This document shows, in pieces, positions 1 to 64,000 of a stretch of DNA of 64,000 nucleotides. This DNA is from Martelella radicis. GTDB lineage: Bacteria; Pseudomonadota; Alphaproteobacteria; Rhizobiales; Rhizobiaceae. Made by a program: the position numbers and the translations under genes. The notes below the pieces were generated by a model. The model ran no database searches, was not told the origin of the DNA, and saw only the letters and a program-made list of their open reading frames with translations. The stretch is taken from assembly GCF_014196625.1 (NCBI RefSeq), contig NZ_JACIDZ010000001.1, forward strand, positions 124,001-188,000, in the 5' to 3' direction. Within the stretch, counting starts at the first letter, position 1. Every line of letters begins with the position of its first letter.

Positions 1-1078
1 AGACATGCCAGCGCCCGGACGAATGGCAGAAGCGCAATCGATCGGCATGTGCCGCGGCGAAGGCGCGAGCGACTCCGTCTTCCGTCATCGGAAAACCGTC
101 GATATCCTCGCCCATATCTTCGAATTCGTCTTCAAGGTCTATATCACCGCGCGTACGCTCCCATGCCCGCTTAACTTGCCGCATGTCGTTCGCCCAGTCC
201 GCAAGGTCTGGATCTTCTGCTAAGTCCGAACGGAATTGTTCAAAGGTCTGACCGGCGCGCCGGCATTCACCTGCAAGCCGGAATGCGCGGCCTGAACGGC
301 TTTCATCTCGCTTTTCTTTGTCGATGTCTGCCTCACCTTTGAAGCGCGGTCCAGCTTCCTCAATCAGCCAATTCAGCGTTGTTTTCGTGATCAAGGCCAA
401 CGTGTCGGCATGACCGGGTAAGGCCTGTTCGGTCACGGTGAAATATCGGTTTCCCAGATGCAGGGCGATTTCATGGTGTGAGCCGCGCGACCATGACTTT
501 CCATGCTTTGTGCCCATAGCTTTCTGCAGGGCTTCCATATCGGCCGCCGCATATCGGAAGAAAACCTTCAGGCCAGTCTGCGAAGGGCTGACTTCGGTGT
601 AGGAGCCGAACCGCTCGACAATTTCACTCGCCCAGCCAGTCAGGTCGCCGGTTGCCGGGTCGCGGCAGGAATCGAGATCAATGCCGCCCAGGCGGTTCTT
701 CTTGTCGCCTCCCAGCATGAGGCCCACGCCGCCCTTCCGTCCGCCGGAAAGCAAGTCGAGTGCTAAGGTTTCGGCAGCAGCGCGAGAAAGCCAGGTTGCG
801 GGGTCGTTGGCCCGTGCCATTTGTCGAGGCGTGGAATAGGGCACCTTAGTCGGCTTGCTATTGCGCTCTTCTTCCCGCCAAGCTACCCAGCGCGCCAGCT
901 TCGCCAGCGGTGCAATCGCGGCTGGACCTTTGGGCGCTTTATGGTATTGTGTTTCTAGAAGTTGTTCAGCTTCTGTATGCTTTTCAAAGCCGTTGCGGGG
1001 TCCAGCCGCGACGGCTTTATTCGTTTCAGGGTCTGACGCCCCCATCAGATCGCCGAAGATGTTGTCTAGATTTTCCAT
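1..1078 (-). CDS. P4-family phage/plasmid DNA primase-helicase, N-terminal part (runs off the window)
   Basis: An open frame of 359 codons reads from an ATG at 1078 (GAGG-type ribosome site just upstream) to the window edge without a stop, so the C-terminus lies outside. The N-terminal part has the features of phage primases: a VAWREE segment followed by KPTKVPYS, then GIDLDSCRD, EVSPSQTGLKVFF and MGTKHG, ending where the D5/P4-type primase-helicase region (RFCHSSGRWHV) normally begins. These enzymes prime and unwind mobile-element DNA. The Walker-box helicase part is not in the window. Its presence marks this end as an integrated phage or plasmid-like element. Family confident, exact subfamily less so. 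Confidence 0.8.
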   Translation of the reverse strand, partial: MENLDNIFGDLMGASDPETNKAVAAGPRNGFEKHTEAEQLLETQYHKAPKGPAAIAPLAKLARWVAWREEERNSKPTKVPYSTPRQMARANDPATWLSRAAAETLALDLLSGGRKGGVGLMLGGDKKNRLGGIDLDSCRDPATGDLTGWASEIVERFGSYTEVSPSQTGLKVFFRYAAADMEALQKAMGTKHGKSWSRGSHHEIALHLGNRYFTVTEQALPGHADTLALITKTTLNWLIEEAGPRFKGEADIDKEKRDESRSGRAFRLAGECRRAGQTFEQFRSDLAEDPDLADWANDMRQVKRAWERTRGDIDLEDEFEDMGEDIDGFPMTEDGVARAFAAAHADRLRFCHSSGRWHV

Positions 1079-1711
1079 TTGTGAGTCCTCTTTTGAGGCC
1101 CACAAAGGTTTGACGATTCATATGGAAAGCTAAAGAAAACAATGGAGTCAAAATCTCAGGTTTGACAGCGCAACTATTTGATTTCACTTGCATATGTCAC
1201 TCCCTTCCTCTCCGCCATTGCTGTTTGCGCTTTGCCGTCCACCAACCCAAAGCGCATTGGCCCCGAGTTCGAACTTCGTTCTTCACTCCTCGCCAGTTTC
1301 CCTTAAGTGTTTGATGTCCTCAAAATCGTTGCCTGTTCAAAGGGTTGCGTGTAGCGTGGTACAATGATTTGGTACAGAGGGGCGCCAGGCGATGGGGAAG
1401 TGAATAGCCCCGGGAATTGTAGACACCTTCCTGCCTAAAAATGAGGTAAGAAGGTGTAGCGCGCAAAATCCGATGGCCAGACGCGCAACATCGAGTGGCA
1501 TCATTTCTGACGGAGTACAGCTCAGATGTAGTGGCACAGAAAGAGCGCTCGTCAATAAGGCCCGCGCCTCCATGCGGACTCGGGCCGTCTGCTATCAATC
1601 CAGCATTGCTACCGGGTCGATTCAGCGCACTGAAGTTGGCTTCGGGGGCGATTCAGGGCATACCTTGGCTACTGGATAGCGTTCCTGAAGTTGGGGATGA
1701 GGGCGATCACG
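1079..1711. other. Intergenic region of the mobile segment with an inverted repeat
   Basis: About 630 bases between the primase start and the next gene, AT-richer than the rest of the window. It should hold the primase promoter. Short frames here lack ribosome sites and protein-like composition. An inverted repeat with 8-bp arms (ACACCTTC at 1423-1430, GAAGGTGT at 1450-1457) could form a hairpin. No tRNA or attachment site was recognised. Confidence 0.4.
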
Positions 1712-2710
1712 ATGATGGCAATGTTCTACGCCAAGTCAGTTCACGACATACGGCGTTCAATTCTGATACTGTTGTTCTTCACATTTGCTGTTGTCGGCTA
1801 CGGCATCGACGGCATCGATTTTAGGCAAGCGCTGGAAGCTATCGGTGTCCAAACAGACCGCCCTGTGACGCTGGATGGCGATCACCTTCGCTGGTTTATC
1901 GCGGGCTTGGCAATCTACCTGTATGTGCGGTTGGTCATGCTTGTTCCAACCGATTTGTATAAACTGACCAAAGAGCTTCCCGACCTGTTTGAGAGTGCCA
2001 AAGCGCACAAAAACAAAGTTGAAACCATAGCGAAGCGCGCAGAGACCGAAGGGCAAAAGATTAATGGAACGCTTACTGAAAAGAAATTCAAGGACAACGA
2101 TGCCTATTATAATGACCTGAAAGGCCTTTTGTCGGGGCTTTCTACTAGCATAAACGACGTCGATGCAAGTTCCCACGAGTTTTGTAAATCTGCCGAGGCG
2201 CTAAGGCAGGAAATCAGCGCAATAGATTGGGACCGCCAACCGGATGAGATACAGCGATTGGAGGGACAACTCGCGGACGTGCGACATGTTGAAGAATTCA
2301 GGAATAGCCTAAAAGCGCGTCGTACTGAGCTTGATGGCCTTCAGCTTAAACTCGAAAGTCATTTTTTTATGGCAGCGGAAGAACTCAAGAACAAAAATGC
2401 TGATACAGAAAAAATCAGCTCTGCGATTGATTCATTTAATAGTGCTGCTGCCTCCCTTGCCCAAATCGGAAGCAGCGCCCTCAACGACTATCAGGCGTCA
2501 ACGCGGTACGATCACTATATATTTGGTAGGTTCGTTCCTTGTGTCGCCATTTCGACTATAGCAACATTGCTGTTGTTGGGAGCGCCGCGCTACGAATGGC
2601 TTTGGTGGGGCATTCTCGGGACAACCAGCCTTTTACTGATCTACATTCTGTTCAAAGCTCCGTCGATGCATCCAATAGACAACCTCAAGAAAGTTCTTCG
2701 GTTTTTTTAA
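1712..2710 (+). CDS. Unknown membrane protein with long coiled-coil domain
   Basis: About 332 residues, family not recognised. Two hydrophobic helices near the N-terminus (about residues 14-34 and 60-80) are followed by roughly 180 hydrophilic residues rich in Lys, Glu and Ala with coiled-coil character. Two more hydrophobic helices (about 268-310) precede a short basic tail. The likely layout is four membrane segments with the coiled coil on one face. The ATG at 1712 is chosen because GAGGG lies 8 bases upstream; in-frame TTG (1691) and ATG (1697, 1721) are alternatives. Codon use is clearly more AT-rich than the catabolic islands, fitting transfer. A hairpin terminator follows. Accessory roles such as defence are possible but not shown. 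Confidence 0.6.
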   Translation: MMAMFYAKSVHDIRRSILILLFFTFAVVGYGIDGIDFRQALEAIGVQTDRPVTLDGDHLRWFIAGLAIYLYVRLVMLVPTDLYKLTKELPDLFESAKAHKNKVETIAKRAETEGQKINGTLTEKKFKDNDAYYNDLKGLLSGLSTSINDVDASSHEFCKSAEALRQEISAIDWDRQPDEIQRLEGQLADVRHVEEFRNSLKARRTELDGLQLKLESHFFMAAEELKNKNADTEKISSAIDSFNSAAASLAQIGSSALNDYQASTRYDHYIFGRFVPCVAISTIATLLLLGAPRYEWLWWGILGTTSLLLIYILFKAPSMHPIDNLKKVLRFF

Positions 2711-2742
2711 AAAAGCACCTCTTAATGCGATGATGCCGCTGC

Positions 2743-2773
2743 CAAAGCCCGCCCCAATCACAGGCGGGCTTTG
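2743..2773. terminator. Rho-independent-type hairpin, possibly bidirectional
   Basis: CAAAGCCCGCC pairs perfectly with GGCGGGCTTTG across a 9-base loop. It lies 33 bases after the membrane-protein gene, and a small minus-strand frame ends just to its right, so it may serve both strands. Confidence 0.75.
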
Positions 2774-2778
2774 TGGTT

Positions 2779-2958
2779 TCAATCCAGCGGCGTTACCCGG
2801 TTAACGGCTCGTGCCGCCGCCAGAAGCGAAGCCAATCGTTCGATGGTGGCGTCTACCGGGGCGAGTGCGCCGATGGCGCTGTTGCGGTGGCCCTGGTCGA
2901 TTTCCTCGGCCGCGAGGTCGACCTGATTCATGATATCCTCGGGGTCGCGCTTGAGCAT
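2779..2958 (-). CDS. Small hypothetical protein of the phage segment, possibly 5'-truncated
   Basis: A 59-codon frame from ATG 2958 to TGA 2779. It is hydrophilic and helical in character (MLKRDPEDIMNQVDL, then AAEEIDQGH, ending in VNRVTPLD). The same frame stays open upstream of the ATG for about 18 codons (IDGDAVAFTGPTSG) before a TAG, so the present start may be internal to a decayed gene. No family recognised. The plus-strand zinc-ribbon fragment begins at almost the same point, suggesting a recombination boundary near 2960. Confidence 0.4.
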   Translation of the reverse strand: MLKRDPEDIMNQVDLAAEEIDQGHRNSAIGALAPVDATIERLASLLAAARAVNRVTPLD

Positions 2959-2964
2959 CTCAGT

Positions 2965-3132
2965 TTTCGAGCCACTTGTTGGCCCTGTAAACGCTACAGC
3001 GTCCCCGTCGATCTAACGCACCTGCCACGGGAAATCCCGATATTGCCGTTAAGGCTACGATGCCGGCAGTGCGGTAAGCAGGGCGAGTGGACAGTGATCC
3101 CGAAGTGCACCGAACCGATGCGGCCAAAATGA
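2965..3132 (+). pseudogene. Zinc-ribbon-like small phage protein, apparently lacking its start
   Basis: The plus-strand frame encodes ATCWPCKRYSVPVDL, then HLPREIP and LRLRCRQCGKQGEW before a TGA at 3132. The two CxxC pairs about 30 residues apart are typical of small zinc-ribbon proteins of phages and rhizobial islands. No convincing start codon with a ribosome site lies just upstream; extending further left runs antisense to the neighbouring small gene. The likely reading is a 5'-truncated relic. A hairpin terminator directly follows the stop, supporting original coding on this strand. Confidence 0.4.
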
Positions 3133-3134
3133 CA

Positions 3135-3155
3135 GCCCGCCTCTTGAAGGCGGGC
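3135..3155 (+). terminator. Hairpin after the zinc-ribbon fragment
   Basis: GCCCGCC and GGCGGGC form a perfect 7-bp stem with a 7-base loop beginning 3 bases after the TGA at 3132. No long T-run follows, so termination strength is uncertain. Confidence 0.5.
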
Positions 3156-3170
3156 ATGTCCCAATTTCAT

Positions 3171-3527
3171 CTAAGGTTCAGATGTAGTGGGCAGCTTTGA
3201 GAGTTCGCCACGCATATGCCGCAGCCAAGCTGACCACTCCGTTACCGGCCGCGTCGGATCGGTCCAGCCGATCGGCCACCCCATGATCCAGTCCGAGAAA
3301 TTCGGGTTGAAGGTCAGGATGCCGATCGAGGATCTCGGCCCAGCGTTCAAACTGATGTGGAGCGGGCGGGAATGCGGGAGGCAGAAAGCCTTTGTGGGTT
3401 TCGCCCCGAGTGCTTTCGTCAAAAGCCAGATCATCGTCCAGAGTCGTGCTGCCTTGCCCAGCGCGATTTGCGAGCCCGATTGCGTCGGGTCGTCTCGAAG
3501 CTTCAGGCCGTCGCGCGACAGCTCCAT
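3171..3527 (-). CDS. Phage protein resembling the tail of a phage DNA methyltransferase-like gene (fragment)
   Basis: 118 codons from ATG 3527. The C-terminal stretch NPNFSDWIMGWPIGWTD followed by PVTEWSAWLR resembles the end of phage-encoded DNA methylase-like proteins, where a GWP-x-GW(T)D segment is typical. The catalytic parts of a methyltransferase are absent, so activity is not expected from this piece. The frame is open upstream of the chosen ATG without a good ribosome site, and immediately upstream on the same strand the PAAR-like fragment ends. The two look fused at a deletion boundary near 3530-3545. Confidence 0.45.
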   Translation of the reverse strand: MELSRDGLKLRDDPTQSGSQIALGKAARLWTMIWLLTKALGAKPTKAFCLPHSRPLHISLNAGPRSSIGILTFNPNFSDWIMGWPIGWTDPTRPVTEWSAWLRHMRGELSKLPTTSEP

Positions 3528-3529
3528 CT

Positions 3530-3844
3530 CTATTCTGTTGCAATAGAGGGATTGCCGCCCGCGTTGACCTTGGCGGAATGCGCCTTCGGCTGGCAGACGG
3601 AGCCGACCGTGCCGGATTTGGTGCCCTTGGCCGTTCCCGGCTCGTCGCCCGAACAGGTCGTGATCAGCGAGCCCATGGTGTGGACGCGCTTTCCCGTGGC
3701 GCGCACGGTTGACCTGCCGCTAAGCTTTCGTCCGGCTGCGACTGGAGGTCCGGCATTTTCTGATAAGCCAGATGGCGCGGTGGTAGCACCCGGCGGAAAC
3801 GTGTAGCCTTCATCCTGCGTTTTTTCGAAGTTCGTTTTCGCCAA
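3530..3844 (-). pseudogene. PAAR-like (DUF4150-type) fragment, probably 3'-truncated
   Basis: About 104 codons. The segment GKRVHTMG, followed by TTCSGDEPGTAKG and a second half containing AHSAKVNAGGN, resembles the DUF4150/PAAR-like fold that caps type VI secretion spikes or carries toxin domains. The expected continuation (a further strand and any toxin domain) is missing: the frame stops at 3530, where the methylase-like fragment begins. The only plausible start is a TTG at 3844 with weak context. It sits between the phage-like remnants and the SorC gene, on the same strand as both. Confidence 0.4.
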
Positions 3845-3876
3845 CCCGCCGCTTTTCGGGGCGAAGGGCTCGAAGT

Positions 3877-4857
3877 TCAGTCCATCGCAAGAAGCGCGCT
3901 TGCCAGCGGCTCGTCGACGACGAGGTGGGTCACGAGACCGCCCTTGATCGCCGCGCGGGTCGCCTGCAGGCGGTCGGCGCCGCAGACGACGAGGAGGCGT
4001 TTTCGCGCCGTCTTGAGATTGTCGATGCTCGCGGCGATGATCCGGTCCTGGGGTTCGAGCGGCATGTCGTTGCCGTCGGCGTCGATGTAGCGACAGCAGT
4101 AGATGCCGACGCAGCCCGCCTGCCGAGCAGAGCGCAGTGCGGAAGGCGTCGCCATGCCCGCTGTGACCAGATGGGTATCGTCGGCGACATTGCCGACAGA
4201 GGCGATCGTGAGGTCGAGGTCGGCGAGGCGGGCAAGCTGCGTCCTGATCGTGGGTTCGCTGCGAAAGGCCTCGGCCAGAGCCACGGTCGAGACGATTCCC
4301 GGCGCATGCAGGGTGAAACAGTCTGCGCCGAGCTTGTTGGCGACCTCGATGGCGCAGATCTCGGAGGCCGGAACACGATCGGAATCCTTTGAGCCGATCA
4401 GCTGGCACACCTCGATATCGCTCATCGGGGCGCGCGGCATGGCTTTCGCCATGGCCGCGATCGTCTCGCCCCAGGCGACGCCGATCCTGTCGCCGGTTTC
4501 GGCGATATCGAGCACCGCCATGGCGGCGACGCGAGCGACCAGAGGCAGGTTTTCCGCCCGTCCGCCGGCAGACGGCGCGGCTTCGCCGCTTGCCACATAG
4601 ACATCCTCAAGGCCGTAGCGGGCGCAGAGATCACGCGACAGCGTCGAGGCGGCGAGGAGCGCGCCGTCGACCTGAATTTCGACGATGCCCTTTTCGCGAC
4701 ATTCGCGCAGCATGTTGACGACGGTTGCCCGCGAAATCTTGAAACGCCGGGCGATCTCGCCCTGCGTCAGGCCCTCGCCGTAATAGAGAAGGGCGACATT
4801 GGAAAGGAGCGCATCCTTTTCCCCGCCTGCCGAAGTATGACGCTGCGCGTGTTTCAT
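3877..4857 (-). CDS. SorC/DeoR-type sugar-responsive transcriptional regulator
   Basis: 326 residues, the usual SorC length. An N-terminal helix-turn-helix (about residues 30-55, LTQGEIARRFKISRATVV) is followed by the sugar-phosphate-binding domain, including GVAWGETIAAMA and the closing DEPLASALLAMD. It is the last gene of the kinase-dehydrogenase-aldolase operon, starting 3 bases after the aldolase stop. SorC proteins usually sense a phosphorylated pathway intermediate. The probable targets are the matching inverted repeats at 8116-8151 and 16184-16219, making it local regulator of both halves of this island. Family firm, ligand unknown. Confidence 0.9.
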   Translation of the reverse strand: MKHAQRHTSAGGEKDALLSNVALLYYGEGLTQGEIARRFKISRATVVNMLRECREKGIVEIQVDGALLAASTLSRDLCARYGLEDVYVASGEAAPSAGGRAENLPLVARVAAMAVLDIAETGDRIGVAWGETIAAMAKAMPRAPMSDIEVCQLIGSKDSDRVPASEICAIEVANKLGADCFTLHAPGIVSTVALAEAFRSEPTIRTQLARLADLDLTIASVGNVADDTHLVTAGMATPSALRSARQAGCVGIYCCRYIDADGNDMPLEPQDRIIAASIDNLKTARKRLLVVCGADRLQATRAAIKGGLVTHLVVDEPLASALLAMD

Positions 4858-4860
4858 GAG

Positions 4861-5526
4861 CTAGCTGCTGACGTCCTTGTTTCCCGATTGCCCGTAGTTC
4901 TTTCGGAGCCAGTTATAGCAGCGGGCCTGCTCTTCGGCAGACAATTCTTCAACGCCGCCGCGCAGCAGGGCAAAATGCGTGGTTTTCGCCGCCTCCTCCA
5001 GATACATGGCAATGGACGTGGCCTCTTTTGCAGAGGTTCCCATGGTGAACACGCCATGCGCCTTGACGAGCGCCGCCCAGCCGCCGTCCGCCGCTTCAAC
5101 CACAGCGCGGCCGGTATCGACCTCGCCCGGCGTCGCATAGCGCGAGCAGGGCACGTCCCGGCCGATCATGTGGGTGATCGGGGTAAGCACGGCGGGGATC
5201 CGCTCGCCGCGCGCGGCAAAGCTTGTTGCATAAGGCGAGTGGGTGTGGGCGATGCCGAAGACATCGTCGCGGTGGCGGTAGATATAGAGATGGACGCCGG
5301 TGTCGACCGAGGGTTTCATGTGGCCTTCGACGATATTGCCGTCGAGATCAACCACCACCATGGTCTCCGGCGTCAGTTTGGCGAACTTGACGCCCGACGG
5401 CTTGATCACGACGAGGCCCGTTTCCGGGTCGCGTCCCGAGACATTGCCGCCCGAGCCGACGACGAGACCGGCAGCGGGGAGTTCGTGGTTCTGTTCGCAG
5501 ACGATTTGCTTGAGGTCTTCCAGCAT
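4861..5526 (-). CDS. Class II aldolase/adducin-family enzyme (AraD/FucA superfamily)
   Basis: 221 residues. The zinc ligands are visible: His94 and His96 in AHTHSPYA and a later His in VKAHGVFTMG. GSGGNVSGR forms the phosphate loop and KPSVDTGVH carries the AraD-like Asp. The family includes L-ribulose-5-phosphate 4-epimerase, which feeds xylulose-5-phosphate to transketolase, and aldolases such as FucA. The region matching the catalytic HADYF of E. coli AraD reads THMIGRDVPC here, so 4-epimerase activity is not certain and an aldol-cleavage role is possible. Its stop is 3 bases from the SorC start, and it overlaps the dehydrogenase stop (TGATG). Confidence 0.85.
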   Translation of the reverse strand: MLEDLKQIVCEQNHELPAAGLVVGSGGNVSGRDPETGLVVIKPSGVKFAKLTPETMVVVDLDGNIVEGHMKPSVDTGVHLYIYRHRDDVFGIAHTHSPYATSFAARGERIPAVLTPITHMIGRDVPCSRYATPGEVDTGRAVVEAADGGWAALVKAHGVFTMGTSAKEATSIAMYLEEAAKTTHFALLRGGVEELSAEEQARCYNWLRKNYGQSGNKDVSS

Positions 5527-6584
5527 CAGGCTGCCTCCTTGCCCGGTATCCCGTGGGGGTAGACGACAATCTTGAGCGACTTCTCCGCCTCGACCAGCAT
5601 GCGGAAGGCTTCCGCACTGTCTTCAATGCCAAAGCGGTGCGAGATCGCGTCATCCGCCTTGATCCGGCCGGCTTCCAGCAGGCGGATATAGCTGTAGGTG
5701 TCGCGGTGGTCGGAGGAGTAGCGCGAAGTGACGGTGATCTGGTCGAAATAGGCCTTGTGGCCGTCCTGCACCCAGTCGGTTCCGGGCGGCAGCGGCGCGC
5801 CGAGATGCAGGCATCCGCCCGGCTCGACCAGCGCCATCGCCTGTTCCCAGGCGGACGGGAAGGGAGCGATGACGATCACGGTGTCCGCGAGCCGGCCATT
5901 GTTGAGTGCGCGCATTTCGGCAACCGCATCGGCCGTCTTCGGGTTGATCGTGTGGGTCGCGCCGAAGAACCGCGCCTTTTCCAGCCGCCATTCGGAAAAA
6001 TCGAGCGAGACGACCTTGCCCGCGCCGAAAAGCGGCGCCATGTGGACGAAGCCTTGGCCCATGAATCCGGCCCCGACAACAGCCACAGTGTCGCCCGGCT
6101 GGATATTGCAGACCTTCAGCCCGGAAAGCACGCAGGACCAGGGCTCGATCGTCGTCGCCGCCTCGTTGGAAATGCTGTCGGGAAGCTTGTGGGCATCCAT
6201 GGCCAGATGCTGCGCCGTGACCCGGTAATATTCGCAGACCCCGCCCGGATCGAGTTTCATCGTCGAATAGAACGGATCGCGGGTGAAGTGGCCGCGCAGC
6301 GACCAGTGGGAATTCACCCGGCCGACATGATGATTGACGAACAGACGGTCGCCGGGCCTGTAGTCGGTGACGCCTTCGCCGACCTTCACCACTTCGCCGA
6401 CGGGCTCGTGGCCGAGGACCTTGGGCTGTGCCTTCTTGTACCATGCCATGGTCTCGCCGCCGCACAAGCCGCAAGCCAGCGTCTTCAGGAGAACCTCGCC
6501 GGGGCCGATCTCGGGAACGGGCCTGTCTTCCAGCCGGATGTCGTCAAGGGCGTGGTAGACGGCCGCTCGCATCATTGCGTTCAT
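5526..6584 (-). CDS. Zinc-dependent alcohol/polyol dehydrogenase (MDR superfamily)
   Basis: 352 residues from ATG 6584, preceded by GGAGGAGAACCC. Cys in ACGLCGGET and the GHEP motif supply the catalytic zinc. AVVGAGFMGQG is the Rossmann nucleotide loop and SLDFSEWR suggests NAD use. The four-cysteine structural zinc lobe is not seen, as in sorbitol-dehydrogenase-like members. It probably oxidises a polyol or sugar to the ketose taken by the neighbouring kinase. The gene overlaps the kinase by 4 bases (ATGA) and the aldolase by 1 base, so translation is likely coupled. Confidence 0.88.
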   Translation of the reverse strand: MNAMMRAAVYHALDDIRLEDRPVPEIGPGEVLLKTLACGLCGGETMAWYKKAQPKVLGHEPVGEVVKVGEGVTDYRPGDRLFVNHHVGRVNSHWSLRGHFTRDPFYSTMKLDPGGVCEYYRVTAQHLAMDAHKLPDSISNEAATTIEPWSCVLSGLKVCNIQPGDTVAVVGAGFMGQGFVHMAPLFGAGKVVSLDFSEWRLEKARFFGATHTINPKTADAVAEMRALNNGRLADTVIVIAPFPSAWEQAMALVEPGGCLHLGAPLPPGTDWVQDGHKAYFDQITVTSRYSSDHRDTYSYIRLLEAGRIKADDAISHRFGIEDSAEAFRMLVEAEKSLKIVVYPHGIPGKEAA

Positions 6585-8098
6585 GGGTTCTCCTCCTTCA
6601 GGCTGTTGAGGGCGGTCTGAAGGGTGCGCATGGCTGACGAGATCAGCGCGTAGCGGCGATAGACCGCGCAATAGTGTTCGTGAATTTCGGGCCGGGCGCG
6701 ATAGACGGTGGGCGTCTCCTCGCGCTTCGAAAGGGCAATCGCGTCGCCGAGGCCGGCGGCCGCGGCGCCCAGGCAGGCAGCGCCCCACAGGCCCTGGTCG
6801 GAGGCCGGCGAAACCTCGATGTCCTGGCCGATCACATCGGCGATGATCTGGCACCAGACCGGGTTTTTCGATCCGCCGCCGGTCAGTTGCACCGGCGCCG
6901 GGGGCAGGCCGTCTTCCGCCTCGAAACAATGGCGAAGGCTCATCGCCGTGCCTTCCATGACGGCGCGGCCCATCTCGGCCTTGGTCGTGTCGGCCTTGAG
7001 GCCGTGGAACTGGGCGCGGATGTCGGGCGAGACGAAGGGCGCGCGTTCGCCGTTCAGATAGGGCAGGAAGGTCACGCCATTGGCGCCGGGCGGCACATCC
7101 TCGACGAGCGCATTGAGCTTGCCGGCAATCTCGTCGGTCGACTCGCCGCCGAGGCTTTTTGGGTGAAGGGCGGTGAACCAGTCGAACGCGGCTGCACCGG
7201 TTGATGGCGCGAGAATGCGGATGATCGCCTCGCTCGTCGGATGCAGCGCCGATGCGCCGACCGGCTTTTCGGTCGGGGTCACATGATCGGTCAGGATATT
7301 GACCACGGCCGTCGTGCCGAGGATCATCATCGTCTGGCCCGGACGATCGAGCCCCATGCCAACGATCATGGCGGCAAGGTCGAGCGTACCGACGGAGACC
7401 GGCAGCCCGGCAGGAAGGCCTGTCTTCCGTGCGGCCTCCGGCGTCAATGTGCCGAGCTTTTCCGAGGCCTGTTTTGGGGCCGCAAGAATTGCGCCCAGAT
7501 CATTGCATTCAAGCAGGTCGAGCTGGCGCGGGCCGTAGCTGCGGGTCTCGAAATCGATAAGGGGAATTGAGGCATTGGAGAAGTCGGTCGCGATCTGGCC
7601 GGTGAGCCGGAAGCCGACCCAGTCGGCGCAGGTGAAGGATGTCCTGGCGCATGCAGCAGCTTCGGGCCGGTTCCTGCGCAGCCAGCGCCACAGCATGGCC
7701 GAGGTGCCGGGCCACAGGTCGGTGTGGCAGCCAAGCCCTACGGCGGCCGTCGCGCCTCTTTGCGTCAGGGTCTCAAGATCGGCGGAGGCGCGGGTATCGT
7801 TCCACAGCATGGCATTGCCGCACGGCTTGCCGGCCTCATCCATCAGCCAGAGACCGTCACCCTGGGCGCAGACCCCGAGCGCGGCAAAGGAGGCGCCTTC
7901 GCATTTCTCCGACAATTCGCTGAGGCACTCCGTCGTCAGCGTCCAGATCGTTTCCATATCCTGTTCGGCATGGCCCGGCGCGGGGCGCGCTACCTTGTTG
8001 ACGCGGGCAGCACTTGCCACGCATTTGCCCTCCGGCGTGTAGGCCGCGACCTTGATTGCGGTCGTGCCGACATCCAGTCCTATTCTCAGTTCAGTCAC
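6581..8098 (-). CDS. FGGY-family carbohydrate kinase (xylulokinase-like)
   Basis: 505 residues. The N-terminal ATPase motif IGLDVGTTAIKVAAY, the substrate region CAQGDGLWLMD with NAMLWNDTRA, and the C-terminal LTGGGSKNPVWCQIIADV are classical FGGY signatures. The GTG at 8098 is chosen because GGAGGA lies 6 bases upstream and the kinase fold begins immediately after it. FGGY kinases phosphorylate ketopentoses or polyols. With the aldolase and transketolase this suggests a pentose or pentitol. First gene of the operon running down to the SorC regulator; its promoter region holds the shared operator. Confidence 0.92.
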   Translation of the reverse strand: MTELRIGLDVGTTAIKVAAYTPEGKCVASAARVNKVARPAPGHAEQDMETIWTLTTECLSELSEKCEGASFAALGVCAQGDGLWLMDEAGKPCGNAMLWNDTRASADLETLTQRGATAAVGLGCHTDLWPGTSAMLWRWLRRNRPEAAACARTSFTCADWVGFRLTGQIATDFSNASIPLIDFETRSYGPRQLDLLECNDLGAILAAPKQASEKLGTLTPEAARKTGLPAGLPVSVGTLDLAAMIVGMGLDRPGQTMMILGTTAVVNILTDHVTPTEKPVGASALHPTSEAIIRILAPSTGAAAFDWFTALHPKSLGGESTDEIAGKLNALVEDVPPGANGVTFLPYLNGERAPFVSPDIRAQFHGLKADTTKAEMGRAVMEGTAMSLRHCFEAEDGLPPAPVQLTGGGSKNPVWCQIIADVIGQDIEVSPASDQGLWGAACLGAAAAGLGDAIALSKREETPTVYRARPEIHEHYCAVYRRYALISSAMRTLQTALNSLKEENP

Positions 8099-8115
8099 GC
8101 ATGCTCCTCCATAGA

Positions 8116-8151
8116 TTTCTACAATTGAAATATTTCTTGACTTTTGTAAAG
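8116..8151. promoter_or_regulatory. Putative SorC operator in the kinase/ABC divergent promoter
   Basis: A 36-bp imperfect inverted repeat with TACA at 8120 and TGTA at 8145 (25 bp apart) and right arm TGACTTTTGTAAAG (8138-8151). The same element at the same spacing lies at 16184-16219, with 28 of 36 bases identical. It lies between divergent genes starting at 8098 and 8209, so it can control both. Assignment to the SorC protein is inference. Confidence 0.65.
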
Positions 8152-8208
8152 CCAATTGTTTTTGTTCCCGGGACACTGCGGTGTCACGAAGTTCTAAGGG
8201 AGGAGAAC

Positions 8209-9186
8209 ATGAAAAAATTCGTCGCTGCGGCCCTCATGGCCGCTGCTGCAGGCCTGTACGCCATTCCGGCTGCGGCCCAGGAAGACGGTCTGTCGCTTGA
8301 AGGCAAGACCATCGGCGTCGCCGTCGTCGGCACCCAGCACTTCTGGGACCGCGAAGCCTTCAACGGCGCCACCACCACGGTCGAGGAACTTGGCGGCTCG
8401 GTCGTCCCGGTCGATGGCGGTCGTGACAACCAGGTCCACGCCGACAACCATGATGTGCTCTTGAACCGCGGCGTCGATGCCGTGATCTCGATCCTCGGCG
8501 ACGGTGCCGTCGAGCCGAAGTTCGAGGCGCTGAAGAATGCCGGCATTCCCGTCTTCACCGTCGATCATCCCTCGCCCTATTCGGCCAATAACACGACGTC
8601 CGACAATTACACGATGGGCACGACCATCGGCCGTTACATGGCGGACGCAATCGGCGGCAAGGGCAAGGTCGCGGTCTTCAACGCCTTCGAGGAATCGCTG
8701 CGCATTTGCGGCATCCGCACCGGGCTTTGGAAATATGTGCTGCAGGACTATCCGGAGATCGAGATCATCCAGCCGGAACTGGCCGAGGAATTCGCCAATG
8801 CGCCGGAGGATGCGCGCCGCCAGACGCTCGATCTCTTAAGCCAGTATCCGGAAGGTTCGATCGACGCGATCCATGTCGGCTGCTGGGACCAGCCCGCCAT
8901 CGGCATCGTGCAGGCGCTGGAGGAAACCGGCCGCACGGAGATCAAGGTCACCGCGCTTGACGGTGGACCCGAGACGCTGGAAATCATGGCCGAGGAGGGG
9001 AGCCCCTTCGTCGCCAATGTGGCCCAGCAGCCCTATCTGATCGGGGCGACATCGGCTGAAAACGTCGCGCGCTATTTCGCCGGCGAGGAGCTTCTGCCGC
9101 AGACCTATGTGGATGTCATGCCGGTAAACGGTCCGGAAGAGGCCCGGCAGGCCTATGAGGACCTGGGTTACGGCAGCCTGAACTAG
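8209..9186 (+). CDS. Sugar ABC transporter periplasmic binding protein (RbsB-like)
   Basis: 325 residues. A signal peptide (MKKFVAAALMAAAAG to about residue 23, ending AAAQ) is followed by a type I periplasmic binding fold: TIGVAVVGTQHFW, then a DNQVHADNHD segment, GVDAVISILGDGA, and a closing hinge of the Peripla_BP_4 kind. The ATG follows AGGGAGGAGAAC. It captures a monosaccharide or polyol for the downstream RbsA-type importer. A strong hairpin follows the stop, probably keeping this gene's transcript more abundant than the membrane genes. The substrate cannot be read from sequence. Confidence 0.92.
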   Translation: MKKFVAAALMAAAAGLYAIPAAAQEDGLSLEGKTIGVAVVGTQHFWDREAFNGATTTVEELGGSVVPVDGGRDNQVHADNHDVLLNRGVDAVISILGDGAVEPKFEALKNAGIPVFTVDHPSPYSANNTTSDNYTMGTTIGRYMADAIGGKGKVAVFNAFEESLRICGIRTGLWKYVLQDYPEIEIIQPELAEEFANAPEDARRQTLDLLSQYPEGSIDAIHVGCWDQPAIGIVQALEETGRTEIKVTALDGGPETLEIMAEEGSPFVANVAQQPYLIGATSAENVARYFAGEELLPQTYVDVMPVNGPEEARQAYEDLGYGSLN

Positions 9187-9188
9187 AC

Positions 9189-9246
9189 TGCCTTCTTGAT
9201 CAGCGCGGCCGCCCGCAAACGCGTGGCGGCCGCCCCTGAGAAGGCA
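9189..9246 (+). terminator. Long intercistronic hairpin between binding protein and ATPase genes
   Basis: Nested stems TGCCTTCT/AGAAGGCA (9189-9196 with 9239-9246) and GCGGCCGCC/GGCGGCCGC (9205-9213 with 9225-9233). It lacks a T-run, so an mRNA-stability or partial-attenuation role is more likely than full termination. Confidence 0.6.
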
Positions 9247-9275
9247 GCGCAAAGAACAATAATATGCGAGGCGAA

Positions 9276-10796
9276 ATGTCCGATACTGCGTTTCGGCTGA
9301 AGGACATCGTCAAGGTTTTTCCCGGCGTCAAGGCGCTCGACGGCGCCAGTCTTGAAGTCCGGCCCGGCGAGGTTCACGGCCTTGTCGGCGAGAACGGCGC
9401 GGGAAAATCGACGATCATCAAGGTCCTGGCGGGCATCTACCAGCCCGAGGGCGGCACAATCGAGATCGGCGGAAACGTGCTCGATCCGGCGACCCCGGAC
9501 AATGTGCATGCCGCCGGCGTCCGCTTCATCCATCAGGAACTGCATCTGGTTCCCCATTTCACGGTGACGGAATCCGTGTTCATGGGGCAGGAGATTGCCG
9601 GCCCGTTCGGCCTCGCACGGGGCGCCATGCGGCGCAAGGCCGAAACCTTCCTGCGCGATACGCTGGGCATCGAACTGCCCGGAAACCGGTTGATCCGCGA
9701 TATCGGCCCGGCGGAGCGCAAGCTCGTGCAGGTCGCTCGCGCGTTGATCGACGGTCATGCGAAAGTCGTCGTCTTTGACGAGCCGACGGCCCCGCTTGCG
9801 AGCGAGGAGGTGCTGAAGGTGATGCATGCGATTGCCAGGCTGAAGAGCCAGGGGATCGCGATCCTTTACGTTTCGCACTATCTGAACGAGATCACCGAAG
9901 TCTGCGACCGGGTGACGGTCTTCCGACAGGGCCGGGATGTCGGCCTGTTCGAGACGGTGACGGACGATATCGCGCCGGAGTTGGTCTCCGCCATGATCGG
10001 GCGGGAGCTCTCCGCCTTCTTCCCGGACAATCGCCGCACCCCTGGCGAAATCGCGCTTCGTATCGAAGGTCTCGGCGACGGCCACGCCTTCGAGGGCATC
10101 GACCTTTCCGTGCGTCGCGGCGAGATCTTCGGCATAGCCGGTCTGATCGGCTCGGGGCGCGAGGAACTGGTCGACACGCTTTACGGGCTTCGCCGCGCCG
10201 AGGTCGGCACAGTCTCGCTTGACGGAAAGCCGATACAGTTGAAAACGGCGGCGCGGGCGGTCGAGCAGGGTTTCGTACTGGTGCCGCGCGATCGCCGCCA
10301 TGACGGGCTGGTGCTGTCGATGACGGTTGAGGAAAACGCGACGCTGTCGACGCTCGACGAAAATGCCGCCTTCGGTCTTGTCGACAGGAAAAAGGCGCGG
10401 GCGAAGACCGAGGAACTGATCGGCGAACTCGATATCCGTCCGGCCAATCCCGTCGCCGTCACCCGTTTCTTAAGCGGCGGCAACCAGCAGAAGGTGGTTC
10501 TCGCCCGCTGGCTCGCCAAGGATGCGCGGGTCTTCATCTTCGACGAGCCGACTGTCGGCGTCGATGTCGGCGCGAAGGCGGAAATCTACCAGCTGATCGA
10601 ACGGCTCGCCGAGGCCGGCGCGGTGGTTCTCATTTCCTCGTCCGATCCGGTGGAACTGGTCGGCGTCTGCGACCGCGTCGCGGTGATGATGCGCGGCGCC
10701 GTCAGCCGCACGATCGATCGCGAGGCGCTGCAGGTCGACCGCCTTGTTGCCGCAACCACGGGCGCGGACGAAAAACGGGAGGCTGCCCATGCTTAG
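9276..10796 (+). CDS. Sugar ABC transporter ATP-binding protein, double NBD (RbsA/MglA type)
   Basis: 506 residues with two nucleotide-binding domains. The first has an intact Walker A (GENGAGKSTIIK) and a Walker B ending FDEPTAPLAS, but a poor signature (PAERKLVQVARAL). The second has a degenerate Walker A (GLIGSGREELVD) and an intact signature LSGGNQQKVVLARW with Walker B FIFDEPTVGVD. This asymmetry is normal for RbsA-like proteins. The ATG at 9276 (MSDTAF) is preferred over 9264 because GAGG lies just before it. It energises the two permeases that follow; its end overlaps the first permease by 8 bases. Confidence 0.92.
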   Translation: MSDTAFRLKDIVKVFPGVKALDGASLEVRPGEVHGLVGENGAGKSTIIKVLAGIYQPEGGTIEIGGNVLDPATPDNVHAAGVRFIHQELHLVPHFTVTESVFMGQEIAGPFGLARGAMRRKAETFLRDTLGIELPGNRLIRDIGPAERKLVQVARALIDGHAKVVVFDEPTAPLASEEVLKVMHAIARLKSQGIAILYVSHYLNEITEVCDRVTVFRQGRDVGLFETVTDDIAPELVSAMIGRELSAFFPDNRRTPGEIALRIEGLGDGHAFEGIDLSVRRGEIFGIAGLIGSGREELVDTLYGLRRAEVGTVSLDGKPIQLKTAARAVEQGFVLVPRDRRHDGLVLSMTVEENATLSTLDENAAFGLVDRKKARAKTEELIGELDIRPANPVAVTRFLSGGNQQKVVLARWLAKDARVFIFDEPTVGVDVGAKAEIYQLIERLAEAGAVVLISSSDPVELVGVCDRVAVMMRGAVSRTIDREALQVDRLVAATTGADEKREAAHA

Positions 10797-11766
10797 CAGA
10801 TCCATCGCCCGCCACCGGCTGATGGCGGAGCTTGTCGGCTTTCTGCCGCTGATCATCTTTCTGGCGCTTCTGACCTATGTGGGTCTCAACGCGCCCAATT
10901 TCATGACGCTGTTCAATCTGAAGCTGGTGTTGATGCAGAGCCTGCCGGTGGTCCTGTTGGTCACAGGCCTTTCGGCCGTGGTCATGGCCGGCGGCGATGA
11001 CGTGGTTTCCGGCGGCATCGATCTTTCGATCCCGGCAACGGCCGTGCTGTGCGCCGGCATCACGGCTGTCCTTCTGGCTTCGGGCCTGTCGCCTTTCGTG
11101 GCATCGCTTGCCGCCCTTGCCGCAGCGCTTGCCGCCGGCGCGGTCAACGCCGTCTTGATTACACGTCTCAGGATGACGCCGCTCCTGACCACGCTTGCCA
11201 TGTTCGTGGCGCTGGTCGGCATCAACAACATGGTGACGTCGCGGCGGCGCATCAACCTGACCGACGGTCATATCGGCCTCTTGCGCGAGGACTTTGTCTT
11301 TGGCATTCCGCTCGGCATCGTGATCGTCGCACTCGTCGTTCTCGTCGCCTACCACCTCCTGCACCGCACCCGCTGGGGGCTCAACCTTCAGGCCGCTGGC
11401 GGCAGCCGCGACGCGGCGGAGATTTCAGGGCTGAAGGTCGACCGGCTGGTTGCGCAGTCCTATCTGCTGGCCGCTTTTATGGGCTTTCTGACAGGTTTCT
11501 TCGTGCTGGCGCGCGGCAATGGCTATTCGCCGGGCGTGGAAAACAATCTCATGCTGGAAATGGTGCTGGCCAACTTCCTGGGGGCCGCCTTTTCGCCCCG
11601 CCGGGTGGTGACCATGTGGGGCGCGGTGCTCGGCGCGGTTCTGGTCGCCGCCATTTCGATCGGGCTGAAGACCATCGGCGTCAACGTCTTCTGGACCGAC
11701 CTCGTCAAGGGCGCGCTGATCCTTGTGGTCGTGGCGCTGTCGGCAATTTCGCAAAGGGTGCAGTAA
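10789..11766 (+). CDS. Sugar ABC transporter permease (RbsC family), subunit 1
   Basis: 325 residues with 8-10 predicted membrane helices. The BPD_transp_2 hallmark is visible as VVSGGIDLSIPATAVL, and later AGGSRDAAEISGLKV resembles the conserved cytoplasmic coupling loop. The ATG at 10789 lies inside the end of the ATPase gene with GGGAGG upstream. The stop overlaps the next permease start (TAATG). The two different RbsC-like proteins probably form a heterodimeric channel. Confidence 0.9.
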   Translation: MLSRSIARHRLMAELVGFLPLIIFLALLTYVGLNAPNFMTLFNLKLVLMQSLPVVLLVTGLSAVVMAGGDDVVSGGIDLSIPATAVLCAGITAVLLASGLSPFVASLAALAAALAAGAVNAVLITRLRMTPLLTTLAMFVALVGINNMVTSRRRINLTDGHIGLLREDFVFGIPLGIVIVALVVLVAYHLLHRTRWGLNLQAAGGSRDAAEISGLKVDRLVAQSYLLAAFMGFLTGFFVLARGNGYSPGVENNLMLEMVLANFLGAAFSPRRVVTMWGAVLGAVLVAAISIGLKTIGVNVFWTDLVKGALILVVVALSAISQRVQ

Positions 11767-12740
11767 TGGCAAGTGAAACCGCAGGCACGCCGCTCTGGCG
11801 CGATATCATCGTCCGGTTCGGGTTCCTCATCGTCTTTGCGCTTTTCGTTGTGTTCTTTGCCGCCTGGAACCCGGTTTTCGTCCAGGGCCAGAACCTGATG
11901 AACATCATCGAGGGCTCGGCGATCCTGATGATCATCGCGCTCGGCATGACGCTGATCGTGGCGACCGGCGGCATCGATCTGTCCGTGGGCATCGCGCTCG
12001 ATTTCGGCGCCGCCTTCGCCATCGTTGCCATGAAGAGCTTTGGCATTCACTGGTTCGGCGCGGCCTGTATCGGCATTGCCGGCGGCGCTCTGGTCGGGCT
12101 GTTGAATGCGGCGCTGGTGGTCGGCCTGCGTATCTCTCCGTTTCTGGCGACGCTCGGCACTTTCTTCATCGGCTCCTCGGTGCAGCGTATTTTCACCAAT
12201 GGCGGCGGGCCGATCTCCTATCGTCAGATGCCGGATGAGTTCCGAAACCTCGCGCTCGGCGATGTCTTCGGCGTCCCTTCCGAGGTGATCATCGCGCTGG
12301 TGCTCGCGGCGATCTATTTCTTCGTGCTGGAACGCTCCGTCTGGGGCCGGCGCATTCATGCCATGGGCATGCAGCGTTCGGCAGCCGTCGTTGCCGGCAT
12401 CAAGGTCAACCGCATTCTGTTCCTGTGCTTCGTCCTGGCATCGGCAACCTGCGCGTTCGGCGGGCTGATCGCGGCGGCCAATATCCGCATGTTCACGCCG
12501 CTTTCGGGCTTTGCCTATCTGCTCGATGCCATTGCCGCCGTCTTCATCGGCGCCGCCCTTCATCCGCGCGGACGGCCGAATGTGCCGGGCACGGTGGCGG
12601 GCGTGCTGTTCCTCGGCGTGGTCACCAACGGGTTGAACCTGATGGGGCTGAACTTCAACACCAAGGACGCGCTGTCCGGCATCATTCTGGTTGCAGCGCT
12701 CGCGCTGGCCGTCGCCCAGCGCAACATGCGCAAGAGTTGA
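11766..12740 (+). CDS. Sugar ABC transporter permease (RbsC family), subunit 2
   Basis: 324 residues, strongly hydrophobic, with about ten membrane helices. ATGGIDLSVGIALDFGA is the family motif, and AMGMQRSAAVVAGIKVNR is the cytoplasmic loop that contacts the ATPase. It is the last gene of the importer operon; a perfect 7-bp hairpin separates it from the convergent molybdoenzyme gene. Confidence 0.9.
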   Translation: MASETAGTPLWRDIIVRFGFLIVFALFVVFFAAWNPVFVQGQNLMNIIEGSAILMIIALGMTLIVATGGIDLSVGIALDFGAAFAIVAMKSFGIHWFGAACIGIAGGALVGLLNAALVVGLRISPFLATLGTFFIGSSVQRIFTNGGGPISYRQMPDEFRNLALGDVFGVPSEVIIALVLAAIYFFVLERSVWGRRIHAMGMQRSAAVVAGIKVNRILFLCFVLASATCAFGGLIAAANIRMFTPLSGFAYLLDAIAAVFIGAALHPRGRPNVPGTVAGVLFLGVVTNGLNLMGLNFNTKDALSGIILVAALALAVAQRNMRKS

Positions 12741-12750
12741 GACCGCGGCG

Positions 12751-12768
12751 GCCCCGCTCAGGCGGGGC
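12751..12768. terminator. Convergent-gene hairpin
   Basis: GCCCCGC and GCGGGGC form a 7-bp stem with a 4-base loop between the permease stop (12740) and the oppositely oriented molybdoenzyme stop (12775). It can serve both strands. Confidence 0.7.
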
Positions 12769-12774
12769 TCAGCC

Positions 12775-15036
12775 TCAAGCGATCGGCGGACGGTCGATGG
12801 AAAGCGCGGGCAGGGGGCGGTCCCATTTTTCCACCCGCACAAGGCAGGTATGGGCGATATTGCCCTGCGACAGGCCCGAGCAGCCCTTGTCGATGGTGAG
12901 CGCATTGGGATTGCCGTGGACCTCGAGCAGAACGCCGTCAACGATCTGCGGATCGTACCAGGCCCCGGTCGGCAGAAAGACGCAGTCGGGCCTCAGCCCG
13001 TCGTCGAAGCGAAGTCCTGCAAGGCAGGCGCCGCGTTGGTTGGAGAGGCGGATAATATCGCCTTCGGTCAGTCCGTTCGCTTTCGCCGTTTCGGGATGCA
13101 GATAGGCGGCCTCGCGGCCCTGCACCTTGTCGGAAAGGCTTTCCGAGCCGCGATCATTCTGCGAGTGCAGCCGCGTGTCCGGCTGGCCGGAGACCAGTTG
13201 CAGCATGCCGTCTTCCGCCGCGCCGAGCCATTCGACCGGCGGCATCCATGTCGGATGGCCGGGGCAGTCGGCAAGCCCCATGGCGGCAATCTTTTCGTTG
13301 AAAAGCGTGATCCGGCCGCTTTCGGTGGCAAGCGGGGAACCTTCCGGATCGGCGGCAAAAGCGGACAGCGCGATCCGCGCCTCTTCCTCGTCCGGAATGT
13401 CAAACCGGCCTTCCGCCTTGAACGTCTCGAAATCCGGCAGGGCAAATCCATGGGCCTCGGCCACCTTCCCGGCACGCTCCCAGAGGTGCTCCAGCCATTC
13501 GGCAGAGCTTTTTCCCTTGGTGAAGGCCTCGCCAAAACCCATCCGTTCGGCAAGGCGGGCGAAGATGTCGTGGTCGTCCAGCGCCTCGCCGATAGGGGCG
13601 TCGAGCGCTGACATGTAAATGAGGGCTGGGTCACGCCGGTTCATCATGATGTCGTCGCGCTCCAGCGGCGTCGTTGCCGGTAGCACGATATCGGCCCGGC
13701 GCGCCGTTGCCGTCCAGCTGTGCTCGTTGACGATCACGGTTTCGGGGCGTTGCCAGGCTTTTTCCAGCCGGTAAAGGTCCTGGTGATGGTGAAACGGATT
13801 GCCGCCGGTCCACCAGATGAGGCGGATATCCGGATAGGTCCGTGTCTCGCCATTATAGGCATAGTCCGATCCCGGATTGAGCAGCATGTCGGCAATGCGG
13901 GCGACGGGGATAAAGTCGCTGACCGGATTGACGCCCTGCGGCAGGGACGGCCAGGGGATCAACCGCGTCGGGCGGCCGACCGGCGTGGTGCAGCCATAGC
14001 CGAAAGCATATCCGCCGCCCGGCAGGCCGATCTGGCCGATGATGGCGGCAAGCGCCAGCCCGGCCCAGATCGGCTGTTCACCGTGGTCGCCGCGCTGCAT
14101 CGACCATGTCATCGAGATCAGGCTGCGCTTTTCGGTGAGTTCCAGTGCGGTCTTGCGGATCGTATCGGCCGGAATATCGCAGATATCCGCGGCCCATTCG
14201 GCCGACTTCGCCGTACCGTCCGTCTTGCCGGCGAGATAGTCGCGGAATGTGTCATAGCCGCTGGTGCAGCGCTTGAGAAAATCCTCATTCGCCCGTCCGG
14301 CGGCGATGATCTCCTGGCAGAGCGCCAGAATGAGCGCGGTATCCGTGCCGGGTCGGATCGCCCACCATTCGGCCCTTTCAAGGTCGCCGCGACGTGGCGA
14401 GACCGAGATCAGCCGCGTCTTTCCGTTGGCGAGGTTTTCAAGCCAGGGCGCGACCTCGTGGCGGGACGTGCCGGAGGAGGCGACCTGCGCGGTTCTGGGC
14501 GAAATGCCGCCAAAGGCGAGCATGATCTCGCAGGCCCCGCTGACGGAAGGCATGGCCGTCACCTCATCCTGAAAGGCCCGGTTGGAGAGCCCCAGAATGT
14601 GGGGGAACAGCACTTCGGCGGCTGCGTGCGAATAGGTTTCGCGCGCGCCGACAAAGCCGCCGGCCAGATTGAGGAAGCGGCGCATCTGGCTTTGGGCATG
14701 GTGAAAGCGCCCGGCGCTCGACCAGCCATAGGAGCCGCCGAAAATCGCGCCATTGCCATGGGTCTCGCGCACCCTTGTCAGCTCCGACGCGCAATGGCCA
14801 AGCGCCTCGTCCCAGCTGACTTCCACATAGCGGTCGCCCGAGCGCCCCGCCCCGCCATCGCCTTCAAGCCACCCCTTGCGGATGGCGGGTTTCATGATCC
14901 GGCTGTCGCGGTCGCGCGAGGCGCTGGCCCAGCCCTTGCCGATCCGGGAGGGCTGCGGATCACCCTCGACAGGCAAAAGCGTGCCGGTGTCGCGGTCGAT
15001 GCGGTAGCTTCCCCAATGGGCGGCCGTATAGGGCAT
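12775..15036 (-). CDS. Molybdopterin oxidoreductase of the DMSO/TMAO/biotin-sulfoxide reductase family
   Basis: 753 residues from ATG 15036. It begins TAAHWGSYRI without a twin-arginine signal and without an N-terminal Fe-S cysteine cluster, as in cytoplasmic BisC-like enzymes. SYGWSSAGRFHHA carries the Ser (about 107) expected to bind molybdenum. QIGLPGGGYAFGYG and the C-terminal NPNALTIDKG with SGLSQGNIAHTC are cofactor-binding segments typical of BisC/TorA. Such enzymes reduce S- or N-oxides with the bis-MGD cofactor. Its place in a sugar island, 7 bases after a sugar-dehydrogenase-like gene, is unusual. Substrate unknown. Confidence 0.85.
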   Translation of the reverse strand: MPYTAAHWGSYRIDRDTGTLLPVEGDPQPSRIGKGWASASRDRDSRIMKPAIRKGWLEGDGGAGRSGDRYVEVSWDEALGHCASELTRVRETHGNGAIFGGSYGWSSAGRFHHAQSQMRRFLNLAGGFVGARETYSHAAAEVLFPHILGLSNRAFQDEVTAMPSVSGACEIMLAFGGISPRTAQVASSGTSRHEVAPWLENLANGKTRLISVSPRRGDLERAEWWAIRPGTDTALILALCQEIIAAGRANEDFLKRCTSGYDTFRDYLAGKTDGTAKSAEWAADICDIPADTIRKTALELTEKRSLISMTWSMQRGDHGEQPIWAGLALAAIIGQIGLPGGGYAFGYGCTTPVGRPTRLIPWPSLPQGVNPVSDFIPVARIADMLLNPGSDYAYNGETRTYPDIRLIWWTGGNPFHHHQDLYRLEKAWQRPETVIVNEHSWTATARRADIVLPATTPLERDDIMMNRRDPALIYMSALDAPIGEALDDHDIFARLAERMGFGEAFTKGKSSAEWLEHLWERAGKVAEAHGFALPDFETFKAEGRFDIPDEEEARIALSAFAADPEGSPLATESGRITLFNEKIAAMGLADCPGHPTWMPPVEWLGAAEDGMLQLVSGQPDTRLHSQNDRGSESLSDKVQGREAAYLHPETAKANGLTEGDIIRLSNQRGACLAGLRFDDGLRPDCVFLPTGAWYDPQIVDGVLLEVHGNPNALTIDKGCSGLSQGNIAHTCLVRVEKWDRPLPALSIDRPPIA

Positions 15037-15043
15037 GTGATCC

Positions 15044-16099
15044 TCACATTTGCGGGTCGAGAATGATCTTGATCTGCACCTCGTCCGGTTCGGGACGTCG
15101 TTCGAGCGCTTCCTCGAATGCTTCCAGCGGATAAGTGTGCGTGACGCAGGCATCCCCATCTATAAGCCCGCGGCTCATCAAGTCCAGCGCCGTGCGATAG
15201 GTAAAGGGCGCCAGATGCCCGCCCCGGATGTCGAGCTCCTTGAACTCGCCGAAGATGTTGAGATCGACGGCGACCGGCTTCTTGTATACGCCGAAGACGA
15301 CAAGACGGCCCGCCTTGCGCAGAAGTTCGAGGCCGAGCGTGAAAGCCTGCGTCTGGCCGGAGGCTTCGAGAAAGACGTCTGCGCCGCGTCCACCCGTCAG
15401 GTCCGCCAAAGCCGTCTTCAGTTCGGGGTCATCCGGGTGGAAGGCCATGTCGGCGCCAAGCGTCAGGGCAAGCCTGCGTTTGGCGGCGCCCGGATTGACG
15501 AGGATGAGCTTGCGCGGGGTCTTCAGCCGGGCTGCCTGCAGCATGCCCATGCCGATGGGACCGGCGCCCGAGACGATGACCACGTCTTCAAACCCGATAT
15601 CGGCGCGCTCGACCCCGTGAATGGCATTGGCCAGCGGTTCTGTGTAGCAGGCGGCGGCGTTGGAGAGGTTTTCCGGCACCTTGTGGATCACGGCGTCGGC
15701 CGGATAGATCATGTATTCCGCCCAGCCGCCGTCGAGCGTCGCGCCGATCACATCCATCGAGTCGGCGAGGTGGTATAGGCCGCGCTGGCGGAAGAAATCA
15801 TTGCCATAGGTGATGTTGAGTTCCGCCACGGCCCGGTCGCCGACCTTAACGCCATGCCGCTCGTCCGCGCCTTCGCCAAGCTCGACCACCGTACCCGTAA
15901 ACTCATGGCCGGGCGTGAAGGGGAAGGGCAGCGACCAGGGGCCGGAACCGTCCCACATCGCCCGGTCCGCCGCGCAGACGCCGCTTGCATCGACCCTGAC
16001 CAGAATCTCTCCCGGCTTCGGCTTCGGCACTGCAATGCCCGTCTCCAAACGATGCTGATGGCCAAAGCCGAGGCAGCGCACGGCCTTCATTGTCGTCAT
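15044..16099 (-). CDS. Zinc-binding alcohol dehydrogenase (MDR superfamily)
   Basis: 351 residues from ATG 16099, preceded by GGAGGATGGA. SGVCAADRAMWDG and the GHEFTGTV motif give catalytic zinc ligands. VSGAGPIGMGMLQ is the Rossmann loop. The structural four-cysteine lobe is missing. It is the first gene of the minus-strand pair with the molybdoenzyme and is transcribed away from the transketolase genes across the second copy of the putative SorC operator. Probably oxidises a pathway alcohol; substrate unknown. Confidence 0.88.
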   Translation of the reverse strand: MTTMKAVRCLGFGHQHRLETGIAVPKPKPGEILVRVDASGVCAADRAMWDGSGPWSLPFPFTPGHEFTGTVVELGEGADERHGVKVGDRAVAELNITYGNDFFRQRGLYHLADSMDVIGATLDGGWAEYMIYPADAVIHKVPENLSNAAACYTEPLANAIHGVERADIGFEDVVIVSGAGPIGMGMLQAARLKTPRKLILVNPGAAKRRLALTLGADMAFHPDDPELKTALADLTGGRGADVFLEASGQTQAFTLGLELLRKAGRLVVFGVYKKPVAVDLNIFGEFKELDIRGGHLAPFTYRTALDLMSRGLIDGDACVTHTYPLEAFEEALERRPEPDEVQIKIILDPQM

Positions 16100-16183
16100 T
16101 CCATCCTCCCTGTTGCTTGCGGCGTCTCCCAAGCCGCGCGGCGACGAATGTAGAGGCAAAGCCCTCAGACATAAACCGCTTGA

Positions 16184-16219
16184 TTTTTACATTTGACTGA
16201 ATTAATGACTTTTGTAAAG
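16184..16219. promoter_or_regulatory. Putative SorC operator in the dehydrogenase/transketolase divergent promoter
   Basis: Inverted repeat with TACA at 16188 and TGTA at 16213, right arm TGACTTTTGTAAAG (16206-16219) identical to the element at 8138-8151. It ends 17 bases before the transketolase GTG, so bound protein would block that promoter or ribosome access. Confidence 0.65.
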
Positions 16220-16236
16220 TTTGAAGGAGGAGCTCA

Positions 16237-17163
16237 GTGAGAAATTCCAAGTCCACCGAAGAGGTCGCTCTCGGCATTCGCCGCCGCGTTTTCGAGCATT
16301 CGATCCGCAATAATGGCGGCTATCTCAGCCAGGCCTGTTCGGCCGGCGAGCAGCTTGCCTGGCTTTACAATGAGGAGCTCAATCTCGGCGCGCCGACGCT
16401 GCCGATGGTGCCGAAGCCCTTCGAAGGCGTGCCTTCGCCGCAAAATCCCGACTATCATACGGGCGCGGGCTATAACGGCCCGGCAACGCCGGAGTTCGAC
16501 CGGCTGTTCATCGCGCCCGCCCATTACGCGCTTGTCGCCTACGCGACGCTGATCGAGGTTGGCCGCATGGCGCCCGAGGGGCTTGCCATGTTCAACAAGG
16601 ATGGTTCCTCCGTCGAGATGATCGGGGCGGAGCATTCGCCGGGCATGGAGGTGCATAACGGCACGCTCGGCATAGGGCTTTCAACGGCGGCGGGTCTTGC
16701 CTATGGCCGACGCCGGCGCGGCGATAGCGGGCGCACCTGGGTGTTCATGTCCGACGGCGAAGTGCAGGAGGGCCAAACCTGGGAGGCTGTTCAGGCGGCC
16801 GCCTATCACGGCATCGACAATCTCTATGCGATCATGGACGTCAACGACCAGCAGTGTGACGGGGCGATGAACTCGGTCATGGAGGTCGGCGATATCCGCA
16901 CCAAGTTCAACGATTTCGGCGCCGTCTGCGTGGAAATCGACGGGCATGATGTCGACGCGATGCGTGAGGCGGTGAAGGAACCGCATCCGGGCAAGCCGCT
17001 GATCATCCTCGCCCGCACCAATCCGTTCAACGCCATGCCGATCCTGGAGGAGCGTTTCCCGCGGCTTCATTATGTCCGCTTCAAGTCGGATGATGAGCGC
17101 CAGCGCATGAATGTGTCGATTGCCGGGGATCTTGGCATCGAGCCGATCGACTACGCACACTGA
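16237..17163 (+). CDS. Transketolase, N-terminal (thiamine-diphosphate-binding) subunit
   Basis: 308 residues. The ThDP/metal motif reads MSDGEVQEGQTWEA with the distal DVNDQQ, and EVHNGTLGIGLSTAAGLA is the conserved approach segment. The GTG start at 16237 follows GAAGGAGGAGCTCA. It forms a complete transketolase only with the next gene's product, which begins 11 bases after the stop. The enzyme moves two-carbon units between sugar phosphates, draining the pentose-phosphate product of this island into central metabolism. Confidence 0.92.
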   Translation: MRNSKSTEEVALGIRRRVFEHSIRNNGGYLSQACSAGEQLAWLYNEELNLGAPTLPMVPKPFEGVPSPQNPDYHTGAGYNGPATPEFDRLFIAPAHYALVAYATLIEVGRMAPEGLAMFNKDGSSVEMIGAEHSPGMEVHNGTLGIGLSTAAGLAYGRRRRGDSGRTWVFMSDGEVQEGQTWEAVQAAAYHGIDNLYAIMDVNDQQCDGAMNSVMEVGDIRTKFNDFGAVCVEIDGHDVDAMREAVKEPHPGKPLIILARTNPFNAMPILEERFPRLHYVRFKSDDERQRMNVSIAGDLGIEPIDYAH

Positions 17164-17174
17164 GGAGACGGGAA

Positions 17175-18179
17175 ATGGTAGAAATGGTGTCACGCCCCTA
17201 TGCAACGGCGTTCGAGAAATTTGCCGCAGGCAATCCCGATATTCTCTGCCTTTCGGCGGATCTGACCTCATCCTGCGAAGTGGACGGGTTCCGCGACCGG
17301 CATCCCGATCAGTTCCTGTCGCTCGGCATGGCCGAGCAGAACATGATGAGTTTCGCCGGCGGGCTCGGCCTTGCCGGCTTCCGCCCCTTCATCCACACGT
17401 TCGGCGTCTTCATGTATCGCCGTCCCTATGACCAGTTGATGGCCTCGATCGCCTATCCGCGTCGCAAGGTGCGGCTGATGGGCTTCCTGCCCGGCGTCAC
17501 CACGCCCGGCGGCATGACCCACCAGTCGATCGAGGATATTGCGGTGATGCGCTCGATCCCGAACATGACCATCCTGGAAACGGGTGATGCGACCGAGGTG
17601 GAAAGCATCTGCGAGGCCGCCGACAGCATTGACGGGCCGGTCTGGTGCCGGGTGCTGCGCGGTTCCGTGCCGCGCCTGTTCGACACGCCGATCAAGGTCG
17701 GCGAGATGCGCGAACTGAGTGCCGGCGACGACGTTCTGGTGGTTACCGCAGGCATCACCACGGAAGAGGCGATGCGGGCGCGCTCGGCGCTGAAGAATGC
17801 CGGACTTTCGATCCGCCATCTTCACCTCCACACGATCAAGCCTTTTGATGCCAAGGCATTGCTCGATCATGTCGGCTCGGTGCGCCACGGGGTGATCACG
17901 CTGGAAAACCATGTGACCGAAGGCGGCATCGGTTCGCTTGTCGCCGAGACCATGGCTGACGCCGGCGTCGGAAAGCGGCTGATCCGGCTGGGGCTCAAGG
18001 ACACCTATGCCCATGGCGGCTCGCGCGCCTATCTGATGCGCTATTACGGCCTCGATGCGCTGGCGCTGGTGCGCGGCGTCGAGGATCTTGTGGGCGAAAG
18101 CTTCGGCATCGACGAGGATGATCTGGATTCGGCCCGCGTCGAGGATGTCCATTCGCTGGTCAAGGCGGAGGCGCTTTAG
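17175..18179 (+). CDS. Transketolase, C-terminal (pyrimidine-binding plus C) subunit
   Basis: 334 residues. SLGMAEQNMMSFAGGLGLAG contains the catalytic Glu that activates the thiamine ring, and FGVFMYRRPYDQ follows. The C-terminal half has the transketolase_C fold (VVTAGITTEEA, HLHTIKPFD, ENHVTEGGIGS). The ATG follows GAGGAGACGGGAA. Split transketolases are common in catabolic operons; here both halves are intact and adjacent. Confidence 0.92.
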   Translation: MVEMVSRPYATAFEKFAAGNPDILCLSADLTSSCEVDGFRDRHPDQFLSLGMAEQNMMSFAGGLGLAGFRPFIHTFGVFMYRRPYDQLMASIAYPRRKVRLMGFLPGVTTPGGMTHQSIEDIAVMRSIPNMTILETGDATEVESICEAADSIDGPVWCRVLRGSVPRLFDTPIKVGEMRELSAGDDVLVVTAGITTEEAMRARSALKNAGLSIRHLHLHTIKPFDAKALLDHVGSVRHGVITLENHVTEGGIGSLVAETMADAGVGKRLIRLGLKDTYAHGGSRAYLMRYYGLDALALVRGVEDLVGESFGIDEDDLDSARVEDVHSLVKAEAL

Positions 18180-18180
18180 C

Positions 18181-18328
18181 GCATTTCGCAGTCAGATGGA
18201 AACATATGACGTCCGCGAAAATGCGTCAAAACAAATAGATAGAGCGGTTGCGCGTTTTCAAGAAAGGCGGAACCTTCTCTAGGAGAGTAGGCGACCGGGT
18301 GGAAACATCCGGCGTCCGCGAAATTGCG
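18181..18328. repeat. Pair of related palindromic intergenic repeats
   Basis: Two 31-base units, 18195-18225 and 18298-18328, share 26 positions including TGGAAACAT and GCGTCCGCGAAA. The first lies in a hairpin with GCATTTCGC (18181-18189) and GCGAAAATGC (18215-18224) as arms. Between them is a small stem CTCTAGGAGAG. They sit between convergent genes and resemble dispersed palindromic elements of rhizobia. Confidence 0.45.
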
Positions 18329-18418
18329 GCGCGGGAAACGACGCACGGCACGCGGCTCTTCGCTGATGCCCCGGTCTGCGGGCGACGGGCCGTCGTCGCC
18401 CACAGCGCTTTCGTCTCG

Positions 18419-19792
18419 TCAGCCGGCCTCGTGCATTCTGCCGATCCTCTTCAGAACGGCCGCACCGGTCTTGATCCCCTTGATGAAGAGGTCGATCTTC
18501 AGGTTCTCGTTCGGCGCGTGATTGGCCTCGTCCGCATTGGCGTAAGGCACCACGAAGGCCGGCGTCTTCAGGATCTTGGTGAAGACGTAATCGGGCAGGC
18601 TGCCGCCGACAGTCGGGTAGAGCAGGGGCGTCTCGCCGCGCGCCTCCGCGATTGCCTGCTCGATGGTGGCGGCAAACGGGCTGTCCATCGGCGTCTTTGA
18701 CGGCAACATCCCGTTTCTCGGAATGAATTCGACGTCGGGCGCGTGGCGTTCCACATGGTCCCTGACCTTGTCGAACACATATTCCGGCGTCAACGGTTCG
18801 ACGAGGCGGATATCGCATTTGGCGATCGCTTCGCAAGGAAGCACTGTCTTCGTGCCTTCTCCTCCGTAACCGCCGTGAAAACCGTTGATCGTCAGCGTCG
18901 GGTGAAACATCAGCCGGTCGTAATAGGCGCGGTCGACCGGCGCATCCAGTTCATCAATGCCGAGGTCGGCCTTGATCGCCTCAAGGTCGAGCGGCAGTTG
19001 GCTGACGGCTTCGCGTTCCATGTTGGTCGGAGGGATGACCGGTTCGTTGATGCCTTCGATGGTGATCTCGCCGGCCTCGTTCTTCATCGTTGAGAGCAGA
19101 TGCACCAGCTTCCAGATCGCGTTCGGCATCACGCCGCCGAAATTTCCGGAATGGGCATCGCGCCTGGCCGTGCGGCAGTGCAGTTCGAAGGAGGCGACGC
19201 CGCGCACGCCGAAGGTGATGATCGGCTGCCCGCTTTCATGCAGCGGGCCGTCGGAGGTGATCACCAGGTCGGCCTTCAGCTTCTCGGCATGCTCGGCGAC
19301 GAATTCGGCGATGTGGGGCGAGCCGATCTCCTCCTCGCCCTCCAGCAGGAAAAGCACGTTGCAGGGCAGTTCGCCCTCGGTCTCCAGCAGTGTCTCGATT
19401 GCCATCAACTGGGCGAAGTGCTGGCCCTTGTTGTCGCCGATGCCGCGGGCATAGATGCGACCGTCGCGAATGGTGGGCTCAAAGGGCGGGCTCTTCCATT
19501 CGGCAAGCGGTTCCGGCGGCTGGACATCGTAGTGGCCGTAAAGCAGCACCGTCGGCTTGCCCGGCTTTTTCTCCCAGCGGCCAAGCACCATCGGATGGTT
19601 TTTTGTGGCGATGGTATCGGCCTCGAAGCCCATGGCTGTCAGCGTATCGACCAGAATGCCGGCGACCTCGCGGATCCCTTTGTTCTGGGCGCTGATCGAG
19701 GGATGGCTGACATAATCCATCACCCGCGCGACGAAATCATCCGCATGGGCATCGATGTGGGCGAAGGCGGTTTCAAGTTCGGTCATGGCCAT
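18419..19792 (-). CDS. M20-family metallopeptidase/dipeptidase
   Basis: 457 residues. Metal-site motifs are complete: LLYGHYDVQPPEP (His and Asp), ARGIGDNKGQ (bridging Asp), EGEEEIGSP (catalytic and ligand Glu), TSDGPLHE, and a late His in DEANHAPNE. The dimerisation/lid domain lies around residues 200-320. It cleaves a peptide or amide bond of small substrates in the cytoplasm. The gene starts 4 bases after the HyuA stop, so it is the last step of the importer-Hyu operon, consistent with hydrolysing the ring-opened or dipeptide product. Start ATG 19792 is chosen for AGGAAGG upstream; ATG 19786 is possible. Confidence 0.9.
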   Translation of the reverse strand: MAMTELETAFAHIDAHADDFVARVMDYVSHPSISAQNKGIREVAGILVDTLTAMGFEADTIATKNHPMVLGRWEKKPGKPTVLLYGHYDVQPPEPLAEWKSPPFEPTIRDGRIYARGIGDNKGQHFAQLMAIETLLETEGELPCNVLFLLEGEEEIGSPHIAEFVAEHAEKLKADLVITSDGPLHESGQPIITFGVRGVASFELHCRTARRDAHSGNFGGVMPNAIWKLVHLLSTMKNEAGEITIEGINEPVIPPTNMEREAVSQLPLDLEAIKADLGIDELDAPVDRAYYDRLMFHPTLTINGFHGGYGGEGTKTVLPCEAIAKCDIRLVEPLTPEYVFDKVRDHVERHAPDVEFIPRNGMLPSKTPMDSPFAATIEQAIAEARGETPLLYPTVGGSLPDYVFTKILKTPAFVVPYANADEANHAPNENLKIDLFIKGIKTGAAVLKRIGRMHEAG

Positions 19793-19796
19793 GTGT

Positions 19797-21839
19797 TCAG
19801 CCTTCCTCACGGTTCAGGATGACGGCGCCCGATGCGTCGACGCGTGCGCGCCAGCCGGGTTTGACGACGGTGGTGGTATCGAGCTGGGTGAGGATTGCCG
19901 GCCCGTCGAATGACGCGCCGGCGCCAAGCGTCGCCCGGTCGATGACGGGAACGGTCTCGGTGCCGGTTTCAAAATGCAAGGGAACAGCATCATACGGCGT
20001 GATCGCGCCGTCCTGCGGCGGCAGGGCGGCGATTTCGGGCGCATCGACCCGGCCCTTTGCCTCGATACGAAGCGTCACCAGCTCGATTTCGGCATCAAGG
20101 GTGAAACCGTAGAGCGCCTGATGGGCCTCGGCGAACCGCGCCTCGACCGTCGCGGCATCATCAGCCCAGGAGACGGCCAGCTCGCCGCCTTGGCCATGAT
20201 AGCGCAACAGCGCGACCGGCTGTTTCTCGCGCGCTTCAAGCGTTACCCCTTCCTCGTCAAACCATTGATCGGCCTGTTCGGCGAGCCCGGAGAGGATCGC
20301 CCCGGCGCTGTCGACATCGATTGCGCCGGCCTTTGGCATGGTGCGGGAGAACTCGGCCTTGAGGTCGGCGGCCAGAAGACCGTCGGCGCACAAGACGCCC
20401 GGGGCCGCCGGGATCATCACCTGGGCGATGCCCAGAAGCTCGGCCAGTGCGCAGCCATGCAGCGGCCCCGCGCCGCCGAAGGGCACAAGGGTGAAATCGC
20501 GCGGATCATGGCCGCGCTCGACGGAGACCACCCGCACGGCGCCGACCATATGGCTGTCGACAATGGCGAGAATGCCGCGTGCCGCCGCTTCCCGTCCGAG
20601 CTTCAGGGGCGTGGCGACGGCAGTATCGATCACGCCAAGAGCGGCCTCGACATCGAGCGCCATGCGTCCGCCAAGCAGTTTTGCCGGCAGATGACCGAGC
20701 GCGACATGGGCATCGGTCACGGTCGCCTCGCTGCCGCCATTGCCATAGGCGGCAGGTCCGGGCATGGCGCCGGCGCTTTGCGGGCCGACCGTCAGCGTGC
20801 CATCGGCAACCTTGGCGATCGAACCGCCGCCGGCGCCGATCGTTACCATGTCGACCATGGGAAGCGGCAGCGGCCATTCGCCGATGCGGCCATGCTGGGT
20901 GAGTCCGATCTCGCCATCCTTGATCAGGCAGATATCGGCGCTGGTGCCACCGATATCGACGGTGATGATATCCTTGATCCCGCAGGCGGCCGCCGCCGCC
21001 CGCGCGCCGACCACGCCGGCTGCCGGCCCCGAAAGCGCGGTCAGCGCCGGCGCCTTGCGAATGGCGGCAGCACCGGCAACCCCGCCGTTCGATTGCATCA
21101 GCAACAGCGGCGCATCAACCTTCTCGTCGGTGAGGCGCTGTTCCAGCCTTTCGACATAGGACGTCACGCCCGGCATGACCGTGGCATTCAGCACCGTGGT
21201 CAGCGAACGCTCGAATTCGCGCACGACCGGCAGAACATCCGTGGAGCAGGTGATCGCATGGTCCGGCAGCTCTTCGGCGAGGATGGCGACAACGCGTTCT
21301 TCATGGGCGGCATTGGCAAAGGCATGCAGCAGGCAGACGCCGACGGCGGTCACATCCATGGCGCGGATCGCCGCGGCCGCCTTTCGCACGCCTGCCTCGT
21401 CGAGCGCCTCGAGAACCGCGCCGCCGGGGCCGATGCGCTCGTCGATCTCGATGATGCGGGCGGCTGGAACGGGGCGCTCCGGCTTGACCCAGTTATAGAG
21501 ATTGGCCTTGCGCGGAATATCCTGCCGGCCGATTTCCAGCACGTGGCGGAAGCCGCGCGTGGTGATCAGCGCGGTTCTGGCGCCCTTGTCCTCGAGGATC
21601 ATGTTCGTGGCAACGGTGGTGCCATGCAGCACCTGCGACAGGCGCGAAGCCTCAAGACCGGCATCGCCCAGGGCAAGGCGGATACCGTTAAGGAAGGCCT
21701 CGGACGGATCTGCCGGAATGCTCGGCGTCTTTGCGCGCCACACCTTGCCGCTTGCCCGGTCCAGAAGCGAGATATCGGTGAAGGTTCCGCCGATATCGAC
21801 GGCGATCGAAAGGGCGCTTGTGATTTCAGGCGAGGACAT
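19797..21839 (-). CDS. hyuA: Hydantoinase/5-oxoprolinase A subunit (HyuA)
   Basis: 680 residues, standard for HyuA. SIAVDIGGTFTDISLL begins the N-terminal domain and TVDIGGTSADICLI a second ATP-binding segment; GAGGGSIAKV and VPFGGAGPLHGC are conserved. HyuA couples ATP hydrolysis to opening of a five-membered amide or imide ring together with HyuB. ATG 21839 is chosen because AGGAG lies 7 bases upstream; it overlaps the end of hyuB by 14 bases, indicating coupled translation. Substrate class (hydantoin, oxoproline, related lactam) cannot be decided. Confidence 0.9.
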   Translation of the reverse strand: MSSPEITSALSIAVDIGGTFTDISLLDRASGKVWRAKTPSIPADPSEAFLNGIRLALGDAGLEASRLSQVLHGTTVATNMILEDKGARTALITTRGFRHVLEIGRQDIPRKANLYNWVKPERPVPAARIIEIDERIGPGGAVLEALDEAGVRKAAAAIRAMDVTAVGVCLLHAFANAAHEERVVAILAEELPDHAITCSTDVLPVVREFERSLTTVLNATVMPGVTSYVERLEQRLTDEKVDAPLLLMQSNGGVAGAAAIRKAPALTALSGPAAGVVGARAAAAACGIKDIITVDIGGTSADICLIKDGEIGLTQHGRIGEWPLPLPMVDMVTIGAGGGSIAKVADGTLTVGPQSAGAMPGPAAYGNGGSEATVTDAHVALGHLPAKLLGGRMALDVEAALGVIDTAVATPLKLGREAAARGILAIVDSHMVGAVRVVSVERGHDPRDFTLVPFGGAGPLHGCALAELLGIAQVMIPAAPGVLCADGLLAADLKAEFSRTMPKAGAIDVDSAGAILSGLAEQADQWFDEEGVTLEAREKQPVALLRYHGQGGELAVSWADDAATVEARFAEAHQALYGFTLDAEIELVTLRIEAKGRVDAPEIAALPPQDGAITPYDAVPLHFETGTETVPVIDRATLGAGASFDGPAILTQLDTTTVVKPGWRARVDASGAVILNREEG

Positions 21840-23649
21840 CGACATACTCCTGGCGATGGAAGGCTTTGGTCTCGGGGCGGTTTTCGCGCAGTGCCGCCGT
21901 TGCGGCGGTATCGAGAGCGCCGTCGCGGATGACGACGCCGTAGAGCCGCTCTGCCGCATCGGTGCTGACAAAGCCGCCGAGCACATCGGCCAGCACCCTG
22001 TCCGCCGCCCGGTCGAAAGGATGGCCGTAGCCGCCGCCGCCGCCGGTTTCCATGCGCAGGATATCGCCCCTGGTCAGCCTGTTGCCGTCCGAAAGCGGTT
22101 TCAGGACCCTTTCGTTTGCAAGGCCGGGATTGACGGTGACGCGACCGCTGCCGCCGCCCATGCCGCCGTGAATGCCCCAGGGCGGGTTCTTGACGCTGTC
22201 GATCCGGACGGCCAGCATCATGTCCTCGGCAAGGATTTCGTATTCGCGGATAATGCCGCAGCCGCCGCGGAACTTGCCCGCGCCGCCGGAGTTTTCGACA
22301 ATGCCGTAGCGCCTGAGCCGCACCGGATAGCCGACTTCGAGAAATTCGACAGGATAGTTTTCCTGCGCGACGAAATAGACCGCATCGATGCCATCGGCAT
22401 TCGGCCGCGCGCCATAGCCGACGCCGATGCCGTCGGCGAGCAGAAAGCGCTTCAACTGGCCGTCATCCTCATCGCGGAAATTGCCGCGCATGATGGTGAT
22501 CACATAGGCCGAATTGGCGGCGGGCGCCTTGCCGCCAGCAACATTGACGAGGCCGTTGATTGCAGACAGCACGCGCATCGTCGTCAGTCCGCGCATGCCG
22601 AGCGGTGCGGGAAATGTCGGCTTCAGCAACGATCCCTCGCGCAGCTTCACCTCGTCAAGCGCGTTGGGTCCGCCGGCATTGCAGACCTGCGCCGGATCGC
22701 CGCCCAGATAGAAAAGCCCGAGCGCCATGCCGGGCACGCCCCGGTTCATCAGGAAGTTGACCGGGCCGGGAGCCTGGTCGTCGGTGGCCGTCGCATCAAA
22801 GATGAAGCGGTCGTCGCCGTCCTCGGCCCTTTCGCGCGTCAGCGAGAAGCGGATCTTGAACGGCCCGTTGCCGTGGCCGTCCGTGTCGATTGCATCGGTG
22901 AAGGAATAGGTGCCGTAGTCGAAAGTTTCGGCCAGTTTCTCGCGCACCAGCTTGCGGGTGCGCACGAGAAGCTGGGAGAGCGCGTCGGCGAGCACATCCG
23001 CGCCGAAACGCCCGACGATCTCGCCGATGCGGCGCACGCCGAGATCGACGCTTGCCATCAGGGCGCGCATGTCGCCGATGCTTTGATCGGGAAAGCGCGA
23101 ATTGCGGTGAAAGATTTCAAGCGCGGTCTCGTTGGTCACGCCGGCAGAAATCAGCTTCGTCGGCGGAACGATGATGCCTTCCTGGAAGATCTCCGTGGCA
23201 TCGGGACTGATCGAGCCCGGGTGGATGCCGCCAATATCGGCGAAATGAGCCCAACTCATCACGAAGGCGCAAAGCCGGCCATCCTTGAAGACGGGCGCCA
23301 GCAGAACCTGGTCATTGGAATGGGAGACGGCGCCTTTGGAACCGTAGCAGTCGTTGTACCAGTAGAGATCGCCGGGCTGCATCGTCTCGGCCGGGAATTT
23401 TTCCAGCACGGGCGTGGTCATGTCACCGAAGATCGGCACCATCGAGCCGACAGCCATCACGCCATCGGCATCGAAAAGGGCGGTGTAAAAATCCTTCTTC
23501 TCGCGGATAAAGGCAGAAATCGCGGTGCGCTCCAGAAGCGCTTCCATTTCAGCTTGGGCGGCGGCCACCGCGCCGCGGATGATCTCGAGCGTTACCGGGT
23601 CGCAGAGCGGCGGGCTGCCGTCGCTTTTTTCATTCACTGTGTCTGACAT
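21826..23649 (-). CDS. hyuB: Hydantoinase/5-oxoprolinase B subunit (HyuB)
   Basis: 607 residues. Typical HyuB features are CDPVTLEIIRGAV at the start, HSNDQVLLAPVF, WAHFADIGGIHPGS and the glycine-rich end METGGGGGYGHPFDR. It forms the hydrolytic partner of HyuA. It lies 39 bases downstream of the quinone-oxidoreductase-like gene in the same operon. Length and motifs are complete. Confidence 0.92.
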   Translation of the reverse strand: MSDTVNEKSDGSPPLCDPVTLEIIRGAVAAAQAEMEALLERTAISAFIREKKDFYTALFDADGVMAVGSMVPIFGDMTTPVLEKFPAETMQPGDLYWYNDCYGSKGAVSHSNDQVLLAPVFKDGRLCAFVMSWAHFADIGGIHPGSISPDATEIFQEGIIVPPTKLISAGVTNETALEIFHRNSRFPDQSIGDMRALMASVDLGVRRIGEIVGRFGADVLADALSQLLVRTRKLVREKLAETFDYGTYSFTDAIDTDGHGNGPFKIRFSLTRERAEDGDDRFIFDATATDDQAPGPVNFLMNRGVPGMALGLFYLGGDPAQVCNAGGPNALDEVKLREGSLLKPTFPAPLGMRGLTTMRVLSAINGLVNVAGGKAPAANSAYVITIMRGNFRDEDDGQLKRFLLADGIGVGYGARPNADGIDAVYFVAQENYPVEFLEVGYPVRLRRYGIVENSGGAGKFRGGCGIIREYEILAEDMMLAVRIDSVKNPPWGIHGGMGGGSGRVTVNPGLANERVLKPLSDGNRLTRGDILRMETGGGGGYGHPFDRAADRVLADVLGGFVSTDAAERLYGVVIRDGALDTAATAALRENRPETKAFHRQEYVDVLA

Positions 23650-23688
23650 TTTCTGACCTTCATTCTGAAACTGACCGCCGCCGACCGC

Positions 23689-24696
23689 TCAGGCCGGATC
23701 GCCGGGAAAGACGACGACATTGCCAAGCCCGCCCGCCTCGACGCGTTCATGGGCAAGGGCAATGTCGGCAAGGGAAAAGGTTGCGCCGATGGCGACCTGC
23801 AGCCTGCCGGATCCGGCAAGCGCATCTATCCTGGCTTCGCCGGCGCGGTGGGCGTCCTCGGGTATGGCAAAGCCCTGGATGAAGCGCAGATTGGCGCCGA
23901 TGGAGGCAAAGGCGTAGTAGGAGAGAACCGGCTCGGGATTGCTGCTCGATGAATAGGCGGCGATCGTGCCGTTGGGTTTGAGGACGGCGGCGGCAAGCGC
24001 GGCATTGGCGGCGAAATCGACCTCGATGATCCGGTCGACGCCGGCCCCATCCGTCAGATCCAGAATGCGGGCTGCCACATCTTCTGCCTTGCGGTTGATG
24101 GTGATTTCCGCGCCCGCGTCCGTTGCATGGCGGGCGGACGCGTCACTGCTGACCGTGCCGATCACACGAGCGCCGTCGAGTGCTGCCATCTGCACGGCGA
24201 AATGACCGACCGCGCCTGCCGCGCCGCTGACGAGCACGGTTTTCCCCGCAACGCTGCCATCGGCAAAGACGGCCCGGTGGGCTGTCATGGCGGGAACGCC
24301 GAGGCACGCGCCCTCGGCAAAGGTCAGATGATCATTGAGCCGCACCGCCTGCCGCGCGTCGATGGCGATCAGTTCGGCAGCTGTTCCATAGGCCCGACCC
24401 TTCTGGCGGTAGCCGCCCTGCGCATTCCAGAGCCAGACGCGCTCGCCGATACGGCCGGCATCGACGCCGGGGCCGACAGCGATGATCTCGCCCGCGCCAT
24501 CGGTGTGGGGGATAATCAGCGGGTGATCCATGCCCATGCCGCGCCATCCCGCGCGGCGCTTCACATCCGCCGGATTGATGCCGGAAGCCCGGACAGCAAC
24601 CAGCACCTCGCCGGGACCGGGGGCGGGATCAGTGAGATCGCCAAATTTCAGGACGTCCCCCGCAGGGCCGGTCCTTTCGTAGAAAGCCGCCCTCAT
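23689..24696 (-). CDS. NADPH:quinone oxidoreductase-like protein (zinc-free MDR)
   Basis: 335 residues. The N-terminal GroES-like domain contains GEVLVAVRASGINPADVK, and SGAAGAVGHFAVQMA is the NADPH-binding loop of quinone oxidoreductases and zeta-crystallins. No zinc-ligand cysteines appear where alcohol dehydrogenases have them. The start overlaps the upstream ATPase stop by 4 bases. Its role with the Hyu enzymes is unclear; reduction of an unsaturated intermediate is one possibility. Confidence 0.88.
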   Translation of the reverse strand: MRAAFYERTGPAGDVLKFGDLTDPAPGPGEVLVAVRASGINPADVKRRAGWRGMGMDHPLIIPHTDGAGEIIAVGPGVDAGRIGERVWLWNAQGGYRQKGRAYGTAAELIAIDARQAVRLNDHLTFAEGACLGVPAMTAHRAVFADGSVAGKTVLVSGAAGAVGHFAVQMAALDGARVIGTVSSDASARHATDAGAEITINRKAEDVAARILDLTDGAGVDRIIEVDFAANAALAAAVLKPNGTIAAYSSSSNPEPVLSYYAFASIGANLRFIQGFAIPEDAHRAGEARIDALAGSGRLQVAIGATFSLADIALAHERVEAGGLGNVVVFPGDPA

Positions 24697-25700
24697 GCGC
24701 CTGTCTCCCCGTCATAGAGGTGGCAGGCGACGAGGCGGTTGCCGACGGTCTGCGGCTTCGGGACGTCCGAGGCGCAGCGGGCAAAGGCTTTCGGGCAGCG
24801 GTCGCGAAAGACGCAGCCCGAGGGCGGGTTGCGCGGATCCGGCGCGCCGCGTCCGATCGGCAGCGGTTCGTGGCTCTGGTCGGGATGGGGCACGGGAACT
24901 GCGGAAACGAGCGCCTTCGTATAGGGGTGCAGCGGTTCGCGCACGATCTCCTCGGTCGGCCCGTCCTCCATGATGCGGCCGAGATACATGACGATGGTGC
25001 GTTCGCAGACATAGCGCACCAGCGCCAGATCATGGCTGATATAGATCGCTGTCAGCCCCAGCCGGTCGCGCACATCGCGAAAGACGTTGAGCACGCCGGC
25101 ACGCACCGAGACATCGAGCATGGAGACCGGCTCGTCGGCGACGACAAATTCCGGTTCCAGGATCAACGCGCGCGCCATCACCACGCGCTGCAACTGCCCT
25201 CCGGAAAGCTGATGCGGATAACGGTCGAGAAATTGTTGGGGATCGGGAAGCTTCACCAGTTCCAGGGCTGCGATGATCTTCGCCTCGCGGTCCTTCTTGG
25301 GAATTCCGGCATTTTCCAGCGGCTCGGAGAGCGTCGCGCGGATGGAAAAGCGCGGATTGACCGCGTCGAAGGGGTTCTGGAAGATCAGCTGCGCCTGCGA
25401 GCGGAATTTCTTCAGCCGTTCCCGGCCCATGCCGGAAAGGTCAGAACCTTCGAAATTGATATTGCCGTCGGTCACGTCCTCGAGTTTGAGGAGAAGCCGG
25501 CCCATGGAACTCTTGCCGCAACCGCTCTCGCCCAGAAGGCCGATGCTCTCGCCCCGACGAATGTCGAAGCTGACGCCGTCGACGGCTTTCACCACGGTGG
25601 AATGGCCGCGCATGGCCGATAGCGCGCTTCCGACCTTGTAGTGCAGTTTCGCCTCGAAGATCGAGACCAGGACGTCATTCTTCTTTCCCGACATCATCAT
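24693..25700 (-). CDS. Peptide ABC transporter ATP-binding protein (OppF/DppF type)
   Basis: 335 residues. Walker A GESGCGKSSMGR, signature LSGGQLQRVVMARAL and Walker B FVVADEPVSMLDVS are intact. The C-terminal oligo_HPY region with a cysteine cluster (CVFRDRCPKAFARC) is typical of Opp/Dpp ATPases that carry a 4Fe-4S cluster. Three consecutive ATG codons (25700, 25697, 25694) overlap the OppD-type stop. Works as a heterodimer with the next gene upstream. Confidence 0.92.
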   Translation of the reverse strand: MMMSGKKNDVLVSIFEAKLHYKVGSALSAMRGHSTVVKAVDGVSFDIRRGESIGLLGESGCGKSSMGRLLLKLEDVTDGNINFEGSDLSGMGRERLKKFRSQAQLIFQNPFDAVNPRFSIRATLSEPLENAGIPKKDREAKIIAALELVKLPDPQQFLDRYPHQLSGGQLQRVVMARALILEPEFVVADEPVSMLDVSVRAGVLNVFRDVRDRLGLTAIYISHDLALVRYVCERTIVMYLGRIMEDGPTEEIVREPLHPYTKALVSAVPVPHPDQSHEPLPIGRGAPDPRNPPSGCVFRDRCPKAFARCASDVPKPQTVGNRLVACHLYDGETGA

Positions 25701-26713
25701 AGGTCCGCACCCCAGGTTTCGGTTTTGGCGGCTTCGACCCGAAGCTTGTCGGCCTCGCCGGCGCGGTGGCAGGCGACCTGATGGACCGCGTCCAGAGCGA
25801 CGAGCGGCGGTTCGGTGGCGCAGATGTCGATGGCGAAGGGACAGCGCTCGGCGAAACGGCAGCCCTGCGGCGGATCGGCAAGGTTCGGCGGCGCACCCTC
25901 GATCGGCGTCAGTTCGCCGGTCTCGGCCCCCGTCAGATCGGGAAAGGCGTTCTTGAGGCCCATCGTATAGGGATGCGAGGGACTGGTGAGCGTCGCCCGT
26001 GTGGTCCCGGCCTCGGCCACCTTGCCGGCATACATCACCACGGTGCGGTCGCAGATATAGGCGACAACCGAAATGTCGTGGGTGACCAGAATGACGGACA
26101 GGCCGAGCCGTTGCTGCAGTTCCTTCAACTGGTCGAGGATCTGCCGCTGGACGATGACGTCGAGCGCCGTCACCGGCTCGTCGGCGATCACCAGTTTCGG
26201 ATCGAGCGCCAGAGCCAGCGCAATCGCAACGCGCTGGCGCATGCCGCCGGAAAACTGATGCGGAAAATCCGACAAGCGGCCGGGATCGATGCCGACCATG
26301 TCGAACAGTTCCTCCGAGCGTCGGCGTGCATCCCGTTTTCCCATGCCGCCGCGTTTCCGCAACACTTCGGCAAGCTGGTATTCGACCGTATAGACCGGAT
26401 CGAGCGAGTTCATCGCGCTCTGCGGCACGAAGGCGATGTCGCGCCAGCGCAGCGCGTTCATCCGCCGTTCGGGCAGCTTGGCAAGGTCCTGCCCGGCAAA
26501 CATGATCCTGCCGCCGGAAATCGCGGCATTGTCGGCCATCACCCGGGTCAGCGCCCGCGCGGCCGTGGTCTTGCCGCAGCCGGATTCCCCGACAAGGCCG
26601 GTGATCGATCCTTCCGGCACATCGAAGCTTGCGCCATCGACGGCATGGACGAGGCCGCCGGGCACCTTGTAGGACACTGTGAGATTGTCGACGGAAAGAA
26701 GCGGTTCGCTCAT
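25697..26713 (-). CDS. Peptide ABC transporter ATP-binding protein (OppD/DppD type)
   Basis: 338 residues. Walker A GESGCGKTTAARAL, signature FSGGMRQRVAIALALA and Walker B LVIADEPVTALDV are complete, with the C-terminal CRFAERCPFAIDIC cysteine cluster. It overlaps OppC and OppF-type neighbours by 4 bases each. Together the two ATPases energise import through the OppB/OppC-type channel. Confidence 0.92.
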   Translation of the reverse strand: MSEPLLSVDNLTVSYKVPGGLVHAVDGASFDVPEGSITGLVGESGCGKTTAARALTRVMADNAAISGGRIMFAGQDLAKLPERRMNALRWRDIAFVPQSAMNSLDPVYTVEYQLAEVLRKRGGMGKRDARRRSEELFDMVGIDPGRLSDFPHQFSGGMRQRVAIALALALDPKLVIADEPVTALDVIVQRQILDQLKELQQRLGLSVILVTHDISVVAYICDRTVVMYAGKVAEAGTTRATLTSPSHPYTMGLKNAFPDLTGAETGELTPIEGAPPNLADPPQGCRFAERCPFAIDICATEPPLVALDAVHQVACHRAGEADKLRVEAAKTETWGADL

Positions 26714-27606
26714 CGGCTCAACTTCGGAAACAGGAGGTTTTCATAGCCGCGCGTGACGAAGAAGCCCGCGCTGACGACGAGGATGATGCATAGGCCCGGC
26801 GGAATGAACCAGTAATAGGCCTGCTTGGCGAGCGCCTGGCTGGCGAAGGCATCCTGCAGCATGTAGCCCCAGCTAATCGAGTTCGGATCGCCGAAGCCGA
26901 GAAAGCTGATCGAGGCTTCCGTCAGGATCGCCCAGCCAATGGCGATCGAGCCGTAGAGGAAGGAAAGCGGCAACACGTTGGGCGCGACATGGCGGGCGAT
27001 GATCTTGAGGCTGGAAGAGCCCGAGATCCGCGCCGCCTCGACATAGCCCCGCGTCCGCAGCGTCAGCACCTGGCTGCGGATCACGCGCGCGGTGTCGCGC
27101 CAGAGCACCAGCGCCATGGCGATGACGACGTTCCAGATCGAGGGCTCGAGGAAGGCGGCGATGACGATGACGAAGGGCAGGAAGGGAATGCCGAAGGCGA
27201 TATCGGCAAGCCGCATCAGGATCGTATCGACCCAGCCGCCGAAATAGCCGGCGAGAATGCCGACGAGCGAGCCGATCAGCACCACCATGAAGGCAGCCGT
27301 CAGCCCGATCACCAGCGCCGAGCGGCTGCCGTAGACGAGCTGCGAGAAGATGTCGCGGCCAAGGCTGGTGGTGCCGAGGATGAAGCCATCCTGACCGGGA
27401 TGCAGGTCGGCGGCGAGATCGTAGGACGCCGAATAGAGGATCTCGTTCGGGTCATGGGTGGCGATATCGGGAGCGAAGATCGCCGCCAGGATGAAGACCA
27501 CATAGATGAGAACGCCGGCGATGGCGAAAGGATCGCGCACCGGGAATTTCAGGGCACGGGCGAAGCGGCCGAGACCGCCGGAAAGGGAGGAGGCAATCTC
27601 ACGCAT
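26710..27606 (-). CDS. Peptide ABC transporter permease (OppC/DppC type)
   Basis: 298 residues from ATG 27606, overlapping the OppB-type stop by 8 bases. About six membrane helices. The family feature ILGTTSLGRDIFSQLVYGSR follows the first helix, and the EAA-like loop YVEAARISGSSSLKIIARHV contacts the ATPase. Confidence 0.9.
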   Translation of the reverse strand: MREIASSLSGGLGRFARALKFPVRDPFAIAGVLIYVVFILAAIFAPDIATHDPNEILYSASYDLAADLHPGQDGFILGTTSLGRDIFSQLVYGSRSALVIGLTAAFMVVLIGSLVGILAGYFGGWVDTILMRLADIAFGIPFLPFVIVIAAFLEPSIWNVVIAMALVLWRDTARVIRSQVLTLRTRGYVEAARISGSSSLKIIARHVAPNVLPLSFLYGSIAIGWAILTEASISFLGFGDPNSISWGYMLQDAFASQALAKQAYYWFIPPGLCIILVVSAGFFVTRGYENLLFPKLSR

Positions 27607-28576
27607 GGCCGATCCTCGGGTCAAGCAGGGCATAGAGCAGGTCGGCGATCATGTTCATCAGGATCACCACCACCGCGATCAGCAGGAAGGCGCCCTGCGC
27701 CAGCGGATAGTCCGAGGCGGAAACGGCGCGCACCAGTTCGCGGCCAAGCCCCGGCCAGGAAAACACGGTCTCAACCACGACATTGCCCTGCAGCTGGTAA
27801 CCGACGGCGATCGCAAAGGAGGTCATGATCGGCAGAAGCGCATTACGGGCGGCATGGCGCACGACCACTGTCCAGCTCGAAAGCCCCTTGATGCGCGCCA
27901 TGGTGACGAAATCTTCCTTCATCACGTCCAGCATGTTGGAGCGCATGAGGAGAAGCGGCAGACCCTGGCTGTAGATGGCGAGGGTCAGTGCCGGCAGAGC
28001 GAGATGGGCGAGAAAATCGCGCGACGTATAAAGCGCGAAATAGCCGTCATAGCTTTCGCCGGCCGTGCGCGTGCCGCCTGCCGGAAACCATCCGAGCCAG
28101 AAGGAGAAGACGGCAAGCAGTACCATGCCGAGCCAGAATTCCGGCATGGCGCGGGTGGTCAGCACGGCGGGAATGGCCGCCTGCTCGACCCAGTTGCCGC
28201 GCTTCCAGGCAAGATAGGCGCCGGCCAGAATGCCGAAGGCGTATGCGACGATCAGCGATGTGAAGGTGAGGATCAGCGTGTTCGGCAGAAGCGGAAAGAT
28301 GATTTCGGCCACCGGCTTTCGATAGGTGAAGCTCTCGCCGAGATTGCCCGTGAGAAGATTGCCGATATAGATCAGATATTGCTGCCACAACGGCTTGTCG
28401 AGCCCGAAGGAAGCCATCAGGATTTCCTGCTGCTCCAGGGTGAAATTCGGATCGATATAGGCCGCCATCGGGTTGCCCGGCATCAGCCGGAACATCAGGA
28501 ACAATATGGTGACCACGGTCCACAGGACCAGCAGCATCTGCAGCACGCGGCTGCCGATCGGCTTTAAAGTTGACAT
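27599..28576 (-). CDS. Peptide ABC transporter permease (OppB/DppB type)
   Basis: 325 residues with six membrane helices. The N-terminal helix is followed by FRLMPGNPMAAY, then the periplasmic LGLDKPL-like segment SFGLDKPLWQQYL. The C-terminal half has the coupling loop FVTMARIKGLSSWTVVVRHA and the ending YALLDPRIGHA. It lies about 110 bases downstream of the binding-protein gene with a hairpin between. Confidence 0.9.
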   Translation of the reverse strand: MSTLKPIGSRVLQMLLVLWTVVTILFLMFRLMPGNPMAAYIDPNFTLEQQEILMASFGLDKPLWQQYLIYIGNLLTGNLGESFTYRKPVAEIIFPLLPNTLILTFTSLIVAYAFGILAGAYLAWKRGNWVEQAAIPAVLTTRAMPEFWLGMVLLAVFSFWLGWFPAGGTRTAGESYDGYFALYTSRDFLAHLALPALTLAIYSQGLPLLLMRSNMLDVMKEDFVTMARIKGLSSWTVVVRHAARNALLPIMTSFAIAVGYQLQGNVVVETVFSWPGLGRELVRAVSASDYPLAQGAFLLIAVVVILMNMIADLLYALLDPRIGHA

Positions 28577-28643
28577 GAAGCGCCGTCCTCTTCCTGTTGC
28601 GTTCTAAGGTCAATCGCAATCAGGCATGAAGGTCGTAAAAGGG

Positions 28644-28667
28644 GGCGGCAGGCAAGTGCCCGCCGCC
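28644..28667 (-). terminator. Attenuating hairpin between binding-protein and permease genes
   Basis: GGCGGC (28644-28649) pairs with GCCGCC (28662-28667), extended by inner GGC/GCC pairs. On the minus strand it is followed by CCCCCTTTTA, so partial termination after the binding-protein gene is likely. Confidence 0.6.
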
Positions 28668-28687
28668 TTCTCAAGATCTACGTCGGC

Positions 28688-30334
28688 CTAGTTGCCGAGC
28701 GTTTCCTTGATGTCGCCCGGATAATGCAGCTTGCCGCCCTCGAGCGTATAGCCGGCATCTTCCAGCGTCTGTTTGGCAAGATCGGTGCCGGTGGCGAAGT
28801 CCTCGACCGCCGGGTCATGCCAGAATTCAAGCGCCGGCGAGACGACGGAATTGGAAGGCACCGCATAGCCGCGATAGGCGGCCTTGGCGATCAGTTGCCG
28901 GTTGACCGCCTGCGACAGTGCCATGCGGAAGGCCGGGTCGTCGAAGGGGGCGCGGCGGTTGTTGAAGCCGATATAACGGAAGCCGATATCGACGGTGGAG
29001 ACCGCCTCGAGATCGGGGTTTTCCGTGGCAGCGTCAACGAGGACCTGCGGGTCGCCCGGGAATTCGCCGATGAAGTTCAACTCGCCCGACTTCAGCATGC
29101 CAAGGGCTGCTTCCGCATTCGGCACGATGCGCAGGATCCAGCGATCGGCCTTCGGCGCGTGGAAATGATCGGTATTGGCCTCCAGAACGATTTCCTCGTT
29201 CTTGGTCCAGCTTGCAAACTTGTAGGGACCGGAACCGATTGGCGTCTCTTCCTGATAGCTTTCGGCGTTTTCCGGCTTGTCCTTCAGATCCGCCAGGATC
29301 GGGCCCCAGACATGTTCGGGAATGATGTTGATCTTGGCGAGCGTCGACGTCAGGAACGAGGCAAGCGGCGTCTTCAGGTGGAAGGTGACGACATCGCCCT
29401 CGACATCGACGCTGTCGATGTTCTTGGCGAAGGGCTGATACATCGGGGCCTCTTCGCTAGCGGCTGCCTCGTAAGAGAACTTCACGTCCTCCGCCGTCAC
29501 CGGCTCGCCGTCGTGCCACGTCATGCCGGGACGCAGGGTCAGCGCGATCGTGGTGTCGTCGAGCCATTCATAGCTTTCCGCCGCCCAGGGCTGCGGCAGG
29601 CCGTCGGGGCCGACGCGCAGAAGCCGGTCATAGACAAGTTCGGTCACCCAGCTGTCGACGCCGCCGGAAATATAGAGCGGGTTGATCGACTTCACATTGT
29701 CGGAGGAATTCAGGACGATATCCTTCTCCTCGCCAAGCGGGGTGATGTCCATGAAGGTCCAGGCATTCTTGATGCCGATGCCGCTCTGGTTGACGACGGT
29801 TTCGGGATCGAAGACGGCCTTGTTGAAGGCGAAGGTGGATTTGGGATGAACCAGCATCATGTTGGGCTGGTCGGCGCTGAGGATTTCCTGGGCCTCGAAC
29901 ACCATGTCCCTGCGCGTGTCCTGATCGACTTCGCGGCGCTGCGCTTCGACGATCGAGTCATATTCGGGGTTCTTGTAGCCGATGAAATTGTAGCCCGATT
30001 CGGCCGTGGTCGAGTGGAACAGGTTGAACAGAAGCTCATCCGGGTCCGAACGCTCCGGCCGCCCGACCATCTGCCAGGCGGTGGCATCCCAGGCGCCGCG
30101 GTCGTACCAGACGACATTCGACATCTGCTCCCAGGGCATGACCTCGACCTTGACGTCGAGACCAAGCTTTCGCCATTCCTGGGCAATGAGCTGGACGGAC
30201 TGGAATTCGGCCTGCTGACCGGCCTGCGGCCGGGAGAAAAGCACGATTTCGCGAATCTCATCGCCGGCAAAGGCGGGCAAGGCCGCCGTGGAGGCCAGCA
30301 ACGCGGCAAGGGAAGCCCGCGCGATATAATTCAT
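28688..30334 (-). CDS. Peptide-type ABC transporter substrate-binding protein with circularly permuted domain order
   Basis: 548 residues with a signal peptide cleaved near residue 24 (PAFAG). Residues about 28-195 (IVLFSRPQAGQQAEF, then LFHS and YKNPEYDSIV, EAQEILSADQP) match what is normally the C-terminal third of the SBP_bac_5 (DppA/OppA) family. Residues about 205-548 (IVLNSSDNVKSINPLY, LVYDRLLR, LRPGMTWHDGEPVTAEDVKF, GSGPYKF, then FRMALSQAVNRQLI and ending GYTLEGGKLHYPG) match its N-terminal two thirds. The ends meet where an ordinary member would be continuous. First gene of the importer-Hyu operon; an IclR-type palindrome lies upstream. The substrate is probably a peptide or cyclic amide. 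Confidence 0.85.
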   Translation of the reverse strand: MNYIARASLAALLASTAALPAFAGDEIREIVLFSRPQAGQQAEFQSVQLIAQEWRKLGLDVKVEVMPWEQMSNVVWYDRGAWDATAWQMVGRPERSDPDELLFNLFHSTTAESGYNFIGYKNPEYDSIVEAQRREVDQDTRRDMVFEAQEILSADQPNMMLVHPKSTFAFNKAVFDPETVVNQSGIGIKNAWTFMDITPLGEEKDIVLNSSDNVKSINPLYISGGVDSWVTELVYDRLLRVGPDGLPQPWAAESYEWLDDTTIALTLRPGMTWHDGEPVTAEDVKFSYEAAASEEAPMYQPFAKNIDSVDVEGDVVTFHLKTPLASFLTSTLAKINIIPEHVWGPILADLKDKPENAESYQEETPIGSGPYKFASWTKNEEIVLEANTDHFHAPKADRWILRIVPNAEAALGMLKSGELNFIGEFPGDPQVLVDAATENPDLEAVSTVDIGFRYIGFNNRRAPFDDPAFRMALSQAVNRQLIAKAAYRGYAVPSNSVVSPALEFWHDPAVEDFATGTDLAKQTLEDAGYTLEGGKLHYPGDIKETLGN

Positions 30335-30473
30335 GGTCGTTCTCCTCTGAACGGTTTGGTTCTTTTTATCGTGTCCGGATTTTTCCGGTTATATCTTGGA
30401 AACGGCGCTTGCCGGCGTGCCGGCTGTTTCGACAGGGAAGCCCGCGAGGGGAGCTTGAAATACGATTGTAGAT

Positions 30474-30490
30474 GTTTTATTCAGTAAAAC
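30474..30490. promoter_or_regulatory. Putative IclR operator in the importer/iclR divergent promoter
   Basis: GTTTTA (30474-30479) and TAAAAC (30485-30490) form a perfect palindrome with a 5-base spacer. A copy differing at two bases lies at 31512-31528, before the M28-like gene. Assignment to the IclR protein encoded between them is inference. Confidence 0.6.
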
Positions 30491-30571
30491 GCTGTTTCGT
30501 AATTTTAAGTAAAGCAGATTTTGGCGCGATTGCAAGTCGCGAAAACGATGACAAAGCAGGGGACTTGAAAC

Positions 30572-31354
30572 GTGACCGAGGGGAAGGACTACACGATCGC
30601 CGCCGTCGACCGTGCCATGGTGGTGCTGGAGGCGCTGGCGGAGCGGCCCAATCAGGGCCTGACGGAACTCGCCAAATCGCTCGGCATGACAAAATCCCTG
30701 GTTTTCCGGATTCTGTTCACGCTTGAGGAGCGCGGCTTCGTTTCGCGGGATGCGGAGCGTTCGGAATATGCGCTTGGCTATCGGATCGGCGTCCTGGGCG
30801 AGTGCCTCGGCAAGGATGGCGGCCTGTTGTTTGCGGCGCGTCCGGTCATGGATTGGTTGCGCGACGTCACTTCGGAGAACGTCAATCTGGTGATTCGCGA
30901 CGGCACGGAAAGCTATGTCCTCGCAACGCGTCCCGGACGTCATTCGATGCGTCTCTTCGCCCAGGCCGGCCGGTTCGGGCCGCTTCATGCCGGCGGCAGT
31001 TCGCAACTGCTTCTCGCCTATGCCGACCCCGCAGTGATCGAGGACGTGCTTTCAAGACCGCTCGAAACCTTCACGCCCTATACCATCACCGATCCCGACA
31101 AGCTGCGCCAGACGCTCGAGCGCATACGCGCAAGCGGCTACAACATCGTCACCAATGATCTGGACGAAGGCGCATTCTCCGTGGCCGCGCCGATCAAGGG
31201 AGCGGACGGAACGGTGACGGCCTCGATTTCGATCGCCGGCGCCGTCATGCGCCTCGACGAGGAACGCCGCGCGGCAAACCTGGAGGCAGCGCTTGAGGCC
31301 GGTCGCCGGATCTCGGAAAAGCTTGCCGTGGGCGGTGTGCTGAAGGCTGGCTGA
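30572..31354 (+). CDS. IclR-family transcriptional regulator
   Basis: 260 residues. The winged helix-turn-helix (about residues 24-60, GLTELAKSLGMTKSLVFRIL) is followed by the IclR effector domain with VRDGTESYVLAT-type core and the closing DEGAFSVAAPIKG and ASISIAG. The GTG start at 30572 has GGGGA upstream. It is divergent from the importer-Hyu operon and followed by the M28-like gene; both promoters carry the same 17-bp palindrome. It probably senses a small acid produced by the pathway. Confidence 0.92.
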   Translation: MTEGKDYTIAAVDRAMVVLEALAERPNQGLTELAKSLGMTKSLVFRILFTLEERGFVSRDAERSEYALGYRIGVLGECLGKDGGLLFAARPVMDWLRDVTSENVNLVIRDGTESYVLATRPGRHSMRLFAQAGRFGPLHAGGSSQLLLAYADPAVIEDVLSRPLETFTPYTITDPDKLRQTLERIRASGYNIVTNDLDEGAFSVAAPIKGADGTVTASISIAGAVMRLDEERRAANLEAALEAGRRISEKLAVGGVLKAG

Positions 31355-31511
31355 GCCTGCCTGTCGCGACCAGCAGGTCCGTTTTTCCCTACTCGACTGC
31401 ATTGCCGACATCGCTCCGCCGACGAACCTCTTGTTCTGTTCACGACGCTGCAACGCGTGGCCGCTTGCGGGAGCGCAAGTCCTCTGTTACGCTAATCAAA
31501 AATAAAACATC

Positions 31512-31528
31512 GTTTTATCTAGTAAAAC
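31512..31528. promoter_or_regulatory. Putative IclR operator before the M28-like gene
   Basis: GTTTTA-TCTAG-TAAAAC, 15 of 17 bases identical to the palindrome at 30474-30490. It ends 17 bases before the GTG at 31546, a position suited to repression. A further half-site (AATAAAAC) lies just upstream. Confidence 0.6.
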
Positions 31529-31545
31529 AATAGAGGAAAACAGCT

Positions 31546-33273
31546 GTGAACGATATCGAATCCGCCATTCTCGGCGCCGTTTCGCTTGATGCCCCCTGGG
31601 CGCTGGTCGAAAGCTTTTCCACCTACAAGCGCGAGCATCCGGACGATGTGAACCGCGGCATGAACGAGGTGAAGGCGCGTCTTGAAAAACACGGCGTGCC
31701 GGTGACCATGCACCAGCCGGAACTTTTTCTGAGCCTGCCGGGCAAGGCGCGCGTGGAGGCCGACGGCAAGACCTTCCGGGCCAAGCCTCCGGCCTATTGC
31801 GTCGATGCGCGCGACGGTCTTGCCGGCGAACTTGTCTATGTGCCAAGCAACCAGCCGAAGGCGATCTCGACCATGTTCGAGCGCTCGGTGGAGGATGCGA
31901 GCGATCTGGCGGCGCTCGTTTCCGGCAAGATCGTGCTGTCGGAGGGATTCGCCAATCCCGGCCTCGTCGCCCAGTTTACCGAGCTTGGGGCGATCGGCGT
32001 GATCGCCATCAATCCCGGCGTCGACATTCACTGGGGCATCTGCACCACGGTCTGGGGCACGCCGGATCTCGACGACCTGCCGCGCAAGCCGCGCATTCCG
32101 GCCGTTGCCGTCAACCGCGAAAGCGGCGATCAACTGATCGAGCTGGCAAAGGCGGGCGCACAAGTTACTGTGTTTGCCGAAATGGAAGAGGGCTGGTTTT
32201 CCTCCAAATTGCCGGAAGTCTTCATCGAGGGCACGGAAGAACCGGAAAAATACATCCTGCTGCACGGCCATCTCGACAGTTGGGATGTCGGCGTGGGCGA
32301 CAACGCCACCGGCGACGCCTCGCTTCTGGAAATGGCGCGGGTTCTTTATGAAAACCGCGACAAGCTGAAGCGTTCCGTGCGCGTCTGCTGGTGGCCCGGC
32401 CACTCGACCGGGCGTTATGCCGGCTCGACCTGGTTTTCGGACAATTTCGCGCTCGATCTGGACGAGAACTGCGTCGCCTCGGTCAATTGCGACAGCCCCG
32501 GCTGCCGTTGGGCGACGGAGTTCATCAATCTGTGCATGATGAGCGAGACCGAGGATTTCCTCTCCGGGGTGATCGAGGAAGTGGCCGGCAAGAAGGCCGA
32601 GGGCGAACGCCCGCACCGCGCCGGCGACTATTCCTTCAACAATATCGGGCTTTCGAGCTATCTGATGCTGTCCTCGACCATGGCCGAGCGCGCCCGCGAG
32701 GAGAAGGGCTATTACACGGTTGGCGGCTGCGGCGGCAACATCGCCTGGCATACCGAAAACGACACGCTCGAAATCGCCGACAAGGATATCCTGCTGCGCG
32801 ACATCAAGGTCTATCTTCTCGCCGTCCTGCGTAACGCCAATGCGGAAATCCTGCCCTTCGACTGGCGCAAGACGGCCGGGGAATTCATCGGCACGATCGC
32901 GGACTATCAGAAAAAGGCTGGCGATCGCTTCGATCTGGCGCCGACAATGCAGGCCGCCGAGGCCTTGAAGACTTCTCTGGACGCCTTTTACGCAGGCATC
33001 GAGGACGGTTCGGTGACGCCGACCGCCGCCAACGCCGCGATCCAGAAACTCGCACGCATCCTGGTTCCGCTCAACTTCACTCGTGAGCAGCGCTTCCGGC
33101 ATGACCCGGCAGTGCCGATCCCGCCGCTGCCCGCTCTCTCGGCAGCAGCCGATCTCGACAAACTCGGACCGGCAAAACTTGGTTTTGCCCGCACCCAGCT
33201 CGTGCGCGGCCAGAACCGGGTGATCGCCGCACTGAAACAGGCAAAGGCCCTGGTCGAGGAAGCCAAGGCCTAG
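31546..33273 (+). CDS. M28-family aminopeptidase-like protein with PA domain and altered active site
   Basis: 575 residues without a signal peptide, so probably cytoplasmic. Residues about 90-215 look like a PA insert; 235-480 are the M28 fold. Metal-site residues His242 and Asp244 (HGHLDSWD), Asp252 (GVGDNATGD), Asp316 (ASVNCDSPG) and a late His (AWHTENDTLE) are visible. The position of the family's catalytic Glu-Glu pair reads Gly285-His286 in WWPGHSTGRYAGS. Hydrolytic activity is therefore doubtful or uses another base. GTG start at 31546 with AGAGGA upstream. A strong terminator follows. Likely belongs to the IclR regulon with the peptide importer. Confidence 0.8.
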   Translation: MNDIESAILGAVSLDAPWALVESFSTYKREHPDDVNRGMNEVKARLEKHGVPVTMHQPELFLSLPGKARVEADGKTFRAKPPAYCVDARDGLAGELVYVPSNQPKAISTMFERSVEDASDLAALVSGKIVLSEGFANPGLVAQFTELGAIGVIAINPGVDIHWGICTTVWGTPDLDDLPRKPRIPAVAVNRESGDQLIELAKAGAQVTVFAEMEEGWFSSKLPEVFIEGTEEPEKYILLHGHLDSWDVGVGDNATGDASLLEMARVLYENRDKLKRSVRVCWWPGHSTGRYAGSTWFSDNFALDLDENCVASVNCDSPGCRWATEFINLCMMSETEDFLSGVIEEVAGKKAEGERPHRAGDYSFNNIGLSSYLMLSSTMAERAREEKGYYTVGGCGGNIAWHTENDTLEIADKDILLRDIKVYLLAVLRNANAEILPFDWRKTAGEFIGTIADYQKKAGDRFDLAPTMQAAEALKTSLDAFYAGIEDGSVTPTAANAAIQKLARILVPLNFTREQRFRHDPAVPIPPLPALSAAADLDKLGPAKLGFARTQLVRGQNRVIAALKQAKALVEEAKA

Positions 33274-33311
33274 GCGGTCGACCGGTCGGTCCCGGGCAAT
33301 AGATAGAGCCT

Positions 33312-33343
33312 GGCGCGCGGTGAACACTGACCGCGCGCCTTTT
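33312..33343. terminator. Strong rho-independent terminator
   Basis: GGCGCGCGGT and ACCGCGCGCC form a perfect 10-bp stem with an 8-base loop followed by TTTT. It lies 38 bases after the M28-like stop, between convergent genes. Confidence 0.85.
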
Positions 33344-33370
33344 CATATGTCGGCGAAGAGGCTGCGCGGT

Positions 33371-33871
33371 TCAGCCCCGTTCATTGTCGCCTTTTGCCGG
33401 ATTGAAGCTTTGGCGCACATGCAGATGGCGGTGGGGCTCCGCCTGGTCTTCGTGGACATGCATGGCGCCGCCGGTCGAAACCGGCACGAGGGATAGCGCG
33501 CCATGGGCGATGCCGCGTTCCAGGAAGAGTTGCTGGGCTGCCGCGCCCACTTCGCCAAGCTTGCCGCGCGTCACCTCGATTTCGAGCGCGGTCGAATGGT
33601 CGAGCGGAACCGAAAGCGCGGCGACGTGGCGGTCATGCGCGTCCAACCGGCGTCTGGCGAGCCGGCTGGCGAGATTGCGCGTGGTCTGGTCCACCGTATA
33701 GGAGACGACGCCAAGGCAATCGGCATCCTCCGGCCCGCTTTCAAGGTCCAGCATGGCGCGGCGGACGAGGTCGCGAATGGCTTCCGAGCGGTTCTGTGCG
33801 CCGCTCTTGTCCATATAGTGATCAAGCGCGTCGGCGATGTCGTCTGACAGGGTAATGGTGATGCGCTTCAT
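33371..33871 (-). CDS. nikR: NikR-like ribbon-helix-helix metal regulator lacking the canonical nickel ligands
   Basis: 166 residues, longer than the 133 of E. coli NikR. The DNA-binding domain is conserved (RITITLSDD, NRSEAIRDLVR). Aligned without gaps to E. coli NikR, the four nickel ligands His76, His87, His89 and Cys95 are Leu76, Ser87, Pro89 and Ala95. The ACT-like fold otherwise continues (DHSTALEIEVTRG, LERGIAHG). A C-terminal extension is rich in His (MHVHEDQAEPHRHLHV) and might bind metal. ATG 33871 is used because GGAGG lies 5 bases upstream; ATG 33883 is possible. Divergent from the nikK importer operon across a perfect NikR operator. Confidence 0.85.
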   Translation of the reverse strand: MKRITITLSDDIADALDHYMDKSGAQNRSEAIRDLVRRAMLDLESGPEDADCLGVVSYTVDQTTRNLASRLARRRLDAHDRHVAALSVPLDHSTALEIEVTRGKLGEVGAAAQQLFLERGIAHGALSLVPVSTGGAMHVHEDQAEPHRHLHVRQSFNPAKGDNERG

Positions 33872-33960
33872 GGCTGCCTCCATTGCAGTGTATCAAGCCA
33901 ATAGCAGCAATGCGGCCAAATCGAAAGAAACCGCAAGCGAACACTTGATTGCGCTTCTGT

Positions 33961-33990
33961 CGTATGATTTTTTATAGAAAATATCATACG
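33961..33990. promoter_or_regulatory. NikR operator between nikR-like gene and nikK
   Basis: GTATGA (33962-33967) and TCATAC (33984-33989) are separated by exactly 16 bases, the consensus of the E. coli NikR operator; arms extend to CGTATGAT and ATCATACG. Placed 36 bases before nikK, suited to repression of the importer. Confidence 0.85.
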
Positions 33991-34025
33991 AAATTGACTC
34001 CGATACTTTTCATCAGGTTCCAAGC

Positions 34026-34787
34026 ATGATCAGACCCGCATGTCTTCTTTTCACCGCAGCGCTTGTCGGTGCGAGCCCTGCCGCTGCGCATTTTCAGGAA
34101 ATTATTCCTTCCGCCGACGTGCTGCCGGATGGCGGCCCGGTTACGGTCGATCTGGTGTTCACCCATCCTTTCGAGGGTGGACCGGTGATGAACATGGCGG
34201 TTCCGGTGGCCGTCGGCGTGGTCAAGAATGGCGAACGGACGGACCTTCTGGGAGCGCTTGAAGAAGCGCCGCAGGGCGATGCCATGGCCTATCGCCTGAC
34301 CACCGATCTCGAAACCCCCGGCGCTGCCATCTTCTATGTCGAGCCCGAGCCCTATTTCGAGCCGGCGGAGGGAAAATTTATCACTCATTACGCCAAGGTC
34401 GTGGTCGACAGCTATGCCTCCGGCGAGGGCTGGGACGAGAGTGTCGGCCTTCCGGTCGAGATTGTGCCGCTGTCCCGGCCGACGGGGCTTTGGACGGGCA
34501 ATGCCTTTACCGGCGTGGTGACCAGGGGCGGTAAACCGGTGCCCTTTGCCGAGATAGAAGTCGAATTCATCAATGATCACGGCATTGAAGCGCCGAATGA
34601 TGCCTATATCACCCAGGTGATCAAGGCGGATGCCAATGGCACCTTCTCCTATGCCATGCCGGTATCGGGATGGTGGGGCTTTGCCGCGCTCATCGAAGCC
34701 GACGCGCCGATGACCGCGCCCGATGGCAGGGAGGTTCCGGTCGAGGAAGGCGCGCTCATCTGGGTCAACGCCAAGCCGGTCGAGTAA
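34026..34787 (+). CDS. nikK: Periplasmic DUF4198-type nickel/cobalt importer component (NikK)
   Basis: 253 residues with a signal peptide ending near ASPAAAH. A DUF4198-like beta domain follows (PVTVDLVFTHPFEGG, YVEPEPYFEPAEGKF, then NAFTGVVTRGGKPVPFA and a closing GWWGFAAL). NikK proteins accompany ECF-type nickel importers in Proteobacteria and are thought to present metal in the periplasm; the His after cleavage (AHFQE) could be a metal ligand. The stop overlaps nikM (TAATG). Confidence 0.8.
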   Translation: MIRPACLLFTAALVGASPAAAHFQEIIPSADVLPDGGPVTVDLVFTHPFEGGPVMNMAVPVAVGVVKNGERTDLLGALEEAPQGDAMAYRLTTDLETPGAAIFYVEPEPYFEPAEGKFITHYAKVVVDSYASGEGWDESVGLPVEIVPLSRPTGLWTGNAFTGVVTRGGKPVPFAEIEVEFINDHGIEAPNDAYITQVIKADANGTFSYAMPVSGWWGFAALIEADAPMTAPDGREVPVEEGALIWVNAKPVE

Positions 34788-35419
34788 TGGCCCATATTCC
34801 GGACGGCCTCCTTTCTCTTCCCGTTCTGATTGGCGGCGGCGCGGTGGCGGCCGCCGGCGTGGCGGCCGGTCTCAAGAGCATTGATGACCGGGCCATTCCG
34901 CGCGTTGCTGTGCTTTCCGCTGCCTTTTTTGCCGCCTCTCTCATCGCCGTGCCCGTCGGACCATCCAGCGTGCATGTCCTGCTCTCGGCCCTGACGGCGC
35001 TGATGCTCGGGCCGGCCATTTTTCCCGCCGTGCTGGTTGCGCTCTTGCTGCAGACCGTTCTCTTCGGTTTCGGCGGGTTGACGACGCTCGGGGTCAACAC
35101 GGTCAATATCGCGCTGCCGGGCTATCTTGTGGCGTTGATCATCGGCAAGGCTTTGCGGCGCGCGCCCTCTGCCGGCAGGGCCGCCATGATCGCCAGCCTC
35201 GGGGCTTCGGTCGCGGTGTTTCTCACCGGAGGGCTCGTCGCGCTTTGCCTCTGGCTGTCGTCATCGGCCTATGTTCCGGCGGCGCGTATTCTGCTTCTCA
35301 CCTATCTGCCGCTTGCGCTCGGCGAAGCGCTGGTTTGCGGCGCAATCGTCGGTTTCCTGAAAAGGGTGGCGCCGGAACTGCTGGAGCCTCGCCTTCCCGA
35401 AAGGGAGCTGCAGACATGA
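34787..35419 (+). CDS. nikM: ECF nickel/cobalt transporter substrate-specific subunit (NikM/CbiM)
   Basis: 210 residues with about six membrane helices. The N-terminus AHIPDG is the CbiM/NikM metal-loop motif; removal of Met before Ala would place His at position 2, as needed for square-planar metal binding. VPVGPSSVHVLLSAL and GLTTLGVNTVNIALPG carry further conserved residues. Nickel and cobalt cannot be separated by sequence here; the NikR operator favours nickel. Confidence 0.88.
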   Translation: MAHIPDGLLSLPVLIGGGAVAAAGVAAGLKSIDDRAIPRVAVLSAAFFAASLIAVPVGPSSVHVLLSALTALMLGPAIFPAVLVALLLQTVLFGFGGLTTLGVNTVNIALPGYLVALIIGKALRRAPSAGRAAMIASLGASVAVFLTGGLVALCLWLSSSAYVPAARILLLTYLPLALGEALVCGAIVGFLKRVAPELLEPRLPERELQT

Positions 35420-35976
35420 GATACTGTCTGGCGCTCCTGCTCGCCATGTTTGTCTCTGCTCACCCCGCCCTGGCCCATAGCCTGCGGGTCTTCGCCACGG
35501 TCGAAGGCCGGGAGATTGTGGGCTATGGCTTCTTCGTCGGCGGCGGGCGCCCTCAAGGGGCAGCGTGGACGGCCGCCATGTCAGGCAACGCCTTTGCCGG
35601 CGGAAAGACGGATCAGGAGGGCGGTTTTGCCTTTGCCGCGCCCGATCCGGTCACCGGGCCGGTGACCGTTACGATCGATACGGGCGAGGGTCATGTCGCA
35701 TCGCGAGCGTTGACGACCGATCGCTTTGGCGCGGTGACGTTGCCTGTTGCGCAATCCTCACCGGCGGAGAAGGAGGCTTCCGCCGTACGGCCTGGCGAGG
35801 GCGCGGCAATCACCACCGATATGGTCCGCACCGCTGTTGCGCAGGAAGTCGCGCCGCTGCTCGAGCGGATCGAGCAGATGGATGCGCGCATGCGGCTGAC
35901 TGATATCGTCGCTGGCCTCAGCCTGATCTTCGGCATTGCCGGGATCGCGCTCTGGGCGCGCGGGCGGCGGCGATGA
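35416..35976 (+). CDS. nikL: Nickel/cobalt ECF transporter accessory subunit (NikL)
   Basis: 186 residues. A signal peptide ends near HPALAHS, a periplasmic beta domain follows (VEGREIVGYGFFVGGG, KTDQEGGFAF), then a short coiled linker (about 125-155) and a C-terminal membrane helix ending GIALWARGRRR. This layout is that of NikL, which replaces the CbiN subunit. It overlaps nikM (ATGA) and nikQ (ATGA). Confidence 0.78.
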   Translation: MRYCLALLLAMFVSAHPALAHSLRVFATVEGREIVGYGFFVGGGRPQGAAWTAAMSGNAFAGGKTDQEGGFAFAAPDPVTGPVTVTIDTGEGHVASRALTTDRFGAVTLPVAQSSPAEKEASAVRPGEGAAITTDMVRTAVAQEVAPLLERIEQMDARMRLTDIVAGLSLIFGIAGIALWARGRRR

Positions 35977-36710
35977 ACCTGCCAGCGGACCTCAGGCTGC
36001 GCATGGTCACGGTCTTTGCCGTCGTCGCGATGATGACGCCGCTGGCGCATTTCCGGCCGGCAGCAGCCTATCTCGCTCTGGTGCTTTGTCTCGCCTTCAC
36101 ACGCGGGAGCGGCATCGCCTGGCGGCGTCTCCTGCATCTGGAAGCTTTTCTCGTCGTGCTGCTGATCACGTTGCCCTTTGCGGTTGCGGGCACGCCGCTG
36201 GTGACGGTCTTCGGCTTTACCGCCAGCGCTGAAGGCGTCGTGCGGGCGCTGGTCGTCGCGCTCAAGGTCACGGCTTCCGTGCTGCTGCTCAATATTGCCT
36301 TTGAGGGGGTAGAGCCCGTGCGTCTCGGGCAAAGCCTTGATGCGCTGAGAATGCCGAAAAAGCTGGTCCATATCTTCATCGCTCTGGTGCGCTATCTCGG
36401 CGTGATCCGTGGGGAGTTCAGCCGGCTGCAGGAGGCGATGAAGCTGCGCGCTTTTCAACCGCGCTCGAACCGCCATACATTTCAAACCTATGGCAATATG
36501 ATCGGCATGTTGCTTGTGCGGGCAACGGCGCGCGCCGAGCGGATCGAGGAGGCCATGCGCATGCGCGGCTTTGCCGGGCGCTATCCGGTCTCAGAACCGG
36601 CCCCGCTGACTGTGCGGGACGTGTTGGGGGCGGCGCTTGTGGCGGGGGCCGCGCTCGTTGTTTTGATCTCCGATCTGGCTCTTTCTCGGGATGTCTCATG
36701 GCCGCTTTGA
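35973..36710 (+). CDS. nikQ: ECF nickel/cobalt transporter transmembrane coupling subunit (NikQ/CbiQ)
   Basis: 245 residues with five or six membrane helices. The coupling motifs toward the ATPase are EAMKLRAFQPR and ERIEEAMRMRGFAGRYP (Ala-Arg-Gly type). It overlaps nikL by 4 bases and nikO by 13 bases. Part of the five-gene nikKMLQO operon. Confidence 0.88.
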   Translation: MNLPADLRLRMVTVFAVVAMMTPLAHFRPAAAYLALVLCLAFTRGSGIAWRRLLHLEAFLVVLLITLPFAVAGTPLVTVFGFTASAEGVVRALVVALKVTASVLLLNIAFEGVEPVRLGQSLDALRMPKKLVHIFIALVRYLGVIRGEFSRLQEAMKLRAFQPRSNRHTFQTYGNMIGMLLVRATARAERIEEAMRMRGFAGRYPVSEPAPLTVRDVLGAALVAGAALVVLISDLALSRDVSWPL

Positions 36711-37408
36711 TTTCCGCCCGTTCTGTCATCGTCTGCCGCGATGGCCGGCCCGTTCTGACCGAGGCGGACCTTTCTCTGGAGCCTCTGGAGCGGCTTGCGG
36801 TGGTCGGTCCCAACGGGGCCGGCAAGACAACGCTGTTGCGCGCGCTCGTCGGTCTTGAGCTCTTGTCGTCCGGCGGGATCGAAGCCTTTGGCGAGGCGTG
36901 CCGGGGCGAAGCCGGGTTTCGCAAAGCGCGCCGCCGCATCGGCTTTCTGTTTCAGGACAGCGACGACCAGCTCTTTTGCCCGACCGTTCTGGAAGACGTT
37001 TCCTTCGGCCCGCTGAACCTTGGGCTGACGAGGGCCGAATCGGCCGAGCGGGCGGGCAAAACGCTTGCCGAGCTTGGCCTCTCCCACCTCGCCGACCGGC
37101 TGACGCACAAGCTCTCCGGCGGCGAAAAGCGGCTGGTCTGCCTCGCCGGGCTGCTGGCAATGGGGCCGGACGTTCTGCTGCTGGATGAGCCGACCAACGG
37201 CGTCGACGCGGAAAACGGCGCACGGCTTGAGGATGCGCTGCGGGCGTTCGAGGGCGCAATGATCCTTGTTTCCCACGACGATGCCTTCGTCAGCCGGCTC
37301 GCGACGCGCGGCATGTTGCTGAGGGATGGCCGTCTCGAGCCGGCAGTCATTCACACACATGCCCACCGGCATGGGCATCCGCACATGCACCCGCGGAATG
37401 AGAATTGA
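36698..37408 (+). CDS. nikO: ECF nickel/cobalt transporter ATP-binding subunit (NikO/CbiO)
   Basis: 236 residues. Walker A GPNGAGKTTLLRAL, Q-loop FLFQDSDDQLF, signature LSGGEKRLVCLAGL, Walker B VLLLDEPTNGVD and switch His (VSHDDAF) are intact. The tail HTHAHRHGHPHMHP is strikingly His-rich and may hold metal. Last gene of the operon, followed by a GC-rich hairpin. Confidence 0.9.
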   Translation: MAALISARSVIVCRDGRPVLTEADLSLEPLERLAVVGPNGAGKTTLLRALVGLELLSSGGIEAFGEACRGEAGFRKARRRIGFLFQDSDDQLFCPTVLEDVSFGPLNLGLTRAESAERAGKTLAELGLSHLADRLTHKLSGGEKRLVCLAGLLAMGPDVLLLDEPTNGVDAENGARLEDALRAFEGAMILVSHDDAFVSRLATRGMLLRDGRLEPAVIHTHAHRHGHPHMHPRNEN

Positions 37409-37410
37409 GG

Positions 37411-37433
37411 CGGGGCCTGTAAGGCAAGCCCCG
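37411..37433. terminator. Hairpin between nikO and the GH3 gene
   Basis: CGGGGC and GCCCCG form a 6-bp stem with an 11-base loop between convergent genes ending at 37408 and 37452. No T-run. Confidence 0.5.
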
Positions 37434-37451
37434 TCCTAAGCGTAGTCGTGT

Positions 37452-39842
37452 TCAGGCCTTCTCGGCGGCGAAGCTGCTCAGCATGCGCCAGTCGGCGGGA
37501 AGCTTGCGGCGTTCGCCGGTCACTTCGACGCGGGCCTTCAGCTTGATGTCGCCGCTGGATGCGCCGACCATCAGGGTGAAGAAGCCGGGCTCGACGACGC
37601 GATAGCCCTCATAGCCGGTGAAGTTCAGCATGTCGGTCGGCACTTCGAAGGCGACGCGGGCGCTTGTCCCGGGCTTCAGGGCAACCTTGCCGAAGGCCTT
37701 CAGCTCCTTGACTGGACGCACCAGCGTGGCGATTTCGTCACGGACATAGAGCTGCGGCACGGCAATGCCGTCGCGATCGCCGGTGTTCTTCACCGTGAAG
37801 GAAAGCCGGACGGTGCCCGTTTCGATATCGACAGCCTCGCTCTCGAGCGCCACGTCGGAATAGTCGAACGTGGTGTAGGAGAGGCCGTGGCCGAAGGGAT
37901 AGCGGCTGCCGAAGTGGCGGGCGATCGGCGTGCCGGAACTCTTGAAGCTGTGATTGTAGAAATAGGGCGCCGCGCCGACATTGTGCGGGATCGACAGCGT
38001 CAGGCGACCGGAGGGTTCCACCGCGCCGGTCAGCACGCTCGCCAGCGCCGTGCCGCCTTCCTGGCCGGAGAAGAAGGTCATTACCTGTGCCGCGATCCTG
38101 TCTTCCGCACCGCCCAGATTATAGGGACGGCCGGACGAGACGACGACGATCACCGGCTTGCCGGTCTCGATCACGGCATCGAGCAGCTTTTGTTGCACGC
38201 CGGGCAGTTCCAGCGTATCGGCGTCCGATCCTTCGCCGACCGTGCCGGTCTGGAAGATGCCGGAGAGGTCGCCGACGCAGACAATGGCGACATCGGCGCT
38301 GTTCGCCGCTTCCACCGCGCTCGGGATCATGTCCAGCCGGGTGGAAAGCGAAGAGGCCTGTTCCAGCGAGGTACTGTCGTCCACATCGCCGGGGAAGACC
38401 GGCGCACCGGCCTTGCGCTCGTCGAGAATATTGCAGCCACGGGCATAGATGACGTTTTCCGCGCCAAGCTTTGCCCTAAGACCCGCCAGCGGCGTGACGA
38501 CGCTTTCGACCTCTTCCTGCGCCTCGTTGTGGATCAGGTGAACCGGGAAGGCATAGTCGCCGAGCAGCGCCAGCGGATCATCCGCCGTCGGGCCGATGAC
38601 GGCGACCTTCTTGCCGGCGGGAAGCGGCAGGATGCCGTTATTGTCGAGAATGGTGACGGATTCTTCCGCCGTCTGCCGGGCGACGTCGATATAGTCCTGA
38701 CGCTGAAGCACGATCTTGCCATCGTCGGCATAGGGCTTCTCGAACAGGCCGAGACGGAACTTTTCCTTCAGGATGCGGGCGACGATCTCGTCGATCTTCG
38801 CCTCGGTGATCAGTCCGCGCGCGAGCGCTTCCTTCAGGTCCTTGGCGCAATCATCACCCGGAAGCTCGATATCGAGGCCGGCATTGAAGGAAAGCGCAGC
38901 AGCTTCCGCCCGGTTCTCGGCAATGCCGTGGTGCTGGTAGAGCAGGCTGACGCCGACATAGTCGGCCACGATCAGGCCGTCAAAGCCCCAGTCATCGCGT
39001 AGAACCTTGGTCATCAGGTGATGCGAGGCATGGACCGGCTCGCCGTCGATATCGTGATAGGCCGGCATGACCGAACCGGCATTGGCGAGCTTCACCGCCA
39101 TTTCAAACGGCAGCATGAACATGTCGTTCAGTTCGCGCCAGCCCATGTGCACCGGCGCATGGTTGCGCCCGCCTTCGCTGGCGGAATGGCCCGCATAATG
39201 TTTCAGCGTCGCCAGCACGCCGCGATCCTCGCCCTGCAAGCCCTTCACATAGGCCGAGGCGATGACGCCGGTGAGGTACGGATCCTCGCCAATGCTTTCT
39301 TCCGTGCGGCCCCAGCGGGCATCGCGGGCCACATCGAGAACCGGGGCGAGGCCCTGATGGCAGCCGATGGCGCGCGATTCCTGGCCGATGGCAGCGCCGA
39401 CCTTTTCGATGAGATCCGGATTGAAGGTCGCGCCGAAGGAAAGCGAGGAGGGAAACAGCGTCGCGCCCTTGATCATCAGGCCGGACAGGCATTCCTCATG
39501 CGACATGACCGGAATGCCGAGCCGGGTCTCCTCGACCATGAATTTCTGCAGCGCGTTCAGCGCCCGCACGCCTTCCGCCGCATCGATGCTGCGGGTGCCG
39601 AGCGGGCGGGTGACCTGCCCGAGGCCGGATGACAGCATGCTCTTCAGAGTTTCGGGATCGGTCGATCCGGTGAACTGGTCCGAGCGGGTCCGGTGATTGC
39701 CGTCTTCCTCGAGGAACAGCCAGACGGCGTGAAGCTGGCCGATCTTTTCCTCGATCGTCATGCGGTCGAGAAGGTCTGAAACACGAGCCTCGACCGGCTT
39801 GGAAGCGTCCTTGTAGACGGGGTTTTTCTGTTCGTTGGTCAT
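37452..39842 (-). CDS. Glycoside hydrolase family 3 beta-glycosidase
   Basis: 796 residues. The GH3 N-terminal barrel includes the substrate-site segment LKHYAGHSASEGGRNH and the nucleophile region GLIVADYVGV, where the Asp is expected to attack the anomeric carbon. The GH3_C domain (AVIGPTADDPLALLG, VVVSSGRPYNL) and fibronectin-like C-terminal domain (DRDGIAVPQLYV) follow. No signal peptide, so it acts on imported oligosaccharides in the cytoplasm. It lies 23 bases after the ABC ATPase gene in the same operon. Beta-glucosidase and beta-xylosidase cannot be told apart. Confidence 0.92.
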   Translation of the reverse strand: MTNEQKNPVYKDASKPVEARVSDLLDRMTIEEKIGQLHAVWLFLEEDGNHRTRSDQFTGSTDPETLKSMLSSGLGQVTRPLGTRSIDAAEGVRALNALQKFMVEETRLGIPVMSHEECLSGLMIKGATLFPSSLSFGATFNPDLIEKVGAAIGQESRAIGCHQGLAPVLDVARDARWGRTEESIGEDPYLTGVIASAYVKGLQGEDRGVLATLKHYAGHSASEGGRNHAPVHMGWRELNDMFMLPFEMAVKLANAGSVMPAYHDIDGEPVHASHHLMTKVLRDDWGFDGLIVADYVGVSLLYQHHGIAENRAEAAALSFNAGLDIELPGDDCAKDLKEALARGLITEAKIDEIVARILKEKFRLGLFEKPYADDGKIVLQRQDYIDVARQTAEESVTILDNNGILPLPAGKKVAVIGPTADDPLALLGDYAFPVHLIHNEAQEEVESVVTPLAGLRAKLGAENVIYARGCNILDERKAGAPVFPGDVDDSTSLEQASSLSTRLDMIPSAVEAANSADVAIVCVGDLSGIFQTGTVGEGSDADTLELPGVQQKLLDAVIETGKPVIVVVSSGRPYNLGGAEDRIAAQVMTFFSGQEGGTALASVLTGAVEPSGRLTLSIPHNVGAAPYFYNHSFKSSGTPIARHFGSRYPFGHGLSYTTFDYSDVALESEAVDIETGTVRLSFTVKNTGDRDGIAVPQLYVRDEIATLVRPVKELKAFGKVALKPGTSARVAFEVPTDMLNFTGYEGYRVVEPGFFTLMVGASSGDIKLKARVEVTGERRKLPADWRMLSSFAAEKA

Positions 39843-39865
39843 TTTGCCATTTCCGTATTTCGTGT

Positions 39866-41029
39866 TCAGACCGCGTCGGTCTCGGAGAGCTCATGCGGGC
39901 CGGGCACGCTCGGCAGATAGGCGAGCGCCTCGCCATCGGCATCGAATAGGTGGCAGGCCGCAGGCTTGACGAAGAAGGCCATCGGCTTTTCCGGCACCTT
40001 CAACACATCCTCGGCGACCTTGGCGATCATCGGCTTTTCCGTGCTTTCGTTGAGGTAGAGGTGGCTGTATTCGCCGAAATTCTCCACGGCGCGCACCTTG
40101 CGGCGGATCACCTGTTCGCGCGTTTCATCATCGACCGGATGCATGTGCTCCGGGCGGAGGCCAAGCGTCAGTTCGGCGCCGTTCGAAAGACCATCGGTCG
40201 AAACCGGGACCTGCAGCAGCTCGCCGGACTGAAGTTTCACCACAGCGCCTTCGGCATTCGCGCTCTCGAGCGTCACCGTGAAGAAGTTCATCGAGGGCGA
40301 GCCGAGGAAACCGGCGGCAAACAGGTTTGCCGGGCGGTGGTAGAGTTCCAGCGGCGCGCCGATCTGGGCGATGCTGCCTTTCTTGGTCACGTCCGGGCCT
40401 GCGCGCAGCAGCACGATCTTGTCGGCAAGCGCCATGGCCTCCGTCTGGTCGTGGGTCACGTAGATCATGCTGGCTTCCGGATAGTCGCGGTGGAGATTGG
40501 CGATCTCGGAACGCATGTGCACGCGCAGCGCCGCATCGAGGTTCGACAGCGGTTCGTCAAACAGGAAGACGGCGGGCTGGCGAACGATGGCGCGGCCGAT
40601 GGCGACGCGCTGACGCTGGCCGCCGGAAAGCTGCTTCGGCTTGCGGTCGAGCAGCGGTTCGATCTGCAGCATGCGCGCGGCTTCGTTGACGCGCTTTTCG
40701 ATGTCGGCCTTTGGCGTCTTTGCCTGCTTCAGGCCGAAGGCCATGTTCTCATAAACGCTCATATGCGGATAGAGCGCGTAGTTCTGGAACACCATGGCCA
40801 CGCGCCGTTCGGCCGGCGGCACGTCGTTCATGATTTCGCCGCCGATCGTCAGGTCGCCCTCGGTGGTTTCCTCGATGCCGGCGATCATCCTCAAAAGCGT
40901 GGACTTGCCGCAGCCCGAAGGGCCGAGGAAGACGCAGAACTGGCCGTCTTCGATGTTGAGGTTGATGTCGTGCAGGACGGTGAGCTTACCGAAGCGCTTT
41001 TCGACGTTTTCGAGAAGGATCTGTGTCAT
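39866..41029 (-). CDS. Carbohydrate ABC transporter ATP-binding protein (UgpC/MsmK type)
   Basis: 387 residues. Walker [14 protein letters not shown], signature [15 protein letters not shown], Walker [16 protein letters not shown] and H-loop [13 protein letters not shown]. The C-terminal TOBE region ([10 protein letters not shown]) is typical of oligosaccharide importers. It follows the two permease genes in a sugar-importer operon and precedes a GH3 enzyme. Confidence 0.92.
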
Positions 41030-41048
41030 TGTTGTTACTCCGGTTCCA

Positions 41049-41885
41049 TCAGCCCTTGAGCGAGCCGGCCATCATGCCGTTGACGATCTTTTCCTGGCCG
41101 ATGGCGTAGACGATGATCAAGGGCAGGGCGGAAAGGGTGACGACGGCCATGATGGCGGGGACATTCGATGCGTACTGGCCCTGAAAGTCCCAGACAGCGA
41201 GCGGCAGGGTGCGCCTGTCGGCTGACGACGTCAGCACATAAGCGAAGACGAATTCGTTCCACAGCATGATGCCGTTATAGATGGCGACGGTGGAAAGGCC
41301 GGGTCCGGCGAGCGGCAGGAAGATCTTCCAGTAGATCTTGAACGGGCCGCAGCCATCGAGCATGGCGGCTTCCTCGAGTTCCTTCGGCACCTGGCGCATG
41401 AACTCCGTCAGGATGAACACCGAGATCGGCAGGCTGATCGCCACATAGGGGCCGATCAGGCCGGCGGGCGTGTCATAGAGCCCCATGGAGCGCGTCATCA
41501 GATAGACCGGCACGAGGGTCACATGCAGCGGCACGATCATCCCGGCGACGATCAGCGCGAACAGGCTGTCGGAGAATTTGAACTTCAGCCGCGCCAGCGC
41601 GTAAGCGGCCATCGAGGAGAAGAGGAGGATGATGACGACCGAGGTCGTGATCACGAACAGGCTGTTCCTGAGGTAGATCAGGAAGGAACCTTCCAGAACC
41701 TCGATATAGTTGGAAAGGTTGAAGCTTTCCGGCAGCGCCCAGACCGGATTGGCGAAGGTCTCCTGCTGCGTCTTCAGGCTCATGAAGGCGACGAAGATGA
41801 AGGGGAGCGTGGTGACGGCGAGCCAGAAGGTGCCGAGCACCGGAATGGCGACGCGTCCGACCTTGAAGCCTTGTTTCTTTTTCAT
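41049..41885 (-). CDS. Carbohydrate ABC transporter permease (MalG type)
   Basis: 278 residues from ATG 41885, six membrane helices. The EAA loop [23 protein letters not shown] (shown in part) and the C-terminal [15 protein letters not shown] are hallmarks of MalG-like subunits. It begins 4 bases after the upstream permease stop. Confidence 0.9.
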
Positions 41886-41889
41886 CGGA

Positions 41890-42822
41890 TCAGACCTCCG
41901 TCTCGAACCGTTTGGACAGGCGGAAGGCGACTGCCGCAATCACGGTGATGATGATGAACATGGCGGCGGCGACCGTGGTGCCGTAACCGAGCTCGAAGGA
42001 GGCGAAGACCTGCTTGTACATGTAGCTTGCCATCACCTGGGAGGCGTTTTCCGGCCCGCCCTCGGTCATGACGTAGATGAGGTCGAAATAGCGCATAGAG
42101 CCGATGGTCGCGAGCAGCACGGCGGTGCGGAACGTGCCCTGAAGATGCGGCAGTTTCAGCCGCCAGAAGATGGTCGTCTGCGATGCGCCATCAAGCCTTG
42201 CCGCTTCGGTGATTTCGCGCGGGAAGGAGGCGAGGCCGGCCAGGAACAGCACCATGTAGAAGGGGATGTTCTGCCACAGCACGACGGCGATGACGGAGCC
42301 CAGCGCATAGCGCGGGTCGCCGAGCCAGTCATGGGCCCAGCCATAAAGCCCCATGGCGTCGAGGATGGAATTGATCGGCCCGAAATTCGGATCGTAGATG
42401 TTCTTGAACAGGACGCCGAGTGCCACAGAGGACATCAGAAGCGGAATGAAATAGAGGATCTTGAGGATCCGCGATCCCTTGCTCGCCTCATCGAGAACGA
42501 CGGCCAGAACCAGCGCGATCGGAAGCTGGATGATGATCGAGAACAGCGCCAGCAGGATGTTGTTCCAGGCCGAGTGCCAGAACACGCTGTCGTGCATCAG
42601 CCGGACCCAGTTGTCGAGGCCGACGAACTCTGCCGTGTCGCCAAGGCCGTTCCAGTTGACGAAGGACAGCCGGAAGCTGGAGACCAGCGGGTAGAGCAGG
42701 TAGACGGCCAGAAAGATGACCGCCGGCGCCATGAACACGAAGGGCGCCGCCTTCTGGGCCATGACCCATTTCTTGCGCTGCCTTTGCCGGTCGGCAGCCG
42801 TCCGCGTTATCGCCGTGGACAT
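41890..42822 (-). CDS. Carbohydrate ABC transporter permease (MalF/UgpA type)
   Basis: 310 residues from ATG 42822 (AAAGGAAAC upstream), six membrane helices. The EAA loop [20 protein letters not shown] and the [10 protein letters not shown] segment before the last helices identify a MalF-like subunit. It pairs with the MalG-type gene that follows. Confidence 0.9.
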
Positions 42823-42843
42823 GATGTTTCCTTTCTCTGCCGC

Positions 42844-42908
42844 GTTTTCCGGCTTGCCGGAAAACCTCACAAGCGGCATGACGGCCGCCGCCGGTCAGGG
42901 CGGCGGCC
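42844..42908 (-). terminator. Two tandem hairpins after the sugar-binding-protein gene
   Basis: GTTTTCCGG/CCGGAAAAC (42844-42852 with 42857-42865) and GGCCGCCGCC/GGCGGCGGCC (42883-42892 with 42899-42908). They sit between the binding-protein gene and its permeases and probably lower expression of the membrane genes. Confidence 0.6.
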
Positions 42909-42962
42909 GATACGGGGCGCGTGCGGATCACGGACGCCTCGGGAGGTTTGGGGTTGAACGTC

Positions 42963-44255
42963 CTACTGCTGGGCTTCGGCCTGGGCGGCCTGTTCCATTT
43001 CGGCGGCTGCCTCTTCCGGCGTGATCGACATGCCGAAGAGCTGCTGGACCGTGTCCTTGTGGACTTCGCCAAGGGCGGGCGGCAGTTCCTGGTCGTACCA
43101 GAGCTGGACGCTGCCGGCTTCGCCAACGACATCCAGAACCTTGTTCAGGAAGGGATCGTCCGTGGTGATGCCCTTCAGCGGCATGACGCGCTGGTCGGCG
43201 AGACGGGCGGCAGCCGCATCGTCATTGGTGAGATAGGTCAGAAGCTCGAAGGCCTTGTCCTTCTCGGGGCAGGCGGCGGAGATGCTGACATAATTGTCGC
43301 CGAGCGTGCCGATGACGTTGGAGGGATCGCCCTTGCCGTCCGGAACGGACGGGAAGGTGAAGAAGTCGACCTTTTCAGCGAATGCAGGGTTCTCGTTGCG
43401 GATCGAGGCCATTTCCCAACTGCCCATCAGCTCCATGGCGGCGCGATCTGCGTAGAGCAGGCGACGCGAACCGCCAACGTCATAATCGAGGCCGTTATAA
43501 CCGCGGGCAAAGGCGTCAGCTTCGACGAGCTCCTGAAGGCGTTCGCCGGCTTCGATGAAGACCGGATCCTCGAACGAGCCGCCTTCCTCGCGGGCGGCAG
43601 CCTTGCGGAAGGCTTCCGGGCCGCCGATGCGGTCGGCGAGCAGGACGAAATACATGGACCCTGGCCACTTGTTCTTGTTGGCGAGCGCGAAGGGCGCGAT
43701 GTTGTTTTCGTTGAGAACGGTGATGACGTTCATCAGCTCGTCCCAGGTTTCGGGCGGCGTGAGATCCAGTTCGTCGAAGATTTCCGTGTTGTAGAAGATC
43801 ACGGCGACGGCGGTGTTTTCAGCCGGCAGGCCGTAGATCTTGTCGTTGAAGGTCACCGGGCCGAAGCTTGCCGGCACGAAGCGGTCCTTGAATTCCGGAT
43901 TGGCGTCGAGATAGGGCGTGAGGTCGACCACCTGGTCGGAATCGACATATTCCTTCAGCGGGCCGCCGCCCCAGGAAGCGAAGACGCAGGGCGGCTCGTT
44001 GGCGCCGAAAGCGATCTTCAGCTTGGTCTTGTAGGCGTCATTGGCGAAGTGCGAATCCTCAACGACATAGCCGGGATTGGCTTCCTCGAACCGATCCATC
44101 GCGTCACGGACGATGCCGGCGGTCGCCGTGTCGGAACGCAGGTCCCAGGAGGTGATCGTCTTGGTGTCCTGCGCCTGGGCAGCGAGCGGCACGAGGGCGG
44201 CGACGGCGGCGGAACCCAGAAGACGCGTGAAAGTTCGGGATGGTTTGAATTGCAT
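42963..44255 (-). CDS. Carbohydrate ABC transporter substrate-binding protein
   Basis: 430 residues with a signal peptide ending AAQAQD. An extracellular solute-binding protein family 1 fold: TITSWDLRSDTATAG, DAYKTKLKIAFGANEPP, GLPAENTAVAVIFYNTEIF, PPETWDELMN. The C-terminal tail is Glu/Ala/Gln-rich. First gene of the importer-GH3 operon, divergent from the LacI repressor across a perfect palindromic operator. Confidence 0.92.
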   Translation of the reverse strand: MQFKPSRTFTRLLGSAAVAALVPLAAQAQDTKTITSWDLRSDTATAGIVRDAMDRFEEANPGYVVEDSHFANDAYKTKLKIAFGANEPPCVFASWGGGPLKEYVDSDQVVDLTPYLDANPEFKDRFVPASFGPVTFNDKIYGLPAENTAVAVIFYNTEIFDELDLTPPETWDELMNVITVLNENNIAPFALANKNKWPGSMYFVLLADRIGGPEAFRKAAAREEGGSFEDPVFIEAGERLQELVEADAFARGYNGLDYDVGGSRRLLYADRAAMELMGSWEMASIRNENPAFAEKVDFFTFPSVPDGKGDPSNVIGTLGDNYVSISAACPEKDKAFELLTYLTNDDAAAARLADQRVMPLKGITTDDPFLNKVLDVVGEAGSVQLWYDQELPPALGEVHKDTVQQLFGMSITPEEAAAEMEQAAQAEAQQ

Positions 44256-44301
44256 TGTATCCTCCCATGCAAGACAGTGGTAAACCTTACGACATGAGGT
44301 A

Positions 44302-44315
44302 CGTTACCGGTAACG
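44302..44315. promoter_or_regulatory. LacI-type operator in the importer/lacI-like divergent promoter
   Basis: CGTTACCGGTAACG is a perfect 14-bp palindrome with the central CG typical of LacI-family sites. A weaker copy (10 of 14 bases) lies at 44338-44351. The region 44256-44582 otherwise holds the divergent promoters. Confidence 0.7.
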
Positions 44316-44582
44316 GTACGGGGTGTCAATCGGGTTTCGTTATCCGTAAACATCTGACGGTTTTGCCCTGCGGAACCAGCGCGCGCGTGCCCGGATTTCA
44401 GGCCGGGGTGCGCGGGTTTCGCGCGCATGTCGCTATTGTGACGAAACTGTGCTAGTCGAAATATTTGCCCGACGCTTCAGCCGCGAGGGCAGGCAGGAAA
44501 GGGGTAAGGCATTGATCGTTCTGGTATCTTCAGGCGGTGCCGGGCGCGCAATGCCGGCGAGGCTGCGCCGGTGGGGGATATT

Positions 44583-45599
44583 GTGGCTGTGAAGAAACGA
44601 GCGGCAACGCTGGCCGAGATCGCGAAAGTCGCGGGCGTCTCGCGGATGACGGCCTCGCGCGCGCTCAACAACCAGCCGGGCGTTTCGGCCGAAACGCGCG
44701 AGGATATCCTGCGTATCGCCGACGAGATGGGCTATTCGGTCAACCCCTTCGCCCAGAAGCTTTCCAACGGCCGCTCGCGAATCATCGGAGTGATGGCCGA
44801 ACTCCACGCGCCCTTTACCAGCGACATCGTGCTCGGCATCAGCGGCGCGGCGAAAAGCGCCGGCTACGAGGCGCTCGTCTATTCGCTGCCCGACCGCGAC
44901 AGCACCGCGCCGAGCAGCGTGGCGAGCCTGTTGCAGCAGATCGCCGGCGGCATCATCGCCATCCTGCCCTATGAGGCGAGTTACCTGGAACAGATCGCCA
45001 GCGAAGCCCTTCCGGTGGTGACGATCGACACGCTTTACGACGATCCGCCGTTCCCCTCGGTCGACGGCGACAGCTATCAGGGCGCGCGGCTTGCCGTGCG
45101 CCATCTCGCCGATCTCGGTCACCGGCGCATCGGCTTCATCTCCGGCGACAATCGCCTGCGCTCCGCGCGCGAACGTCTGACGGGCTATCGCGACGCCGTC
45201 GCCCAGTTCGACCTTGATCGGGACCCGCAGCTCGTTGTCGACGGCGATTTCCTGCAGAAGAGCGGCTTTGACGCGGCCAAGCGGCTTCTGGCCCTGAAGG
45301 ATCGGCCGACCGCGATCTTCGCCGCCAACGATATCAGCGCGCTCGGCGCCAGCCAGGCAATGAGAGAGAAGGGGCTTTCGATCCCGGAGGACATGTCGCT
45401 GATCGGCTTCGACGACATCGCCATTGCCCAGCAGATGCATCCGCCGCTGACCACCATCCGCCAGCCGCTGCGCCAGATCGGCCGTTCGGCGATGAACACG
45501 CTTCTGGCGCGCATCGGCGGGCTTGACGCGCCGAGCAACCGGATCACGCTGCCAACCGAACTGATCGTGCGCCAGTCAACCGCCGCGCCGCGCCGGTAA
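44583..45599 (+). CDS. LacI-family transcriptional repressor
   Basis: 338 residues. The helix-turn-helix (ATLAEIAKVAGVSRMTASRAL) and hinge (NPFAQKLSNGRS) are canonical, followed by the periplasmic-binding-like sensor domain (IGVMAELHAPFTSDIV to TTIRQPLRQIG). GTG 44583 is chosen for GGGGGA upstream; GTG 44571 and 44589 are possible. Divergent from the oligosaccharide importer operon and convergent with the second GH3 gene, so it probably controls both. Confidence 0.92.
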   Translation: MAVKKRAATLAEIAKVAGVSRMTASRALNNQPGVSAETREDILRIADEMGYSVNPFAQKLSNGRSRIIGVMAELHAPFTSDIVLGISGAAKSAGYEALVYSLPDRDSTAPSSVASLLQQIAGGIIAILPYEASYLEQIASEALPVVTIDTLYDDPPFPSVDGDSYQGARLAVRHLADLGHRRIGFISGDNRLRSARERLTGYRDAVAQFDLDRDPQLVVDGDFLQKSGFDAAKRLLALKDRPTAIFAANDISALGASQAMREKGLSIPEDMSLIGFDDIAIAQQMHPPLTTIRQPLRQIGRSAMNTLLARIGGLDAPSNRITLPTELIVRQSTAAPRR

Positions 45600-45617
45600 G
45601 AGCGCGACCGGAGGAAG

Positions 45618-48074
45618 TCAAAGCGGCATCGGCGCGCCTTCGGTTTCCTTCACAAGCGTGGCGATTGTCTTCAGACTTGCCGAACTCTCGCCGACGCTGA
45701 GGTCGTATTCGCCCGCCGCAATGCGCCACGCCTTCGCTTCCACGTCGAAATGCGCGAAATCGCGCGGCGAAAGCGCAAGACGCACAGTGCCGCTCTCGCC
45801 TGGGGCAAGATCCACCTTGGCGAACGCCTTCAATTCCTTCCGCGGACGCTGCCCGCTACTGTCCTTCGGACAGACGTAAAGCTGCACCACCGTGGAGCCG
45901 CGTCGTTCGCCAGTGTTCTCGACCGTCAGGCTGATTGTTGCGGATGCCTCTGCTTCGAAATTCTCTGCCTCGACCACCGGTTCGCCAAGACTGAATGTCG
46001 TATAGCTGAGGCCGAAGCCGAAGGGGAAAAGCGGCGCAATCCCGTGGCGGTCATAATGGCGGTAGCCGATGAAGACGCCCTCGCGATATTCCACCTCGCC
46101 GTCCTTGCCGGGATAGACGCGCGGATCCTGGCTGTGGGCCGGGTTGTCCGACCATTTCGCCGGAAAGGTCTGGGCGAGGCGCCCGCCGGGCTCAGCCTTG
46201 CCGAGAAGCACGTCGGCAATCGCATTGCCCGCTTCCTGGCCGGGATACCAGGCCGAGATCAGCCCCGCCACATCATCAAGCCAGGGCATCTCCACCGGTC
46301 CGCCGGTCTGCAGCACGACGATGGTCTTCGGGTTGGCGCGGGCAATCGCGGCAATCAGCGCATCCTGACGGCCGGGCAGCGTGATCGATTCGAGATCGCT
46401 GCCTTCCGTATCCCATTCGCCGCTGCGCCCGGCAAAGACCAGCGCGACATCGGCCTTTGCCGCAAGGGCCGCAGCCTCTTCGATCGCCTCTTCGCCGAGC
46501 GGCACGGAAATGCCGACGCGGATGGCGGACAGGCCAAGTGCGGAAGCCGGGCGGGTGGCGTATTCGACGACGATCTCGGCGGGTTCTCCGGCGACAAGGT
46601 CGACGCTTCCGACAACCTCGTCGCAGCCCTCCTCGAAATAGGTCCGGCCGTGCGTCCAGTTGGTCCAGGCATCGGCCACCAGTTCGCCGTTCACATAGAG
46701 CCTGGAAAGGCCGGCCGAGACGAGCCCGACCTGATGGGTCGCCGTCTCCCTGGGAATATATTCCCCGACAAGCCGCGCGGAGAAATGATCCGGCGCGACC
46801 TTGCCTTCAGCGACATTGCCGATCCAGATCAGCTCCGCTTCATACTCGGTGGCGGTGAACACCGGTTCGCCCGAGAGCGCGTCATTGTCGAAATAGGAAA
46901 CCTCAAGCGGGGTCTTCAGCAGCGGCTGGAAGCGGAAATTGGTGCATCCCTCGGCATAGGTCAGGTTTTCCGCGCCAAGGGCTGTGGCAAGACCGTCATA
47001 GGGACTGACGCGGTAATGCGGGTTCAACTGGGCGCTGCCGCCGCCCATGATCTGCGCGGTCCTGGCATTGGGGCCGATAACGGCGATGGTCTCCTTGCCC
47101 GAAAGCGGCAATACGTCCTCATTCTTCAGGAGAACGGCCGCCTCCGCGCCTGCCTTGCGGATCAGGGCGCGGTGCTCCGGTCGGTCATCAGCCCGTTCGG
47201 CGAAGGGCGCGGCACTGCCGAGCGCGCCGGTGCGCTCCATCACCGTCAGGATCGCGCGGACACGGTCCCGGATCGTTTCATGCGAGACCTTGCCGGCCTT
47301 GACCGCCTCGATCAGCTTGTCACCCCGGTCACGCGTCGGGCCGGGCATTTCGAGGTCAAGCCCGGCATTGACGGTTTCGACCGTCGAGTGCGAGCCGAAC
47401 CAGTCGGACATCACGACGCCGTCAAAGCCCCAGTCGCCCCTCAGAACGTCGGTGATCAGCCATTCATGCTCGGAGGCAAAGGTGCCGTTGACCTTGTTAT
47501 AGGCCGTCATGATGCCCCAGAGATCCGCATCCTTCACCGCGCGCTCGAAGGGCAGGAGATAGACCTCCCGGAGCGAACGCTCGTCGATGACGGAGGAATT
47601 CGAGGTGCGGGCGATCTCGGATTCATTGCCGGCGAAATGCTTGGCAACGGCGGAAATGCCCTTTTGCTGCAGTCCTTTGACATAGGCGGAGGCGAGTTCG
47701 GCCGTCAGCACCGGGTCTTCCGAATAGCACTCGAAATTGCGGCCGTTGGTGACGGTGCGCTGGATGTTGATGGTCGGGCCGAGCAGCACATGCGCGCCCT
47801 TGGACTTGACTTCGTCGGCCAGCGCCGCGCCGATTTCGCCCACCAGCGCCGGGTTCCATGTGGCGCCAATGGCGATGCCGACGGGAAAGGCCGCCGACTT
47901 GACGCCGCCGATCAGCGAGCCGCCGCCGCGTGCGCCGTTCGGACCGTCGGTGACGCGGAATTTTCCGATGCCGAGCCTCTCGATTGCCGGCAGCGACCAG
48001 AAATCCTCGCCGGACAGCAGCGAGACCTGTTCCTCAAGGGTCATCCGGTCGATCAGTTCATCCAGTGTCGGCAT
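45618..48074 (-). CDS. Glycoside hydrolase family 3 beta-glucosidase with PA14-like insert
   Basis: 818 residues from ATG 48074 (GGGAG 7 bases upstream). GVVMSDWFGSHS near residue 225 holds the expected nucleophile Asp, and AKHFAGNESE lies before it. The GH3_C domain is split by a PA14-like beta insert at about residues 400-550 (ATEYEAELIWIGN, VSAGLSRLYVNGELV), as in family members that bind oligosaccharide chains. A fibronectin-like domain closes the protein. No signal peptide. Transcribed alone, facing the LacI gene. Confidence 0.92.
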   Translation of the reverse strand: MPTLDELIDRMTLEEQVSLLSGEDFWSLPAIERLGIGKFRVTDGPNGARGGGSLIGGVKSAAFPVGIAIGATWNPALVGEIGAALADEVKSKGAHVLLGPTINIQRTVTNGRNFECYSEDPVLTAELASAYVKGLQQKGISAVAKHFAGNESEIARTSNSSVIDERSLREVYLLPFERAVKDADLWGIMTAYNKVNGTFASEHEWLITDVLRGDWGFDGVVMSDWFGSHSTVETVNAGLDLEMPGPTRDRGDKLIEAVKAGKVSHETIRDRVRAILTVMERTGALGSAAPFAERADDRPEHRALIRKAGAEAAVLLKNEDVLPLSGKETIAVIGPNARTAQIMGGGSAQLNPHYRVSPYDGLATALGAENLTYAEGCTNFRFQPLLKTPLEVSYFDNDALSGEPVFTATEYEAELIWIGNVAEGKVAPDHFSARLVGEYIPRETATHQVGLVSAGLSRLYVNGELVADAWTNWTHGRTYFEEGCDEVVGSVDLVAGEPAEIVVEYATRPASALGLSAIRVGISVPLGEEAIEEAAALAAKADVALVFAGRSGEWDTEGSDLESITLPGRQDALIAAIARANPKTIVVLQTGGPVEMPWLDDVAGLISAWYPGQEAGNAIADVLLGKAEPGGRLAQTFPAKWSDNPAHSQDPRVYPGKDGEVEYREGVFIGYRHYDRHGIAPLFPFGFGLSYTTFSLGEPVVEAENFEAEASATISLTVENTGERRGSTVVQLYVCPKDSSGQRPRKELKAFAKVDLAPGESGTVRLALSPRDFAHFDVEAKAWRIAAGEYDLSVGESSASLKTIATLVKETEGAPMPL

Positions 48075-48349
48075 TGCTCGGCTCCCGCAGTGAGAATGAA
48101 GGGATGGGAAACCTGCGTTCCCGCGTTCTGACGGGAAAGATAGAGTGGCGCGATGCCCTCGACAAGGAACCGGCCTTGGCGGCGGTGGGGGCAACCGGCC
48201 CCGGATGCCGCAAATTCCTGCCGTCATGCCGCCACTCTATTGGTTTTTATTGAGAAAATTGCAGGAACAAAATGCCGGCTCTCCGGTTTTTGAGTGATAC
48301 CTGCCGGCCAGGGCCGACAGTGGCGCAACAACAAGACGAGGAAAACAAG

Positions 48350-48649
48350 ATGTCGAAGCTTGCCACATTCTGGAGCATCCCCGTTCACGTGCTGACGGCG
48401 GACGGCGAAGCCGTGACGATTGAAGGTCCGGAGGACGCAGCGGATTTCCTGCGCGATCATTGCCCGCAGAAGGAAGGCCGTCATTACCGCAGCGCTTCCG
48501 GCCTTTGCGCGGAAGCCGCCGGGCACAACGGCAGGCTGGAAGTCTCCCGTGAGGCGTTCATCGCCGCCATGCTGGAAGCGGGTCTGATGCAGCCGGTTCA
48601 GCGCGCTCCTGCAGCGAAAGCGGTGGCCACTCCACGCAGTTATGCCTGA
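48350..48649 (+). CDS. DUF982 family protein
   Basis: 99 residues. The sequence has the DUF982 pattern: EGPEDAADFLRDHCPQKEG, then HYRSASGLCAEAAG and EVSREAFIAAMLEAGL. These short proteins are abundant in Rhizobiales and have no known function. Start ATG 48350 follows ACGAGGAAAACAAG. Single gene with a strong terminator after it. Confidence 0.8.
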   Translation: MSKLATFWSIPVHVLTADGEAVTIEGPEDAADFLRDHCPQKEGRHYRSASGLCAEAAGHNGRLEVSREAFIAAMLEAGLMQPVQRAPAAKAVATPRSYA

Positions 48650-48676
48650 TCTGCAAGCGCCGAAGCGTTCATCGAG

Positions 48677-48708
48677 CGCCCGCCTTCCGGTTTTCCGGAG
48701 GGCGGGCG
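48677..48708. terminator. Rho-independent terminator after the DUF982 gene
   Basis: CGCCCGCC and GGCGGGCG enclose a further CCGG/CCGG stem with a TTTT loop, followed by TCTTTCTTTCT. It lies between convergent genes. Confidence 0.85.
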
Positions 48709-48769
48709 TCTTTCTTTCTGGCCTGTTGCGGCCCGGCGCTATCCCTGGCCTTTCGGCCGAAGGTCCTGC

Positions 48770-50053
48770 CTATCGGAGGATCTGGAAAAAGATCGCGGAT
48801 ACGGCGGCAATGCCGGTGGCCGTGACGAAGATATTGCTGATGTGGCCCTTATACTTCGCCATGGCCGGAACCTTGTGGATGGCATACATGGGCAGCAGGA
48901 ACAGGATCGCCGCGATAAGCGGTCCGATGAGCGCCTCGATAAGTCCGAGAATGGAAAGATTGAAGATCGCGACGATCCAGACGCTCAGGATGAAGAACAA
49001 AACAATGAAAACATTGAGCGCCTTCGGATTCGTCTCGAACCCCATGTTGCGGGCCTGCTGGTTAATGATGCCGCGCATGCCTTCTCTCGCGCCGAGATAG
49101 TGGCCGAAAAACGAACTCACGATCGCCGCGAAAGCCACCACCGGTCCCAGAAACGAAATGACCGGATTGTCGAACTCGTTCGCGAAGAAGGAGAGGACGG
49201 AAATGTTCTGGCTCTTCGCCTCGGCAAACTGTTCCGGCGTCAGGCACATGATGCATGAGAAGACAAAGAACATCACGAACACCAGAAGCATGGATGCCGT
49301 TACGCCGAGAATGGCGTCGCTCTTCCTGACGGCATTCGCGCCATGGTCGCGCCGCTGCAGCTGCGCAAAACTGGATATCGCCGGGCTGTGATTGAATGAA
49401 AAAACCAGTACCGGAAGCGTAAGCCAGATCGTGACGATAAAATCCTTCGCGGACGGAACTTCAAAAAGCGCGCCAAAATTCCACCGCGGAATGAGGTAGA
49501 CGGAAAGGCCGAACAAAATGAGGATCAGCGGATAGACGAGGAATTCCGTGACCTTGAGCATGATATTTTCGCCGGCCATCATCACGCTCATCATCAACAG
49601 GATGAGCGACAGGGACAGAAGCCAGCGGGGCGGGGGCTGAAGATGCATCTGGTTGACGATGAAACTGTCAACCGTATTGGTGATGCCGACGCCATAGATC
49701 AGCACGATCGGATAGATTGCGAAGAAGTAGAGCACCGTTATCAGGTTGCCGGCAATCAGGCCGAAGTGTTCGTCGACCACATCCGTAATGTCGGACGTCT
49801 CGACGCGCGATGAAAGGACAAACCGGGCAAGGGCGCGATGCGAGAGGTAGACCATCGGTCCGATCAGGATCGTCACGGCCAGCAATGGCCAGAAGCCCGA
49901 TTGCCCGGCGCTGATCGGCAGGAACAAGATGCCTGCGCCCACCGCCGTTCCGAAAAGGCTGATGCTCCAGAGCGTGTCCTTGTGTTCCCAGGAAACCGGT
50001 CCCGGGGTTGATATCGGCTGTTGTTTGTCGGCTGGTTCGGGTACGACGGTCAT
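48770..50053 (-). CDS. HAAAP-family amino acid permease (SdaC/TdcC-like serine/threonine transporter)
   Basis: 427 residues with about eleven membrane helices. GTAVGAGILFLPISAGQSGFW is the first-helix signature of SdaC/TdcC/aromatic permeases, and LPVLVFSFNHSPAISSFAQ a conserved internal segment. It couples amino acid uptake to protons or sodium. Single gene; it stands next to the amino-acid-like catabolic island and may relate to it, but no shared operator was seen. Confidence 0.88.
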   Translation of the reverse strand: MTVVPEPADKQQPISTPGPVSWEHKDTLWSISLFGTAVGAGILFLPISAGQSGFWPLLAVTILIGPMVYLSHRALARFVLSSRVETSDITDVVDEHFGLIAGNLITVLYFFAIYPIVLIYGVGITNTVDSFIVNQMHLQPPPRWLLSLSLILLMMSVMMAGENIMLKVTEFLVYPLILILFGLSVYLIPRWNFGALFEVPSAKDFIVTIWLTLPVLVFSFNHSPAISSFAQLQRRDHGANAVRKSDAILGVTASMLLVFVMFFVFSCIMCLTPEQFAEAKSQNISVLSFFANEFDNPVISFLGPVVAFAAIVSSFFGHYLGAREGMRGIINQQARNMGFETNPKALNVFIVLFFILSVWIVAIFNLSILGLIEALIGPLIAAILFLLPMYAIHKVPAMAKYKGHISNIFVTATGIAAVSAIFFQILR

Positions 50054-50158
50054 TGTCGGGGTCTCCTTTCGTTCGTCGACTGATCGACGGGTTGGAAGAA
50101 CCCGGGCGAACAGTCCTGTGCCGGCGGTATCGGGCTGACGAAAGTGGGATGCTTCCGG

Positions 50159-50446
50159 TCAGCTCTTGTCTTTTTCGATCCGCCGGAGCCGCTTTTTCTC
50201 CAGATATACGGCGTTTTGAAGGCAGGCTTTCAAGTCGGCCTGCAAGCGCAATAAGTGCGCCTCTGGTCGCGGCGCTTGATGGATTGGATCAAACGCGACG
50301 CTGCCGGTCTCTCGTGTCCGGTTCTTGCGATCACACTCAAAGATTGCGAATGCCTGAACGTCTTGAGGCGCCGGGAATCGGCACGGCGCGCGACGCTTCC
50401 GCGCCCCCGGGCCGATGCCGATCCTGTCATGCGTTACCGCGTTCAC
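50159..50446 (-). CDS. Small hypothetical protein (weak)
   Basis: 95 codons with a possible GTG start at 50446. The C-terminal half (LRLQADLKACLQNAVYLEKKRLRRIEKDKS in outline) looks like a genuine basic helical protein. The N-terminal half is less protein-like, so the true start may be further in. No family recognised. It begins 9 bases downstream of the SDR stop on the same strand. Confidence 0.35.
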   Translation of the reverse strand: MNAVTHDRIGIGPGARKRRAPCRFPAPQDVQAFAIFECDRKNRTRETGSVAFDPIHQAPRPEAHLLRLQADLKACLQNAVYLEKKRLRRIEKDKS

Positions 50447-50454
50447 TGACCCGT

Positions 50455-51222
50455 TCAGGTCACCAGGCTCTGCCCGCCATCGACGAAGATCGGCGTGCCC
50501 GTGACGTGGCGGGCCTTGTCTGAAGCAAGGAACGACACGACGTCGGCGATCTCTTCGGCAGAGCCAGCGCTGTCGCCCGTCAGGGGGATGTGCGTTTCGG
50601 CGTCGATCCCGCTCTTTTCGGCGTTGCGGATCTCAGTATTGTCGCCGATCTCGGTATCGATCGCGCCGGGGCAGATGGCATTGATGCGGATTTTCGCCTG
50701 GCCGAGCTCGGGCGCAAGCTGTTGCATCATGGCAAGCTGCGCCGCCTTGGTCGCCGAATAGGCGGTGGCGCCGGGGGAGACGAATTTGCGCGTGCCGTTG
50801 ATCGAGGAGATGATGGTGATGGAGCCGCCGCCGGCCTTCCTCAGATGCGGAACGCTTGCCCTTATGGTCAGGAACGTGCCGCGCAGGTTGACGGCGATCG
50901 TCTTGTCGAAATCATCCGGCTCAAGCTCGTCGACCGGGGCCCAGACGCCGTTGATGCCGGCATTGGCGACGACGGCGTCGAGGCGGCCATAGTTGCAAAC
51001 CAGTTTGTCGAGCGCTGCATCGATCTCTTCGGCGCTGGTTATGTCAGCCGAAAGCGCGAGCGCGGTACCGCCTTCCGCCGTAATCGCGTCGACGGTTTCC
51101 TGGTTTTCCTCTGGCGTGTGACCGAGGACGCCGACGACCATGCCGTGGCGTGCCAGCGCGATCGCCGAAGCGCGGCCGATGCCGGAACCCGCCCCTGTCA
51201 CGAGTGCCACCTTGTTTGTCAT
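50455..51222 (-). CDS. Short-chain dehydrogenase/reductase
   Basis: 255 residues. The classical SDR motifs are present: TGAGSGIGRA (nucleotide loop), ANAGINGVW, IISSING (catalytic Ser) and AYSATKAAQ (Tyr and Lys), with the ending GTPIFVDGGQS. It interconverts an alcohol and ketone. Last main gene of the minus-strand operon that starts at the binding protein at 56809; 72 bases separate it from cutC. Confidence 0.9.
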   Translation of the reverse strand: MTNKVALVTGAGSGIGRASAIALARHGMVVGVLGHTPEENQETVDAITAEGGTALALSADITSAEEIDAALDKLVCNYGRLDAVVANAGINGVWAPVDELEPDDFDKTIAVNLRGTFLTIRASVPHLRKAGGGSITIISSINGTRKFVSPGATAYSATKAAQLAMMQQLAPELGQAKIRINAICPGAIDTEIGDNTEIRNAEKSGIDAETHIPLTGDSAGSAEEIADVVSFLASDKARHVTGTPIFVDGGQSLVT

Positions 51223-51294
51223 GTCTGTAACTCCGCCTGATTGGACTGATGCCCGATCAACTGCGGAGGCGGTGCATCTGTTCCCGCTTGCGGG

Positions 51295-52047
51295 TCAGGA
51301 GATGACAAGCCGTCGAAGCCGTTCCGCCCGTTCGGCGATGGCCGCGCCGTCCAGCACACGACGGATGTATTCGCGCTGGTCATCGCCCTTGCCCATGAAG
51401 ACATGGGGATTTCTGAAACGCATCGGGCTTTCGCCGTAACCGGTCGCACCGAAATGAAAGTCGACGGCCTTCGGGTCAACCGGGCCGTCAAACAACAGCG
51501 TCGGGTCCGGATCGCCGCAAACCATGACGATGATGCGGCCGTCTGCGCGTTTGATCATTCCTTTCAGGATATCGATCCCGTCCCGCGCGCTGGCGCGCTG
51601 GCCGGACGACAGAACGCGGTCGACGCCGCAGGCGATCAGATCGTCGATGGCCTCGTCCGGATCGCGGGTCATGTCGAAGGCGCGATGGCAGGTGACGCCC
51701 ATGGGCCGGGCGGTTGCCACAGCCTCCCTTGTACGCGCGATATCGATGCAGCCCTCCTCGGTGAGAAAGCCGATGACGACGCCGTCGGCTCCGGCGGCCT
51801 TCGCTGCTGCGATATCCTCAAGGATCGCGTCAAATTCGCCGTCGGTATAGAGGAAATCGCCGCCGCGCGGGCGGATGATGACGAAGACAGGAATGGCGCA
51901 TCGCGCCTTGGCCAGGCGGATCTGGGCGATGCTCGGCGTGATCCCGCCTTCCGAAAGCGCGGCGCAGAGCTCCACACGTTCAGCGCCTGCGGCCTCGGCG
52001 GCCAGTGCTTCCTCAAACCCTTCGACGCAGATCTCGATCATGCTCAT
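51295..52047 (-). CDS. cutC: CutC-family protein
   Basis: 250 residues of a TIM-barrel protein of the CutC family: MIEICVEGFEEAL, AERVELCAALSEGGITPS, IRPRGGDFLYTDGEF, TCHRAFDMTRDP, VLSSGQRASARDG. CutC was named for copper homeostasis, but many members sit in sugar or amino-sugar catabolic clusters and the biochemical role is unsettled. Here the neighbours are a deacetylase and an SDR, favouring a catabolic role. Confidence 0.88.
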   Translation of the reverse strand: MSMIEICVEGFEEALAAEAAGAERVELCAALSEGGITPSIAQIRLAKARCAIPVFVIIRPRGGDFLYTDGEFDAILEDIAAAKAAGADGVVIGFLTEEGCIDIARTREAVATARPMGVTCHRAFDMTRDPDEAIDDLIACGVDRVLSSGQRASARDGIDILKGMIKRADGRIIVMVCGDPDPTLLFDGPVDPKAVDFHFGATGYGESPMRFRNPHVFMGKGDDQREYIRRVLDGAAIAERAERLRRLVIS

Positions 52048-52059
52048 CCGGCCGCGCCC

Positions 52060-53265
52060 TCAGCAGCAGGCACAACGGGTGAGGAACGGTTCCTCGAAAG
52101 GCCGCCGTCCCACCTCCATCGCCTTGCCGCCGAGATAGCAGGCTACGGGCTGGAGCATGCGATTGCCCGGCCGTTCCTCGCCGCGCACGTCCGAGAAAAT
52201 GAAATCGGCCTCGCAATCATCGAGTACAGAGATATCGGCCGGCGCGCCGACGCCGAGATGGCCGAGATCGGGACGGCGGATCGAAAGGGCAGGGCGGCTG
52301 GTCGACATACCGATCACGTCTGGCAGCGACAGTCCGCAATTGTAGAGCTTGCTCATCACATGCAGGAGATCGTAGCCGGGGCCTTCCACGGCGACGACAT
52401 GCACGTCGGAAGAGATGATGTCGGGCAGAAAATCCTGGCGGATCGCTGGTTCCGCCGTTTCGTAGGAAAAGGCGCCCATACCGTGGGCGATGTCGAACAA
52501 CACGCCGCGCTTCCTCGCAGCCGTGATCTCGGGAAGGATCTCGCCGTCTTCCGTCAGCGCCGAATTGGGCGAGGGGCGGTAGCAATGGGTGAGGATATCA
52601 CCGGGTCTCAACATCGAGACAACATCGGCATAGCTTGGCGGCGGGCCGCCGATATGGGTCATCAGCGGCAGGCCGACCTTGTCGGCGGCTTCCAGCGCCA
52701 GTTCCAGCGCGCCAAGCGCCAGTTCGCCGGTCGCGGGGCCGCCAATGCGCACCTTCACGCCGATGATCTTGTCGCGGTTTTCTTCGATCTTGGCCACGCA
52801 GCGATCCACGGGCAGCATTTCGCGCAGCGTCGCTTCGCCGATGAACAACCCCTTGTCGAAGCCGAAAATGCCGGGAAATGAGATGTTGAGGAAAGCCACG
52901 ATGCGATAGGGGGAGTTGGCCATGACATAGTCGCGGAACCCGTCATAATTGCCCGCGCCCGCGCTGCCCGCATCGACCAGCGTCGTTATCGCCGAGCGCC
53001 GGGCGATCATGTTGGGATCGACGCTGAGCGAGGTTGCCTTGTGGTAGACATGGGTGTGGAGATCGATGAGGCCGGGGGCAACGATCTTGCCTTTGACATC
53101 GTGTACGGATTTTGCGCCGGCGACGGGAAGATCGGCTGCGACTTCGGCGATCTTTCCATCTCTGACGGCAACGTCGAAGACGCCATCCAGACCGTTTCTC
53201 TCATCAATCACGCGCCCGCCCTTCAGGACGAGGTCATAGGCGGCAGGCGCTGCGGGTTCTGTCAT
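52060..53265 (-). CDS. COG3964 amidohydrolase (deacetylase/esterase-like)
   Basis: 401 residues. The amidohydrolase metal site is visible: HTHVYH, the bridging Lys in GVKVRIGG, His in MTHIGGPPP and THCYRPS, and a late Asp in FDIAHG. IDLHTHVYHKATSL and LVDAGSAGAGNYDGF are typical of cog3964, whose characterised members (for example Atu3266 of Agrobacterium) remove acetyl groups from N-acetyl-D-amino acids or acetyl-hydroxyacids rather than acting as dihydroorotases. ATG 53265 is chosen for GGAG upstream; 53280 is possible. The C-terminus ends with an unusual CACC. Confidence 0.85.
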   Translation of the reverse strand: MTEPAAPAAYDLVLKGGRVIDERNGLDGVFDVAVRDGKIAEVAADLPVAGAKSVHDVKGKIVAPGLIDLHTHVYHKATSLSVDPNMIARRSAITTLVDAGSAGAGNYDGFRDYVMANSPYRIVAFLNISFPGIFGFDKGLFIGEATLREMLPVDRCVAKIEENRDKIIGVKVRIGGPATGELALGALELALEAADKVGLPLMTHIGGPPPSYADVVSMLRPGDILTHCYRPSPNSALTEDGEILPEITAARKRGVLFDIAHGMGAFSYETAEPAIRQDFLPDIISSDVHVVAVEGPGYDLLHVMSKLYNCGLSLPDVIGMSTSRPALSIRRPDLGHLGVGAPADISVLDDCEADFIFSDVRGEERPGNRMLQPVACYLGGKAMEVGRRPFEEPFLTRCACC

Positions 53266-53338
53266 TTCAAAGGACTCCATATCGTGTCCGCCAATTGCCC
53301 GCGGCGGATCATTCTTGTTCGTTCGTGGTGCGCGGAAG

Positions 53339-53725
53339 TTACAAAGGCTTGTAGGCGACGGCCTCGATCTCGACGAGAATATTGATCATCAGCTTTGCTT
53401 CGCTTGTCGTGCGCGCGGGGAATTTTCCCGGCGTGAAGAAGGCCGAATAGGCCTTGTTGAAGCGGCCGAAGTCGCGGGCATCATGCAGCCATGCGGTGGT
53501 CTTGCAGACGTCCGCCATTTCACAACCGGCAAGCTTCAGCGCCTTTTCGATGTTCTTCATCACCTGCGTTGTCTGCGCCTCGATATCATGGGCGGCCACC
53601 GAGCCGTCGTCCATGACTGGCACCTGACCGGAAACGAAGACGAAATCGCCGGCACGGACGGCAGGGCTCAAGGGAGCAGCGCTCGGCGAGGTCTCGGGCG
53701 CATGAAAATGTTCGATCTTGGACAT
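53339..53725 (-). CDS. RidA family enamine/imine deaminase
   Basis: 128 residues. The YjgF/RidA trimer fold is recognisable: AGDFVFVSGQVPV, EAQTTQVMKNIEKALKLAG, PARTTSEAKLMINILVEIEAVAY. The Arg that binds the carboxylate (PARTT) is present. RidA proteins hydrolyse reactive 2-aminoacrylate-like enamines made by PLP dehydratases; a fold-type III PLP enzyme is encoded across the divergent promoter. Confidence 0.88.
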   Translation of the reverse strand: MSKIEHFHAPETSPSAAPLSPAVRAGDFVFVSGQVPVMDDGSVAAHDIEAQTTQVMKNIEKALKLAGCEMADVCKTTAWLHDARDFGRFNKAYSAFFTPGKFPARTTSEAKLMINILVEIEAVAYKPL

Positions 53726-53752
53726 GGTGTGTTTTCCTTTGTCTGTTGTCTT

Positions 53753-54583
53753 TCAGCCCTTCACCGCGCCGCCGGACAGGCCGGTGATCATATGGCGCTG
53801 CAGCCACATGAAGACGATGGCGACGGGAATGGTGGCAACGAAAGTGGCCGCCATCACATGATGCCATTCGACCTGGTAGCGGCCAGACGAGAGAGCGGCG
53901 ATCTTGAGCGGCAGGGTGTAGTGTTCAGAAGAGCGCAGGATGGCGAGCGCCAGCGCATATTCGTTCCAGGCGCCGATGAAGGTGAAGATCGCCGTGACAG
54001 CCACCGCAGGCGCCGCCATGGGCACGAAAACGGTTCGGATGGCGTGGAGGGCGGATGCGCCCTCAAGCCAGGCGGCGTGTTCCAGTTCCGCAGGGATGGA
54101 GGCGAAGTAGGAGCGCAGCATCCACACGGCAAAGGCGATGTGGAAGCAGCAGTAAAGTACCGACAGCGCGACCAGCGAATCGAGCGCGCCGATGCCGACG
54201 ACCAGCCGGAAAAGCCCGATCACCAGCACGACCGGCGAGAACATCTGGGTGATCAGCAGGAAGGTCTGGAACGCCGTCTTGCCCTTGAAATCAAGCCGAA
54301 CCATGGCATAGGCGGCCGGAACCGAGACGAGGATCGTCAAAACGGTGGTCAGTACGCCGACAACCAGCGAGTTCATCAAGGCCGTGCCGAAATCGACCGT
54401 CTGCCACATGTCGACGAAGTTTTCCCAGGCGAAGCGGCTGGGGATCCATTGCGTGTCGCCGGAGAGAACCTCGTCGGCCGGCGTCAGCGCCGTGGAAATC
54501 ATCACCGCGAAGGGAAAGAGATTGATCAGCAGCAGCGGCGAAAGAACGATCCAGTAGATCAGCGAGCGTCGTCTGTCAGGCAT
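53753..54583 (-). CDS. Carbohydrate ABC transporter permease (MalG type)
   Basis: 276 residues with six membrane helices. The EAA loop ELEHAAWLEGASALHAIRTV and the ending LQRHMITGLSGGAVKG are MalG hallmarks. ATG 54583 is preferred over 54592, whose ribosome site would be too close. It overlaps the upstream permease stop by a few bases. Confidence 0.9.
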   Translation of the reverse strand: MPDRRRSLIYWIVLSPLLLINLFPFAVMISTALTPADEVLSGDTQWIPSRFAWENFVDMWQTVDFGTALMNSLVVGVLTTVLTILVSVPAAYAMVRLDFKGKTAFQTFLLITQMFSPVVLVIGLFRLVVGIGALDSLVALSVLYCCFHIAFAVWMLRSYFASIPAELEHAAWLEGASALHAIRTVFVPMAAPAVAVTAIFTFIGAWNEYALALAILRSSEHYTLPLKIAALSSGRYQVEWHHVMAATFVATIPVAIVFMWLQRHMITGLSGGAVKG

Positions 54584-55547
54584 TGGCCTCATCCTTTGAA
54601 ACGAGCCGCAGGTAAAGCGCGGCAAAGGCCAGAAGGAAAACGAACATCAAGAGCGAGACGACGGAGGCTTCGCCGAGCTTTCCGTATTTGAAGGCGATCT
54701 TGTAGAGATAGGTCACCAGAATGTCGGTAGAGTTCGCCGGCCCGCCTTCCGTCAGGATCCAGATGATCGGGAAGGAGTTGAAGACGTAGATCACGTTCAG
54801 AACAATCGCGATGTTCACATAGGGCTGCATCATCGGCACGGTGATGGTCTTGAAACAATGCCAGTGCGAAGCGCCTTCCATGCGCGCTGCCTCGTAGAGA
54901 TCGCCGGGAAGCGAGGAGAGGCCGCCGAGGAAGATCGTCGTCGTGAACGGGATCGAGACGATGATGCCGATCAGGATCATGACCGTGAAGGCGGTCGAGC
55001 CGCTGGCAAGCCAGACGACGGGGCCGTCGATGACACCGAGTTGTTCCAGAAGGTGATTGAGGTAGCCGGTCTCGCCATTAAGCGCCCAGCGCCAGACGAC
55101 CGTCAGCAGCGACAGCGATACCGACCAGGGCAGCATGATGATGACGCGGGCAATGGCGCGGCCGTGGAATTTTTCATTCAGGATCAGCGCGATGCCGGCA
55201 GCGCAGATCAGCGTTCCGCCGACGACGAGAAGCGTCCACCAGACGGAGCGGATGGCTGCTTCCTGGAACAGATTGTCGGAAAAAACGGCCTCGAAATTGG
55301 CGAAATCATTGAGCTTCGTCACCTTGCCGAAGCGGGTGACCTTGCGCAGCGACGTCTGGATCAGTTCCCAGACCGGATAGATGATGATGAAAGCGGAGAG
55401 GATGAGGCCGGGCAGGATGAAAAGCACCGGCACCATCTTTTTCTGCCAGGCCGAAAACGGCCCGGCTTCATATTCGGCGGTGGCCGCAATGCCAGCGCCA
55501 TTCACCCTGTCCGGATTGGGGGCGGAGTGTTGTGAAGAACCTGGCAT
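54576..55547 (-). CDS. Carbohydrate ABC transporter permease (MalF/UgpA type)
   Basis: 323 residues, six membrane helices. The EAA loop DLYEAARMEGASHWHCFKTI and LTEGGPANSTDIL are characteristic. It lies 14 bases after the binding-protein stop. The importer's ATPase is encoded on the other strand at 59005. Confidence 0.9.
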   Translation of the reverse strand: MPGSSQHSAPNPDRVNGAGIAATAEYEAGPFSAWQKKMVPVLFILPGLILSAFIIIYPVWELIQTSLRKVTRFGKVTKLNDFANFEAVFSDNLFQEAAIRSVWWTLLVVGGTLICAAGIALILNEKFHGRAIARVIIMLPWSVSLSLLTVVWRWALNGETGYLNHLLEQLGVIDGPVVWLASGSTAFTVMILIGIIVSIPFTTTIFLGGLSSLPGDLYEAARMEGASHWHCFKTITVPMMQPYVNIAIVLNVIYVFNSFPIIWILTEGGPANSTDILVTYLYKIAFKYGKLGEASVVSLLMFVFLLAFAALYLRLVSKDEANA

Positions 55548-55561
55548 TGCGGGTTTCTGCC

Positions 55562-56809
55562 TTACTCGAGGATGTCGTTGACCCGGGTTTCGATGTCGGC
55601 AAGCGCCGCCTCCGGTTCCATCTGGCCGAGATAGGTTGCCTGCAGATCGGTGATCGTGCTGTCGGCGATTTCTTCCCAGCCTGCGACGAGGGGCGCGAAG
55701 TGAGCGCCGGCGAGCAGGTCGGTGAACACCTTCAGGTCTTCATTATCGGCGAACATCGGCATCGCCGCCTCTTCCTTGTTGACCGGCAGGAAGCCCTCGG
55801 CCTCGTCGAACTTGACGCGCTGGTCGGTGGTGAAGAGGAAATCGAGGAAGGCCCAGGCCTCATCCTTCACATCGGAGTTTTCGAACATCACGATCGAGTC
55901 GGTCACGCCGTAGGTGGCAGAAGTCGTGCCGGCGGGTACCTTGGCAAGGCCGTAGTTCAGGTCCGGCGCCTGTTCCTTGATCTGGTTGGACAGGAACGGG
56001 CCGGTGATGACCATGCCGAGCTTGCCCTGCTTGAACAGGTTTTCGATATCGGCGCGCTGATAGTCGGTGACGCCCGGCTGGGTGAGGCCCTCGTCAATGA
56101 GGGTCATGTAGATGTCCATGGCCTTGGCGCCGGCTTCGGTGTTGACGCCGGACATGCCGTCTTCGGTCAGGATCGTGCCGCCATAGCTCCACATCGGGTA
56201 GTAGAAATAGACGTCCGTTTCCGTGCTCTTGCCCTGCAGGCCATAGGCAAAGACGCCATCCTTGCCGAGCGCCTTGATCGCCTTGGAGGCTTCGATCATC
56301 TCGTCCCAGGTGGCCGGCGGTTCGGAATAACCGGCCTCTTCGAGCAGGTCCTTGTTGTAGAACATGGCGCGCGCCGAGGCAGCGATCGGCAGGCCGAAGG
56401 TCGTGCCGTCGACGACCGACGGCGTCAGAAAAGTCTCGAAGAAGCGTCCCTTGAACGCGTCATCCATATAGTCATCAAGCGGTTCGATCACTTCCTGCTC
56501 GGCATAATCGAGTATCCAGCGCGTGCCGATGACGGCGAGGTCTGCGTTCACGCCGCCGGAGATGTCGGTCACCAGCTTCTGCTGCAGGCTGGCCCAGGGC
56601 ACCATTTCGAGTTCGATTTCGGTGTCGGGATTTTCCGCCATGAACGCGTCGGCAGCCTGCTGGAAATACGGCATGGTCTTCGACGAGTATTCCGGGATGG
56701 TGACCCGCACCGTATCGGCGGAGGCCGCGCCGGCCGTGATCATGGCAAGCGAGGATGCGGCAAGCGCAAGGCGCACTGCGCGCGGCAGTGCCTTTCTGGT
56801 CTGATGCAT
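55562..56809 (-). CDS. ABC transporter extracellular substrate-binding protein (family 1)
   Basis: 415 residues with a signal peptide ending AGAASAD. Family 1 solute-binding fold: IPEYSSKTMPYFQQAADAF, ADLAVIGTRWILDYA, GLPIAASARAMFYNKDLL, PPATWDEMIEAS. First gene of the minus-strand operon down to about 50455. Substrate unknown; the operon suggests a sugar-like or acylated amino acid compound. Confidence 0.92.
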   Translation of the reverse strand: MHQTRKALPRAVRLALAASSLAMITAGAASADTVRVTIPEYSSKTMPYFQQAADAFMAENPDTEIELEMVPWASLQQKLVTDISGGVNADLAVIGTRWILDYAEQEVIEPLDDYMDDAFKGRFFETFLTPSVVDGTTFGLPIAASARAMFYNKDLLEEAGYSEPPATWDEMIEASKAIKALGKDGVFAYGLQGKSTETDVYFYYPMWSYGGTILTEDGMSGVNTEAGAKAMDIYMTLIDEGLTQPGVTDYQRADIENLFKQGKLGMVITGPFLSNQIKEQAPDLNYGLAKVPAGTTSATYGVTDSIVMFENSDVKDEAWAFLDFLFTTDQRVKFDEAEGFLPVNKEEAAMPMFADNEDLKVFTDLLAGAHFAPLVAGWEEIADSTITDLQATYLGQMEPEAALADIETRVNDILE

Positions 56810-56867
56810 AATTGTTCTCCAGTTGGTCCCGGCTTTCTGCCGGTGTTCCCCTACAATCGAAAGCGTA

Positions 56868-56934
56868 TGACGAAGCTTCGAAGTTCGTCAATGCAAAAGA
56901 TACAAAAAAGTGCAAATTGCTATATTGCGCAAAT
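56868..56934. promoter_or_regulatory. Divergent promoter with two palindromic elements
   Basis: A near-perfect 23-bp palindrome has arms TGACGAA (56868-56874) and TTCGTCA (56884-56890) around CTTCGAAG. A second element, TTGCGCAA (56925-56932), has the central CG of LacI-type sites. The region separates the binding-protein operon from the plus-strand operon ending in a LacI gene, so one or both are candidate operators. Confidence 0.5.
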
Positions 56935-56988
56935 TCGGGTGCTGTGTAAGCTTTCGAGAAAAGAATTGCTCGATCAAGCGGGACAATA

Positions 56989-58212
56989 ATGAAGAGACTG
57001 AAGACGGGAACAGAAACGGCAGATTACCGCGCCATGTTTGCCTATACATGGGACGTTGCGGACTGGAACGACGACGCATTTGTCGAGGAATTGCATCGGC
57101 TTGGCATGAATACGCTGACCCTTGCCGCAGCCTATCACGCAGGCAAGTTCACCCGGCCGAAGGGCAAGGGATCGAAGGTTTTCTTTCCGCAGGACGGCCA
57201 TGTCCATTTCCGCTCGAGACGCGAGAATTACGGCCGGATTGCGCCGGATACAGGCGATCTGGCGCAGCAAAACGACATCTTCGAACGGTTTGCGGCGCGG
57301 AATGACATCGCGCTCAATGCCTGGACGGTGCTGCTGCACAACAGTTATCTGGGGGAGAAGTTTCCGGACTGCACGGCCGAAAACGCCTTTGGCGATCGCT
57401 ACCCTTACTCTTTGTGTCCTTCCCACCCGGATGTGCGCGAGTATGCGGTCAATCTCTGCCGCGAAATCGCCGGCAATCCGGGCGTCAGCGGGCTGTCGCT
57501 CGAGACGCCCGGCTTCCTGCCGTTCCGCCACGGCTACCATCACGAATTTGCGCTGCTCGGGTCCATGCCGGGTACTGAAACCTATCTGGGGCTTTGCTTT
57601 TGCGCAAAATGCGCAAATAATGCGCAAAAGGCTGGTGTAGACTTCGATGGGCTCAAGCGTCGGGTTCAAGGCCGCATCTGCCTTGCTCTGGAAGCCGATT
57701 ACGAGCCGGACCCCGAAGCCAATCGGGCGCGCTTCGAGGGCGACCTTGTTACCGATCCCGATCTATCCGCTTTTCTGAAGATGCGCTGCGATGTTGTGAC
57801 CTCGCTTGTCGGTGAAATTCGCGCCGCCGTGCGTGAGGATGCTGCCGTCTACATCATTCCCTCGGTCAACCAGCCGCTCGGTCTTTCCTATCTGGAAGGC
57901 TCTGACCTTGCAGCGCTGTCGAAGGCGGCGGACGGGCTGGAGGTGTGTTTCTACCGGCCGCCCCGGCGAACGGCCATGACCGAGTATGACGAGATCCGTC
58001 TGCGTTGCGGATCAGACGCCTCCATTCGTGCCGTTTTGCGGCCGGCAGCGCCTGATTATCCGGAGGAGGGCGGGTTTGCCGCGACCGTTGCGGCACTGGC
58101 TGACGCAGGCGTCGATGGATTTGGCTTCTACAATTACGGACATGTCCGCCAGAGCGGTCTCGAATGGGCCGGCCGGGCGATGAATGCTTATAAAAACGGG
58201 GAACTGACATGA
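56989..58212 (+). CDS. Unknown TIM-barrel-like protein (possible glycosidase-related)
   Basis: 407 residues, no signal peptide. The pattern of alternating strands and helices (MFAYTWDVADWNDDAF, HRLGMNTLTLAAAYH, ALNAWTVLLHNS, PSHPDVREYAVNLCREIA, GLSLETPGF) suggests a beta/alpha barrel like glycoside-hydrolase-related families. A Cys cluster, CFCAKC, occurs mid-protein. Acidic residues at strand ends (the Asp of TWDVADWNDD, the Glu of LSLETPGF) could be catalytic, but no family can be named. It starts the plus-strand operon and overlaps the SDR by 4 bases, so it should act on the same substrate. Confidence 0.75.
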   Translation: MKRLKTGTETADYRAMFAYTWDVADWNDDAFVEELHRLGMNTLTLAAAYHAGKFTRPKGKGSKVFFPQDGHVHFRSRRENYGRIAPDTGDLAQQNDIFERFAARNDIALNAWTVLLHNSYLGEKFPDCTAENAFGDRYPYSLCPSHPDVREYAVNLCREIAGNPGVSGLSLETPGFLPFRHGYHHEFALLGSMPGTETYLGLCFCAKCANNAQKAGVDFDGLKRRVQGRICLALEADYEPDPEANRARFEGDLVTDPDLSAFLKMRCDVVTSLVGEIRAAVREDAAVYIIPSVNQPLGLSYLEGSDLAALSKAADGLEVCFYRPPRRTAMTEYDEIRLRCGSDASIRAVLRPAAPDYPEEGGFAATVAALADAGVDGFGFYNYGHVRQSGLEWAGRAMNAYKNGELT

Positions 58213-59003
58213 AGAGACTGGAAGGGCGCGTCGCGCTTGTCACAGGCGGCGTCGGTGGTATCGGCACGGCTGTCGTCAAGGACTTTCTGGCCGAGGGCGC
58301 CAGGGTGATAATCGCCGATATCAAGCAGGAGGCCGTTGATGCGGCGGTCGCGGGCTACAAGGCTGAAGGCTATCCGGTCGCCGGCGCTGCCGCGAGCATT
58401 ACCGATATCGACGCCTTGCAGGCTGCCGTCGATGCGGCGGTCGCGGAACTGGGAGATGTCGATATCGTGGTCGCCAATGCCAATACCGGCGGCGCCACGA
58501 CCACGCTCGACAAGACCTCGCCCGACCGTTTCCGTCAGGACGTCGCCGATAATCTTGCCGGCCAGTACAACACGGTGCGCGTGGTGATCGATGGCATGAA
58601 GGCGAAGAAGCATGGCTCGATCGTCATTGTCGGCTCGGTCAACGGGCTCGCCACTTTCGGACAGCCGGCCTATAGCGCGGCAAAGGCCGGGCTTGTCTCG
58701 CTGACCCGCACCATGGCGACGGAATATGGCGAGCATAATATCCGCGCCAATATCGTCTGCCCCGGCACGGTGCAGACGCCGGCCTGGGACCATCGTATCG
58801 CGCGAAAGCCCGATGTGCTGGACGGGCTGAAGAAGTGGTATCCGCTTTTGAGGGTCGCCCAACCGGTCGATGTCGCCAAGGCGATCACCTTTCTGGCGTC
58901 CGACGATGCCGGCTTCATCTCCGGCGTCACGCTGCCCGTTGATGGCGGACTGATGGCCGGCAATCTCGCCATGTCGCGCGAACTGACCCTGGAGGACCAG
59001 TAG
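58209..59003 (+). CDS. Short-chain dehydrogenase/reductase
   Basis: 264 residues. TGGVGGIGTA nucleotide loop, ANANTGG (variant of NNAG), IVGSVNG catalytic Ser, and AYSAAKAGL with Tyr and Lys; ends GVTLPVDGGLMAG. It overlaps the preceding gene by 4 bases and ends 1 base before the ATPase gene. Probably oxidises a hydroxyl of the imported compound. Confidence 0.9.
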   Translation: MKRLEGRVALVTGGVGGIGTAVVKDFLAEGARVIIADIKQEAVDAAVAGYKAEGYPVAGAAASITDIDALQAAVDAAVAELGDVDIVVANANTGGATTTLDKTSPDRFRQDVADNLAGQYNTVRVVIDGMKAKKHGSIVIVGSVNGLATFGQPAYSAAKAGLVSLTRTMATEYGEHNIRANIVCPGTVQTPAWDHRIARKPDVLDGLKKWYPLLRVAQPVDVAKAITFLASDDAGFISGVTLPVDGGLMAGNLAMSRELTLEDQ

Positions 59004-59004
59004 C

Positions 59005-60075
59005 ATGGCCGATCTCGTCCTCAACCAGATCAACAAGCAATACGGTGACAATCAGGTCCTGTTCGACATCGACCTGCGTATTCCCGATGGCGAATTCGTC
59101 GTTCTCGTCGGCCCGTCGGGCTGCGGCAAGTCGACGCTTTTGCGCATGATCGCCGGACTGGAGGACATCTCCTATGGCGACCTCCTGATCGGCGGGCACC
59201 GCTCCAATGCCGTGCCGCCGCAGCGGCGCAACATCGCCATGGTGTTCCAGTCCTACGCCCTGTTCCCGCATATGACGGTGCGCGACAACATCGCCTATGG
59301 CCCCAAACTGCGCGGCGAAAAACCGGATGAAATCGCCGCCAAGATCGAGCGGGCCGCCGAGATCCTCAACCTGCAGCCCTATCTGGAGCGCTATCCGCGC
59401 CAGCTCTCCGGCGGCCAGCGCCAGCGCGTTGCCATGGGCCGCGCGGTGGTGCGCGAACCCTCGCTGTTTCTCTTCGACGAGCCGCTCTCCAACCTTGATG
59501 CGCAGTTGCGGGTTCAGATGCGCACCGAGATCAAGGCGCTGCACAAGAAGGTCGGGCGCACTTCCATTTACGTCACTCACGACCAGATCGAAGCCATGAC
59601 GCTTGCCGACCGGATCGTGGTGATGAATGGCGGGCATATCGAGCAGATCGGCACGCCGCTTGAGCTTTATGATCGGCCGGAAACGCTGTTTGTCGCCCGT
59701 TTCATCGGTTCGCCTTCGATGAACCTTCTGGATGCCGAGGTAGTGTCTTCCGATCTCGGGCCCATGGCCGTGCTGGATGATTCGGTGTCGATGACGCTGC
59801 CGGAGGGCATCAGGGCCGAGGTCGGCGAGACGATAAAGGTCGGTATCCGACCGGAAAATGTGGAGCTCGCCGACTATGGCGAGGGCCTGCCGCTGGTCGT
59901 CGACCTGATCGAGCAGACGGGGGCTGATACTTACGTTTACGGAAAAATCGCCGGCCAGTCGGTGGTTGCGCTTTTCCGCTGGCGTCTGGAGGCTGAATCC
60001 GGTTCGACGCTTTATGTGAAGCCGCAGGCTGGCAAGGAACATTGTTTCGATGCCACAAGCGGCAAGCGCATATGA
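59005..60075 (+). CDS. Carbohydrate ABC transporter ATP-binding protein (UgpC type)
   Basis: 356 residues. Walker [14 protein letters not shown], signature [15 protein letters not shown], Walker [17 protein letters not shown]-loop VTHDQIEAMTLAD, and a C-terminal TOBE region (VGIRPENVEL). It is the only ATPase for the binding protein and permeases encoded on the opposite strand, so both arms of the island are co-dependent. Confidence 0.92.
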   Translation: MADLVLNQINKQYGDNQVLFDIDLRIPDGEFVVLVGPSGCGKSTLLRMIAGLEDISYGDLLIGGHRSNAVPPQRRNIAMVFQSYALFPHMTVRDNIAYGPKLRGEKPDEIAAKIERAAEILNLQPYLERYPRQLSGGQRQRVAMGRAVVREPSLFLFDEPLSNLDAQLRVQMRTEIKALHKKVGRTSIYVTHDQIEAMTLADRIVVMNGGHIEQIGTPLELYDRPETLFVARFIGSPSMNLLDAEVVSSDLGPMAVLDDSVSMTLPEGIRAEVGETIKVGIRPENVELADYGEGLPLVVDLIEQTGADTYVYGKIAGQSVVALFRWRLEAESGSTLYVKPQAGKEHCFDATSGKRI

Positions 60076-60118
60076 CGGGCATGCAGGCGGCCGAAAGGCC
60101 GAAGGAAGGACTGATCCA

Positions 60119-61171
60119 TTGAAGACCGAAGACCTCGATACGCCCGTTCCCGTTATTGACCTTGCAATCGTCGATGCCAATCTGAAGCGGATGCAGGATT
60201 ATTGCGACCGCCACGGCATTGCGCTTCGCCCGCATATCAAGACCCACAAGATCGCGAAGCTGGCCGAGCGTCAGCTTGCACTCGGCGCAAAGGGCATTAC
60301 CTGCCAGAAGCTGGGCGAGGCCGAAGTGATGGCCGATGCCGGGATTGAGGATATCCTTATCTCCTATCCGCTGATCGGCCCGGTCAAGGCGAAGCGGCTG
60401 GCTGCCCTTGCCGGGCGCGCAAAAATGAGCGTGGCGATCGACAGTCTCGTTGCGCTTGAAACCGTGGCGTCTGCGGCGCAGATGGCCAATGCGGATATCG
60501 GCGTTCTGGTCGAGTTCGACAGCGGGCTTGGTCGAACTGGTGTCGTCACTGTCGGCGAGGCTCTGGACCTTGCGCAAAAGGTCACGGATACGCCGCATCT
60601 CAGTTTCGACGGTCTGATGACCTATCCGGCAAGCGAGGCTTCCGTGCCCTTCATCAAGCAAGCGCGTGATGCCTTCGCCGCGGCCGGCCTCTCCATCCCC
60701 AAAGTTTCCGGCGGCGGCACGGCAAATGCCTTCAGGACCCATGAGTTCGGCGTGATCGATGAATTGAGGGTCGGCACCTATCTCTATAATGACCGGATGA
60801 TGATGGGGGTTGGCCACGCCGAGCTCGAGGATTGCGCCTTCGACGTCGTCGTCACCGTCGTCAGCCGCCCGACGCCCGATCGTGCCATCATCGATGCCGG
60901 CACGAAATCGCTGACCAGCGATCCGGCAGGCAAGGGCGGCCCCGGTCACGGCCTGATCCGCGAATATCCCGATGCCGTGATCGAGCGGCTGACCGAGGAG
61001 CATGGCATGGTGGATCTTTCCGCCTGCGAGACGAAGCCGGAGATCGGCGAGCGGTTGCGCATCGTTCCCAACCACGTCTGTCCCGTCTCAAATCTCCACG
61101 ATTCTGTCCTGGTGCTCGAGAACGGCAGCCTCTCCGAATGGCGCGTCGATGCCCGCGGCCTGACGCGATAG
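60119..61171 (+). CDS. Fold-type III PLP enzyme (D-threonine aldolase / D-serine dehydratase family)
   Basis: 350 residues. DTPVPVIDLAIVDANL and RPHIKTHKI mark the alanine-racemase-like barrel; Lys41 is the expected PLP lysine. GTANAFRTHEFG and ELRVGTYLYND follow, and PNHVCPVSNLHD holds the metal site. In D-serine and hydroxyaspartate dehydratases this metal pair is His-x-Cys, as here, while D-threonine aldolases use His-x-Asp, so dehydratase chemistry is favoured. TTG at 60119 is chosen for AAGGAAGGA 8 bases upstream and because the family begins there. Confidence 0.85.
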   Translation: MKTEDLDTPVPVIDLAIVDANLKRMQDYCDRHGIALRPHIKTHKIAKLAERQLALGAKGITCQKLGEAEVMADAGIEDILISYPLIGPVKAKRLAALAGRAKMSVAIDSLVALETVASAAQMANADIGVLVEFDSGLGRTGVVTVGEALDLAQKVTDTPHLSFDGLMTYPASEASVPFIKQARDAFAAAGLSIPKVSGGGTANAFRTHEFGVIDELRVGTYLYNDRMMMGVGHAELEDCAFDVVVTVVSRPTPDRAIIDAGTKSLTSDPAGKGGPGHGLIREYPDAVIERLTEEHGMVDLSACETKPEIGERLRIVPNHVCPVSNLHDSVLVLENGSLSEWRVDARGLTR

Positions 61172-61179
61172 GGGAAGTC

Positions 61180-62406
61180 ATGTCGGCAGCCACGGATCTG
61201 CGCACGCTGTTTGCCCGGCGCAATTTCGCGCTTTATACGCTGGGAAACGCGTCAGGTCTGCTGGCGCAGTGGATGTTCAAGACGACGATTGCCTGGCTCG
61301 CCTGGGAACTGACGCACAAATCGGTCTGGGTCGGCCTCGCGGTGACTGCCGAGATGATCCCGACGGTTCTTGTCGGGCTTTATGCCGGCGTGGTCGCCGA
61401 CCGGGCGGACCTGCGCGGCCTGTTGATGCGGATCCAGTTCTCGACGGTCTGCATCTATTCAGCGCTTGCCTTCCTCGCGATGCAGGGGGGGCTGAGCATT
61501 CCGCTTCTGCTGTCGCTGATGGCGGTCAACGGCATCGTCGTCGGCTTTGCCCAGCCTGCCAGCCAGGCGGCGATCACCGGGCTTGCCGACAACCGGGAAC
61601 TCGGGACCGCGATTTCGCTCAACTCGATCCTGTTCAACCTTGCCCGCTTTGCGGGACCTGCGATAGCGGGCGGTCTGATTGCTGCCTTTGGCGGAGCGAT
61701 CTCGCTCGTCGTGACGGCTGGTTTTGCCGGGGTCTTTTTCGTGATGCTGATGGTCGTGCGGTTCAATGTTCTGCCTCGGCTTTCGGCAGACGGCTCTATC
61801 TGGATGAAAATCGCCGAGGGCATGCGCCAGATTTTCGTGGAGCCGACGGTCGCGTTCGTGTTCATGCTCTATGCGACGGCTGCCTTTCTTATCCGTCCGA
61901 TCAGTGAGCTTCTGCCGGAACTCGCCGATCGCGTTCTTGACGGCGGGGCTGAAACGCTTGCTCTGCTGTCGTCCGCCATGGGCCTCGGCGCCATCATTGC
62001 CGGTTTTGCCAACATGATCGGCGGCGCGCGCATGCAGGTGCCGCTTGCAGTGTGGGGCACGCTGCTGGCCGTTCTCGGGGCTCTGGTTCTGGCTTTGACC
62101 GCGAATACCGCGATTGCGCTCATCGGCGCCGTCATCTTCGGCGGTGCGCTTGCGGCCGGCGGTGTGGCCTCGCAGACGGTGCTGCAACTCGGAAGCCCCG
62201 CACATCTGCGTGGCAGGGTCATGTCCCTGCATGGTATCATTTTCAGGGTCGGGCCGGCCCTGGGGGCGGTGACGCTGGGCGGTCTTGGCGATTACCTCGA
62301 CTTGCAGCAATCCCTGTTGATCGGTATTGCAGCGATGCTGCTCGTTTGGGTCCTGCTGATGAAGCGACGGGGAGCGGTTCATGGCTGGCGGGGCCGGTTG
62401 CGCTAA
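61180..62406 (+). CDS. MFS transporter (EntS/DHA3-like)
   Basis: 408 residues with about twelve membrane helices. NFALYTLGNASGLLAQWMFK and the loop VVADRADLRGLLM after the third helix fit the MFS_3 (enterobactin exporter-like) group. In a catabolic operon it may export a by-product or import a related compound. It starts 8 bases after the PLP enzyme stop. Confidence 0.88.
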   Translation: MSAATDLRTLFARRNFALYTLGNASGLLAQWMFKTTIAWLAWELTHKSVWVGLAVTAEMIPTVLVGLYAGVVADRADLRGLLMRIQFSTVCIYSALAFLAMQGGLSIPLLLSLMAVNGIVVGFAQPASQAAITGLADNRELGTAISLNSILFNLARFAGPAIAGGLIAAFGGAISLVVTAGFAGVFFVMLMVVRFNVLPRLSADGSIWMKIAEGMRQIFVEPTVAFVFMLYATAAFLIRPISELLPELADRVLDGGAETLALLSSAMGLGAIIAGFANMIGGARMQVPLAVWGTLLAVLGALVLALTANTAIALIGAVIFGGALAAGGVASQTVLQLGSPAHLRGRVMSLHGIIFRVGPALGAVTLGGLGDYLDLQQSLLIGIAAMLLVWVLLMKRRGAVHGWRGRLR

Positions 62407-62427
62407 CGCGAGACGGGGAGGGTTTCG

Positions 62428-63465
62428 ATGACGATCAGAGGCAAGAGAATCAGTCAGGCGGACATCGCGCTCAGGGCCGATGTTTCGATAAGCACGGTGT
62501 CGCGTGCGCTGGGCGGCGCGACGCGGATCAGTCCCGTGGTGCGCGAAAGGGTTCGTCGCATTGCCGAGGAGCTTGGGTATAGTGAAAGGGAAAGGGCGCA
62601 GCCGACCCGCGCTTCCGAAGCCGCAATCAAGACCGTCGTCTACCTGCCGATGCATCCGGTGACCGGCGGTCTGCACCCGATCTTCCAGGAAACCTATGAC
62701 GGCATGGTCGCTGCCGCCGCCGATATCGGCCTGCGGTTGTTTCCAAAGCTCTTGCCGGAGGAGGATCTGGATCTGGCCTTCGTAACGCGTCAGGCGGAGG
62801 AGCACGGGACCGCGACTGCTTTCATGTTCTATGTTGACCCGATACCGGAAGTTGCTGAATTTTATCAAGAAAATGGAAGCCTCGTACTCGTCAACAATGT
62901 TGACACGCGGATGCGTTTCGACAGCATCATCGTGGACAATTACGCCGGTATGAAGCTTGCCACACAGGCGATGCTCGATGCCGGGCACCGGCGGCTTCTG
63001 TTCGTTGCGGGCAATCTGCGCTACAGCCCGCGCGAACGCATGCGCGGCTTTTTCGACGCCGTTTCGGAATGTCCGGATGCAAGCGGCGAGCAATTGGTGA
63101 TCGGCCATGACCGCCACGAAACGGCGCTTGAATATTTCAAGCGTTATTTTGGCGAGAACGAAAGCTGGGACTGGACGGGCATGGTCTGCGGCAATGACCT
63201 CATGGCGATCGGCGCGATCCAGGCCGCGCGCGAGAACGGGCTGACCGTCCCGGACGATTTTTCGATCATCGGTTTCGACGACATAAGCTGGTCGGCGATG
63301 ATGGCGCCGCGGCTCAACACGATCTGCTATGATCGGATCGGGATGGCAGAAGAAGCGATCCGGCTTCTGCGGCGGCGCGTGGAAAAACCCGAGGCGCCAG
63401 TGATCAAGGCGGTTCAGGGCGTCACCTATACGCCCGGCGGGACGATCGGCCGGATCGGCGCCTGA
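62428..63465 (+). CDS. LacI-family transcriptional regulator
   Basis: 345 residues. The helix-turn-helix is clear (SQADIALRADVSISTVSRAL) but the usual hinge helix (NPxAR-x-L) is replaced by a loose ERERAQPTRAS stretch. The sensor domain is complete (VVYLPMHPVTGG to GNDLMAIGAIQAA and SIIGFDDISWSAMM). Last gene of the plus-strand operon; probably regulates the island's divergent promoter. Confidence 0.9.
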   Translation: MTIRGKRISQADIALRADVSISTVSRALGGATRISPVVRERVRRIAEELGYSERERAQPTRASEAAIKTVVYLPMHPVTGGLHPIFQETYDGMVAAAADIGLRLFPKLLPEEDLDLAFVTRQAEEHGTATAFMFYVDPIPEVAEFYQENGSLVLVNNVDTRMRFDSIIVDNYAGMKLATQAMLDAGHRRLLFVAGNLRYSPRERMRGFFDAVSECPDASGEQLVIGHDRHETALEYFKRYFGENESWDWTGMVCGNDLMAIGAIQAARENGLTVPDDFSIIGFDDISWSAMMAPRLNTICYDRIGMAEEAIRLLRRRVEKPEAPVIKAVQGVTYTPGGTIGRIGA

Positions 63466-63625
63466 GCCATCGCGCCATGGAGCGGTGGGCAAGCCGCTCG
63501 AGGCTTTCATTTCGCGGTTTGTGCGTGGATATGACCTCGATCATTGTCGCTTTCTTGCTTCCATCAAGAATGGACTTGATGAACAGCAGAAGCGAGGGCC
63601 GGAGGGCCCGCGAAAGGCGCATGCC

Positions 63626-64000
63626 ATGATGTCCCGCGAACAGATGAGGCGACTGCTCGTCGCGTTTCCTCTAGTCGGCCTTACGACGGGCCTTGTTGCC
63701 CGCTATGCAGGGTATTCCGACCTGTCGGTTGCAGCCTGGTTCGCGGCGACCCTGCCTGTGCTTGCCTTCTTGATCGTTGACGCGGTCGCGTCCTTGAAGC
63801 GCGGCGAATTCGGTATCGATCTTCTGGCAGCCCTGTCGATGAGCGGAGCGCTTGCCTTCGGCGAAACGCTGGCCGCGTCGATTGTTGCCCTGATGTATGC
63901 CGGTGGAAGCTATCTCGACGTGCTTGCCGACCGGCGGGCGCGACGCGAAATGACGGCGCTTCTGGCGCGCGCTCCGCGCACGGCGCTGCGTTATCGCAAC
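63626..64000 (+). CDS. Heavy-metal-translocating P-type ATPase, N-terminal part (runs off the window)
   Basis: 125 codons open to the window edge. The start lacks an N-terminal HMA metal-binding domain and goes straight into membrane helices (RRLLVAFPLVGLTTGL, AATLPVLAFLIVDAV). RGEFGIDLLAALSMSGALAFGE and MYAGGSYLDVLADRRARREMTALLARAPR match the segment before the actuator domain of P1B ATPases of the Zn/Cd type. The phosphorylation (DKTGT) and metal (CPx) motifs lie beyond the window. ATG 63626 or 63629 is the likely start. Confidence 0.82.
   Translation, partial: MMSREQMRRLLVAFPLVGLTTGLVARYAGYSDLSVAAWFAATLPVLAFLIVDAVASLKRGEFGIDLLAALSMSGALAFGETLAASIVALMYAGGSYLDVLADRRARREMTALLARAPRTALRYRN

Follow-up and report, generated by a model that had tools for sequence, protein, structure and literature searches.

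Binding proteins with circularly permuted chains are well known from protein engineering, while natural ones seem to be few, with a single case found in the literature. This case, as presented in the excerpted text of PMC4990184, is TpMglB-2 (Tp0684), an ABC-type binding protein of Treponema pallidum which is circularly permuted in nature and stands at the head of its own family. According to the same text, the designation Type Ic / Cluster Bc is proposed for this family within the Type I / Cluster B sugar class, and the break gives rise to a fourth lobe crossing and affects strands of the N-lobe. TpMglB-2 is the sole natural precedent encountered; no permuted SBP_bac_5 protein was found in the open-licence literature (preprints excluded), and the excerpted text of PMC2588589 holds nothing on point for permuted binding proteins. 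A cluster C (Opp/Dpp-type) SBP_bac_5 binding protein which is circularly permuted is encoded in Martelella radicis, in the window analysed here, a stretch of 64,000 nucleotides (positions 124,001 to 188,000 of contig NZ_JACIDZ010000001.1). In this protein the C-terminal block of canonical members (C-block) precedes their N-terminal block (N-block); no experiment on it or its relatives came to light. The initial annotation, which took it for a complete Dpp/Opp-type binding protein that has been circularly permuted within an intact operon, is borne out by sequence profiles, by the predicted structure and by the relatives of the gene.

The open reading frame of the 548-residue protein is intact, with an ATG start and no internal stops, and the highest 19-residue hydropathy begins at residue 4, in the presumed signal peptide (Table 1). 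The chain had been thought to end at KLHYPG; its actual end lies eight residues later, at DIKETLGN. A promoter scan of the region gave no site. Of the twelve further genomes from the genus, two carry the same gene, 99% and 96% identical, so that an assembly chimera does not account for it, and dN/dS against these two copies is 0.028 and 0.054, with low values in both blocks; by this sequence-level measure the window gene is under purifying selection. The intact frame, the two congeneric copies and the low dN/dS agree with the earlier description of a clean seam between two intact parts, free of frameshift or chimera. Although broken frames or partial annotation do occur in a few relatives (locus L144 and plasmid CP090555), none affects the window gene, and the notion of an assembly chimera, a frameshift artefact or a decaying two-gene fusion deserves next to no credence when the same open frame is found in two congeneric genomes, in named genomes and on complete plasmids and dN/dS is low in both blocks. 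In L144 (7929-9443), the permuted ORF stops at 504 amino acids and the tblastn match continues to 9582, the frame being broken in this metagenome-assembled genome (MAG).

Table 1. Features of the permuted binding protein and its neighbouring genes (positions are those of the window).
Feature	Coordinates	Strand	Basis
M20 family peptidase	18419..19810	-	domains, neighbour survey
Hydantoinase A/oxoprolinase (HyuA)	19797..21839	-	domains, neighbour survey
Hydantoinase B/oxoprolinase (HyuB)	21826..23649	-	domains, neighbour survey
Zinc-type alcohol/quinone dehydrogenase family gene	23689..24696	-	domains, neighbour survey
ATPase 2 (ABC_tran, oligo_HPY)	24693..25700	-	domains, neighbour survey
ATPase 1 (ABC_tran, oligo_HPY)	25697..26713	-	domains, neighbour survey
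Permease B (BPD_transp_1)	26710..27633	-	domains, neighbour survey
Permease A (BPD_transp_1, DppB-like)	27599..28576	-	domains, neighbour survey, tree
Circularly permuted SBP_bac_5-type substrate-binding protein, 548 aa	28688..30334	-	profiles, solved chains, predicted structure
Tail past the last helix, predicted hairpin, residues 531-548, the new C-terminus	28691..28744	-	alignment, structure prediction
Canonical N-terminal block, residues 202-530	28745..29731	-	profile; model residues 180-514 on DppA 1-345
Linker joining the old C- and N-termini, approximately residues 195-204	29723..29752	-	between the two profile matches; conservation, hydropathy
Canonical C-terminal block, now N-terminal, residues 25-198	29741..30262	-	profile matches and fold match to DppA 341-482
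Presumed signal peptide, residues 1-23 (MNYIARASLAALLASTAALPAFA)	30266..30334	-	read from the sequence
IclR-type regulator, divergent	30572..31354	+	domains, neighbour survey
M28 family peptidase, on the same divergent side	31546..33273	+	domains, neighbour survey

The Pfam SBP_bac_5 model (PF00496) matches the whole protein in two stretches with 246.2 bits, well over the gathering cut-off of 32.4. When the two halves were searched separately, as the initial annotation had proposed, the N-terminal 199 residues matched positions 292-366 of the 368 in the model (E 5.4e-7; 29.5 bits, which on its own is below the Pfam cut-off), and the C-terminal 349 residues matched positions 2-284 (E 1.2e-65). 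The inverted order is also seen with the NCBIfam models Opp4A, DppA and Opp5A/NikA, and the cut-offs of the NCBIfam equivalogs DppA, Opp4A, Opp5A/NikA and GsiB are not reached, the best score being 137.4 bits against 600. A search of solved chains placed residues 205-531 on AppA (1xoc) 23-346 and residues 46-170 on AppA 376-495; no solved chain of permuted order matched across the seam among the best 60 of 97 and the best 60 of 111 matches. A split canonical profile was further made from nine aligned canonical-order proteins (eight encoded by the own genome, the ninth by a different genome within the order), cut at the seam and scored separately for the two blocks, and in the window protein its C-block falls at residues 40-174 (E 3e-22) and its N-block at residues 202-530 (E 9e-65). 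The usual N-to-C order of SBP_bac_5 blocks is absent, the C-block standing before the N-block, and the protein is accordingly classed as a permuted variant rather than as an ordinary member of SBP_bac_5. A collinear profile order, named beforehand as the contrary outcome, did not appear in the Pfam, NCBIfam or split-profile comparisons, all of which are inverted.

In 115 distinct permuted proteins the last profile position reached by the N-block match is 356 (median; range 298-358, the minimum being due to a MAG whose frame is broken), and the C-block match starts at position 9 (median; range 1-63). A single loop thus contains the break, with the helix and hairpin AKxxLExAGYxxxxGKLHYP on one side of it and the strand IRxIxLxT on the other. 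In the joining stretch nothing hydrophobic is left of a former signal peptide, hydropathy over 19 residues peaking there at 0.35 versus 1.5 at the N-terminus, and no duplication intermediate with two C-blocks was present among the 155 ORFs classified. A lipobox-like cysteine occurs near the new N-terminus in five aligned haloarchaeal members (L145, L146, L147, L148 and L151), where a lipid anchor would hold a different part of the fold than in canonical members.

AlphaFold2 modelling of the mature protein with a 52-row alignment predicts one confident fold (mean pLDDT 92.9, pTM 0.90). In-order fold comparison, for which Foldseek was also run, aligned mainly residues 173-520 of the model, matching AppA (1xoc) 18-359 with Z 25.0 (rmsd 5.5, 332 residues) and DppA (1dpe) 1-345 with Z 22.0 (rmsd 2.7, 317 residues). 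The N-terminal part thus seems unmatched at first, as would be expected if residues 28-195 formed an unrelated extra domain ahead of an ordinary or truncated binding protein. This reading is very improbable, since the N-terminal part significantly matches the C-terminal part of the SBP_bac_5 models and the remaining chain ends at profile position 284 of 368, where a C-terminal part is missing. The first 176 residues predicted alone, with a pLDDT of only 71, likewise match the C-terminal part of binding proteins, falling on 1dpe 341-482 (Z 8.3) and 1xoc 357-494 (Z 8.4), values near 8 being middling according to the note of the comparison tool; Foldseek was again run alongside, and the place of these matches agrees with the sequence profiles. 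They directly continue the first match, so that the two segments adjoin on DppA (341-482 and 1-345) and, as the initial annotation had it, the mature protein consists of the usual C-terminal segment (residues ~28-195) followed by the N-terminal segment. On prediction, and as two pieces compared separately, the protein would accordingly possess the DppA/OppA-type fold, with its N-terminal segment supplying the missing part of that same fold. By the domain boundaries of DppA and OppA, the new ends would lie inside the second lobe and leave the lobe crossings unchanged. Residue E94, aligned by eye through a shared DPD motif, presumably corresponds to the DppA aspartate that holds the amino group of the ligand; it is identical in all 52 rows of one alignment (A5) and differs in distant members of another (A2), and may be taken as a lead to a possible ligand contact.

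The reordered protein is shared by a wide range of relatives. Both congeneric copies and a 30% identical relative from another genus of the family are permuted. At the level of the order, matches at E 1e-60 were found in 20 of 397 genomes, four of which are canonical in order, so that 16 genomes (own included) carry the permuted gene; at the level of the class, 14 of 385 genomes gave matches at E 1e-70, twelve of them permuted (own included), the remainder being L061, where the C-block match is too weak to count, and L062, which is cut by the contig end. These counts are lower bounds, since at most three candidates per genome were scored in the order, class and phylum searches; among 398 genomes of the phylum a single match at E 1e-70 was obtained, in the own genome, and misses among other proteobacteria are likely under that scoring and cut-off. 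A scan of named genomes gave 92 relatives, of which 80 were kept, and all 80 loci are permuted, including those of Neorhizobium, Nitratireductor, Mesorhizobium, Roseibium, Ruegeria, Reyranella, Falsiroseomonas and Salinarimonas. Four loci (L102, L125, L127 and L139) have Trueperaceae or beta-proteobacterial labels, all of them MAGs which may be misbinned, and most of the other named-genome matches are alphaproteobacterial. Among plasmids, all 34 matching records have one place covering at least 80% of the query, and the matches listed include the haloarchaea Halalkalicoccus, Haladaptatus and Natrinema at 28-34% identity; nine plasmid loci from eight records were classified and all nine are permuted, five of these being haloarchaeal, a group met in these searches on plasmids only. 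In total, 126 ORFs were classified as permuted and 46 as canonical, of which 115 and 42, respectively, are distinct. An earlier split, with fewer loci and slightly other thresholds, counted 124 permuted and 27 canonical ORFs among 155, the C-block of the other four being weak or absent.

Relatives with the same block order, for which the initial annotation had called, thus exist in number (115 distinct proteins), and its description of a rare rearrangement gives way to that of a common trait of a widespread family (80/80 named-genome loci and 9/9 plasmid loci). Nor is the arrangement a peculiarity of one gene, as the same order extends across alphaproteobacteria and haloarchaea. The window protein belongs to one permuted clade that spans these two groups, and the permutation is old. 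The records opened for nine family loci say only 'ABC transporter substrate-binding protein', so that the permutation is invisible in annotation.

Downstream of the binding protein gene, on the same strand, are two permease genes, two ATPase genes, a dehydrogenase gene, the hydantoinase/oxoprolinase B and A genes in that order and an M20 peptidase gene, and divergently on its other side are the IclR regulator and M28 peptidase genes. With two BPD_transp_1 permeases and two oligo_HPY ATPases beside the binding protein, the locus has the composition of a Dpp/Opp-type importer operon, and an identical gene set and order, plus a racemase gene, is found in Nitratireductor sp. OM-1. Elsewhere in the window, at 33371-37408, a NikR-type regulator, a DUF4198 protein, CbiM and an ABC ATPase form what looks like a nickel/cobalt uptake block. 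In a survey of 88 loci, 78 of which had at least 7.5 kb downstream and in which a gene was counted anywhere in the locus, permease A, permease B and ATPase 1 were each present in 77 of the 78 and ATPase 2 in all 78. Other neighbours were the M28 peptidase (62 loci), HyuB (54), HyuA and the IclR regulator (48 each), the dehydrogenase (46) and the M20 peptidase (14). The transporter genes are also kept in the haloarchaeal loci, together with nearby creatininase, M20, amidohydrolase, D-aminoacylase, dipeptide epimerase or M81 genes.

In a 36-row tree of DppB-like permeases, the 18 rows from operons of the main family of permuted binding proteins, haloarchaea included, form one clade (support 100/100; 200 of 200 bootstrap trees), a result which wider sampling could change since the 17 rows from canonical operons are mostly of the own genome. 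The separate permease lineage of these operons in this tree lends indirect support to the suggestion that the permutation could alter docking to the permeases. It also bears on whether the permuted protein has left transport and become a sensor or chaperone: binding proteins with other roles are known generally, yet such a departure is very unlikely here, given that permease and ATPase genes accompany the gene in nearly every locus with enough flanking sequence and that the permeases of these operons fall in one clade.

The own genome encodes a second permuted SBP_bac_5 protein, of 567 residues, on contig C26 (L153:7696-9399), with its own permeases and ATPases and an adjoining GntR/FCD regulator. 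It is 26% identical to the window protein and has the same block order and the same break position. Directly downstream of it, inside the transporter operon, a 539-residue ORF (L153:5996-7615) has no Pfam match at 1e-5. With the cut-offs used and limited scoring, relatives of the C26 protein were found in the own genome only among overlapping samples of 199, 289 and 237 genomes, and none of 24 plasmid records covered 80% of it; when all candidates in the 13 genomes of the genus were scored, the remaining full-length matches were to the window-type gene. In the tree of reordered binding proteins, from which L157 was left out as no row of it passed, the C26 protein groups with canonical proteins on a 100/100 branch, and a single permuted clade appears in 0% of 200 bootstrap trees. 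It, or its operon, also groups with canonical systems in the N-block, C-block, permease A and joined-operon trees, the C-block tree having no well-supported set that holds it; L183 and L190 were left out of the joined tree as no permease was found in them, and over-long permease B frames were trimmed to their last 300 residues.

Descent of all permuted SBP_bac_5 proteins seen, that of C26 included, from a single permutation event comes close to being an even proposition. It fits the identical break position and block order of the two proteins, and AU tests did not reject one permuted clade (p 0.146 for the binding protein, 0.178 for the permease and 0.161 for the joined operon), an early quick-tree test even giving the one-clade tree as better by 11 log units (p 0.74). 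Against it stands the placement of the C26 protein or permease among canonical systems in the binding protein, N-block, C-block, permease and joined trees. That cluster C proteins were permuted twice independently at the same loop, with both products retained in one genome, has an even chance of being correct; two independent permutations are about as likely as one, a separate origin of the C26 protein being favoured by the trees and short of established. If there were two, one product founded a family spanning two domains of life with its own permease lineage, the loop would act as a natural hotspot for permutation, and new importers could arise repeatedly by this route.

Whichever the number of origins, the window gene very probably encodes a secreted SBP_bac_5 importer protein of an old permuted clade, with its old ends linked, new ends in a loop and a single fold. 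The old C- and N-termini would be joined by the short linker and the new ends opened in the loop past the AGY...GKLHYP hairpin, and the chain is predicted to fold as one complete binding protein with the same elements in rotated order. Following its presumed export, the protein would capture its substrate outside the inner membrane and pass it to the Dpp-like permease pair, driven by the two ATPases. The hydrolase genes in its neighbourhood point to peptide-like or cyclic-amide substrates, and the substrate is most likely a small compound of this kind which would then be opened by the hydantoinase/oxoprolinase and the M20 and M28 hydrolases of the operon. This is a suggestion from gene neighbours, and the absence of HyuB from 24 of the 78 loci counts against a hydantoinase-based substrate class, as do the other hydrolases of the haloarchaeal loci against the class proposed. 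The permuted protein may have arisen from a duplicated gene whose copies fused and were trimmed, the new N-terminus receiving a signal peptide.

With a natural family of this size and a permease lineage belonging to it, one can ask directly whether chain order has effects on folding, lobe closure and docking, and at which places cluster C proteins tolerate new ends. Among known systems, the window protein is closest to the DppA/OppA/AppA/NikA type (cluster C), with which it shares the profile family (246 bits), the predicted fold in parts and the type of operon, in which two permeases go with a pair of oligo_HPY ATPases. It differs from these proteins in being permuted, with its ends in another loop, and in its distance from them, identity being approximately 30% at best among the alignments seen and scores falling far under the NCBIfam equivalog cut-offs. 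The C26 protein resembles it in block order, break and the possession of its own permease and ATPase genes, but groups with canonical systems. With TpMglB-2, as described in the excerpted text of PMC4990184, it has in common a circularly permuted chain order, whereas it is an SBP_bac_5 protein scoring above the family cut-off and not one of the Type I / Cluster B proteins.
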